From: Candidatus Nanopelagicales bacterium
Lineage (GTDB): Bacteria > Actinomycetota > Actinomycetes > S36-B12 > CAIYMF01
Direction of reading: 5' to 3'
Assembly (NCBI GenBank): GCA_017882705.1
Contig: JADGOZ010000002.1
Location: 1-39,117, forward strand
DNA: 39,117 bases
The notes below the pieces were generated by a model. That model did not search any database and was not told the origin of the DNA. It was given only the letters and a program-made list of their open reading frames with translations. The first letter of the stretch is position 1, and every line of letters begins with the position of its first letter. Made by a program: the position numbers and the translations under genes. Of this stretch, positions 1 through 39,117 are shown piece by piece.

Positions 1-1
1 C

Positions 2-319
2 TACGTCGCCAGCTCGCTGTTCGTGGCCCTGGGCGCTGTCGTGCTGCTTGCTCAGCTCGGCATCGGGGATCCTGCTCAGGGTGTCACCTACACCCTGAGC
101 AGCATCACCGCGGTCGTGCTCGGCGGCACCAGTCTCCTCGGGGGCCGGGGGACCTTCGTGGGCACGCTCTTCGGCACCGGCCTCATCGTGCAGACGCTGA
201 ATGCGACCGTGTTCCTCGACCTCTCGCAGGCCTGGCAGTACTTCTTCCAGGGAGCGCTGATCGTCGTCGCTGCCGTCATCTACAGCCAGGTCCGAGGCAG
301 CCGCGCTAACGCCCACTGA
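2..319 (+). CDS. Ribose-type ABC transporter permease, C-terminal part
   Basis: This is the last ~105 residues of a membrane permease of the RbsC/BPD_transp_2 family; the start lies before the window. The visible part holds three hydrophobic stretches and the family signature AVVLGGTSLLGGRG (about residues 40-53 of the visible part), typical of permeases for ribose, galactose or autoinducer-2-like solutes. It would form the membrane channel of an importer whose binding protein and ATPase lie upstream. The next gene begins 45 bp later on the same strand, so it probably belongs to the same operon as the alcohol dehydrogenase and the following catabolic genes. The substrate cannot be read from this fragment. 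Confidence 0.85.
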   Translation, partial: YVASSLFVALGAVVLLAQLGIGDPAQGVTYTLSSITAVVLGGTSLLGGRGTFVGTLFGTGLIVQTLNATVFLDLSQAWQYFFQGALIVVAAVIYSQVRGSRANAH

Positions 320-364
320 AGTCAGTCCACGTCCCTTGCGACAACTCACGAACAGGAGCCACTG

Positions 365-1435
365 GTGCGAGCAGCGAGATTCCACGGCAAGTCCGACATC
401 CGGCTCGAAGACGTCGCCGAGCCGGCGATCAAATCATCGGACGACGTTCTCGTCGAGGTCGCCTACTGCGGCATCTGTGGGACCGACCTGCACGAGTACA
501 TGGTCGGTCCGATCGTCACTCCGGTGACCCCGCACCCGCTCACGGGCGTGACCCTCCCGCAGACCCTCGGTCACGAGTTCTCGGCGCGGGTCGTGGAGGC
601 CGGCTCCGAGGTCACCGACGTGAAGGTCGGCGACCGCGTCGCGATCATGCCCGCGATCGTATGCGGACGCTGCGACTTCTGCCGCCGTGGCCTCGGCCAC
701 CTGTGCGTCCGGTTCGCCTGCACCGGCCTGTCGGCCGAGACCGGCGGCCTCGCGCAGTACGCCGTGCTCAAGGAGTACCAGGTCTCGACACTGCCCGACA
801 CGGTCTCCGACCTCGAGGGTGCCGTCGTCGAGCCCGCGTGCGTCGCGGCCTACGGCATCGACCGCGTGGGCGTCCACGGGGGCGACGTCGTGCTCGTGAC
901 GGGCGCCGGCCCGATCGGGGTCCTGTCCGCGATGTACGCCGACGCCCTCGGTGCCTCGAACGTGATCATCGCCGAGCCGAACCCGAACCGCGCCGCGCTG
1001 GCGCGGGCGATGGACATCGGGCCGGTGGCCGACCCGACCGCGGACGGCTTCGCCGACCTGATCGCCGACCTCACCGGAGGGCGCGGCGTCGACGTCGTGG
1101 CGGAGTGCTCCGGGTCGACCCCCGGTCTCACCACGGCGATGAACAGCGTCCGCTCCCGTGGTTCCATCGTGCAGACCGGACTGCACACCAAGCCGGCGAC
1201 GCTCGACGCCATGCGCCTGTCGGAGAAGGACATCAGCTATGTCGGGAGCTGGTGCTACCTCATCACCGACTGGCCGCGCATCATCCGGCTCATCGCCGCG
1301 GGCAAATACCCGGTGAGCAAGGCGGTGACGGCCCAGATCGCGCTCGAGAACGTCGTGCCGCAGGGCTTCGACATCCTCGTCAACCCCACCGGGGACCAGC
1401 TCAAGGTCCTCGTGTCCCCGACACTCGCCGGCTGA
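365..1435 (+). CDS. Zinc-dependent alcohol/polyol dehydrogenase (Tdh/butanediol dehydrogenase type)
   Basis: This is a 356-residue medium-chain dehydrogenase that oxidises a secondary alcohol or polyol with NAD(P)+. Catalytic zinc residues are visible as CGICGTD (Cys38) and GHE (His70-Glu71). The structural zinc site is four cysteines at 100, 103, 106 and 114. The nucleotide-binding turn GAGPIG lies near residue 180. The start is GTG with AGGAG 6-7 nt upstream. Length and motifs fit threonine, sorbitol or 2,3-butanediol dehydrogenases; the substrate is unknown. It follows an ABC sugar-type permease and precedes a VOC protein by 14 bp, so it is probably an early oxidation step for the imported compound. 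Confidence 0.88.
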   Translation: MRAARFHGKSDIRLEDVAEPAIKSSDDVLVEVAYCGICGTDLHEYMVGPIVTPVTPHPLTGVTLPQTLGHEFSARVVEAGSEVTDVKVGDRVAIMPAIVCGRCDFCRRGLGHLCVRFACTGLSAETGGLAQYAVLKEYQVSTLPDTVSDLEGAVVEPACVAAYGIDRVGVHGGDVVLVTGAGPIGVLSAMYADALGASNVIIAEPNPNRAALARAMDIGPVADPTADGFADLIADLTGGRGVDVVAECSGSTPGLTTAMNSVRSRGSIVQTGLHTKPATLDAMRLSEKDISYVGSWCYLITDWPRIIRLIAAGKYPVSKAVTAQIALENVVPQGFDILVNPTGDQLKVLVSPTLAG

Positions 1436-1449
1436 TCGCAGGAGGCACC

Positions 1450-1989
1450 ATGTCCATCGAGTTCAAAGCCATCCACCACGTGGGTCTGGTGGTGAAGGAC
1501 CTCGACCGGTCGATCTACTTCTACCACGACATCCTCGGGCTGCAGTTCTCGAACGAGCCGACGCCGTGGTTCGATGGCCCCGCGCTCGCGGCCGGAGTCG
1601 GCGTGCCCGGAGCGCGCCTGCGGCAGGTGACGTTCTGGGTCGGCGACCACTCGAACATGGAGCTCCTCGAGTACTCCAACCGCACCGAGGACAACCCCAT
1701 CCCGCCGAACAACGCGATGGGTGCGGCGCACGTCTGCTTCCGGGTCGACGACGTCCGCGCGACGAAGGCCGAGCTCGAGAGCAAGGGCGTCGTCTTCTAC
1801 ACCGACGTCAACGTCGTCGACGAGGGCCCCCTCGCCGGCTGGCGGTGGTGCTACTTCAGCGACCCCGACGGGCTCACCCTCGAACTCGTCGAGATCGCCT
1901 ACTACGACAAGGACGTGCGCGACGCGGCCTCCGCCGAGTACCTGCGCACGCGCCCGTCGCTCGAGCAGATCCAGGCACGACTCGGCTGA
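1450..1989 (+). CDS. VOC-fold metalloprotein (glyoxalase/extradiol dioxygenase superfamily)
   Basis: This 179-residue protein has two beta-alpha-beta-beta-beta modules of the vicinal oxygen chelate fold. The first module opens with HHVGLVVKDLDRS, which carries a metal-ligand His near residue 10. The second ends with DPDGLTLELVE, which carries the usual C-terminal ligand Glu. The fold occurs in glyoxalase I, methylmalonyl-CoA epimerase and extradiol dioxygenases, so the reaction is not settled. The reading frame is open far upstream, but ATG 1450 is preceded by GGAGG at 5 nt and lies 14 bp after the dehydrogenase, which fixes the start. It is probably co-transcribed with its neighbours. Confidence 0.82.
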   Translation: MSIEFKAIHHVGLVVKDLDRSIYFYHDILGLQFSNEPTPWFDGPALAAGVGVPGARLRQVTFWVGDHSNMELLEYSNRTEDNPIPPNNAMGAAHVCFRVDDVRATKAELESKGVVFYTDVNVVDEGPLAGWRWCYFSDPDGLTLELVEIAYYDKDVRDAASAEYLRTRPSLEQIQARLG

Positions 1990-2033
1990 CAGCCGCTCAC
2001 GCTTACTCACTTATCTACAGCACAGGAGTTGTG

Positions 2034-3410
2034 ATGGTCTCCCCGACGTACGGAACCAACCAGGTCGACTGGGAGAACCGCCTCGACATGAGCCGGATGC
2101 GCGAGGAGCGCCTGGCGAAGCTGAAGGCGGAGCTCGAGAGGTCCGACCTCGGCGCGGTCCTGACGTTCGACTTCCACAACATCCGCTACATGACCGCGAC
2201 CCATATCGGGACGTGGGCGATGGACAAGATGATCCGGTTCGCGATCCTGCCTCGTGGTGGGGATCCGGTGCTGTGGGACTTCGGCTCCGCGGCCAAGCAC
2301 CACCAGCTGCAGAACCCGTGGCTGGACGAGCCGCACGCCGCGGCGGGACGTGGCGAGCACTACGGCGCGCGTGCCGGCATCTCGATGCTGCGCGGCGCGA
2401 TCTCCCCGGGTGCGGGTCGGGCCAAGGACGTCGCGGACAAGATCGCCGGCGTGATGCGGGACTTCGGTCTCCAGGGCCAGGCGATCGGCGTCGACGTCGT
2501 CGAGCCGGAGGTGCTCTTCGAGCTGCAGAAGGCCGGGTTCCCGGTCGTCGACGGGCAGCAGGTGTTCCTCGAGGCGCGCCGGATCAAGACGCCGGACGAG
2601 ATCGGTCTGCTGACCCAGGCGGCGTCGATGGTGGACGCGGCGTACGAGGAGCTCTACGAGTTCCTGCGCCCTGGTGTCCGGGAGAACGAGTGCGTGGCAC
2701 TGGTCAACAAGGTGCTCTACGACCTGGGATCCGAGCACGTCGAGGGTGTGAACGCGATCTCCGGGGAGCGGTGCAGCCCGCACCCGCACGTGTTCTCCGA
2801 CCGGCTGATCCGCCCCGGCGACCCGGCGTTCTTCGACATCCTGCACTCGTTCATGGGCTACCGGACCTGCTACTACCGCACCTTCGCGGTCGGGTCGGCG
2901 TCGCGCGCGCAGAAGGACGCCTACACGATCTGCCGCGAGCTGATGGACCGGGCGATCGCGATCGTGAAGCCGGGCGTCACGACCGCCGACGTCGTCGCGC
3001 TGTGGCCCAAGGCGGAGGACTTCGGGTTCGCCAACGAGGAGGCCGCCTTCGCCCTGCAGTACGGCCACGGGGTCGGGCTGTCGATCTGGGAGCGGCCGAT
3101 CTTCAGCCGGATGACGTCGTTCGACAACCCCGAGACCCTCGAGGAGGGCCAGGTCTTCGCCCTCGAGACGTACTGGCCCGCCGCAGACGGCTGGGGAGCC
3201 GCGCGGATCGAGGAGGAGGTCGTGGTGACCAAGGACGGGTGCGAGGTCATCACCAAGTTCCCCGCTGAGGAGCTCCTCGTCGCGGGCAAGCGCTACTACA
3301 CGACCGGCGGCTACCTCCCGACCATGCGCGACTCGCAGTCCCACCTCAACACCGCTGCCGGCCTCGGTTCCCCGAGCTCGAACGGCGCGACGGCTCCCCT
3401 CACCACCTGA
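2034..3410 (+). CDS. Atypical M24-family (creatinase/aminopeptidase P fold) protein, copy A
   Basis: This 458-residue protein has an N-terminal creatinase-type domain (about 25-160) and a C-terminal pita-bread domain (about 180-420). Of the five usual M24 metal ligands it keeps Asp268 (in FFDILHSF), His345 (GHGVG), Glu378 (ALETY) and Glu393 (RIEEE). The second Asp is replaced by Cys279, in GYRTCYYRTF. Ordinary Xaa-Pro peptidases have Asp there; creatinase, which needs no metal, has also lost it. The N-terminal NIRYMT and VLWDFGSA segments recall DddP-type DMSP lyases as well as creatinase. Peptidase activity is therefore doubtful, and hydrolysis or lysis of a small molecule is more likely. 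ATG 2034 has AGGAG 5-6 nt upstream. A paralogue lies at 14296-15537. Confidence 0.85.
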   Translation: MVSPTYGTNQVDWENRLDMSRMREERLAKLKAELERSDLGAVLTFDFHNIRYMTATHIGTWAMDKMIRFAILPRGGDPVLWDFGSAAKHHQLQNPWLDEPHAAAGRGEHYGARAGISMLRGAISPGAGRAKDVADKIAGVMRDFGLQGQAIGVDVVEPEVLFELQKAGFPVVDGQQVFLEARRIKTPDEIGLLTQAASMVDAAYEELYEFLRPGVRENECVALVNKVLYDLGSEHVEGVNAISGERCSPHPHVFSDRLIRPGDPAFFDILHSFMGYRTCYYRTFAVGSASRAQKDAYTICRELMDRAIAIVKPGVTTADVVALWPKAEDFGFANEEAAFALQYGHGVGLSIWERPIFSRMTSFDNPETLEEGQVFALETYWPAADGWGAARIEEEVVVTKDGCEVITKFPAEELLVAGKRYYTTGGYLPTMRDSQSHLNTAAGLGSPSSNGATAPLTT

Positions 3411-3428
3411 GCCGCCGAGATCTGGTGT

Positions 3429-3457
3429 CGCCGGTGGAGACCTCGGTCCCACCGGCG
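3429..3457. terminator. GC-rich hairpin between M24 copy A and the EboE-like gene
   Basis: A 9-bp stem CGCCGGTGG/CCACCGGCG encloses a second inverted repeat GACC/GGTC, giving a nearly continuous stem in the 88-bp gap. No long T run follows; only TTT appears, a few bases downstream. It could be a weak or intrinsic terminator, an attenuator, or an mRNA-stabilising stem that separates the first four genes from the EboE-led group. Confidence 0.4.
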
Positions 3458-3498
3458 GCGCCGTTTCAGCCCGTCCTCGACCTGATCTGGAGCCCCTG

Positions 3499-4728
3499 AT
3501 GTTCCTCGGAGACCGTTTCGGCCATCTCGCCTATTCCACGCTGGTGCACCCGGGCGACACCTGGGCGGAGATGCGCGAGAGCCTCGAGACCTACGCCCCG
3601 GCCGTGAAGGCCCGGGTGTCGCCGGACGCGGCCTACGGCGTGTCCCTGCGCATCTCGGCGTCCTCCGCCGAGACTCTCGCTGGGGACCCGGCCGAGCGGG
3701 CCCGGCTCAAGGCGTGGCTCGACGAGCACGACATGTACGTCTACACCGTGAACGCTTTCCCCTACGGACCGTTCAAGGGCCGCGTCGTGATGGAGAACGT
3801 CTACGAGCCCGACTGGGCGACCGAGGACCGGGTGGCCTACACCTGTCAGGTCGCCGACATCCTCGCCCAGATCACGCCGGAGTCGGTGAGCCCGTCGATC
3901 CAGACGGCGCCGCTGGCGTTCCGCCCCAAGGTGACCACTCCGGAGGACGTGGACGGCCTGACGGAGAACCTGCTCCGCGTCGTCGCGCACCTGATCGAGC
4001 TCGAGCGTCGGACCGGGCGTCGCGTGAAGCTCGCCCTCGAGCCGGAGCCCTACTGCTTCCTCGAGACCACCGAGGAGACGGTGCGCTACTTCCAGGAGCA
4101 CGTCTACTCCGCCGCCGGCACCGCGCGCCTCGCGCGTCTGACGGGCCTGCCGGCCAGCGAGGTCATGGGCCTCGTCCGCCGTCACCTCGGCGTCGTCTTC
4201 GACATCTGCCACCAGTCGGTCGAGTTCGAGGACATCGCCGCGTCGCTGCGCCTGCTGTACGCCGCGGGCATCCCGCTCTTCAAGTTCCAGGCCGCCGCGG
4301 CGCTGTGGGTGCCCGACGTGACCGCGCAGACCGTGGCCGCTCTCGAGTCGTTCACGGACACGATCTACCTGAGCCAGACCACGGAGCTCAAGGACGGCGA
4401 GCTCACCCGCTTCCTCAACCTGTCCGACGCGATCGCCGCGTGGAAGGTCGACTCGTCAGGGACGCGCGAGTGGCGAACGCACTTCCACGTGCCGGTCTTC
4501 CTCGACGACCTCGGCGAGTTCCGTACGACGAGGTCCGGCATCGAGGCCGCGCTGCGCGTCCACGCCGAGACGCCGCTGTCCGACCACCTGGAGATCGAGA
4601 CCTACACCTGGGACGTCCTCCCCGCGCACCTGAAGACGGGCGACATCGTCGACTACGTCTCGCGCGAGCTCGAGTGGTTCCAGAGCGCCCTGGCTGCAGC
4701 CGTCGCGGATGTCGGGGATGGCGTGTGA
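3499..4728 (+). CDS. EboE-like TIM-barrel protein
   Basis: This 409-residue protein resembles EboE, a xylose-isomerase-like TIM-barrel protein. Family features include an N-terminal STLVHPGDTW, FPYGPFKGRVV near residue 90, YEPDW near 108, the PLAFRPK segment near 135, LALEPEPYCFLE near 180 (a likely metal-binding Glu strand), and VVFDICHQSVEFED near 230. In cyanobacteria and other bacteria EboE belongs to the ebo cluster, implicated in moving metabolites between compartments. No eboA, B, C, D or F homologue lies in this window. Here it sits between an M24 protein and a PanE-like reductase, whose GTG start overlaps its stop (GTGA). A role as a sugar- or cyclitol-type isomerase or epimerase in catabolism is possible but inferred. 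Confidence 0.75.
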   Translation: MFLGDRFGHLAYSTLVHPGDTWAEMRESLETYAPAVKARVSPDAAYGVSLRISASSAETLAGDPAERARLKAWLDEHDMYVYTVNAFPYGPFKGRVVMENVYEPDWATEDRVAYTCQVADILAQITPESVSPSIQTAPLAFRPKVTTPEDVDGLTENLLRVVAHLIELERRTGRRVKLALEPEPYCFLETTEETVRYFQEHVYSAAGTARLARLTGLPASEVMGLVRRHLGVVFDICHQSVEFEDIAASLRLLYAAGIPLFKFQAAAALWVPDVTAQTVAALESFTDTIYLSQTTELKDGELTRFLNLSDAIAAWKVDSSGTREWRTHFHVPVFLDDLGEFRTTRSGIEAALRVHAETPLSDHLEIETYTWDVLPAHLKTGDIVDYVSRELEWFQSALAAAVADVGDGV

Positions 4729-5834
4729 ACGCCGGTCCCCGCGTCGCCGTCGTCGGGTCCGGGGCCAACGGGTCGGCGATCGGCGCCGACCTGATCAGTG
4801 CCGGCGTCGATGTGACCCTCGTCGAGCAATGGCCCGAGCATGTCGAGACCATGCGGCACCAGGGCCTGACGATCCGGATGCCTGGCGATGTGCTGCACGT
4901 GCGGCCGCGCGTCATCCACCTGTGCGAGGTCGCGACGCTCCGCGAGCAGTTCGACGCAGCGCTCATCGTCATGAAGGCGTACGACACGCGGTGGGCCGCG
5001 CAGCTGATCGAGCCGTGCATCGCGAGTGACGGAGTCGTGGCGGCCGTCCAGAACGGCATGTCGACGCACGTGCTGGCCGACGTCGTCGGACCGGCTCGCA
5101 CGGTCGGCGCGGTGATCGAGATCTCGTCGATGATGACCGAGCCCGGAGTCGTCGAACGGCACTCGCCGCCCAGCCGCTCCTGGTTCGCGCTGGGCACGCT
5201 CGACGGTTCGACGAACGGGCGTGCCGCCGACATCGCCGAGCTGCTGGTCAGCTCCGGCCCGGTCGAGCTCGTCACCGACATCCAGGCGACGAAGTGGATG
5301 AAGCTGGTCAGCAACTGCACCACCTTGGTCCCGACGGCCATCCTCGGGCTCCCGATGCTGTCCGCCGTCGACGTGCCGGGGATGCGCGAGCTGATGCTCG
5401 GAGCCGGTCGCGAGGCGCTCGTGGTCGGGCTCGCGCAGGGCCACGCCGTCGTCCCCATCTTCGGGCTCACCGCCGAGGACGTGACGGACACCGACCGACT
5501 CGTGGATCACCTGCTCGACACGCTGTTCGCCGGATTCGTCCTCCCGCACACGACCACGACGGTCCTGCACGACTGGCAGAAGGGGCGCCACAGCGAGGTC
5601 GACGACATCAACGGCGAGGTGGTCCGGCGCGCGGCCGAGCTCGGTCTCGGCGTTCCGTACAACCGGGCGATCATCGAGGTCGCCTACCGCATCGAGCGCG
5701 GCGAGCTCCTGCCGAGCCCGGACAACGTCCGCCTGCTCCACTCGCTCGTGGAGACGCCGGTCGTGAGCAGCTCCCGCTTCAGGGCACGCACCACGGAGGA
5801 CGTCCCGGCGCAGGTCCCGAGGAGCTCCGGATGA
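4725..5834 (+). CDS. 2-dehydropantoate 2-reductase family (PanE/ApbA-like) oxidoreductase
   Basis: This 369-residue NADPH-dependent ketoacid-type reductase has an N-terminal Rossmann motif, VVGSGANGSAIGADL (about 8-22), then MKAYDT (about 84) and QNGM (about 107), the NADP- and substrate-contact loops of the family. The KWMKLVSNC segment near 190 carries the conserved Lys and Asn. A helical C-terminal ApbA domain follows. The GTG start at 4725 overlaps the stop of the EboE-like gene. True pantothenate PanE is usually near 300 residues and sits with panB or panC, so this copy more probably reduces or oxidises an intermediate of the local pathway. Confidence 0.8.
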   Translation: MNAGPRVAVVGSGANGSAIGADLISAGVDVTLVEQWPEHVETMRHQGLTIRMPGDVLHVRPRVIHLCEVATLREQFDAALIVMKAYDTRWAAQLIEPCIASDGVVAAVQNGMSTHVLADVVGPARTVGAVIEISSMMTEPGVVERHSPPSRSWFALGTLDGSTNGRAADIAELLVSSGPVELVTDIQATKWMKLVSNCTTLVPTAILGLPMLSAVDVPGMRELMLGAGREALVVGLAQGHAVVPIFGLTAEDVTDTDRLVDHLLDTLFAGFVLPHTTTTVLHDWQKGRHSEVDDINGEVVRRAAELGLGVPYNRAIIEVAYRIERGELLPSPDNVRLLHSLVETPVVSSSRFRARTTEDVPAQVPRSSG

Positions 5835-6169
5835 CGACAGCTCCCGGTGGCAACGCCGCGACGCTCTTCCTGGCCGTGTCCGAGTACGTGGTCGATCTGG
5901 ACACCGTCGCCGCTCACGTCCCCGCGCATCGGGACTGGGTCCTGGGCCTCTACGAGCGCGGGACGATGCTGGCGTCCGGTCCGCGCAACCCGAGGGTGGG
6001 TGGCGTTCTCCTGCTGACGGCATCGAGCCTCGCCGAGGCCGAGGCGATCGTCGCCGGTGACCCGTTGGTGCTGACCGGTTCCGCGACGTACGCCTTCACG
6101 GAGTTCGCCCCGACCCCGTTCCCCTGGCGCAGCCCGGCACTGGAATCGTTCCTGTCACCGCCGCGCTGA
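5831..6169 (+). CDS. YciI-like (YCII domain) protein
   Basis: This 112-residue protein has the dimeric alpha+beta barrel fold of the YciI/muconolactone-isomerase-like family. Visible features are HRDWVLGLYERGTMLASGPRNP (an alpha helix followed by the family's G-L-SGP turn, about 37-58) and the AEAIVAGDPLVLTGSATYAFTEF segment, which resembles the D-P-F-x-x-G-L part of the domain. Family members take part in chlorinated or hydroxylated aromatic catabolism or act as small hydrolases or dehydrochlorinases. The ATG overlaps the reductase stop (ATGA), so translation is probably coupled. Its presence near an intradiol dioxygenase fits a ring-cleavage branch, but the reaction is unknown. Confidence 0.7.
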   Translation: MTTAPGGNAATLFLAVSEYVVDLDTVAAHVPAHRDWVLGLYERGTMLASGPRNPRVGGVLLLTASSLAEAEAIVAGDPLVLTGSATYAFTEFAPTPFPWRSPALESFLSPPR

Positions 6170-6209
6170 TGGATCATGACCCTGTGACGGGTGACACCAG
6201 GCGTGCGGG

Positions 6210-6965
6210 GTGATCGGCACCGGTGCCCTCACGGTCACGGCCTGGGTGCTGCTCGTGACCGCGGCCCTGCTCGTGGGCTTCTCCAAGACGGCGGTGGGCG
6301 GGATCAGCATGGTCTCCGTCGCGATCTTCGCGGCGGTCCTTCCCGCCAGGGCGTCCACCGGGCTGGTCCTGCTGCTGTTCCTCGTCGGCGACGCTTTCGC
6401 GCTGCGTGCGTACACGCGGTTCACGGAGTGGGCGGTGCTCCGCCGTCTGGCGCCGGCAGTCGCCGTCGGGATCGCGGTCGGAGCCCTGTTCCTCCTCGTG
6501 GCCGCCGACCTGGCCGTGCGCCGGACGATCGGCGTCATCCTGCTCGTGCTCGTGTCGGTCGCGACGGTCCAGAAGCTGAGGCGCCGGGCTGATGACACCG
6601 AACCGGGACCCGACACCGTGCCGCTGATGGTGTCGACCGGCGCGATCTCGGGCTTCACCAGCATGGTGGCGAACGCCGGCGGGGCGATCCTGTCCCTCTA
6701 CCTGCTCCGCCTACGGCTCCCGGTGATGGCCTTCCTCGGCACGACGGCGTGGTTCTTCTTCGTCGTGAACGTCGTGAAGGTGCCGATCTCGCTGGGGCTC
6801 GGGCTGCTCGACTGGTCGACCGTCCGCGCCACGCTCGTCCTCAGCCCGGCGGTCGTCGTCGGCGCGCTCGCGGGGCGGGCGGTCGCGCGCCGGATGTCGC
6901 TCGCGACCTTCGAATGGGTGATCCTGACCGTGACGTTCGCGGCCGCGCTGAACCTGGTGCGGTGA
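6210..6965 (+). CDS. TauE/SafE family anion exporter
   Basis: This 251-residue integral membrane protein has about eight hydrophobic segments. The N-terminal half has GFSKTAVGGISMVSVAIFAAVLPARASTG and the second half repeats the pattern with ISGFTSMVANAGGAILSLYLLRL; this duplicated glycine- and alanine-rich signature is typical of TauE/SafE. Relatives export sulfite, sulfoacetate or other organic anions produced during C2-sulfonate breakdown. The gene starts at GTG 6210, 40 bp after the YciI-like gene, and lies 52 bp before the FAD oxidase gene. In this setting it could remove an anionic by-product; the true substrate is not shown by the sequence. Confidence 0.82.
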   Translation: MIGTGALTVTAWVLLVTAALLVGFSKTAVGGISMVSVAIFAAVLPARASTGLVLLLFLVGDAFALRAYTRFTEWAVLRRLAPAVAVGIAVGALFLLVAADLAVRRTIGVILLVLVSVATVQKLRRRADDTEPGPDTVPLMVSTGAISGFTSMVANAGGAILSLYLLRLRLPVMAFLGTTAWFFFVVNVVKVPISLGLGLLDWSTVRATLVLSPAVVVGALAGRAVARRMSLATFEWVILTVTFAAALNLVR

Positions 6966-7017
6966 GCGCCGTGACACCGGAGACGACGTACGACGACCCG
7001 ACCGCGAGGAGTCGACC

Positions 7018-8250
7018 ATGGTGAGCGAGAAGACGTCGCCGTCGCGCGTCGGCGTCATCGGTGCGGGGATCGTCGGCCTCGCCGTCGCGCGGGAGATCAC
7101 GCGTCGGATGCCGGGGACGCTGGTGACGGTCTTCGACAAGGAGCCCCGGATCGCCATGCACCAGACCGGGCGCAACAGCGGTGTCGTCCACGCGGGCCTC
7201 TACTACAAGCCGGGATCGCTCAAGGCGACGCTCTGCGGCCGTGGCGTCCCGCTGCTGCGCGAGTTCTGCGCGGAGCACGGCGTGCCCTACCGCGAGCTCG
7301 GCAAGCTCGTGGTCGCGCTCGACGAGAGCGAGACCGACGCGCTCGACGAGATCGAGCGCCGCGCGCGCGGCAACGGCGTACCCGACCTCGTGCGAGTCGA
7401 TCGTGGTGGGCTGCGTGAGATCGAGCCGCACGTCGAAGGAGTTGCGGCCCTGCACTCGCCGCACACTGCGGTGGTCGACTACGTCGCGGTCTGTGCGGCG
7501 CTCGCGGCCGAGGTGGCCGCTGCCGGGGGAGCGGTCGAGCTCAATGCCCCGGTGACCGAGCTCGAGCAGGACTCCACCGGTGTGCGGGTCGTCGCGGGCG
7601 GGCGCACGTACCGCTTCGACCAGGTCGTCGCTTGCGCGGGGCTGTCGAGCGACTCGGTGGCGCGGATGCTCGGCGACGCCGACGACCTGCGCATCGTGCC
7701 GTTCCGGGGGGAGTACTTCCGCCTCGCGCCGGACAAGGCGGACCTCGTGCGCGGCCTCGTCTACCCCGTGCCCGACCCGCGCTACCCGTTCCTCGGCGTC
7801 CATCTCACCCGTGGCATCGACGACTCCGTGCACGTGGGACCCAACGCCGTGCTGGCCCTCGCTCGCGAGGGCTATCGCCGCCGTGACGTCAGCCTCGCCG
7901 ACCTCCGCGACATCGCCGCCTGGCCGGGTGCCTGGCGGCTCGCCGTCGCGCACTGGCGCAGCGGCCTCGCGGAGATGGCCGGCTCCGCCTCGCGTCGCGT
8001 CTATGCCGACCGCGTACGCCGCTACCTCCCGCAGGTCGAGCCGGGCGACATGACGCCGATCCCCGCAGGCGTTCGCGCCCAGGCGGTGGACCGCGAGGGC
8101 AACCTCGTCGACGACTTCGCGCTGCTCGAGCGGGGACGTGTCCTCGTCGTACGCAACGCGCCGTCCCCCGCTGCCACCTCGAGCCTCGCGATCGCCGAGC
8201 ACCTCGTCGACGTCGCCTTCCCGACCACGTCGCGCAGAGCAGGAGACTGA
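7018..8250 (+). CDS. lhgO: L-2-hydroxyglutarate oxidase (FAD-dependent, DAO family)
   Basis: This is a 410-residue flavoprotein. The FAD dinucleotide fold is GVIGAGIVGLAVA (about 11-23), followed by TGRNSGVVHAGLYYKPGSLKA (about 52-72), the diagnostic segment of LhgO/L2HGDH enzymes, in which the His lies at the FAD and active site. The FRGEYFRL and YPVPDPRYPFLGVHLTR segments near the substrate pocket are also typical. It oxidises L-2-hydroxyglutarate to 2-oxoglutarate and passes electrons to oxygen or the quinone pool. Start ATG 7018 has GAGGAG about 7 nt upstream. It lies 1 nt from the following dioxygenase gene, so the two are co-transcribed. A related 2-hydroxyacid could be the real substrate here. 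Confidence 0.87.
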   Translation: MVSEKTSPSRVGVIGAGIVGLAVAREITRRMPGTLVTVFDKEPRIAMHQTGRNSGVVHAGLYYKPGSLKATLCGRGVPLLREFCAEHGVPYRELGKLVVALDESETDALDEIERRARGNGVPDLVRVDRGGLREIEPHVEGVAALHSPHTAVVDYVAVCAALAAEVAAAGGAVELNAPVTELEQDSTGVRVVAGGRTYRFDQVVACAGLSSDSVARMLGDADDLRIVPFRGEYFRLAPDKADLVRGLVYPVPDPRYPFLGVHLTRGIDDSVHVGPNAVLALAREGYRRRDVSLADLRDIAAWPGAWRLAVAHWRSGLAEMAGSASRRVYADRVRRYLPQVEPGDMTPIPAGVRAQAVDREGNLVDDFALLERGRVLVVRNAPSPAATSSLAIAEHLVDVAFPTTSRRAGD

Positions 8251-8251
8251 C

Positions 8252-9097
8252 ATGGAGCAGATGACCGAGGGCGACCTCACCGCCGAGGTGCTCGCGCGGC
8301 TCGACGCGACGCCCGACCCGAGGCTTCGCGAGGTGATGCGGTCGCTCGTCACGCACCTGCACGCGTTCGCGCGCGAGGTGCGGCTCACCGACGCCGAGTG
8401 GATGACGGGGATCCGGTTCCTCACCGACGCGGGTCACATCACCGACGACGTGCGGCAGGAGTTCATCCTGCTGTCGGACACGCTCGGCCTGTCCTCGCTC
8501 GTCGACCTGATCAACCACGGCGCCGACGAGCCCGGCCCCACCGAGCCCACGATCCTGGGTCCGTTCTACGTCCCGGGGTCGCCGGAGCGCGCGTACGACG
8601 AGTCGATGGTGGAGTACGCCGACGGCGGCGAGCCCGCGGTCCTCGTCGGTCGCGTCCTCGCTGCAGACGGCTCGCCGATCGCGGGCGCCGAGCTCGACGT
8701 CTGGCAGAATGCCGCGACCGGTTTCTACGCCGTGCAGCAGCCCGACGAGCAGCCGGCGACGAACCTGCGCGGCCTCTACCGCACCGACGCCGAGGGCCGG
8801 TTCCGGATCCGCACGGTGCGGCCGGTGCCCTACCCGATCCCCGACGACGGTCCGGTCGGCCGCCTGCTCACCGACACCGGTCGCCACCCGTGGCGCGCCG
8901 CGCACGTGCACCTCATCGTGAGCGCCGACGGGTTCGAGCCGGTGGTGACCCACCTGTTCGACCGCACGTCGGCCTACCTCGACTCCGACACCGTCTTCGG
9001 CGTGAAGGAGTCGCTCGTGCGCGACTTCGTGCCGGGCGGTGACGGCGTCCTCGTCTGCGAGCACGACGTCGTGCTCCGCATGTCCAAAGCCGGCTGA
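8252..9097 (+). CDS. Intradiol ring-cleavage dioxygenase, hydroxyquinol 1,2-dioxygenase type
   Basis: This 281-residue non-haem Fe(III) dioxygenase has an N-terminal helical dimerisation domain (about 20-90) and a beta-sandwich catalytic domain. The Fe ligands are visible: Tyr159 (ATGFYAVQ), Tyr194 (PYPIP), His218 and His220 (HVH). The spacing matches hydroxyquinol and catechol 1,2-dioxygenases. The segment GPTEPTILGPFYVPGSP and the N-terminal domain favour the hydroxyquinol (1,2,4-trihydroxybenzene) class, which yields maleylacetate. ATG 8252 has AGGAG just upstream, although the frame is open earlier. No maleylacetate reductase is recognisable in the window unless one of the dehydrogenases substitutes. 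Confidence 0.87.
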   Translation: MEQMTEGDLTAEVLARLDATPDPRLREVMRSLVTHLHAFAREVRLTDAEWMTGIRFLTDAGHITDDVRQEFILLSDTLGLSSLVDLINHGADEPGPTEPTILGPFYVPGSPERAYDESMVEYADGGEPAVLVGRVLAADGSPIAGAELDVWQNAATGFYAVQQPDEQPATNLRGLYRTDAEGRFRIRTVRPVPYPIPDDGPVGRLLTDTGRHPWRAAHVHLIVSADGFEPVVTHLFDRTSAYLDSDTVFGVKESLVRDFVPGGDGVLVCEHDVVLRMSKAG

Positions 9098-9157
9098 CGC
9101 GAGCCGATCGACCGGGGGTTCACCCGTGTCGCTCGGCAGACCCGACGACCTCGGGTG

Positions 9158-9186
9158 CGAGCATCGACGGGTGACGTCGATGCTCG
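9158..9186. promoter_or_regulatory. Perfect 12-bp inverted repeat spanning the perM start
   Basis: CGAGCATCGACG (9158-9169) and its exact reverse complement CGTCGATGCTCG (9175-9186) are separated by only 5 nt. The loop contains GTG 9171 and the right arm contains ATG 9180, both candidate starts of the downstream gene. A second small inverted repeat, CCCGA/TCGGG (9141-9155), lies just upstream. As RNA, the 12-bp stem would hide the translation start; as DNA, it could be an operator. It may instead terminate transcription from the dioxygenase operon, but no T tract follows. Confidence 0.5.
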
Positions 9187-10385
9187 AGCGCCCCTCCACC
9201 CCGCCGCGGGCGACGCGTGGTCCTCGGCGTGCGCGTCAGGACGTCGTCGGCACGCTCCCGGTCGCCGCCGTGATGGCTGCGTTGTGGGCTGCGGCCATCG
9301 GGCTCGTCGTGATCGGCGTGCTCGTGACGATCGTGTGGGCAGTGTCCGCCCGCGGCGACGACGGCATCATCACGCCGGTCGCGGCGTCGGGCGTCGTCTG
9401 GCTCGTCGCTCACCACGCTCCCGTCGACACCACGTCGGGCACGGTCACGCTGCTGCCGCTCCTCCTGCTCGCGCTGCCGCTGGCCCTCCTGCAGCGCGCC
9501 GGCCGCTGGGCCGCGCGCGTCACGGCCACGACCGACGCCCCCGACGCCGGTCTCGTCGTCGTGGCGGCCACCGCGACCTACGCCGCACTGGCGTTCCTCG
9601 TCGCCCAGGGCGCATCGCTCGGCGGGGCGAGCGTCTCGCCGTTCTCCGCGCTGCTGTGGTCGAGCCTGGTCGCCGTCGTCGGGCTCGGCGCCGGTGTGGT
9701 CGACGGTGCCGGGCTCTGGCCGGGGCTCGTCGACCGGATGCCGGCGGCGCTGCGCCGCGGCGGCGCTGTGGCCGTGCAGGCGGGCGCCGCTCTCGCGGCC
9801 GTCGTGGGCGTCGTCGCCGTCGTGGCGATCGTCGTGCGCTGGGGCACGGAGTCCGGGCTCCTCCACTCGGTCGCGAAGGGGGCGGGCGACACCGTCGGCC
9901 TCCTCCTCGTCTCGCTCGCCTATTTCCCCAACCTGCTGGTCTGGACCCTCGCCTACGTCGTCGGCCCGGGCTTCGGGATCGGGGCGGGGGAGTCGGTGAG
10001 CGCGTTCTCCTCGGGCGGGGCGCTGCTGCCCGGGCTGCCGCTGCTCGGAGCCGTGCCGCCCGACTCGCCCGCGGCAGCGCCGTTGCTGATGCTGGTCCCG
10101 GTCGTCTGTGGCGTCGTCACCTCGTTCCTGCTGCGCCGTCGCCAGCAGCTCGGCCTCGTCGACGAGGTCGTCGCGCTGCTCGTCGGTGCCGGCCTGCTCG
10201 GCGTCGCCACCGCGGTCGTGTGCTGGCTGTCCGGCGGTTCGCTCGGCGGCGGGCGGCTCACCGGGCTCGGTCCGCCGGCGCTCGCAACGGGCGCCGCGAC
10301 GTTCGGCCTCGTGGCCGCCGGCGCCGTCCTGTGGTCCCTCGTCGTCCGCATGACCCCGACGATCTGGGTCACCGGCGACCACTGA
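9171..10385 (+). CDS. perM: DUF6350/PerM-like integral membrane protein
   Basis: This protein of about 404 residues has roughly ten hydrophobic segments from residue 25 to the end. Sequence character and position directly before purN-purH match the actinobacterial DUF6350 family, whose M. tuberculosis member PerM (Rv0955) is needed for persistence and cell division. Three starts are possible: GTG 9126, GTG 9171 and ATG 9180. GTG 9171 is chosen because family members begin with a short basic N-terminus before the first membrane segment, but it lies in the loop of a perfect hairpin. The gene belongs to the conserved housekeeping block, not to the catabolic genes before it. Confidence 0.78.
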   Translation: MTSMLERPSTPPRATRGPRRARQDVVGTLPVAAVMAALWAAAIGLVVIGVLVTIVWAVSARGDDGIITPVAASGVVWLVAHHAPVDTTSGTVTLLPLLLLALPLALLQRAGRWAARVTATTDAPDAGLVVVAATATYAALAFLVAQGASLGGASVSPFSALLWSSLVAVVGLGAGVVDGAGLWPGLVDRMPAALRRGGAVAVQAGAALAAVVGVVAVVAIVVRWGTESGLLHSVAKGAGDTVGLLLVSLAYFPNLLVWTLAYVVGPGFGIGAGESVSAFSSGGALLPGLPLLGAVPPDSPAAAPLLMLVPVVCGVVTSFLLRRRQQLGLVDEVVALLVGAGLLGVATAVVCWLSGGSLGGGRLTGLGPPALATGAATFGLVAAGAVLWSLVVRMTPTIWVTGDH

Positions 10386-10392
10386 CCGCGGC

Positions 10393-10487
10393 GTAACAGT
10401 CGGAACTGCTCACTTACGGACCCGGAACTGAGCACTTCGGGCTGTTACACGGGCCGGGAGTGGGGCTCCTGGGGAGGCCCGTAGGAT
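10393..10487 (+). promoter_or_regulatory. Repeat-rich leader/promoter region of purN
   Basis: The perM-purN gap holds a distant inverted repeat GTAACAG (10393-10399) / CTGTTAC (10442-10448). Inside it are two direct copies of CGGAACTG-n2-CACTT (10401-10415 and 10423-10437), 22 bp apart. A GC-rich hairpin follows (CGGGCC 10450-10455 / GGCCCG 10476-10481). TAGGAT at 10482-10487 is a possible -10 box, without a convincing -35. The repeats could bind a purine-responsive regulator or fold as RNA. The conserved 3' motif of the ZTP riboswitch was not found, so no riboswitch is called. Confidence 0.4.
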
Positions 10488-10545
10488 CGGACCTGACTCC
10501 CCGGCGGCCAGACCTCCGGAAGCCCAGCGACGCCAAGGACACCGC

Positions 10546-11172
10546 GTGCCCGCCGACCGCCCGTCCGCCCGGACCCGCCTCGTGGTGCTCGTGTCCGGCT
10601 CGGGCACGAACCTGCAGGCCCTCCTGGACGCGTCCGCGGACCCGGCGTACCCCGCCGAGGTGGTGGCCGTCGGCGCCGACCGGCACGACATCCTCGCCCT
10701 CGAGCGCGCGGAGCGGGCCGGGGTGCCGACGTTCGTGCTGCGCGTGCCGGACTTCGCGACCCGTGACGAGTGGGATGCCGCGTTCACCGCGGCCACCGCG
10801 GTGTACGAGCCCGACCTGGTGGTGTCCGCTGGGTTCATGAAGCTCGCCGGCGCCACGTTCCTCGAGCGCTTCGACGGCCGCTACGTCAACACCCACCCCG
10901 CGTTGCTGCCGTCGTTCCCCGGCATGCACGGCGCCGCCGACGCCCTGGACTACGGCGTCAAGGTCACCGGCTGCACGCTGTTCATGGTCGACGCCGGCAT
11001 CGACACCGGCCCGATCCTCGCTCAGGCCGTGGTCGAGGTCCTCGACGACGACACCGTCGAGACCTTGCACGAACGCATCAAGGCGGCGGAGCGCGAGCTC
11101 CTCGTCGACGTCGTGGGTCGCATGGCCCGCGACGGTTGGACCGTCACCGGCAGGAAGGCCAGCATCCCGTGA
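10546..11172 (+). CDS. purN: Phosphoribosylglycinamide formyltransferase 1
   Basis: This 208-residue cytosolic enzyme of purine synthesis transfers formyl from 10-formyl-tetrahydrofolate to GAR. Motifs are [13 protein letters not shown] (phosphate-binding loop, about 13-25), [12 protein letters not shown] (about 113-124, with the catalytic Asn and His), and [11 protein letters not shown] (about 148-158, with the catalytic Asp). The length is that of bacterial PurN. The start is GTG 10546, and its stop overlaps the purH GTG start (GTGA), which implies translational coupling. It is part of the conserved perM-purN-purH block. Confidence 0.96.
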
Positions 11173-12734
11173 GCACCCGACCCGTACGCCGTGCCCTCGT
11201 CTCCGTCTACGACAAGACCGGCCTCGACGAGCTCGCCCGCGGCCTCACCGACGCCGGCATCGAGATCGTGTCGACCGGCTCGACCGCGGCGCGCATCGCG
11301 AGGCTCGGCATCCCGGTCACGCAGGTGGCCGACGTCACCGGCTTTCCGGAGACGCTCGGCGGCCGGGTCAAGACCCTGCACCCGCACGTCCATGCGGGGA
11401 TCCTCGCCGACCTGCGCCTCGAGGACCACCAGCGCCAGCTCGGCGAGCTCGGCATCGCGGCGTTCGAGCTCGTCGTCGTGAACCTCTATCCGTTCGTCGA
11501 GACCGTCGCCTCGGGCGCGACCCCGGACGAGTGCGTCGAGCAGATCGACATCGGCGGCCCGACCATGGTGCGCGCCGCGGCGAAGAACCACCCGAGCGTC
11601 GCCGTCGTGACGTCCCCGACGCAGTACGCCGACGTCCTGACCGCCGTCGCGGGCGGCGGCTTCACCCTCGAGCAGCGCCAGGCCCTCGCGGCCGCGGCGT
11701 TCGTACACACGGCGAACTACGACGTCGCGGTGGCATCCTGGCTCGGCAACGTCGTGGCCCCGACCGACGGTGGCACCGGCTTCCCGGCGTGGCTCGGCGC
11801 GACCTGGGAGCGCGCGGAGGTCCTGCGCTACGGCGAGAACCCGCACCAGAAGGCCGCGCTCTACGTCACGAACCACACGCCTAACCCCGGGCTCGCGCAG
11901 GCCGAGCAGCTGCAGGGCAAGGAGATGTCCTACAACAACTACGTCGACGCCGATGCGGCTCGTCGCGCGGCGTACGACCACGCCGAGCCCGCGGTCGCGA
12001 TCATCAAGCACGCGAACCCGTGCGGCATCGCGGTCGGCTCCGACATCGCCGATGCGCACGCGAAGGCGTTCGACACCGACCCGATCTCCGCGTTCGGCGG
12101 CGTCATCGCAGCGAACCGTCCGGTGACCGCGGCGATGGCGCAGCAGGTCGTCGACGCGTTCACCGAGGTGATCGTGGCTCCGGCCTACGACGCCGAGGCG
12201 CTGGAGATCCTCAGCGCGAAGAAGAACCTGCGCCTGCTCGTCGCGGCCGACGTCCCCGCGCACGGCGGCATCGAGATCCGCCCGGTGAGCGGCGGTCTGC
12301 TGCTGCAGGCCACCGACAAGATCGACGCCCCGGGCGACGACCCCGCGACGTGGACGCTCGCCTGCGGCGAGGCGGCCGACGCGGCGACGCTGCACGACCT
12401 CGCCTTCGCGTGGCGCGCGGTGCGCTCGGTCAAGAGCAACGCGATCCTGCTCGCGAAGGACGGCGCCGCGGTCGGCGTCGGCATGGGCCAGGTCAACCGC
12501 GTCGACTCCGCCCGCCTCGCGGTCGAGCGGGCCGGCGACGGCCGGGCGCGTGGGGCGGTCGCGGCCTCGGACGCGTTCTTCCCGTTCCCCGACGGCCTCG
12601 AGGTCCTCACCGAGGCCGGCGTGGCGGCGATCGTGCAACCCGGTGGCTCGATGCGCGACGACGAGGTCATCGCCGCGGCCACCGCCGCCGGCGTCACGAT
12701 GTACCTGACCGGGACCCGCCACTTCTTCCACTGA
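11169..12734 (+). CDS. purH: Bifunctional AICAR transformylase/IMP cyclohydrolase
   Basis: This 521-residue protein performs the last two steps to IMP. The N-terminal MGS-like cyclohydrolase domain (about 1-150) contains STGSTAARI and [16 protein letters not shown]. The C-terminal AICAR transformylase domain contains [37 protein letters not shown] (the catalytic Lys-His pair) and [10 protein letters not shown], and ends with [10 protein letters not shown], the normal PurH terminus. GTG 11169 overlaps the purN stop. The gene appears intact. A second, diverged copy of its last ~27 codons lies about 10 kb downstream at 22695-22775, suggesting that the 3' end has been an insertion site. Confidence 0.96.
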
Positions 12735-12747
12735 CGGGCACCCCGGC

Positions 12748-12770
12748 CGGCCGGGCGGCCCGCCCGGCCG
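12748..12770. terminator. Bidirectional terminator-like hairpin between purH and the aldehyde dehydrogenase
   Basis: The stem CGGCCGGGC/GCCCGGCCG (9 bp) with loop GGCCC sits 14 bp after the purH stop, between two convergent genes. There is no T tract, as is common in high-GC actinobacteria. It probably stops transcription from both sides. Confidence 0.6.
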
Positions 12771-12811
12771 AGGGCGTACGTCGGTGTCGGTCGCGCGACC
12801 CCGGCGGGCGG

Positions 12812-14272
12812 TCACCACTGGACTGCGACGTACTTCGACTCGGTGTAGTCCAGCACGCCCTCGTGGCCGCCTTCGCGGCCGATTCCGCTCTGCTTCACGC
12901 CGCCGAACGGCGCGGCCGGGTCGCTCACGAGTCCGCGGTTGAGCCCGATCATCCCTGACTCGAGCCGCTCGGAGAGGCGCAGGCCACGAGCGAGGTCCTG
13001 TGTGTAGATGTAGGCGACGAGCCCGTACTCCGAGGCGTTGGCCATCCGGACCGCCTCGTCCTCGTCGGCGAAGGTGACGATCGGTGCCACCGGACCGAAG
13101 ATCTCCTCGTCGAGGATCGGCGAGTCGGCCGCGACACCGATGAGAACGGTCGGGTCGTAGTAGTAGCCCGCACGGTCGGCACGTGCTCCGCCGAGGAGCG
13201 CGGTCGCACCCCGGTCGAGCGCGGCGCGGACGAGGCTGTCCACCTTCTCGACCGCCTCGAGGTTGACCAGCGGCCCGACCTGGACCCCGTCGTCGCACCC
13301 GGGTCCGACGGCGAGGGCCGCCATGCGGCCCGCGAGCCGACGGCCGAACTCGTCGGCCACGCCCGCCTCGACGTAGAACCGGTTGGCGGCGGTGCAGGCC
13401 TCGCCTGCGTTGCGCATCTTGGCGATCATCGCGCCGTCGAGGGCGGCGTCGAGGTCGGCGTCGGCGAACACGAGGAACGGCGCGTTGCCACCGAGCTCCA
13501 TGGACGAGTTGACGACGTGGTCGGCCGCCTCCTTGAGCAGGAGCCGCCCCACCTCGGTGGAGCCGGTGAACGACAGCTTGCGCACGCGCGGGTCCTCGAG
13601 CATGGCGGAGACGACGGCACCGGACCTGCGCGCGGGCAGGACGTTCACGACACCCGCCGGGACTCCGGCCTCCGCAAGGATCTGCGCCATCGCGAGGGCG
13701 GTCAGCGGTGTGTCGCTGGCGGGCTTGAGGATCACCGTGCAGCCGGCCGCGAGTGCCGGTCCGATCTTGCGCGTCGCCATGGCCGCGGGGAAGTTCCACG
13801 GGGTCACGAGCACGCAGATGCCCACCGGCTGGTGGAGAACGACGATCCGGTTCGCACCGGACGGGGCCGTGGACACCGACCCGGTGATCCGGACGGCCTC
13901 CTCGGAATACCAGCGGAAGAACTCCGCGGCGTAGGCCACCTCGCCACGCGCATCGGGCAGCGCCTTCCCGTTCTCCAGGGAGATGAGGTGCGCCAGGAGC
14001 TCGCTGCGCGAGGTCATGAGCTCGAAGGCCCTGCGCAGGATCTCCGCGCGGGCGCGCGGCGCGGTGCCGGCCCACGCGCCCGCCGCGGCGGCGGCGGCCT
14101 CGACCGCGGAACGCGCATCGTCGACCGTGCCGTTGGCCACCGAGGCCACCACCTCGCCCGTGGCGGGATCGCTGACGTCGAAGCGGCCGCCGTCCGACGC
14201 GGGAAGCGCGGCGCCACCGATCCAGAGGTCGGTCAGGAGACCGTTCAGCAGATCCTGGTGGTCGTGTGCCAC
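12812..14272 (-). CDS. NAD(P)-dependent aldehyde dehydrogenase (succinate-semialdehyde dehydrogenase-like)
   Basis: This 486-residue ALDH-superfamily enzyme oxidises an aldehyde to its acid. Visible motifs are VTPWNFPAAM (about 144-153), ILKPASDTPLTA (about 171-182, with the cofactor Lys), FTGSTEVGR, MELGGNAP (about 245-252, catalytic Glu) and GEACTAANRFYV (about 279-290, catalytic Cys). The closest subclass by eye is GabD/SSADH-like, but the substrate is open. The frame extends upstream through the preceding gene; GTG 14272 is preferred because AGAAGGG lies 7-8 nt before it. It is downstream of M24 copy B (23-bp gap), so both come from the operator-controlled promoter near 15600. Confidence 0.9.
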   Translation of the reverse strand: MAHDHQDLLNGLLTDLWIGGAALPASDGGRFDVSDPATGEVVASVANGTVDDARSAVEAAAAAAGAWAGTAPRARAEILRRAFELMTSRSELLAHLISLENGKALPDARGEVAYAAEFFRWYSEEAVRITGSVSTAPSGANRIVVLHQPVGICVLVTPWNFPAAMATRKIGPALAAGCTVILKPASDTPLTALAMAQILAEAGVPAGVVNVLPARRSGAVVSAMLEDPRVRKLSFTGSTEVGRLLLKEAADHVVNSSMELGGNAPFLVFADADLDAALDGAMIAKMRNAGEACTAANRFYVEAGVADEFGRRLAGRMAALAVGPGCDDGVQVGPLVNLEAVEKVDSLVRAALDRGATALLGGARADRAGYYYDPTVLIGVAADSPILDEEIFGPVAPIVTFADEDEAVRMANASEYGLVAYIYTQDLARGLRLSERLESGMIGLNRGLVSDPAAPFGGVKQSGIGREGGHEGVLDYTESKYVAVQW

Positions 14273-14295
14273 GGTCGTGCCCTTCTGTCGGAGGA

Positions 14296-15537
14296 TCAGT
14301 ACTTGTTGGCGATAACGAGATCCTGCGCGGGGTAGAGCGTGAGGATGCGCGGGCCGTCCTCGGTGACGACGACCTCCTCCTCGATGCGTGCAGCGGAGAA
14401 ACCGTCGCTCGCCGGGCAGTAGGTCTCGAGCGCGAAGACCATGCCCACCTGGAGCTCGATCGGCTCCCGCATGCTGTTGAGCCGGGAGATGATCGGCCGT
14501 TCGTGGAGCCCGAGGCCGAGCCCGTGCCCGAACTGGAGGCCGAAGGCGGCCATCTCGTTCTCGAACCCGAACTCGGTCGCCGCCGGCCACACGGCGGCGA
14601 CCTGGTCGGTGCCCACACCCGGGCGGATCATCGCGATCGAGGCGTCCATCCATTCGCGCGCCTTGGTGTAGGCGTCGCGCTGACTCGTCGTGGCGCTCCC
14701 GACGCTGAAGGTCCGGTAGTAGCAGGTCCGGTAGCCGTTGAACGAGTGGATGATGTCGAAGAAGGCCTGGTCGCCGGGTCGGATGATCCGGTCCGAGAAG
14801 TTGTGCGGGTGCGGGTTGCACCGCTCGCCGCTGACCGCGTTGATCGCCTCGACCTGGTCCGAGCCCATCTCGTAGAGCCGCTTGTTCGCCAGCGCCACGA
14901 TCTCGTTCTCGCGGATTCCGGGCTTGAGCACCTCGACGATCTCCTGGTAGACACCGTCGACCATCGCCGCAGCCTGGTTGAGCAGCACGATCTCGTCCTG
15001 CGACTTGATCTGGCGCGCGTCGAGCATCAGCTGCTGGGCGTCGACGACGGTGAGCCCTTGTCGTTGCATCTCGAACAGGAACGGCGGCTCGACGATGTCG
15101 ACCCCGACCGGGGCGTCGGCGACGCCCGCATCCTCGAGCAGGCCCTTGATCTGCCGTACGGCGTCGACCATGAGACCCGCAGAGGGCGAGATCGCTCCGC
15201 GCAGGCCCAGCATGCCGGCGTGGCAGTTCTCCGGCTCCAGCCAGGGGCTGTAGAGACGGTGGTGGCGCGCCGCGGACCCGAAGTCCCACAGCATCGGCTC
15301 GCCGCCGCGCGTCAGGAGTGCGTATCTCGTCATCTTGTCGCCGAGGGCGCCGCCGATCCACGTCTGGGTCGTGTAGCGGATGTTGTAGAAGTCGAAGAGG
15401 AGGAACGCGCCGCACTCGCTCGAGTCGAGGGCTGCTCGGGCCCGCGCGATCCGATAGTCGCGGAGCCGGGCGAAGTTGACCCGCTCCTCGAAGTCGACGG
15501 CCATGTGGCCGGGAGCGTGGAGCGGTCCGACGACCAT
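14296..15537 (-). CDS. Atypical M24-family (creatinase/aminopeptidase P fold) protein, copy B
   Basis: This 413-residue protein is a paralogue of the one at 2034-3410, with roughly half of the residues identical by eye along the full length. The putative active-site residues are Asp261 (FFDIIHSF), Cys272 in place of the usual second Asp (GYRTCYYRTF), His338 (GHGLG), Glu371 (ALETY) and Glu386 (RIEEE). Unlike copy A it keeps the second family His (HERPI). The same Asp-to-Cys change in both copies indicates a conserved subfamily, not decay. ATG 15537 is chosen over the GTG five codons earlier because GAGGAGA lies about 7 nt before it. It is followed by the aldehyde dehydrogenase and preceded by a LacI-type operator. 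Confidence 0.85.
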   Translation of the reverse strand: MVVGPLHAPGHMAVDFEERVNFARLRDYRIARARAALDSSECGAFLLFDFYNIRYTTQTWIGGALGDKMTRYALLTRGGEPMLWDFGSAARHHRLYSPWLEPENCHAGMLGLRGAISPSAGLMVDAVRQIKGLLEDAGVADAPVGVDIVEPPFLFEMQRQGLTVVDAQQLMLDARQIKSQDEIVLLNQAAAMVDGVYQEIVEVLKPGIRENEIVALANKRLYEMGSDQVEAINAVSGERCNPHPHNFSDRIIRPGDQAFFDIIHSFNGYRTCYYRTFSVGSATTSQRDAYTKAREWMDASIAMIRPGVGTDQVAAVWPAATEFGFENEMAAFGLQFGHGLGLGLHERPIISRLNSMREPIELQVGMVFALETYCPASDGFSAARIEEEVVVTEDGPRILTLYPAQDLVIANKY

Positions 15538-15575
15538 GTCGATTCTCCTCACTGCCTGCTGAACGAGTCAGGAGA

Positions 15576-15589
15576 CGCAATCGTTTGCG
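15576..15589. promoter_or_regulatory. LacI-family operator, site A
   Basis: CGCAATCGTTTGCG is a near-perfect 14-bp palindrome with a central CG, the usual shape of LacI-family operators. It starts 3 nt after the -10 box of the minus-strand promoter, covering the start of transcription. It matches site B at 16883-16896 in 12 of 14 positions. The LacI gene is next to both. Confidence 0.7.
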
Positions 15590-15592
15590 AGC

Positions 15593-15621
15593 AATCTAAG
15601 AGCGGACGTGGGCCGCGTCAA
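15593..15621 (-). promoter_or_regulatory. Promoter of the M24 copy B-aldehyde dehydrogenase operon
   Basis: Read on the minus strand: -35 TTGACG (15621-15616), a 17-bp spacer, and -10 TAGATT (15598-15593). Both hexamers and the spacing fit the main actinobacterial sigma factor. The start of transcription would fall inside operator site A, so repression by steric block is likely. Confidence 0.7.
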
Positions 15622-15689
15622 GCAGTCGGAGAGGGTGATAGCGCACGGTGGGGCGGCAGCCGGGGTGTGCCGGAGGAAGCCAGCGGGGT

Positions 15690-16748
15690 TCAGGTTCGGC
15701 GGGAGCGGGAGCGGGAGCGGGAGCGCTTCGGGGCGGCCGCGGTGGAACCCCGGACGACGAGGTCGACGCCGAGCAGGGTGCGGGTGGGGGCGTCCTGGCG
15801 ACCCTCGGCGTCGAGCTCGGTCATGAGGAGGTCCGCGGCGAGCGCTCCCATGCGTTGGAGCGGCAGTCGGACCGTCGTCAGGGCCGGCTGCAACCGCCCG
15901 ACGAACGGCATGTCGTTGAAGCCGACGACGGAGACGTCCTCGGGACAGGCATAGCCGGCATCGCTGAGCGCGTCGAGCGCCCCGAGCGCGATGAGGTCGT
16001 TGCCGGCGACGACCGCGGTGAACGGCGTACGAGCCGCGAGAACCTTCTCCATGGCCGTTCGGCCGTGCGCCTCGGAGTAGCTCAGGCAGACCGAGACGCG
16101 GGCGTCCCCGTTGCCGATGCCGAACTCCTTCGCCGCCGCGCGGAAGGCGCGCGCGCGGTCGCGACCGGTCGAGACGTTCTGGGGTCCCGCCAGGTGCACG
16201 ATCGACCGGTGGCCCAGACCTACCAAGTGCTGCACGGAAAGACGGACGCCGGCCTGGTCGTCGCCGGCCACGTAGGGCCACCGCCCGCCCGAGGCGCTGC
16301 GATTGGTGAGCACGACCGGGACACCCGCCTCGGCGAGGTCGGTCAGCAGAGGGTCGTCCCACAGCGCCGTTGCGATGATGAACCCGTCGACCCCTCTGCC
16401 GAGGAGCGACTCGATCTGGCGCCGCTCTCGTTCCCTGTCGTTGTCCGTGTCTGTCAGCAGGACGGTGTAGCCGGCCGAGGTGAGCACGTGCTCAGCGCCG
16501 CGGACTATCGGGGGGAAGAGCGGGTTCGTGATGTCCGGGACGACGATGCCGACGAGGTGCGACCGCGCCGTCCGCAGAGCTCGCGCCTGGGCGTTCGGCA
16601 CGTAGCCCAGCCGTTGTGCCGCACGCACGACACGGTCGACGGTCTCGGCGCTGACCTGACCGCGCTGGTCGGGGTTGAGCGCACGGCTGGCCGTCCCGGG
16701 GTGCACCTCGGCGGCGCGCGCTACGTCGGCGAGCTTCACCTTGGCCAC
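15690..16748 (-). CDS. LacI-family transcriptional regulator
   Basis: This 352-residue regulator has an N-terminal helix-turn-helix (KLADVARAAEVHPGTASRALN, residues 5-25) and hinge region, then a periplasmic-binding-protein-like sensor domain (about 60-335) with GIVVPDITNPLFPPIVRGAE and the typical VSVVGFNDMPF near 275. It likely binds a sugar-like or other small ligand and represses the two neighbouring operons through the palindromes at 15576-15589 and 16883-16896. GTG 16748 is the likely start because a promoter ends 7 nt before it, giving a leaderless mRNA. The C-terminus is an odd Arg-Ser tail (RSRSRSRSRR) encoded by four GGGAGC units on the plus strand. Confidence 0.9.
   Translation of the reverse strand: MAKVKLADVARAAEVHPGTASRALNPDQRGQVSAETVDRVVRAAQRLGYVPNAQARALRTARSHLVGIVVPDITNPLFPPIVRGAEHVLTSAGYTVLLTDTDNDRERERRQIESLLGRGVDGFIIATALWDDPLLTDLAEAGVPVVLTNRSASGGRWPYVAGDDQAGVRLSVQHLVGLGHRSIVHLAGPQNVSTGRDRARAFRAAAKEFGIGNGDARVSVCLSYSEAHGRTAMEKVLAARTPFTAVVAGNDLIALGALDALSDAGYACPEDVSVVGFNDMPFVGRLQPALTTVRLPLQRMGALAADLLMTELDAEGRQDAPTRTLLGVDLVVRGSTAAAPKRSRSRSRSRRT
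15701..15724. repeat. Hexanucleotide repeat (GGGAGC)x4
   Basis: Four perfect tandem units of 6 bp lie within the extreme 3' end of the LacI gene. Because the unit is a multiple of three, gain or loss would only change the number of Arg-Ser pairs in the tail and would not shift the frame. Confidence 0.85.
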
Positions 16749-16755
16749 GTGCCGA

Positions 16756-16784
16756 AGGATAGGGGTGCCGCCGGGTGGCCACAA
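16756..16784 (-). promoter_or_regulatory. Leaderless-type promoter of the lacI-family gene
   Basis: On the minus strand: -35 TTGTGG (16784-16779), a 17-bp spacer, -10 TATCCT (16761-16756), then 7 nt to GTG 16748. This geometry places the transcription start at the start codon, a common actinobacterial arrangement. No copy of the 14-bp operator overlaps it, so autoregulation is not evident. Confidence 0.6.
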
Positions 16785-16850
16785 CGTGACCCGCGCGGAC
16801 GCCACCGGGGGGACGTCGACCGTGCTTGCTGAGTCGTGACCTTCGAGTCC

Positions 16851-16879
16851 TTGACAGCAGGTGATCGAGGGTAGAGATT
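16851..16879 (+). promoter_or_regulatory. Promoter of the Liv-type importer operon
   Basis: -35 TTGACA (16851-16856), a 17-bp spacer, -10 GAGATT (16874-16879), then 3 nt to operator site B. Apart from the weak first -10 base, this repeats the geometry of the minus-strand promoter at 15593-15621. Confidence 0.62.
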
Positions 16880-16882
16880 CAC

Positions 16883-16896
16883 CACAATCGGTTGCG
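16883..16896. promoter_or_regulatory. LacI-family operator, site B
   Basis: CACAATCGGTTGCG shares 12 of 14 bases and the central CG with site A and starts 3 nt after the -10 box, the same offset as site A. The predicted regulator is the LacI protein encoded between the two sites. Confidence 0.68.
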
Positions 16897-16902
16897 GTCT
16901 TC

Positions 16903-16944
16903 GACGAAGCAACTGTCCAAGAAGACGAAGCAACTGTCCAAGAA
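16903..16944. repeat. Perfect 21-bp tandem duplication in the importer leader
   Basis: Two identical head-to-tail 21-bp units (16903-16923 and 16924-16944), each containing GAAGCAACTGTCCAAGAA, lie between operator site B and the binding-protein gene. They would be in the 5' untranslated RNA. They may be a recent slippage duplication or a paired protein- or RNA-binding site. Confidence 0.85.
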
Positions 16945-17013
16945 CACGTTCGACCCCCTGCGCACCGGGTGCGCTGCGGGGAGCAGTCCCCCCGACCGGC
17001 AAAGGAGCTGGCG

Positions 17014-18291
17014 ATGTCAAAGGCCAATCGGTGGCGACGCAGTGCGATGGTCGCGGCCACGAGTGCGGCAGTGCTGCTGCTCGCGAGCGCGTGCGCTGGG
17101 ACCGCCTCCAGCACGGCGACGGGCGGCGCTGGATCGAGCAGCGGTTCGCCTGCCCCGAGCAGCACCGCCCCGCTGGTCATCGGGGCGTCCGTCTCGCTGA
17201 CCGGCGACTTCGCCGACTCGGGCAAGGCGGTCAAGGCCGGTTACGAGCTCTGGGCCGACGAGGTGAACAAGAAGGGCGGCATCCTCGGCCGCCAGGTGCA
17301 GATGAAGATCGTCGACGACACCTCGAGCCCGACGCAGGTCGTGACGAACTACCAGAACCTCATCACCCAGGACAAGGTCGACCTCGTGTTCGGCCCCTTC
17401 TCCAGTCTCCTGACGATCCCGGCCTCGCAGGTCGCCAAGCGCTACGGCTACGCCTTCCTCGAGCCGGCCGGTGGCGGTCCCAAGGTGTTCGCCCAGAAGC
17501 TCGACAACCTGTTCTTCGTGCAGCCCGCACCGGTCGTCAAGTCGGGCGACGTGTTCGCCGACTGGGTGCTCTCGCTGCCCGCGGCCGACCAGCCGAAGAC
17601 GGCGGCGTACGCCGAGCTCGACGATCCCTTCTCCGCACCCATCGCCGAGAACATCCGGGCCAGGTTCGAGGCCGCGGGGATCAAGACCGTCTACCAGCAG
17701 GTCTACCCCGCGGAGACGCGTGACCTCTCGCCGATCATGACCAAGGTGGCGGCGGCCAACCCCGACGTCCTCGTGAGCGGCACGCAGAGCGAGGACGCCT
17801 ACTCGCAGGTGAAGTCGCTCGTCCAGCTGAAGTTCAGCCCCAAGTTCATGTACATGTCGAACGGTGCCAACTCGCCGGTCGAATTCCCCAGCAAGGTCGG
17901 CGCCGCCAACGTCAACGGCATCATGTCCGCCGCGGACTGGTACCCCGGATCGCCGGCTCCCACGAGCCCGGCGTTCGTCGCGGCCTACACCGCGAAGTAC
18001 GGCGGCAGCGAGACCGACATCGACCCGTCGAGCGCGGAGGCGTTCTCCGCCGGTCAGCTGCTCGAGGCCGTGGCTGCCAAGACCGGCAAGATCGACAACG
18101 CCACGATCATCAGCAGCCTGCACCAGGGCTCCTGGCCGACCCTGGTCGGGAACCTGAGCTGGGACGCGATCGGGCAGCCGACGGGCAGCTTCTCCCTGAT
18201 CCAGTGGATCAACCAGAAGCTCGTCCCGGTCTACCCGGCTGACGTCTCGAAGGCAACGCCCGTGTACCCGAAGCCCAACTGGGGCGGGTGA
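17014..18291 (+). CDS. Branched-chain-amino-acid-type ABC transporter solute-binding lipoprotein
   Basis: This 425-residue protein has an N-terminal signal peptide with a lipobox ending in LASAC (Cys27), a Ser/Gly/Thr/Ala-rich linker (about 28-52), and a type I periplasmic-binding fold (peripla_BP_6). Markers are IGASVSLTGDFADSGKAVKAGYELW, VNKKGGILGRQV and LVFGPFSS. It is anchored outside the membrane and delivers its ligand to the LivHM permeases encoded next. Members of this family bind branched amino acids, amides, urea or aromatic acids, so the ligand is not certain. The frame is open from 16861, but ATG 17014 has AAAGGAG about 8 nt upstream and is followed directly by the signal peptide. 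Confidence 0.9.
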   Translation: MSKANRWRRSAMVAATSAAVLLLASACAGTASSTATGGAGSSSGSPAPSSTAPLVIGASVSLTGDFADSGKAVKAGYELWADEVNKKGGILGRQVQMKIVDDTSSPTQVVTNYQNLITQDKVDLVFGPFSSLLTIPASQVAKRYGYAFLEPAGGGPKVFAQKLDNLFFVQPAPVVKSGDVFADWVLSLPAADQPKTAAYAELDDPFSAPIAENIRARFEAAGIKTVYQQVYPAETRDLSPIMTKVAAANPDVLVSGTQSEDAYSQVKSLVQLKFSPKFMYMSNGANSPVEFPSKVGAANVNGIMSAADWYPGSPAPTSPAFVAAYTAKYGGSETDIDPSSAEAFSAGQLLEAVAAKTGKIDNATIISSLHQGSWPTLVGNLSWDAIGQPTGSFSLIQWINQKLVPVYPADVSKATPVYPKPNWGG

Positions 18292-19178
18292 CCGGGTCGG
18301 TGCACGCGCTGATCCAGGGAGTGGTGCTGGGCATCCTCACGGGCGGTGTCTATGCCCTGATGGCGTCTGGTCAGACGCTCATCTTCGGCATCATGAAGGT
18401 CGTCAACCTCGCGCAAGGCGCCTTGGTCATCCTCGCGGCGTACCTCTCGTACACGCTCTTCACGTCGTTCGGCCTCGACCCGCTGCTGACGATCCCTCTC
18501 ACGACCGTGATCATGTTCGGTCTGGGGGTCGTGATCCAGCTCGTGTTCCTGCGACCGCTCAAGCGCGAGGACTCGGCGCAGCTGAGCCTGCTCGTGACGT
18601 TCGCCGTAGCCCTGCTGCTCGAGGGGTTCATGAGCGTCGTGTGGAAGACCACGTACCGCAGCACGAACACGGACTACGCCAACTCGAGCTGGACCTTCTG
18701 GGGCATCCAGTTCACGGTGGTCCGGGTCGTCGCGTTCGTGCTCTCCCTGGTCGCGCTCGGGCTGCTGTTCCTGCTGCTCAACCGCACCAAGTTCGGCCGC
18801 GCCGTACGGGCGACGGTTCAGAACCCGATGTCGGCGGAGCTGCTGGGCGTCGAGTCGAAGCGGGTCGCCGCGCTGGGCTTCGGCCTGGGCGCGGCGACCG
18901 CCGCGGCCGCTGGCTCGGTGTACGGCCTGCTCTATCCGTTCAACTCCGGCAGTCACTACGACCTGATCTCCGAGCTCCTGTCGATCGTGGTGCTCGGCGG
19001 CCTGGGCAGCGTGGGTGGCGCGGTCATCGCGGCGCTCATCGTGTCGACGTCGTCGGCCGTCGTGGCGACGGTCTTCTCGCCGACGTGGTCGAGCTTCACC
19101 TTCTTCGTGATCCTGATCCTCGTCCTGCTCGTACGTCCGCAGGGCTTGTTCGGGACAGTCGAGCGCGGTGCCCTGTGA
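18288..19178 (+). CDS. Branched-chain-amino-acid-type ABC permease (LivH-like)
   Basis: This 296-residue inner-membrane permease has about eight hydrophobic segments. Family marks include GGVYALMASGQTLIFGIMKVVNLAQGAL near the N-terminus, typical of LivH, and VVLGGLGSVGGAVIAALIV near 240, the loop that contacts the ATPase. The GTG start overlaps the stop of the binding-protein gene (GTGA). It pairs with the LivM-like permease next to it to form the channel. Confidence 0.92.
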   Translation: MTGSVHALIQGVVLGILTGGVYALMASGQTLIFGIMKVVNLAQGALVILAAYLSYTLFTSFGLDPLLTIPLTTVIMFGLGVVIQLVFLRPLKREDSAQLSLLVTFAVALLLEGFMSVVWKTTYRSTNTDYANSSWTFWGIQFTVVRVVAFVLSLVALGLLFLLLNRTKFGRAVRATVQNPMSAELLGVESKRVAALGFGLGAATAAAAGSVYGLLYPFNSGSHYDLISELLSIVVLGGLGSVGGAVIAALIVSTSSAVVATVFSPTWSSFTFFVILILVLLVRPQGLFGTVERGAL

Positions 19179-20224
19179 GCATCCGTTCCCTGGTGCGGGG
19201 CGGCGTCTTCGTCGCAGCACTGATGGCTCTGCCGCTCCTCGGCTTCGAGCACTGGGTGCTCAACCTCATGATCTTCACCCTGATGTACGCCGCGATGTCC
19301 AGCGCCTGGAACCTCGTCGGAGGCTTCGCGGGCTACCCGTCCCTCGGGCACGCGGCATTCTTCGGCCTCGGTGCGTACTTCGTCGGGCTCTGGTTCCAGC
19401 ACCACGCGGTGGTCACGGGATACGAGCCGTTCCTGGTCCTGCCGATCGCCGGCCTCATCGCCGCGGTCGTCGGCTTCCCGATCGCCTGGATCGCGATGCG
19501 CACGCGGGCCGACGTGTTCGCGATCGTCACGATCACCCTGCTCTTCGTCGCCCAGACGCTCGCCTTCAACCTCGACAGCCTGACCGGGGGCGCGCAGGGG
19601 CTGGCGATGCCGACGCCGCCGTTCGAGCTCGCCAGGTTCGAGTGGCCGTTCTACTACGCGATGCTCTGGATCCTTCTCGCCTCGATGGGCATCACCTACC
19701 TGTCGATGCGGAGCAAGGTCGGGCTCTCGCTCGACGCGATCCGGGCCGATGAGGACAAGGCGCTCGGCGTCGGCGTCCACGTGCAGGGCGTCAAGGTGCT
19801 CTCGTTCTCGATCAGCGTCGCCCTCGTCGCCATGGCCGGCGGCGTCTGGGCCTACTACGAGACCTTCACCTACCCGCAGTTCGCGTTCGACCCGATCATC
19901 ACGATCGGCATGGTCCTCATGTGCTTCCTGGGCGGGCGCGGAACGTTGTGGGGCCCGGTGATCGGTGCCTTCATCCTCGTGCCCGGTCAGCAGTACCTCG
20001 CCTACCGGCTCGGCGGCAGCCAGTTCTACCTGATCGCGTACGCCGGGGTGTTCCTCCTCATCATGCTGCTGATGCCGCGAGGCATCCTGCCGACCATTGC
20101 CGACCGCGTGCGCCGCCGCCGCGCGATCGCCGCGTCGTCCGAAGGACCACCGCCTGCCGACGCGTCACCACCGACGGCCGGCCCCGGCTCGAACGTGCCC
20201 GTCCCCTCGGGAGGTGCGGCATGA
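19175..20224 (+). CDS. Branched-chain-amino-acid-type ABC permease (LivM-like)
   Basis: This 349-residue membrane protein has eight to ten hydrophobic segments. Diagnostic stretches are SSAWNLVGGFAGYPSLGHAAFFGLGAY (about 42-68), typical of LivM, and MVLMCFLGGRGTLWGPVIGAF near 245, the coupling loop. The C-terminal ~30 residues are a Pro/Ser/Gly-rich cytoplasmic tail. GTG 19175 overlaps the livH-like stop, although the frame is open upstream. It forms the second half of the channel. Confidence 0.92.
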   Translation: MSIRSLVRGGVFVAALMALPLLGFEHWVLNLMIFTLMYAAMSSAWNLVGGFAGYPSLGHAAFFGLGAYFVGLWFQHHAVVTGYEPFLVLPIAGLIAAVVGFPIAWIAMRTRADVFAIVTITLLFVAQTLAFNLDSLTGGAQGLAMPTPPFELARFEWPFYYAMLWILLASMGITYLSMRSKVGLSLDAIRADEDKALGVGVHVQGVKVLSFSISVALVAMAGGVWAYYETFTYPQFAFDPIITIGMVLMCFLGGRGTLWGPVIGAFILVPGQQYLAYRLGGSQFYLIAYAGVFLLIMLLMPRGILPTIADRVRRRRAIAASSEGPPPADASPPTAGPGSNVPVPSGGAA

Positions 20225-20952
20225 CCGCCCTGCTCGAGATCGTTGGTGCCCGTAAGGCATTCGGCGGTGTCCGTGCCGTCGACGACTGCTCCCTCACCGT
20301 CGAGGAGGGGAGCATCACCGCACTCATCGGGCCCAACGGCTCCGGGAAGACCACGCTGTTCAACCTGATCACCGGTTACCTCAAGGCCGACGGCGGCGAG
20401 TTCCGGTTCCGTGGACGGGACGTCACGGGCAGCGACCCGGGCCGGCTCTACCGGCAGGGACTGACCCGGACCTTCCAGCAGGCGCGGGTGTTCCCGCACA
20501 TGACCGTGACCGAGAACCTGGTGGTCGCTGGTGGCTACAGCTGGCGGGACCTGCTGGTCCCACGAGTGCTGGGCCGCGACCGCTCGCGCGCAGACGTGCT
20601 GCTGGAGGAGTTCCGGATGACGCACGTCGCCGAGCTGCCGGCGTCCGAGCTCTCCTACGGGCAGCGCAAGCTGCTCGAGTTCGCCGCCGTGCTGATGAGC
20701 GAACCGCGCCTGGTGCTGCTCGACGAACCGACAGCGGGCGTGAATCCGGTGATGATCGACACGATGGAACGGCACATCCGCGAGCGCCACGCCGCGGGTG
20801 TCACCTTCCTCGTCGTGGAGCACGACATGCAGTTCGTCATGCGGCTCTGCGACCCCGTCGTCGTGCTCGACAACGGCAAGGAGATCTTCTCCGGACCACC
20901 GAGCGAGGTCCAGCAGAACCCGTTGGTCCTCGACGCCTACCTGGGGACATGA
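20221..20952 (+). CDS. ABC transporter ATP-binding protein (LivG-like)
   Basis: This 243-residue ATPase has Walker A GPNGSGKTT (about 38-46), Q-loop QQAR, the LivG-type signature LSYGQRKLLEF (Tyr replacing the first Gly of LSGGQ, normal in this family), Walker B LVLLDEPTAGVNP and H-switch VEHDM. ATG 20221 overlaps the livM-like stop (ATGA). It should pair with the LivF-like ATPase next to it, which in this sequence is interrupted by a stop codon. Confidence 0.93.
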   Translation: MTALLEIVGARKAFGGVRAVDDCSLTVEEGSITALIGPNGSGKTTLFNLITGYLKADGGEFRFRGRDVTGSDPGRLYRQGLTRTFQQARVFPHMTVTENLVVAGGYSWRDLLVPRVLGRDRSRADVLLEEFRMTHVAELPASELSYGQRKLLEFAAVLMSEPRLVLLDEPTAGVNPVMIDTMERHIRERHAAGVTFLVVEHDMQFVMRLCDPVVVLDNGKEIFSGPPSEVQQNPLVLDAYLGT

Positions 20953-20953
20953 G

Positions 20954-21685
20954 ATGAGCGCGATCGTCCGCATCGAGGGCGTCGTCGCCGGGTACGGCGC
21001 CGGCGACATCCTCAAGGGGGTCGACCTCGAGGTCTAGCCCGGCACCGTCACGTGCCTCATCGGCCCGAACGGTGCGGGGAAGTCGACCGTGCTCAAGACG
21101 GTCAGCGGCCTGCTCAGGCCCACGGCGGGCAAGGTCTTCCTCGAGGACCAGGAGATCAACCGGCTGGCGCCGAAGGCTCGGTTGCTGCTCGGCATCGTCC
21201 ATGTCCCGCAGGAGCGGAGCCTGTTCCCGAACATGACGGTGCTCGACAACCTGCTCATGGGCGGCTACGCGATCAAGGACCAGTCGCTGGTCCGGGCTCG
21301 TGTCACCGAGGCGATGGACGCCTTCCCGATCTGCCGTGACCGCACCCACGCGCACGCAGGCTCCCTCTCCGGCGGCGAGCAGAAACAGGTGGAGCTCGCC
21401 CGCACTCTCGTGCTGGACCCGAAGGTCATCCTGCTCGACGAGCCGTCGATCGGTCTCGACCCGAGGTCCCGCGCGCTCGTGTTCGCGAGCATCACGCGGC
21501 TCGCCTCAACGGGGCGCACCGTCCTGCTCGTCGAGCAGAACGCGCGGTCCGGGCTGGCAGTCGCCGACCAGGGAGCCGTCCTCGAGTCGGGTCGGGTCCG
21601 ACTACGAGCGTCGGGACGCGAGCTGCTCGACGACCCCGAGGTCGCGCGGCTCTACCTCGGCAGCTCGTCCCTCCCGCAGATCTGA
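20954..21685 (+). pseudogene. LivF-like ABC ATP-binding protein with an in-frame amber codon
   Basis: The full frame (244 codons) encodes a LivF-like ATPase but contains TAG at codon 28 (21035-21037). The context is LKGVDLEV-stop-PGTVTCLIGPNGAGKST; family members usually have Glu or another charged residue there, so a single G-to-T change from GAG explains it. Everything else is intact and in the same frame: Walker A GPNGAGKST, signature LSGGEQKQVELA, Walker B VILLDEPSIGLDP and H-loop VEQNA. Restart at GTG 21089 would lose Walker A and give no working ATPase. Unless the stop is misread, read through, or a sequencing error, the importer lacks one ATPase. The gene starts 1 nt after the livG-like stop. 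Confidence 0.85.
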
Positions 21686-21728
21686 TCTCGTCACCCCTCG
21701 TACCGATCCCACAGAGAAGAGACAACTC

Positions 21729-22661
21729 ATGACCGCGAGAGAGAACCCGAGGATCGGGTGGGTCGGGACCGGACGGATGGGTCATGCGATGGCCGACCGG
21801 CTGCTGACCGCCGGCTGCTCCGTCCACGTCTGGAACCGGACCCGCGCCAAGGCCGAGGACCTCACCGAACACGGTGCCGTCGTCGTGGACACGGTCGCCG
21901 ACCTGGCCGGCCGTGACGTCGTGTTCACGATGGTCTCGGCTGACGCCGACCTGGAGCAGGTGGTCCTCGGCGAAGGCGGGTTGCTGCGCCAGGACGCGGT
22001 CCCGCGGATCATCGTGGACTCGAGCACCGTGTCGGCGGCGACCTCGAGCCGTGTTCGCGCCGAGGCGACCGCGCGTGGGGTCGCGTTCCTCGCGGCGCCG
22101 GTGAGCGGGAACGCCAAGGTCGTCAAGGCCGGCAAGCTCTCGATCGCCGTGTCGGGGCCGGAGGACGCCTACCTGGAGGTCCTGCCACTCCTCGCGCACA
22201 TCGGCCGCGCCGTCACGAGGGTCGGCGACGACGAGCAGGCCCGACTGGTGAAGCTCGCGCACAACATCTTCCTGGGAGTCGTGACGCAGTCGCTCGCGGA
22301 GATCGTCGTCCTGGCCGAGCGCGGCGGCGTCCCACGCAGCGCGTTCATGGAGTTCATGAACGGTTCCGTGATGGGGTCGTTGTTCACCGGGTACAAGTCC
22401 CCGGCGATCGTGAACCTCGACCTCAAACCCACCTTCACGAGCGAGCTGCTGCGCAAGGACTTCGACTACGGGCTCGCGGCCGGGCGCGAGCTCGGCGTGC
22501 CGCTCCCGCTCGCCGCGCTCACGCACCAGCTGGTCCAGGCGACGATCGGACGCGGTCACGGTGCTGAGGACTTCATCGCACTGCTCCTCGAGCAGGCGCG
22601 CAGCGCGGGCTATGAGGTCGAGCCCGAGAACATCGCCGTGCCGGACGGCTTGACGGCCTAG
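21729..22661 (+). CDS. Beta-hydroxyacid dehydrogenase (3-hydroxyisobutyrate/tartronate semialdehyde reductase family)
   Basis: This 310-residue NAD(P)-dependent enzyme has the dinucleotide fold IGWVGTGRMGHAMA (about 9-22), the substrate-binding DSSTVS (about 98-103), the APVSGN segment (about 122-127) and the catalytic Lys in VKLAHNIF (about 175-182). Family substrates include 3-hydroxyisobutyrate, tartronate semialdehyde, L-serine and sulfolactaldehyde, and the sequence does not choose between them. It lies 43 bp after livF, probably in the same operon, so it probably acts on the imported compound together with the aldehyde dehydrogenase encoded on the other side of the regulator. Confidence 0.87.
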   Translation: MTARENPRIGWVGTGRMGHAMADRLLTAGCSVHVWNRTRAKAEDLTEHGAVVVDTVADLAGRDVVFTMVSADADLEQVVLGEGGLLRQDAVPRIIVDSSTVSAATSSRVRAEATARGVAFLAAPVSGNAKVVKAGKLSIAVSGPEDAYLEVLPLLAHIGRAVTRVGDDEQARLVKLAHNIFLGVVTQSLAEIVVLAERGGVPRSAFMEFMNGSVMGSLFTGYKSPAIVNLDLKPTFTSELLRKDFDYGLAAGRELGVPLPLAALTHQLVQATIGRGHGAEDFIALLLEQARSAGYEVEPENIAVPDGLTA

Positions 22662-22694
22662 TCGCAGCGCGCTGCATCCGGTCGCGCGGGCGCC

Positions 22695-22775
22695 TTGCGA
22701 GAGGAGGATGACGTGGCCGGTGCCGACTGCGGCCGGGTCACGACTTACGTGACCGGGACCCGCCACCTGTTCCGC
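22695..22775 (+). pseudogene. Remnant of a purH 3' end
   Basis: Translated on the plus strand, these 27 codons align without gaps with the last 27 residues of PurH in this window. The remnant reads LREEDD-VAGADC-GR-VTTYVTGTRHLFR, where PurH reads [27 protein letters not shown]: 12 identities plus several conservative changes. The last 39 nt (22737-22775) match 12693-12731 in 33 positions, including a perfect 17-mer (22750-22766 and 12706-12722). No stop codon follows at the expected place. It overlaps the C-terminal codons of the XRE gene on the other strand. Chance cannot be fully excluded, but the match to a gene terminus is unlikely to be random. Confidence 0.65.
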
Positions 22776-23508
22776 TGGCGGCGTGTCCGCCGGGACTGCT
22801 GCCGCTGACGACGGTGGCTCCGCCCACGGCGGCGGCCTCCGTCTGCGGGGTCCACGAGGGCAGCCCGTCCGGCCGCGCCGACGTCAGGTGCGCCGTCTCC
22901 TGAAGGATGATCCAGACGGCGCGCACGTCCTCGTGGCCGTTGTTCTCCAGCCGGTGCGGCTCGGACGCATCGAACGTGACCGTGTCGCCCGCGCGCAGCG
23001 TCCAGGTGTCGAACTTGTGGTGGAAGGTCAGCTCGCCGGACTCGATGTAGGCGCACTCGAAGCCCTCGTGCTGCGAGAACTTGCCCGACTGCCCCGAGCT
23101 GCTCCCGGGGCGGTAGGTCACGAGGATGAACTCCAGGCCGGGCGGTGCGCTGCTCGACAGCTTCTCCCAGGTGACCCCAGACTCCAGCTCGATCGTGACC
23201 CGCTCGCCGGGGCTCAGAACGGGAACGTCGGGGGAGGTCCGGCGTGACGACGGGCTGGTCGAGGAGCGTCGTTGCGACGCTGACCGCGCATGCGGCTGCT
23301 CGGGCAACGCGTCGTCGAAGAGGTCGTCGAGGGTGATGCCGAGCTCGTTCACCAGGCGGTAGAGCGTCGTCACGGACGCGCGGCACCGCCCGTTCTCGAC
23401 CTGCGACAGCATGCTTGCGGACACGCCGACCCGGCTGCCGAGCTCGCGCAGCGTCAGCCCCCGCGCCTGCCTCAGCTCTCGAATGCGCGCTCCAGCGGCG
23501 GCTTCCAC
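22738..23508 (-). CDS. XRE-family regulator with C-terminal cupin domain
   Basis: This 256-residue protein has a helix-turn-helix at residues 8-62 (LRELGSRVGVSASMLSQVENGRCRASVTTLYRL), a Ser/Arg-rich linker (about 72-95) and a cupin sensor (about 105-200, with QHEGFECAYIESGEL, LRAGDTVTFDASEPHRLEN). Such proteins sense a small ligand in the cupin and control nearby catabolic genes. GTG 23508 has GGAGG about 10 nt upstream. It is divergent from the SDR-bicupin pair, its likely target. The last ~50 residues are a low-complexity Gly/Ser tail, and the final codons overlap the purH remnant on the other strand, so the original C-terminus may have been altered. Confidence 0.88.
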   Translation of the reverse strand: MEAAAGARIRELRQARGLTLRELGSRVGVSASMLSQVENGRCRASVTTLYRLVNELGITLDDLFDDALPEQPHARSASQRRSSTSPSSRRTSPDVPVLSPGERVTIELESGVTWEKLSSSAPPGLEFILVTYRPGSSSGQSGKFSQHEGFECAYIESGELTFHHKFDTWTLRAGDTVTFDASEPHRLENNGHEDVRAVWIILQETAHLTSARPDGLPSWTPQTEAAAVGGATVVSGSSPGGHAASGTGGGSRSRKS

Positions 23509-23707
23509 GGGTGCATCCTCCCGCTCGATCGTGCCTGGTTCGGTGAAGTTCAGCGTGACTTTAGCACGGGCCGATCTCAGACTCCCGTCGGCTCAACGCG
23601 GGATTGTCAATGTTCGCAACGTGTTTCCGGCGCGGGTCTGCCATGCTTCATGGCGGGGCGGTCTCGGACGACCTCGGCTCGGCCGTCCCGGGCTTGTGCA
23701 CTGCTGC

Positions 23708-23737
23708 TTGACGGGATATTTGATGCTGCTTTACAGT
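23708..23737 (+). promoter_or_regulatory. Promoter of the SDR-bicupin operon
   Basis: -35 TTGACG (23708-23713), an 18-bp spacer, -10 TACAGT (23732-23737). Transcription would start near 23744, leaving a leader of about 23 nt that contains the AGGAGG ribosome-binding site before GTG 23767. Confidence 0.6.
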
Positions 23738-23766
23738 CCGGGTCAGCATTCCGACAGGAGGACGGC

Positions 23767-24471
23767 GTGAGCCAGGAGCCACAGGACGGAACGGGTGTCG
23801 TGATCGGCGGGACCTCGGGTCTCGGCCGCGAGATCGCGGCTCAGATGGTGCAGCGCGGGCTGAAGGTCGTCATCACCGGCCGCGACGCCGAGCGCGCCGC
23901 ACGCATCGCCGCGGAGATCGGACCCGGTGTCACCGGGCTGGCGCTCGATCTCGCCGCCCCCGAGACGATCGCGTCCGCGCTCGAAGGGATCGAGAGAGTC
24001 GACCAGCTGGTCATCGCCGCCATCGAGCGCGACTCCAACGGCGTCAAGAACTACGACGTCGCCCGGGCTACTCGCCTCGCCGTCCTCAAGCTCGTGGGCT
24101 ACACCGAGGTCGTGCACGCGCTGCACGAGCGCCTCACGCCCGGCGCTTCGGTCGTGCTGTTCGGTGGTCTCGCGATGATGCGCCCCTATCCCGGGTCGAC
24201 CACCGTCACGACCGTCAACGGCGGGATCAGCTCGATGGTCCGCACGCTGGCCTCCGAGCTCGCCCCGGTGCGCATCAACGCCCTGCACCCGGGCATCGTG
24301 GGAGACAGCCCCGAGTGGGCGGACAAGAACCTCGAGATGGTGGTGGCGAGAACGCCTATCGGCCGCACGGTCACGATGGCGGAGATCGTCGACGCGACGT
24401 TCTTCCTGCTCGAGAACGGCGGCGTCAACGGCGTCAACCTCATGGTCGACGGCGGCACGCTCGTACGCTGA
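23767..24471 (+). CDS. Short-chain dehydrogenase/reductase lacking the usual catalytic residues (Lin1944-like)
   Basis: This 234-residue Rossmann-fold protein has the cofactor motif GGTSGLGREIA (about 14-24) and the C-terminal ELAPVRINALHPGIVGD segment. The expected Ser-Tyr-x-x-x-Lys catalytic set is missing: the Ser strand reads VVLFGGLAMMRP, and where YxxxK should be the sequence reads VTTVN before GGISSMVRTLASELAP. The same losses define the Lin1944-like SDR group, whose function is unknown. The start is GTG 23767 with AGGAGG about 6 nt upstream. It is followed after 79 bp by a bicupin gene. It may bind NAD(P) without the standard chemistry or use other residues. Confidence 0.85.
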   Translation: MSQEPQDGTGVVIGGTSGLGREIAAQMVQRGLKVVITGRDAERAARIAAEIGPGVTGLALDLAAPETIASALEGIERVDQLVIAAIERDSNGVKNYDVARATRLAVLKLVGYTEVVHALHERLTPGASVVLFGGLAMMRPYPGSTTVTTVNGGISSMVRTLASELAPVRINALHPGIVGDSPEWADKNLEMVVARTPIGRTVTMAEIVDATFFLLENGGVNGVNLMVDGGTLVR

Positions 24472-24550
24472 GCGCGGCGCCCAGTGAGGTGCGCGACCCG
24501 CGCACTGGCCAGACCCAGGCGGCCCCGGTGGTCGCGCGAAGGAGTACGCG

Positions 24551-25477
24551 ATGTACCACGTGACGCGGATCGACGAGACCGAGAACCAGGTGCCGGCCGC
24601 GTACGTCGACCGGTCGCGCGGCTACTCTCGCCAGCTGCTCGTCGGCTCCTCTACCGGGTCCCCCCACATGGGCCTCTTCGTGTGCCACCTCGAGCCCAGC
24701 GGCCACATCGAGGCGGTCGTGCACTCGTTCGAGGTGAGCCTCTACGTGCTCAGTGGCGACCTCGTGGTGTCGATGCTGGGCGAGTCGATCCGGCTGCCCA
24801 CCGACCACTGCCTCAACGTGCCGGTGGGCGTCGCGTACACGGTGCGTCCCTCCGGGGGACCGGTCTCGTGGCTCCAGATGAGCGCCCCGGCGCCGTTCGA
24901 GGACGGCCGCCGCATTGACACCTTCTTCACCGGTGAGCAGCTCGACCTCGCGGACGCGCTTGCTCCCGACCTGCGGGATCCCAGGAACCGCAACGCGTTC
25001 CGATTCGACCCCTCGTCGATGGACCTCGGCAACCTCGCTGGCATCGCCGGCGGCCAGGCGGTCAACGCGCCCACGGTGTCGGCGAGCATGGCCACCGCCC
25101 TGCTGGCCTACTCCGGCATCGGCGTCCGCATGCTCATCGACCAGCGCATGGGCGCGCAGCTGCACACCATGTTCATGGTGCAGTACCAGCCGACCGCGAT
25201 CGCGCACCCGCACGATCACCCGTTCGAGGAGGCGTACATCTTCGTCGAGGGCGAGGTGCACGCCCTCGTGGAGGGCGACGAGCTCGTCCTGCGCCCCGGT
25301 GACGTGCTGTGGGCGGGAGTGGGCGCCGACCACGGCTTCCACAACCGCGGTGACGGCCTGGTGCGCTGGATCGAGACGCAGGCGCCGCAGCCTCCGGCGC
25401 AGCACTCCTACCGGTTCAACCGCGATTGGGAGTACCTCGAGGAGATCCTGGGCAACGGCGAGGCCGACGCCCGGTAG
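24551..25477 (+). CDS. Bicupin protein, (S)-ureidoglycine aminohydrolase (AllE)-like
   Basis: This 308-residue protein has two cupin domains, at about 30-120 and 190-290. The C-terminal cupin keeps a metal site: HPHDHPFEEAY (about 217-227, His and Glu ligands) and a late His in GVGADHGFHNRG (about 258-269). The N-terminal cupin has lost most ligands, as in AllE/YlbA-type enzymes, which release ammonia from (S)-ureidoglycine and use Mn2+. No other allantoin genes are present in the window, so the actual substrate may be a different amide, ureide or keto compound. ATG 24551 follows AAGGAG by about 6 nt. It is in one operon with the SDR and shares a terminator with the convergent amidohydrolase gene. 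Confidence 0.75.
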   Translation: MYHVTRIDETENQVPAAYVDRSRGYSRQLLVGSSTGSPHMGLFVCHLEPSGHIEAVVHSFEVSLYVLSGDLVVSMLGESIRLPTDHCLNVPVGVAYTVRPSGGPVSWLQMSAPAPFEDGRRIDTFFTGEQLDLADALAPDLRDPRNRNAFRFDPSSMDLGNLAGIAGGQAVNAPTVSASMATALLAYSGIGVRMLIDQRMGAQLHTMFMVQYQPTAIAHPHDHPFEEAYIFVEGEVHALVEGDELVLRPGDVLWAGVGADHGFHNRGDGLVRWIETQAPQPPAQHSYRFNRDWEYLEEILGNGEADAR

Positions 25478-25511
25478 GACCACCGGCTCGAGCCGCCGGA
25501 GGGCAGAGGAA

Positions 25512-25551
25512 AGCAGGAGGGGCCGGGGCGTCAGCCCCGGCCCCTCCTGCT
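25512..25551. terminator. Strong bidirectional terminator
   Basis: A perfect 17-bp stem (25512-25528 with 25535-25551), beginning AGCAGGAGGGGCC on the left arm, with loop CGTCAG lies between two convergent genes. Each stop codon is within about 40 bp. It is the strongest hairpin noticed in the window and should end transcription in both directions. Confidence 0.85.
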
Positions 25552-25565
25552 CCGCGTGCGCGAGC

Positions 25566-27023
25566 TCAGCCCGATGAGTCCGACTGGCTGTAGTCCGAGT
25601 ACTGGTAGGGGTTGTCGAACTCCTCCTTCGGCGGGATGTCGGGGTTCATCCCCTTCTGCCACGCCTCCTCGCCGAGCGTCGACTGGAGGTGCTCGACGGT
25701 GTCCGCGATCGCGGCCTTCACCGGCGCGAGGTCGATGCCGACCAGCTTCCCGTCGTACTTGAGGACCTTGCCGTCGACGAGCACGGAGTGCACGTCCGCG
25801 CGCTGCGCCTGCATCACGACATGGCCGTACGGGTTGACGATCGGGAACATCACAGGGGAGTCGTCGTTCTTGATGAGCACGATGTCGGCCTGCTTGCCGA
25901 CCTCGAGGCTGCCGACGAGACCGTCGAGCCCGAGAGCCTTCGACCCGCCGCGCGTGGCGTACTCGACGAGGTCGGACGCGCGCAGCGTCGAGTGCGTGAT
26001 GGTCTCGCCCTTGGCGTGCGCCTCGTGGTGCATGCGCGAGCGGTCGGCGCCGAGCGTGCTTCTCATGGCGGAGAACAGGTCGCCGCTCTGCCAGACGCTC
26101 GTGTCCATCGACAGCGAGACCGGGATGCCGTAGTTGCGCAGGGTCCAGGTGGGCGGGTAGCCCTGACCGCAGCTCTGCTCGCTCTCGGTCGCGACCGAGA
26201 CGGAGCCGCCTGACGCGGCGATGCGATGGTAGGAGTCGGCGGACAGCGTCGTCGCGTGCACGTAGGTCGTCGTCGGCGTCATGAAGCCGTTCTCGTGCAT
26301 GAGCCGGATCCCGTCATCGTTCGTGGCGCCCCAGACACCCGCGTGCGTGGTGACGTCCAGGCCGAGATCACGGGCCGCCTCGAAGGCGCCCTTCTCGGGG
26401 AAGGCCGGGTCGCCGGTCACGTCGAAGGCCATCTGCAGGCCGAGCATGTCGCTGCGCGGGAAGCCCTCGACGAAGGCGCGGAAGTCGGCCGAGGTCGACC
26501 ACTCCCAAGGGCCCTGCTGGATGTTGCCGTACGCGAGCCGGAAGCGGCCTGGGACCGAGCGGAGCGCGTCGACGGCTGCCTCGGCGTGCTCGACCGTCTG
26601 CAGCCCGTGCGACCAGTCGACGGACGTCGTGACGCCGGCGTCGACCGCCTCGATCGCCGAGAGCAGGTTGCCGGCGTGGATGTCCTGCGGGCGGAAGTTC
26701 CTGCCCCACTCCAGGTAGTACCAGACGAAGTACTGGGTGAGGGTCCAGTCGGCGCCGTAGCCACGCATGGCGGTCTGCCACATGTGCCGGTGCGTGTCGA
26801 TCATGCCCGGCATGACGATCCCGCCGGACGCATCGATCTCGAGGGTGCCCTCGGGCACGTCCAGCGCCGGGCCGACCGCGGCGATCTTGTGGTCGAGGAC
26901 GAGCACGTCCGCGTCGGTGAGCACAGTGCGGCTGTCGTCCATGGTGAGCACGGTCCCGCCGCGGAGGACGACCGGGGGGTTGTCTGCGGACCGCTTCTCG
27001 ATGTCGTCCCTCGAGGCGTACAT
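25566..27023 (-). CDS. Amidohydrolase-superfamily deaminase/chlorohydrolase-like protein (AtzA/TrzN/SsnA type)
   Basis: This 485-residue cytosolic metal-dependent hydrolase has the N-terminal composite beta segment VVLRGGTVLTMDD, then MIDTHRHMWQTAM (metal-binding HxH), DVTTHAGVWGA (third His), YVHATTLS (fourth His) and VSLSMDTSVWQSGD (Asp). The later GSLEVGKQADIVLI segment is the usual C-terminal signature. This ligand set places it with ATZ/TRZ-type deaminases and dechlorinases, although the Glu normally found near the third His is not obvious. ATG 27023 has AAGGAG about 8 nt upstream, so it is preferred over the longer frame. It is divergent from a sugar-type ABC importer and probably hydrolyses a nitrogen heterocycle or amide that the importer brings in. 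Confidence 0.85.
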   Translation of the reverse strand: MYASRDDIEKRSADNPPVVLRGGTVLTMDDSRTVLTDADVLVLDHKIAAVGPALDVPEGTLEIDASGGIVMPGMIDTHRHMWQTAMRGYGADWTLTQYFVWYYLEWGRNFRPQDIHAGNLLSAIEAVDAGVTTSVDWSHGLQTVEHAEAAVDALRSVPGRFRLAYGNIQQGPWEWSTSADFRAFVEGFPRSDMLGLQMAFDVTGDPAFPEKGAFEAARDLGLDVTTHAGVWGATNDDGIRLMHENGFMTPTTTYVHATTLSADSYHRIAASGGSVSVATESEQSCGQGYPPTWTLRNYGIPVSLSMDTSVWQSGDLFSAMRSTLGADRSRMHHEAHAKGETITHSTLRASDLVEYATRGGSKALGLDGLVGSLEVGKQADIVLIKNDDSPVMFPIVNPYGHVVMQAQRADVHSVLVDGKVLKYDGKLVGIDLAPVKAAIADTVEHLQSTLGEEAWQKGMNPDIPPKEEFDNPYQYSDYSQSDSSG

Positions 27024-27109
27024 GGAGGCTCCTTCGGCTGTGCCGCCGTGGGGCGGGATCGGGACAGGCACCCGTCGCCACGGCACGACCGCACCGTCGG
27101 GTTGGGAGA

Positions 27110-27138
27110 AACATGAAGCCGCACGAACGCCCTGTCAA
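27110..27138 (-). promoter_or_regulatory. Promoter of the amidohydrolase gene
   Basis: On the minus strand: -35 TTGACA (27138-27133), a 17-bp spacer, -10 CATGTT (27115-27110), leaving a leader of about 80 nt. A second copy of CTTGACAG lies 13 bp upstream (27145-27152 in plus coordinates), so the pair of repeats may also be a protein-binding site. Confidence 0.5.
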
Positions 27139-27287
27139 GCATTTCTGTCAAGTGAAGGTGAACTGATGCAGAGCCCAGCGTCATGCACGCCGGCTCGCCG
27201 ACCACCTCGATCCTCGGCAGTGACGCTGTGAACCGCTGCGACTCTTGCCGAAGTCGGGTCAGGGTCTCGTCCGGCTCGAGGGTCGAG

Positions 27288-27307
27288 CTGAACACGGACT
27301 TGTTCAG
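27288..27307. promoter_or_regulatory. Candidate operator: 7-bp inverted repeat
   Basis: CTGAACA-n6-TGTTCAG is a perfect inverted repeat ending 6 bp before the -35 box of the plus-strand promoter. A further GTTCAGT half-site sits inside that promoter's spacer (27325-27331). The shape suits a dimeric repressor or activator, whose gene is not in the window. Confidence 0.45.
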
Positions 27308-27313
27308 TAATGA

Positions 27314-27342
27314 TTGACGAGACGTTCAGTGACGTGCATGCT
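27314..27342 (+). promoter_or_regulatory. Promoter of the ribose-type importer operon
   Basis: -35 TTGACG (27314-27319), a 17-bp spacer, -10 CATGCT (27337-27342). The leader to ATG 27554 would be about 205 nt and includes the hairpin at 27429-27454. Confidence 0.45.
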
Positions 27343-27553
27343 GTGCGCCACACGGTCGGCCGCGAACCCGACGTCCACCTCCGCGACCCGGAGCTGTGCA
27401 CGTCGGTGCGGGCCGGACCAGATCCGGTACCGCCGGCTCGACGGAGCCGCCGGTGCGCACTCGACGCTGCCGCCCGCGGGCAGCCGCGTCCGCTCCTCGT
27501 CGACGTCACCCCTGCGATCGCCTGGCCCTGCCGGCGGAATCGGAGAACACCAG

Positions 27554-28603
27554 ATGTCAGTCACTCGCTTCGGCCACCGGCAGGCCCTCGCCGCCGGTGC
27601 CCTCCTCACCGTGTCGGGGGTGCTGGCCGGCTGCTCCTCGGCGGCCTCGTCCGCCGACTCCGCGTCCTCGGCCTCGGCCTCGGCCAAGCCGACAGGGACG
27701 GTCCAGATCGCCTACCTGTCCTTCGCCGTGGCGAACAGCTACGACGCACCGATGCTCGCCGCGGCCCAGACCGTCGCCGCCGACAACGACGCGAAGCTGA
27801 CCGTCTTCGACGCCAACAACGACCCGAAGGCGCAGTTCGCGCAGCTGCAGAACGTCATCTCCTCGGGCACCTACCAGGCGGTGATCATCCAGCCCATCTT
27901 CGGCACCGGACTCACGGACCTCGTCTCGCAGGCCATCGCCAAGGGGATCAAGGTCGTCAACATCGACCAGATCCTCGGCCCGGACCTGTCCACGGCGGAG
28001 CCGCAGGTGAAGGGCATGTCGGCCAACGTCACGTTCGTGCCGACCGACGTCGGGACCAAGCTCGGCAAGCTGGCCGTGCAGGCGTGCGCGTCCAAGAACC
28101 TCGACCCGTGCAAGGTCGGCTACCTCTACGACATCAAGGCCTCGACGCTCGACGTCGCGATCCAGAAGTCGTTCACGGCGGCGACCGCGGGCTCCCCGAT
28201 CCAGGTGGTCGCGGAGGGCGAGGACTTCTTCAACGCTGCGGGCGGCCTCAAGGCCGTGCAGAACATGCTCACCGCGCACCCCGACCTCAATCTCGTCGTC
28301 GGGTCGGACCAGGGCATCGAGGGTGCGGTCCAGGCTCTCGCCGGCGCCAACAAGACCGGGAAGGTGCTGCTGGCCGGTTACGGCGGGAGCGCCACCGGGC
28401 TCAGCGGCACGGCGGCGGGCACCTGGTTCGGCACCGTCGTGCAGACGCCCGCGAGCGAGGGCCGGCTCGGCACGCAGGCCGCGGTGAAGGCGGTGCGCGA
28501 CAACACGGTCACGGGCGGGGTCAACCCGCTCGACGCGCTGCCCGACGGCGGGACCGCGATCCAGGGCAACGCGTCCAGCTTCACAGCCGAGTGGCCGGGC
28601 TGA
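27554..28603 (+). CDS. Sugar-type ABC transporter solute-binding lipoprotein (RbsB-like)
   Basis: This 349-residue protein has a signal peptide with lipobox LAGC (Cys27), a Ser/Ala-rich linker (about 28-45) and a peripla_BP_4 fold. Markers are VQIAYLSFAVANSYDAPMLAAAQ, IIQPIFGTGLTDLVSQAIAKGIKVVNID, typical of ribose-binding proteins, and VVGSDQGIEGAVQAL. It is anchored to the outer face of the membrane and feeds the ATPase and permease encoded next. Because the divergent gene is an amidohydrolase, the ligand may be a nucleoside-like or nitrogen-rich compound and not a plain sugar; this is inference. ATG 27554 has GGAGA about 7 nt upstream. Confidence 0.9.
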   Translation: MSVTRFGHRQALAAGALLTVSGVLAGCSSAASSADSASSASASAKPTGTVQIAYLSFAVANSYDAPMLAAAQTVAADNDAKLTVFDANNDPKAQFAQLQNVISSGTYQAVIIQPIFGTGLTDLVSQAIAKGIKVVNIDQILGPDLSTAEPQVKGMSANVTFVPTDVGTKLGKLAVQACASKNLDPCKVGYLYDIKASTLDVAIQKSFTAATAGSPIQVVAEGEDFFNAAGGLKAVQNMLTAHPDLNLVVGSDQGIEGAVQALAGANKTGKVLLAGYGGSATGLSGTAAGTWFGTVVQTPASEGRLGTQAAVKAVRDNTVTGGVNPLDALPDGGTAIQGNASSFTAEWPG

Positions 28604-28613
28604 CCGGGCGGGA

Positions 28614-30146
28614 ATGGCCGTGGAGTCAGTACGCGACCTGCAGGTCGAGCTGCTCGGGATCAGGAAGCACTTCGGCGGAGCGCAGGCGCTCGACGACGTG
28701 AGCCTGCGGGTCGCGGCCGGCACCGTTCACGCCCTGGTGGGCGAGAACGGTGCCGGCAAGTCCACCTTGAGCAAGGTGTGCGCCGGCGTGATCAGCCCGG
28801 ACTCCGGCGTGGTCCGTGCCGGTGGGGAGGACGTCGTCTTCCGGTCGCCGCGGGACGCCCTCGCCCGAGGCATCGCCACCATCGCTCAGGAGCTCGCGCT
28901 CGTGCCGGGTCTGACGGTGGAGCAGAACGTCTTCCTCGGGGCAGAGCCCCGGCGGGGTGGACTGCTCGACCGAAAGGCATTGCGGCGCCGCTACGACGAG
29001 CTCGCCGAGCACGTCGGGTTCGACCTCGTCCCAGACTCCCCGGTCTCGTCGCTGCGTACGGCGGACCAGCAGAAGGTCGAGATCCTGCGCGCCCTCTCGA
29101 GCGGGGCGTCCCTCATCATCATGGACGAGCCGACGGCGGCGCTCTCGCGCGAGGACACCGAGCTGCTGCACGACACCATCCGGCTGCTGGTCAGCGGTGG
29201 TCGGAGCGTCCTGCTCGTCTCGCACTTCCTCTCCGAGGTGCTCGAGCTGTCCGACGAGGTGACGATCCTGCGCGACGGCCGACTGGTGCGGACCTCCGCC
29301 GCTGCCGACGAGTCCGAGGCCTCCCTGATCGACGGCATGCTCGGGCGGTCGCTCGACTCGGTGTTCCCGGGGCTCCCGCCGGCGCCGGCCGAGTCCGCAT
29401 CGATCGTCCTGTCGGCCGTAGGCGTCCATGCACCGGGAGTGCGTGGCGTCGACATCACCGTGCGCGCCGGAGAGATCGTCGGACTCGCGGGCCTCGTCGG
29501 CGCCGGCCGGAGCGAGCTGGTGATGGCACTCGTGGGTGCGAGTCGGGTCCGGTCGGGGGAGGTCACGATCGACGGCGAGCCGGTCGACGTGCGGGCACCC
29601 TCCGAGGCGATGCGCAGCGGGATCGCCCTCGTCCCGGAGTCGCGCAAGGAGCAGGGCGTCGTTCCGTTGCGGTCGGTCGAGGAGAACGCGACCCTCGCGA
29701 GCCTGGCGACGTTCAGCCGCGCGGGATTCGTCGACAGGCGCCAGGAGCGGGCCGCCGCCGGCGCGGTCCTGGAGAGCACCCGGGTGCGCGCGGCTTCGCC
29801 TCGTGCGCCGATGTCCAGCCTGTCGGGGGGCAATCAGCAGAAGGTGCTGTTCGCCCGCGCGCTGCTGTGCGGCCCCCGTCTCCTCATCGCCGACGAGCCG
29901 ACGCGCGGCGTCGACGTCGGCTCCCGACGGGCGATCTACGACCTGCTCGTCGAGCAGGCCAGGGCCGGACTCGCCGTCCTCGTCGTGTCCTCCGACATCG
30001 AGGAGGTCATCGGCCTGTCGCATCGCGTCCTTGTGATGCGAGGCGGTCGCGTGACCGGCGAGCTCACCGGCGCGGACATCACGGACGAGAACATCCTGAC
30101 CGCCGCCTTCCTCGACACCGACACCAACAAGGGAGCGGACTCGTGA
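28614..30146 (+). CDS. Sugar-type ABC transporter ATPase, double domain (RbsA/MglA-like)
   Basis: This 510-residue protein has two fused nucleotide-binding domains. Domain 1 has Walker A GENGAGKST (about 43-51), a degenerate signature SSLRTADQQKVEILRAL and Walker B LIIMDEPTAAL. Domain 2 (from about 260) has a degenerate Walker A GLVGAGRSEL, an intact signature LSGGNQQKVLFARAL and Walker B LLIADEPTRGVDVG. This pattern of complementary loss is normal for the RbsA/MglA family. It lies 10 bp after the binding-protein gene, and its stop overlaps the permease start. Confidence 0.93.
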   Translation: MAVESVRDLQVELLGIRKHFGGAQALDDVSLRVAAGTVHALVGENGAGKSTLSKVCAGVISPDSGVVRAGGEDVVFRSPRDALARGIATIAQELALVPGLTVEQNVFLGAEPRRGGLLDRKALRRRYDELAEHVGFDLVPDSPVSSLRTADQQKVEILRALSSGASLIIMDEPTAALSREDTELLHDTIRLLVSGGRSVLLVSHFLSEVLELSDEVTILRDGRLVRTSAAADESEASLIDGMLGRSLDSVFPGLPPAPAESASIVLSAVGVHAPGVRGVDITVRAGEIVGLAGLVGAGRSELVMALVGASRVRSGEVTIDGEPVDVRAPSEAMRSGIALVPESRKEQGVVPLRSVEENATLASLATFSRAGFVDRRQERAAAGAVLESTRVRAASPRAPMSSLSGGNQQKVLFARALLCGPRLLIADEPTRGVDVGSRRAIYDLLVEQARAGLAVLVVSSDIEEVIGLSHRVLVMRGGRVTGELTGADITDENILTAAFLDTDTNKGADS

Positions 30147-31138
30147 GCAACGTGGTCGAGCACGACACTCCGCCGGCGACGCACGGGGGCAACGCGCCGG
30201 CGGGCCGTCTCTCGGCGATCCGCTGGCGCTCCGCCGGCATCATCGTGCCGTTCGGCGCACTGTTCCTGCTCCTGTCGGTGACGAGCCGGCCGTTCCTCAG
30301 CACGACGAACCTGCTCAACATCCTCGACCAGCAGGCGTCCATCGTGATCATGGCGGCCGCCGGCACGCTCGTGCTGGTCAGCGGCGCGATCGACCTGTCC
30401 GTGGGTGCGACGTACGCGCTGGCCGGTGTCGTCGCGGCGCAGCTGGTGCCGCACACCGGGATCCCCGTGGCGCTGGCCGCCGCGGTGCTCGTCGGTCTGC
30501 TCGTCGGCCTCGTGAACGGCGTGGTGACGACGTACTTCCGGATCAACGCGCTGATCGCGACGCTGGCGATGTCGTTCATCATCAGTGGTCTCGCGAACCT
30601 CGTCACCGACGGCAACCTGCTGATCCTCACGGACTCGCCGGATTTCGCCAACATCGCGAGATCAGCGTTCCTCGGGGTTCGCAGCTCGATCTGGATCACC
30701 TTGCTGTGCGTCGTCGCGTTCGGCATCCTGCTGTCGCGCACGAGGACCGGGCGCTACCTCTACGCGGTGGGCGGCAACGCCGAGGCCGCACGCCTCTCCG
30801 GTGTACGGCTCAACCGTGTGCGCGTGGCCGCGTTCATGGTCAGCGGCCTCGCCGCAGCGGTCGGTGGCGTCATCGACGTCTCGCGCGTCCTGAGCGCACA
30901 GTCGACGTCGGGCGCGACGCTCACGTTCACGGTCCTCGCCGGCATGGTCGTCGGCGGCACGTCGATCATGGGCGGAGAGGGGGCGGTGTGGCGCACCACG
31001 ATCGGCGTGCTGTTCATCGCACTGGTGGGCAACGGATTCGACCTGCTCGGGGTGAACCCCCTCTACCAGCAGATCACTCTAGGAATCATCCTGCTGCTCG
31101 CTGTCGGTCTCGACGCCTGGTCCCGCTCGCGCCGCTGA
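30143..31138 (+). CDS. Sugar-type ABC transporter permease (RbsC-like)
   Basis: This 331-residue permease of the BPD_transp_2 family has about eight to ten hydrophobic segments. Marks include GTLVLVSGAIDLSVGATYALAGVV (about 71-94), RTGRYLYAVGGNAEAARLSGV (about 195-215) and VVGGTSIMGGEGAVW (about 270-284), the coupling loop. GTG 30143 overlaps the ATPase stop (GTGA), although the frame is open far upstream. It completes a three-gene importer of the same class as the fragment at the left window edge. Confidence 0.92.
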   Translation: MSNVVEHDTPPATHGGNAPAGRLSAIRWRSAGIIVPFGALFLLLSVTSRPFLSTTNLLNILDQQASIVIMAAAGTLVLVSGAIDLSVGATYALAGVVAAQLVPHTGIPVALAAAVLVGLLVGLVNGVVTTYFRINALIATLAMSFIISGLANLVTDGNLLILTDSPDFANIARSAFLGVRSSIWITLLCVVAFGILLSRTRTGRYLYAVGGNAEAARLSGVRLNRVRVAAFMVSGLAAAVGGVIDVSRVLSAQSTSGATLTFTVLAGMVVGGTSIMGGEGAVWRTTIGVLFIALVGNGFDLLGVNPLYQQITLGIILLLAVGLDAWSRSRR

Positions 31139-31190
31139 GCCCCCAGGACCTCCCTGATCGGTCGAGCGACGGGTGTGCGAGCGTGGAGGC

Positions 31191-32195
31191 GTGAGCGACC
31201 CGGCGGACGAGCGCGCAGTCGTCGCGCCGTCGGTCGGGACTGCCCACGAGCATCATCACGCGCCGGTGTGGGCGCTGACGCTCGCCTTCGTCGTCGGTCT
31301 GCTCGTGGTGATCCAGAGCCGGAGCAACGGCGAGCTCGCCGTCGCCGTGCACGACGGACTCTTCGCGGCCGTTCTGTCCTTCGGGGTCGGCGCGCTGATC
31401 CTTCTCGTGGTCATCGGCCTCCGACCTGCGACGAGGCGTGCCCTCGTCGTCTCGCTCCCCGCACGCCTGCGCACGCGGCAGCTGCGGTGGTGGCACCTCG
31501 TCGGCGGCCTCGGAGGGGCGCTGCTCGTCGCGGGCCAGGGGATCGCCGTACCCCTGCTCGGCGTGGCGCTGTTCACCGTCGGCATGGTCGCCGGCAACAC
31601 CGGCACCTCCCTCCTCGTCGACCGGTTCGGACTGGGGCCGGGCGTCCCCCGACCGCTCACGGTTCGCCGGGTCGTGGCGGCGGTGGGAGTGACCCTCGCG
31701 GTGGGTCTCGCGGTGTCGGGACGCCTGAGATCGGGCGACCTCGTGGCCTGGGCCCTGGTGCTCGTCCTGATCGCCGGCGCGGCCACCGCCGTGCAGTCAG
31801 CGGTCAACGGCCAGGTGGCGGTGCAGACCGGCGACCCCCTGGCAGCGACGTCGGTCAACTTCGCGGTCGGCCTGACCGCACTCCTCGTGGCGCTCGGCGT
31901 GGAGCACCTCGCTGGTCACGCATGGGTCGCGCCGCCTCCGCCGTGGGAGCAGCCGTGGCTCTGGCTTGGCGGTCCGGTCGGTGTCCTCTTCATCGCCTCG
32001 GCGACGATCGTCGTGAAGCCGCTCGGGGTCCTGCTGTTCGGCCTGCTCAACATCGCCGGCCAGCTCACCGGATCGCTGATCTCCGACCTCGTGTTCCCCA
32101 CGCAGGGAACCGTGGTCAGCTGGCAGCTGCTCTCCGGCATGGCGCTGACGGCCGCCTCGGTCGCCCTCGCCGCGACGAGGCCACGCCGCCGCTAG
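31191..32195 (+). CDS. DMT-family transporter, YdcZ/DUF606 type
   Basis: This integral membrane protein of about 334 residues has ten hydrophobic segments arranged as two similar halves of about 150 residues. Each half starts with a segment such as VVIQSRSNGELAVAVHDGLFAAVLSFGVGAL or AVQSAVNGQVAVQTGDPLAATSVNFAVGL, the duplicated QsxxNgxla motif of DUF606 proteins. The family belongs to the drug/metabolite transporter superfamily and its substrates are mostly unknown. GTG 31191 is the best start; GTG 31173 is an alternative. The short His-rich EHHHAP stretch precedes the first membrane segment. It is probably separate from the ABC operon, 52 bp upstream. Confidence 0.82.
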   Translation: MSDPADERAVVAPSVGTAHEHHHAPVWALTLAFVVGLLVVIQSRSNGELAVAVHDGLFAAVLSFGVGALILLVVIGLRPATRRALVVSLPARLRTRQLRWWHLVGGLGGALLVAGQGIAVPLLGVALFTVGMVAGNTGTSLLVDRFGLGPGVPRPLTVRRVVAAVGVTLAVGLAVSGRLRSGDLVAWALVLVLIAGAATAVQSAVNGQVAVQTGDPLAATSVNFAVGLTALLVALGVEHLAGHAWVAPPPPWEQPWLWLGGPVGVLFIASATIVVKPLGVLLFGLLNIAGQLTGSLISDLVFPTQGTVVSWQLLSGMALTAASVALAATRPRRR

Positions 32196-32213
32196 TCGTC
32201 GCCGACGTTGTCA

Positions 32214-32260
32214 CTGAGGGTGGTCCGGGCTGTCCTCGTAGCAGCCAGGGCCACCCTCAG
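32214..32260. terminator. Branched hairpin after the DMT gene
   Basis: A perfect 10-bp outer stem CTGAGGGTGG/CCACCCTCAG encloses an inner stem GGCTG/CAGCC (32228-32232 and 32242-32246). No T run follows. It is either the terminator of the transporter gene or a structure just upstream of the DUF3291 promoter. Confidence 0.5.
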
Positions 32261-32287
32261 CGAGTTCCTCTGTGGCATGGTCGGGGG

Positions 32288-32728
32288 GTGCACCTGGCCC
32301 AGCTCAACGTCGCGCGGCTCGCCCATCCGCTCGACCACCCCAACCTCGAGGCGTTCACCTCGGCGCTCGACGCCGTGAACGCCGTCGCCGACGCGGCGCC
32401 CGGCTTCGTCTGGCGGCTGCAGGAGTCCGAGATCGGCAACGCCACCGACATCCGCCCGTGGGGCGACGACATGATCGTGAACCTCTCGGTGTGGGAGGAC
32501 CTGTCCGCGCTCGAGTCCTACGTCTACGGCGCCGCGCACGCCGCGGTGCTCAAGCAGCGCCGGATGTTCTTCCACCGGATGGAGCGCCCGAGCCTCGTCC
32601 TGTGGTGGGTGCCCGAGGGCCACGAGCCGACGCTCGAGGAGGCCCGTGAGCGGCTCGACCGGCTCGAGGCGATCGGTCCCTCGCCGTACGCCTTCACGAT
32701 GCGGCAGACCTACCCCGCCGGAGCCTGA
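32288..32728 (+). CDS. DUF3291 domain protein
   Basis: This 146-residue protein fits the DUF3291 family, which has a dimeric alpha+beta barrel-like fold. Markers are HLAQLNVARLAHPLDHPNLEAF at the N-terminus, GFVWRLQ near 40, VNLSVWEDLSALESYVY near 65-82, the RRMFFHRME stretch, and LVLWWVPEGHEPTLEEARERL near 105-125. No reaction is established for the family. Start GTG 32288 has no ribosome-binding site; CATGGT at 32276-32281 could be a -10 box 6 nt before it, which suggests a leaderless mRNA. It stands alone between the transporter and the next promoter. Confidence 0.78.
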   Translation: MHLAQLNVARLAHPLDHPNLEAFTSALDAVNAVADAAPGFVWRLQESEIGNATDIRPWGDDMIVNLSVWEDLSALESYVYGAAHAAVLKQRRMFFHRMERPSLVLWWVPEGHEPTLEEARERLDRLEAIGPSPYAFTMRQTYPAGA

Positions 32729-32760
32729 CGCCCGCGTCCACGAACGCCGTCAACGATGTG

Positions 32761-32775
32761 GTCAACGCCATTGAC
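32761..32775. promoter_or_regulatory. Candidate operator overlapping the -35 box
   Basis: GTCAA-CGCCA-TTGAC is a perfect 5-bp inverted repeat that covers most of the -35 hexamer. A further GTCAACG copy begins at 32748. The TetR gene at the end of this operon is a natural candidate to bind it. Confidence 0.45.
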
Positions 32776-32799
32776 TGGCGTCCTCCGAGGCCCTAGTTT
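32771..32799 (+). promoter_or_regulatory. Leaderless promoter of the YtcJ-like amidohydrolase-TetR operon
   Basis: -35 TTGACT (32771-32776), a 17-bp spacer, -10 TAGTTT (32794-32799), and 7 nt to ATG 32807. Transcription would begin at the start codon, consistent with the absence of a ribosome-binding site. Confidence 0.68.
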
Positions 32800-32806
32800 C
32801 CCGAGC

Positions 32807-34465
32807 ATGGCCAGCAGCGCAGCCGACACGGTGTTCGTCGGCGGATCCCTGTTCACGGCGGGCATGTCGAGCTCCGCGCCGGGTGCCGTCGCCGTCCGCG
32901 GGGGCAGCATCACGGCCGTCGGAACCGACGACCAGGTGCGCGAGCTCGTCGGCCCCGCGACCGAGGTCGTCGATCTCGCGGGCGGCCTGCTCGTGCCCGG
33001 CTTCCAGGACGCGCACGTGCACCCGGTGATGGCCGGCGTCGACATGCTGCGCTGCGACATCCATCACTGCCACTCCGCCGACGAGGCTCTCGCCGTCATC
33101 GAGGCCTATGCCGGTGCGCACCCAGACCTCCCGTGGATCGTCGGCGCCGGCTGGTCGATGGACCACTACCCGGGCGGCACGCCGACGCGGCAGATGCTCG
33201 ACCGCGTGGTGCCCGACCGGCCGGCGTACTTCCCGAACCGCGACGGCCACGGAGTGTGGGCCAACACCCGTGCCCTCGAGATCGCCGGCATCACGGCGTC
33301 GACGTCGGACCCTGCCGACGGCCGCATCGAGCGCGAGCCCGACGGCCACCCCGCGGGCACGCTGCACGAGGGCGCCGGCCACCTCGTCGGCCACCTGCTG
33401 CCGCCGACCGAGCGGGCCGAGCAGGTCGCCGGCCTGCGCGTCGCGCAGGACCACCTGTTCTCCCTCGGCATCACCAGCTGGCAGGACGCGGCGGTCGGGG
33501 AGATGTTCGGGCAGAAGGACATCCTGCCGGTCTACCTCGAGGCCGCGGCGTCCGGCGACCTCAAGGGCCGCGCGGTCGGCGGCCTGTGGTGGGACCGGAT
33601 GCGCAGCAGCGACCAGATCACCGACATCGTCGACCGACGCGGCAACGGCGGGCTCGGCCGCTTCCGCCCGACGAGCGTGAAGATCATGCTCGACGGCGTC
33701 GCGGAGAACTTCACCGCCGCGATGCTCGAGCCCTACGAGGACGGCTGCGGCTGCCAGACCGAGAACGACGGCCTCGACTTCGTCGACCCGGTCGGCCTCA
33801 AGGAGTACGTCACGCGCCTCGACGCCGCGGGGTTCCAGGTGCACTTCCACGCGCTCGGCGACCGCGCGGTGCGGCACGCGCTCGATGCGCTGCAGGCCGC
33901 ACGCGAGGCGAACGGCCCCACCGGCGGCCGGCACCACCTCGCGCACCTGCAGGTCGTGCATCCCGACGACGTGCCGCGCTTCGCGCAGGTCGGCGCCACC
34001 GCCAACATCCAGGCGCTGTGGGCCGCGCACGAGGCGCAGATGGACGAGCTCACCATCCCGTTCCTCGGCGAGCGCCGAGCCGCCTGGCAGTACCCCTTCG
34101 GCGACCTCGAGCGCGCGGGTGCGCTCCTCGCCGCGGGCAGCGACTGGTCGGTCTCGAGCGCCGACCCGCTCGACGGCATCCACGTGGCCGTGAACCGCCG
34201 AGTGCCCGGCAACGCCGAGGCGGAGCCGCTCGACGTGTCGCAGGCGCTCTCGCTGGCCACCGCGCTGACGGCGTACACCGCGGGTTCCGCGCGGGTGAAC
34301 CACCAGGACGACACCACCGGCCGCATCGTCGAGGGCTACTACGCCGACCTCGCGGTGCTCGACCGCGACCCGTTCGCGGGGCATGCTGATGCCATCAGCG
34401 ACGCCACGGTGCAGGCGACGTTCGTCGAGGGCGAGTGCGTGTTCCGTGCGGGGGAGCGGGCATGA
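32807..34465 (+). CDS. YtcJ-like metal-dependent amidohydrolase
   Basis: This 552-residue member of the amidohydrolase superfamily (Amidohydro_3) has HxH in DAHVHPVM (about 70), the carboxylated-Lys position in VKIMLDGV (about 292), later His ligands in VHFHALGD (about 350) and HHLAHLQVVHP (about 383), and Asp in AAGSDWSVSSADPL (about 448). Relatives hydrolyse N-substituted formamides or other amides and cyclic imides. ATG 32807 is favoured because a good promoter ends 7 nt before it. The stop overlaps the TetR start (ATGA), so enzyme and regulator are coupled. Confidence 0.88.
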   Translation: MASSAADTVFVGGSLFTAGMSSSAPGAVAVRGGSITAVGTDDQVRELVGPATEVVDLAGGLLVPGFQDAHVHPVMAGVDMLRCDIHHCHSADEALAVIEAYAGAHPDLPWIVGAGWSMDHYPGGTPTRQMLDRVVPDRPAYFPNRDGHGVWANTRALEIAGITASTSDPADGRIEREPDGHPAGTLHEGAGHLVGHLLPPTERAEQVAGLRVAQDHLFSLGITSWQDAAVGEMFGQKDILPVYLEAAASGDLKGRAVGGLWWDRMRSSDQITDIVDRRGNGGLGRFRPTSVKIMLDGVAENFTAAMLEPYEDGCGCQTENDGLDFVDPVGLKEYVTRLDAAGFQVHFHALGDRAVRHALDALQAAREANGPTGGRHHLAHLQVVHPDDVPRFAQVGATANIQALWAAHEAQMDELTIPFLGERRAAWQYPFGDLERAGALLAAGSDWSVSSADPLDGIHVAVNRRVPGNAEAEPLDVSQALSLATALTAYTAGSARVNHQDDTTGRIVEGYYADLAVLDRDPFAGHADAISDATVQATFVEGECVFRAGERA

Positions 34466-35154
34466 GTGCGAAGAAGCAGCCGGCGCGCAAGCACCTGTCG
34501 CGCGAGCTGATCCTCGAGGCAGCCCTCGGGATCGTCGGCACCGACGACATGAACGAGCTCACGATGAGCCGGCTCGGACGTGCGCTGGACGCCGACCCGA
34601 GCGCGGTCTACCGCCACTTCCGCAACAAGGACGAGCTGCTGCTCGCGATGGCCGACGTGCAGATGGAGGAGGTCGTCCGCACGTACGAGCCGGGCGACGA
34701 CCCGTACGCCAACCTGCGGCACATGCTGTGGGTGCTGCGTCGCTCCTACCTCAGCCGCCCCGGTCTCGCGCGCGCCGTCGCGCCGCGCTTCACCGGTGGC
34801 GCGGCCGAGACGCAGCTCGTGCACCACATGATCCGCAACGTGAAGACCCTCGGCTACGCCGAGACCGAGGCGATCGCGCGGGTGCGCGCCGTCGCCGAGA
34901 TGACGCTCGGCCACATCATCATGACGGCCGAGGTGATCTCGCTCCCGCGGAAGGCGCAGGCCTTCGAGCTGGAGATGGCCCGCAGCTACTACACCTATCC
35001 GAGGCAGCCGCTCTCGCTCGCACCGCTCGAGGAGCAGCGCGCCGCGCACCGCACCGACGGCGACGAGGTCTTCGCCACGATGCTGGACACGTTCCTCGCG
35101 GGCCTCGCCGCCGACGCTCCGAAGCAGAAGCCGGCGCGCTCCCGGAAGTCCTGA
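34462..35154 (+). CDS. TetR-family regulator
   Basis: This 230-residue regulator has an N-terminal helix-turn-helix, SRELILEAALGIVGTDDMNELTMSRLGRALDADPSAVYRHFRNKDELLLAMAD (residues 13-65), and a helical ligand-binding domain to about residue 215, then a basic Lys/Arg tail. It is translationally coupled to the YtcJ-like gene, probably senses its substrate or product, and may bind the palindrome at 32761-32775. Its stop is 7 bp from the stop of the convergent peptide-transporter operon; no terminator hairpin fits between them. Confidence 0.9.
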   Translation: MSAKKQPARKHLSRELILEAALGIVGTDDMNELTMSRLGRALDADPSAVYRHFRNKDELLLAMADVQMEEVVRTYEPGDDPYANLRHMLWVLRRSYLSRPGLARAVAPRFTGGAAETQLVHHMIRNVKTLGYAETEAIARVRAVAEMTLGHIIMTAEVISLPRKAQAFELEMARSYYTYPRQPLSLAPLEEQRAAHRTDGDEVFATMLDTFLAGLAADAPKQKPARSRKS

Positions 35155-35161
35155 CCCGAGC

Positions 35162-36010
35162 TCAGCTCGCCGCGGCCTCGGCCGCAGCGTCGGCCGCCGC
35201 CTTGCGCTCCCGCATCCGCTGGGGCTTCCAGCCGGGCCCGGGGACGCTCGCACGCAGCATCTGGGTGTAGGCGTGCTGCGGGTCGTCGAGGATGTCGGCG
35301 GTGACGCCCTGCTCGACGACGATGCCGCGCTGCATCACGATCGCCTCCTCGGTGAGCTGCCGCACGACCGCGAGGTCGTGGCTGATGAGGACGTAGCTGA
35401 TGCCGCGCTCGTCACGGATGTCGGCGAGGACGTTGAGGACCTGCGCCTGGATCGAGACGTCGAGGGCCGCGACGGACTCGTCGAGGATCAGCACGTGCGG
35501 GTCCGTGGCGAGGGCGCGCGCGATCGCGACGCGCTGGCGCTGACCGCCGGAGAGCGCCTTCGGCATCGCGTTGATCTGGCGCTGGTCGAGGCCGACGATC
35601 TCGGCCAGCTCGCCGACGATCCGCTTGCGATCGGAGGCGTGGTGGTCGTGGTGCACGCGGAGGACCTCGTCGATGAGGTCGGCGCCGGACTGCCGCGGGT
35701 CGAGGCTGGAGTAGGGGTCCTGGAAGACGATCTGAACCTCCCGGCCGCGCAGCTTGCGTTCGGCGCCGCGGCGCGCAGGCTTGGACCTGTCGCGCCCGCA
35801 GGCGACGATAGTCCCGGCAGTGGGCTTCTCGAGGCCGACGATCATGCGGGCCACGGTGGTCTTGCCGCTGCCGGACTCCCCGACGATCGCGAGCGACCGG
35901 CCGGGCAGCAGGTCGAAGTTCATGTCGTCGACGGCGACCTGGGTGCCGAAGACCTTGCGCAGGCCGCGCACCGACAGCACCGGCTCGGTGGCGCTCGTGT
36001 GCTCAGACAT
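35162..36010 (-). CDS. Peptide/nickel-type ABC ATPase (DppF/OppF-like)
   Basis: This 282-residue ATPase has Walker A GESGSGKTT (about 47-55), signature ALSGGQRQRVAIARAL, Walker B VLILDESVAALD and H-loop ISHDL. It ends in a Lys/Ala-rich stretch (RERKAAADAAAEAAAS) in place of the longer C-terminal oligopeptide domain with clustered cysteines found in many relatives. Two starts are possible, ATG 36010 and GTG 36016; both overlap the end of the DppD-like gene. It forms the second ATPase of the importer. Confidence 0.9.
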   Translation of the reverse strand: MSEHTSATEPVLSVRGLRKVFGTQVAVDDMNFDLLPGRSLAIVGESGSGKTTVARMIVGLEKPTAGTIVACGRDRSKPARRGAERKLRGREVQIVFQDPYSSLDPRQSGADLIDEVLRVHHDHHASDRKRIVGELAEIVGLDQRQINAMPKALSGGQRQRVAIARALATDPHVLILDESVAALDVSIQAQVLNVLADIRDERGISYVLISHDLAVVRQLTEEAIVMQRGIVVEQGVTADILDDPQHAYTQMLRASVPGPGWKPQRMRERKAAADAAAEAAAS

Positions 36011-36992
36011 GGGCACCGTCCAGGAGGTTGCCGCGGAGGTCGGTGGCGCGCCCGCACCGGACGACCCCGCCGTCGAGGTCGGTGAGGACCTGGTCGGTGG
36101 ACCGGCACGAGTCGAGGGAGTGCGGGCAGCGCGGTGCGAACCGGCAGCCCGACGGCGCCTCGAACGCCGAGACCGGACGCCCGGGGATGGCCACGAGGCG
36201 CTCGGCCGTCGAGGAGATGTCGGGCCTCGCCTGCACGAGGGCCGCGCTGTAGGGGTGCAGGGGGTCCTCGTGGAGCCGACTGGCCGCGCTCGTCTCGACG
36301 ATCTGCCCGGCGTACATCACGCAGGTGCGGTCGCAGACGGCGCCTGCGAGCTCGAGGTCGTGGGTGATGAACAGCATCGACAGGCCGCGGTCGCGCCGCA
36401 GGTCGTCGAGGATCGCCATCACCTCGGCCTGGGTGGTGACGTCGAGTGCTGTCGTGCACTCGTCGGCGAGCAGCAGTCGCGGCTCGGACAGCAGCGCGGT
36501 CGCGATCATGACGCGCTGGAGCATGCCGCCGGACAGCTCGTGCGGGAACTGCTTGAGCCGCTTGCCCGGGTCGTCGATGCCGACCTCGTCGAGCGCGGCG
36601 GCTGCCTTGCGGACCGCCTCGGCCTTCGGGACGTCGTCGAGGATGCGCAGCGACTCGGTCATGAAGTCGGAGATGCGGCGTACGGGATTGATGTGGGCGC
36701 GCGGGTCCTGGAAGACCACGGCCACCTGGGCGCGGTGCTTGAGGAGCGCGTCGCCGGACAGGGCGAGGACGTCGGTTCCGTCGAAGGTGACCGAGCCGGT
36801 GACCGTGGCGCCGTCGGGGAGCAGCCGCGCGATCGCCTTGGCGGTCATGGACTTCCCGGAGCCGGACTCGCCGACGAGGCCCATCGCCTCGCCTTCGCCG
36901 ATGTCCAGCGACGTGCCGGTGATGACCTCGCGTGGCCCGGCGTCCATCTTGAGCTGCACGGTGAGGTCACGGACCTCGAGGAGGCTGCTCAT
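36003..36992 (-). CDS. Peptide/nickel-type ABC ATPase (DppD/OppD-like)
   Basis: This 329-residue ATPase has Walker A GESGSGKSM (about 40-48), signature ELSGGMLQRVMIA, H-loop ITHDL, and a C-terminal oligo_HPY segment with GCRFAPRCPHSLDSCR (about 285-300), the Cys cluster of this family. Walker B reads LLLADECTTALD, with Cys where Pro is nearly universal (DEPT); this is unusual but does not touch the catalytic Glu. ATG 36992 overlaps the DppC-like stop. Confidence 0.91.
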   Translation of the reverse strand: MSSLLEVRDLTVQLKMDAGPREVITGTSLDIGEGEAMGLVGESGSGKSMTAKAIARLLPDGATVTGSVTFDGTDVLALSGDALLKHRAQVAVVFQDPRAHINPVRRISDFMTESLRILDDVPKAEAVRKAAAALDEVGIDDPGKRLKQFPHELSGGMLQRVMIATALLSEPRLLLADECTTALDVTTQAEVMAILDDLRRDRGLSMLFITHDLELAGAVCDRTCVMYAGQIVETSAASRLHEDPLHPYSAALVQARPDISSTAERLVAIPGRPVSAFEAPSGCRFAPRCPHSLDSCRSTDQVLTDLDGGVVRCGRATDLRGNLLDGAHV

Positions 36993-37864
36993 CGGAGGAC
37001 GTCCTTCGAGCTGGCGTCGAGCCGTTCGCCGAGGAAGCTCACGGCGGCGACGACGGCGACGATGCAGAGGACCGCCGTGAGGGACACGATCGGGTAGCCC
37101 TGCAGCAGGCTGGTCTTCCCCTCGCTGACCATGACGCCCCAGTCGGCCTGCGGCGACTGCACGCCGAGACCGAGGAACGAGATGGCGGCGAGGTCGACCA
37201 TCGCGAAGCCGAACAGGATCGTGCCCTGCGCCACGATGAGGCTGGAGATGTTGGGGAGCAGGTGCCGGACGCACAGCCGCCAGGCACCGAAGCCCTGCAC
37301 CTCGAGCGCGGCGATGTAGGTCATCGCGCGCTCCTTGAGCGCGGCGCCGCGCAGCACGCGGGCGACATACGGCGAGTACGCGATGGCCAGCGCGAGGCCG
37401 GCGGAGAGCAGGCTCGGACCGAACACCGCGGCGGCGACGACCGCGAGCAGGATGCCGGGGAAGGCGAAGAGGACGTCGAGCCCGGCAGAGACGCTGGCGT
37501 CGAACTTGCCGCCGAACCACGCGGTCGCGATCGCGAGCGTCGTGCCGATCGCGACCGCGATCAGCGCGACGAACCCGGCTCCGAGGACCGTGGTGCGGGC
37601 GCCTTCCATGATCCGGCTGAGGACGTCGCGCCCCTGGCCGTCGAAGCCCAGCAGGTGGGAGCCGAACGGGCCCACGTTGGCGAACGAGAGGTCGCTCAGG
37701 TTGGGGTCGAACGGGCGCAGGATCGGCCCGAAGATCGCGAGCAGGAGCGCGAGCGCGATGATCGCGATGCTCACCCAGCCGATGACACCGATCCTGCTCA
37801 GGCGGCGCCGGCTCGGCGCGGACTCCTCGGCCTCGGCCACCGGGTCCAGGATCTCGGTGCTCAC
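36989..37864 (-). CDS. Peptide/nickel-type ABC permease (DppC-like)
   Basis: This 291-residue permease has an N-terminal OppC_N segment (membrane span about 25-45, followed by HLLGFDGQGRDVLSRIMEGARTT) and five further spans. The coupling motif EVQGFGAWRLCVRHLLPNISS (about 188-208) is of the EAA type. GTG 37864 overlaps the DppB-like stop (GTGA), although the frame is open upstream. It forms the channel with DppB. Confidence 0.92.
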   Translation of the reverse strand: MSTEILDPVAEAEESAPSRRRLSRIGVIGWVSIAIIALALLLAIFGPILRPFDPNLSDLSFANVGPFGSHLLGFDGQGRDVLSRIMEGARTTVLGAGFVALIAVAIGTTLAIATAWFGGKFDASVSAGLDVLFAFPGILLAVVAAAVFGPSLLSAGLALAIAYSPYVARVLRGAALKERAMTYIAALEVQGFGAWRLCVRHLLPNISSLIVAQGTILFGFAMVDLAAISFLGLGVQSPQADWGVMVSEGKTSLLQGYPIVSLTAVLCIVAVVAAVSFLGERLDASSKDVLR

Positions 37865-38808
37865 TGGGCACGGCTCCCCAGGGTCACACGCGGGTCGAGC
37901 AGCGCGTAGGCGATGTCGATGACCACGTTGGTGATGACGAACGCGAACACGAGCACCAGGCTGATGCCCTGCACGACGGCGAAGTCCTTGTTCTGGGCGG
38001 CCTGCACGAGATACGCGCCGAGGCCGTTGAGCCCGAACGCCGTCTCGACGATGGCCGCGAGCGCGATGAGGCTCGCGATCGTGATGCCGACGACGGTCGT
38101 GATGGGGATCGCGGCGTTGCGCAGCACGTGCCGCTGGACCACGCCGGACCACGGCAGCCCCCGGCTGATGGCGGTCTGGACGTGCTCGCGTCCGAGCTCC
38201 TCGCGGACTGCCGTGCGGGTCACCCGGGTCACCAGGGCCACCGACGTGGCGGCGAGCGCCAGGGCCGGGAGCGTGAGGTGCCGCAGGCCGTCGACGAAGC
38301 CGTCCCCCGTCCCGAGGACGGGGAACCAGCCGAGCATCACGCCGAACACGAACTGGAGGAGCACCGCAGCGGCGAACGCAGGGAGCGCCGCCGACACGGT
38401 GGAGGCGAACAGCACGCCGGTGTCGACCGTTCCTCTGCCCAGCGCACCGACGATCCCCAGCCCGACCCCGACCACGATGATGATCACCGAGGTCAGGAGC
38501 ACGAGGCTGATCGTCACGCCGATGCGCTGGGCGATGAGGGTCGAGACCTGCTCGTGCAGCGGGATCGACTCACCGAGGTCGCCGTGCAGCGCCGAGGTGA
38601 GCCAGATCCAGTAGCGCGTGAGGAACGGCTCGTTGAGGTGGTAACGCGCCTCGAGCTGAGCCATGACCTCGGGAGGTACGGTGCGGCCGCCCGTGAGTGC
38701 GGCGATCGGGCTGCCGGGCGCGAGGTAGAGCGCCCCGTAGATCGCGAAGCTCGCCACGAGCAGGGTGGCGACGAGCATCGCCCCGCGTCGTGCGATGAAC
38801 CGCAGCAC
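37861..38808 (-). CDS. Peptide/nickel-type ABC permease (DppB-like)
   Basis: This 315-residue permease has six membrane spans. Family marks are the N-terminal LYLAPGSPIAALTG, YHLNEPFLTRYWIWLTSALHGDLGESI (about 56-82) and the EAA loop REHVQTAISRGLPWSGVVQRHVLRNA (about 206-231). GTG 38808 has GGAGG 7-8 nt upstream. It lies 29 bp after the solute-binding protein gene, in the usual A-B-C-D-F order. Confidence 0.92.
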   Translation of the reverse strand: MLRFIARRGAMLVATLLVASFAIYGALYLAPGSPIAALTGGRTVPPEVMAQLEARYHLNEPFLTRYWIWLTSALHGDLGESIPLHEQVSTLIAQRIGVTISLVLLTSVIIIVVGVGLGIVGALGRGTVDTGVLFASTVSAALPAFAAAVLLQFVFGVMLGWFPVLGTGDGFVDGLRHLTLPALALAATSVALVTRVTRTAVREELGREHVQTAISRGLPWSGVVQRHVLRNAAIPITTVVGITIASLIALAAIVETAFGLNGLGAYLVQAAQNKDFAVVQGISLVLVFAFVITNVVIDIAYALLDPRVTLGSRAQ

Positions 38809-38837
38809 GTCCGTACCTCCCGAGGACCGTCGTCAGC

Positions 38838-39117
38838 TCACGCGCCGCCGAGGTAGGCGGCCCATGGCCCGAACATGTACACGAAGGTGGCCGGCGCGCC
38901 GGTGACCTTCTTGTTCATGATGAGCACGTTGTTCGCCGCCACGAGGGGGAACCACACCAGCTGGTCGGTGATGATCTTCTGCGCGTCGATGACGTCCTGG
39001 GCGCGCTTGGTGTCGTCCTTCTCGCTGCGCGCCGCGTTCAGCGCCGTCTCCACCTGCGGGTCGGTCCAGCCGCTGAAGTTCTGCGAGCCGCCCTTGGCCG
39101 CCATCGACTTGTAGAGA
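38838..39117 (-). CDS. Peptide/nickel-type ABC solute-binding protein (SBP_bac_5), C-terminal part
   Basis: Only the last ~92 residues are in the window; the start lies beyond the right edge. The visible stretch FSGWTDPQVETALNAARSEKDDTKRAQDVIDAQKII and the following DQLVWFPLVAANNVLIMNKKVTGAP are typical of the C-terminal region of DppA/OppA/NikA proteins. In this organism the full protein would be a lipoprotein that captures peptides, nickel or other ligands for the permease encoded downstream. The ligand pocket is not visible. Confidence 0.85.
   Translation of the reverse strand, partial: LYKSMAAKGGSQNFSGWTDPQVETALNAARSEKDDTKRAQDVIDAQKIITDQLVWFPLVAANNVLIMNKKVTGAPATFVYMFGPWAAYLGGA

Follow-up and report, generated by a model that had tools for sequence, protein, structure and literature searches.

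The 3' end of purH occurs twice in the 39,117-nucleotide stretch of DNA analysed here (the window, which is all of contig C39 of an assembly with 194 contigs, 3.56 Mb and 90.9% completeness), once in the intact gene and once as a decayed copy in the DNA that follows. This remnant is probably the ydcZ-side copy of an overlap between purH and the transporter gene ydcZ, kept when catabolic DNA split the pair. The locus would thus offer a concrete case in which a duplicated gene end next to an insertion is probably the by-product of the splitting of an overlapping pair and not the footprint of an integrase, with a likely intermediate state preserved in a related species. The more interesting by-product of the comparison is a conserved candidate AUU start of ydcZ inside purH, which gene finders limited to ATG, GTG and TTG would miss.

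The duplicated end of purH

As an earlier note on this DNA had stated, 33 of 39 bases are identical between positions 12693-12731 and 22737-22775, and the match holds a perfect 17-mer (12706-12722 and 22750-22766). The similarity reaches further than these 39 bases. Without gaps it covers 12645-12737 and 22689-22781, and with gaps it fills the whole of 22661-22781 (Table 1), so that its left end coincides with the stop codon that closes the hydroxyacid dehydrogenase gene. The similarity at the protein level, in the same frame, also holds (E 3.4e-4, 43% over 30 residues). Among the direct self-matches of the window, the pair formed by purH and the remnant comes first under +1/-2 scoring; under +1/-1 it comes second, the top place going to a pair within the two ABC-ATPase genes near 35266 and 36248. 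Its gapped score is 45, and none of 686 control comparisons, made with 343 other 220-base pieces of the window on both strands, exceeded 29.5. The duplication of the purH end is real.

When the DNA of the remnant was searched against 17 genomes of the family, it found the purH gene of its own genome at E 2e-10, the next best among the matches listed having E 1.3e-3. No purH of a relative was among the matches listed to E 0.1, with 40 candidates scored in G002, G003, G004 and G015. In register, 20 of 24 bases agree with the home purH and 15-18 with the purH genes of nine relatives; the remnant is nearest to the home gene. The 17-mer has two exact sites in the 3.56-Mb genome, both of them these, and two more at one mismatch. 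The conservation of the remnant is uneven: the core is identical to 12693-12737 at 38 of 45 positions and the upstream part to 12652-12692 at 25 of 41 (Fisher p 0.016). Outside the genome, a search of plasmid records returned one weak match, to a cupin protein and over 14% of the query, and in 80 loci from other actinobacteria found by contig search the best PurH identity was 74%, under the range seen within the genus.

Table 1. Features of the purH-ydcZ region in the window
Feature	Position	Strand	Basis or remark
purH, intact, parent sequence of the remnant	11169..12734	+	79-88% identity to PurH of 10 same-genus genomes
Duplicated purH 3' segment	12621..12737	+	Gapped local alignment to 22661-22781, score 45
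Perfect 17-mer in purH	12706..12722	+	Spans -15 to +2 of the relatives' putative ydcZ start site
Position of the relatives' putative ydcZ ATT start, in window purH	12721..12723	+	ACT here
Aldehyde dehydrogenase, unit 1	12812..14272	-	Pfam Aldedh, E 1.7e-160
M24-family metallopeptidase-like protein, copy B, unit 1	14296..15537	-	Pfam Peptidase_M24
LacI-family regulator, unit 1, common to G004	15690..16748	-	Pfam; 82% to G004 C43
Liv-type ABC importer livKHMGF, unit 1, common to G004	17047..21685	+	livK by Pfam
3-hydroxyisobutyrate dehydrogenase-like oxidoreductase, unit 1, common to G004	21729..22661	+	Pfam; 85% to G004
Displaced, decayed copy of the purH 3' end (putative former ydcZ leader)	22661..22781	+	Alignments and genome searches
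Putative former ydcZ start position in the remnant	22765..22767	+	ACC; register from the relatives' purH ends
XRE-cupin regulator, unit 2	22738..23508	-	Pfam; alignment to G003 homologue
SDR (+), cupin protein (+), amidohydrolase (-), unit 2	23716..27023	mixed	Pfam
Rbs-type ABC importer (binding protein, ATPase, permease), unit 2	27554..31138	+	Pfam
DMT_YdcZ transporter gene (ydcZ)	31191..32195	+	Pfam DMT_YdcZ, E 5.7e-43; usual neighbour of purH in relatives

Gene order in relatives and extent of the extra DNA

All 10 other genomes of the genus that were compared have purH. In eight of them (G001, G002 and G005-G010) ydcZ is the first gene found after purH on its strand, with homology that begins 34-308 nt past the last codon of purH, while G003 has one gene and G004 an island between the two. 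As the neighbour of purH in the relatives corresponds to position 31191 of the window, the extra DNA measures about 18.4 kb (12735-31190), and not the 10 kb of the segment bracketed by the two purH ends, which had been taken for the whole inserted unit and is about half of it. The remnant sits mid-way in this DNA, 8.4 kb from ydcZ, and removal of 12735-22775 alone does not restore the gene order of the relatives. Thus, the expectation that purH would be followed in relatives by the sequence right of 22775 fails in all 10, and the sequence right of 31190 follows it in eight. The proposal of an insertion at purH survives in so far as extra DNA lies between the gene and its customary neighbour and an old border is marked by one of the two purH ends; it has to be amended because the bracket is not the whole unit and the duplicated end is, in our view, better read as the ydcZ-side half of an overlap.

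Between purH and ydcZ 16 genes were called, all of them metabolic, transport or regulator genes. Twelve were scanned against Pfam; the remaining four, which encode permeases and ATPases of the Liv importer, were assigned through their match in G004 or by position. No recombinase is visible among these 16, and the earlier note had seen no integrase either. Pfam also bears out the gene content given there for the bracketed segment (aldehyde dehydrogenase, M24, LacI, Liv binding protein and dehydrogenase). This content is not a fixed cassette, since G004 has only the part from LacI through livKHMGF to the hydroxyacid dehydrogenase. For M24 copy B the best NCBIfam model is DddP, but far under the cut-off. 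The proteins of livK, livH, livM and livF are 83-91% identical to those of G004, livG being known from the gene calls of both genomes, and livF of the window carries an in-frame stop. The start of the hydroxyacid dehydrogenase gene was set from its frame, and that of the window ydcZ is probably a GTG.

The second block of genes begins just after the remnant. Homology of the XRE-cupin regulator to its G003 relative stops near 22797, and from there the frame continues across the remnant in antisense until it meets a stop at 22738, which places the border of the block at about 22782-22797. A search of its borders for short repeats and target-site duplications gave nothing convincing (local scores 5-10), and no 5' fragment of ydcZ was found right of the remnant (local score 12.5). 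The block as such is absent from all 16 other genomes of the family. Pieces of it are found in G007, where they precede DUF6350-purN-purH, and in G003, on a different contig, the SDR, cupin and amidohydrolase genes having a homologous block elsewhere in both genomes, and G002 shows one 113-base match. Catabolic blocks move around the purH locus within the genus.

Other separated pairs were searched for similar scraps. G003 has no purH scrap between its purH and ydcZ and carries instead a palindromic repeat on both sides. In nine other genomes of the order whose ydcZ locus has no purH in reach (G017, G024, G029, G032, G068, G112, G138, G149 and G153), a 12-residue peptide scan found no decayed purH scrap: seven gave nothing, G112 gave two 5/12 matches, and G017 has a well kept purH end (10/12) at the far edge of the locus. 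Some of these nine genomes have two ydcZ-like genes, so that the locus read may be the wrong one. With no decayed scrap in the nine, the retention of an overlap copy is not established as a rule.

The purH/ydcZ junction and a candidate AUU start

In seven genomes of the family (G001, G002, G005, G006, G007, G013 and G014) ydcZ runs in the +1 frame straight out of purH. The fourth-last codon of purH is CAT in these seven, which gives C-ATT-TCT-TCC-ACT, and CAC instead in the nine other purH genes of the family (the window, G003, G004, G008-G012 and G016). CAT is otherwise scarce among the histidine codons of most of these seven genes: it was counted in 0 of 10 in G002, 0 of 13 in G005 and 0 of 9 in G013, in 1 of 10-12 in G006, G007 and G014, and in 4 of 13 in G001. 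A glycine codon, GGG or GGA, ends 7 nt before the ATT and looks like a Shine-Dalgarno element.

The survey was extended to the order, where ydcZ is found in 132 of 166 genomes and the junction upstream of it was read in 109. Of these junctions, 98 join purH to ydcZ, 10 have no purH in reach (including contig C43 of G004) and one has a ydcZ that is not alignable. The +1 frame of ydcZ is open through the purH stop in 40 of the 98, and is not open across the purH end in the window or in G004 today. CAT, with ATT at -11, occurs in 34 of the 40 open junctions, and all six with CAC have an ATG or GTG at +4 to +13. Where no ATG, GTG or TTG lies between -8 and +20 of an open junction, the codon is CAT in 25 of 25, over five families, as against 25 CAT and 48 CAC in the other 73 junctions (Fisher p 1.2e-9 with relatives treated as independent). 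Treated in the same way, the counts without family f7 are 22 of 22 and 12 of 56 (p 3.9e-11). In the same purH stretches CAT makes up 25 of 25 codons at the start site and 33 of 109 at other histidines; the codon is kept against composition. The glycine codon is GGA or GGG in 28 of 33 glycine-bearing ATT junctions and in 13 of 52 others, kinship ignored.

Kinship was taken into account by means of a PurH tree that had 97 rows after the removal of a short one, with supported branches only. Seven independent pairs remain, of which a mean of 3.1 agree with the codon pattern, 0 oppose it and 3.9 show no difference (median p 0.25), and without f7 there are five pairs (median p 0.5). After this correction the direction of the pattern is consistent, with little power, and not significant.

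Four of the 25 junctions (G014, G021, G046 and G136) lack any ATG, GTG or TTG from the in-frame stop upstream to the point where homology begins, and each of these has the ATT at -11. The other 21 hold a canonical codon somewhere in that stretch, further off, which could serve, so that an AUU start is likely. Translation of ydcZ would then begin inside the end of purH, in a pattern seen in five families of the order.

A likely intermediate in a related genome

Judged by sequence, G004 is the probable sister of the window genome. The PurH tree pairs the two (support 85/91, the branch not starred), the ydcZ tree leaves the pairing open and the purN tree separates them, as if purN, given its position in the tree, had been replaced. 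With one tree in three, the sister relation is not firm.

Contig C43 of G004 carries the series from LacI through livKHMGF to the hydroxyacid dehydrogenase, with DNA 83% identical to that of the window, and by its gene calls ydcZ follows 73 nt past the dehydrogenase stop. The second block is missing there, and the aldehyde dehydrogenase and M24 genes are replaced by different genes. The end of C13, the contig with purH, is the same as the start of C43 over 127 identical bases on the same strand, and a frame of 466 codons, which we take to encode an acyltransferase-like E2 protein, crosses the join. The overlap and this frame together give the order purH, six predicted genes, LacI, livKHMGF, dehydrogenase, leader and ydcZ. 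Both genomes are multi-contig assemblies, and the 127-nt link could run through a repeat.

Set in register against ten purH ends, the 24 bases that lead through the ATG of ydcZ in G004 agree with them at 12-16 positions, best with G005 and G007 (16/24) and at 14/24 with the purH of G004 itself. The ATG lies exactly on the ATT site, and a TGA exactly on the purH stop. Scores of at least 15 against the purH end of G002 occur at 10 of 47,904 positions (24 kb of G004, both strands), the leader among them; the leader is short and of only moderate significance. It also shares with the window remnant a GTG at a site that reads otherwise in all 16 purH genes examined. Four-fold sites of the window and G004 are 50-67% identical.

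Proposed history of the remnant

The duplication, the gene order of the relatives, the order of block, leader and ydcZ in G004, the register of that leader and the codon pattern are direct observations. From them we infer that purH and ydcZ overlapped in the ancestor, where the final ~30 nt of purH would also have held the ribosome-binding site and AUU start of ydcZ. In a common ancestor of the window and G004, catabolic DNA comprising the LacI, Liv and hydroxyacid dehydrogenase genes would then have come between the two, presumably as a single event shared by both genomes. This insertion would have made a second copy of the purH 3' end, of at least ~117 bp. One copy would have remained the end of purH and the other would have stayed before ydcZ as its leader, selection for ydcZ being the presumed reason why it was kept. 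In G004 the leader would persist, with AUU changed to AUG. In the window lineage the second block (~22782-31190) would have landed between leader and ydcZ, presumably as the later of the two insertions, which would leave the leader as a scar at 22661-22781 without a role. The first block may have entered when a circle with a purH end on it recombined through one crossover, through an integrase since lost, or after a duplication that came first; all three routes give the same picture.

The better preservation of the start region, together with the divergence at four-fold sites, fits a leader that was useful for a time. The remnant has CAC and not CAT at the start site, so that the proposed AUU would already be gone from it. 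A neutral scar of that age would be expected to have decayed to below 77%, by a rough estimate from four-fold sites. The lesser decay seen would require either constraint on the core for part of its life or a younger event.

Alternative explanations

Site-specific integration at the purH 3' end, as the earlier note suggested, would make the remnant a displaced attachment site left by an integrase since lost. A gene 3' end on both sides of the block and relatives that have no block agree with this reading, and a displaced attachment site would likewise lie before ydcZ, in the same geometry. It is nevertheless unlikely: no recombinase is found among the 16 called genes, 12 of them scanned with Pfam, the extra DNA extends beyond the right border, and the 17-mer, expected to flank other islands if it were a target, has no third site in the genome, where searches with the purH end return purH and the remnant and nothing else. 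Besides, the 10 same-genus loci, followed for 1.3-16 kb past purH, hold no comparable second copy of their own purH end (best score 22). We think that the overlapping pair explains the duplicated end better than an attachment site does.

Homologous exchange with a relative, in which a purH end and catabolic genes arrived through one crossover in purH and the scrap is purH sequence of donor or recipient with no role as a ydcZ start, would give an identical end product, and the mobility of catabolic blocks around this locus speaks for it. We consider it improbable, since the remnant stands nearer in register to its own purH than to those of nine relatives, and since exchange leaves unexplained why the ydcZ start region is the best kept and why the ATG of G004 falls in register. 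The derivation of the remnant from the purH of a relative was rejected, the home gene being nearest and no relative being among the matches listed to E 0.1, where 40 candidates were scored in four of the genomes. A chance similarity in GC-rich DNA might be suggested by a simple composition estimate, by which an exact 17-mer pair is no rarity in 39 kb of GC-rich sequence, but the extended match, with its rank among the direct self-matches at +1/-2, its distance from the 686 controls, its E-value in the genome and the restriction of the 17-mer to this locus, refutes it and leaves it a negligible probability.

Implications and comparison with known systems

The overlap may have a wider meaning, which we put forward tentatively. 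Throughout the order ydcZ might be translated from an AUU among the closing codons of purH, a purH glycine codon providing the Shine-Dalgarno element, an arrangement that would link the transporter with purine synthesis and perhaps also with the level of IF3. Pairs that are split could keep a copy of the overlap on both sides, the scrap marking the split, while the freed start would be upgraded to AUG or GTG, and some gene-end repeats read as att sites may be scars of such overlaps.

Genomic islands integrate in the 3' ends of genes, both tRNA genes and some protein genes. The locus resembles such islands in having the gene end twice, metabolic genes between the copies and an intact target gene. 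It differs in that no recombinase is seen, the extra DNA runs on past the border, the content is variable and the duplicated end is likely also the start region of the next gene. Of the marks of an integrase island, the direct repeat of the target end is present, and a recombinase and an empty site matching both borders were not found. In the literature, consulted in excerpts, the one match for purH as an integration site was a Prochlorococcus siphovirus, and neither a split overlap with its copy nor an AUU start inside purH was found described (excerpts including PMC5472188 and PMC3843671).

Overlapping, translationally coupled gene pairs are known in prokaryotes, according to excerpts of PMC6728339 and PMC10666635. 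As in the pairs described there, the downstream frame starts inside the upstream gene in a short overlap on the same strand; in the order, 40 of 98 junctions have that frame open past the stop codon of purH, presumably the ancestral state. The purH/ydcZ overlap differs from these excerpted cases in its length of ~14 nt and its putative AUU in place of ATGA or TGATG, and in having been split with a copy of the overlap on both sides. Non-canonical starts include the ATT of infC in Escherichia coli, the ATC of infC in Streptomyces and the GTC of sigR, and very few have been characterised experimentally, as far as the excerpts of PMC5472188 go. The candidate start of ydcZ shares with those cases, as excerpted, a rare codon misplaced by gene finders and, in ATT, a known initiator (PMC5472188), whereas the start of the purH-joined ydcZ is a prediction from sequence.

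Gene variation around purH

The ydcZ transporter gene, which usually follows purH, has in G011 and G012, two genomes of another genus (loci L224 and L218), a TTG as the sole canonical start codon nearby, and this TTG is formed from the last codon of purH and its stop (CAT TGA). A TTG lying across the purH stop would represent a second solution to the purH/ydcZ overlap.

On the other side of purH, PurN is found in two divergent types, the tree placing the window with G006, G002, G007 and G014 (support 100/99) and its probable sister G004 with G001 (83/89). Because these types cut across the genus, the purN gene beside purH appears to have been replaced. Catabolic gene content also varies within the genus upstream of DUF6350-purN-purH. 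In G003, purH is preceded by genes we take to be E1-, E2-, VOC- and GntR-like from their sequence (VOC also having a weak match); in G004 such genes follow purH in a mirrored arrangement.

Locations of the features discussed
Feature	Genome	Location
Variable upstream region	window	365-9097
Variable upstream region		L017 1-5127
Variable upstream region		L164
Variable upstream region		L019
M24 proteins	window	2034-3410; 14296-15537
purN	window	10546-11172
livF	window	20954-21685
Palindrome copies	G003 (C12)	L019 9074-9125; 9908-9959

Catabolic and transport genes

Both M24 proteins of the window have the DMSP lyase DddP as their best NCBIfam model, but the scores, 114 bits for the first and 99 for the second, fall far below the model's cut-off of 600, and their sequences probably denote an activity other than that of DddP. 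The importer gene livF carries an in-frame TAG ahead of the Walker A region, unlike the open frame of G004; the gene is broken, or else the assembly is wrong at this point.

A repeated palindrome in G003

The single gene separating purH from ydcZ in G003 is flanked on both sides by a palindrome with arms CGCTCTGGATGGGTGA. Its 16-mer, with 57 copies in G003 and none in G000, G002 or G004, makes the palindrome resemble a species-specific REP element.
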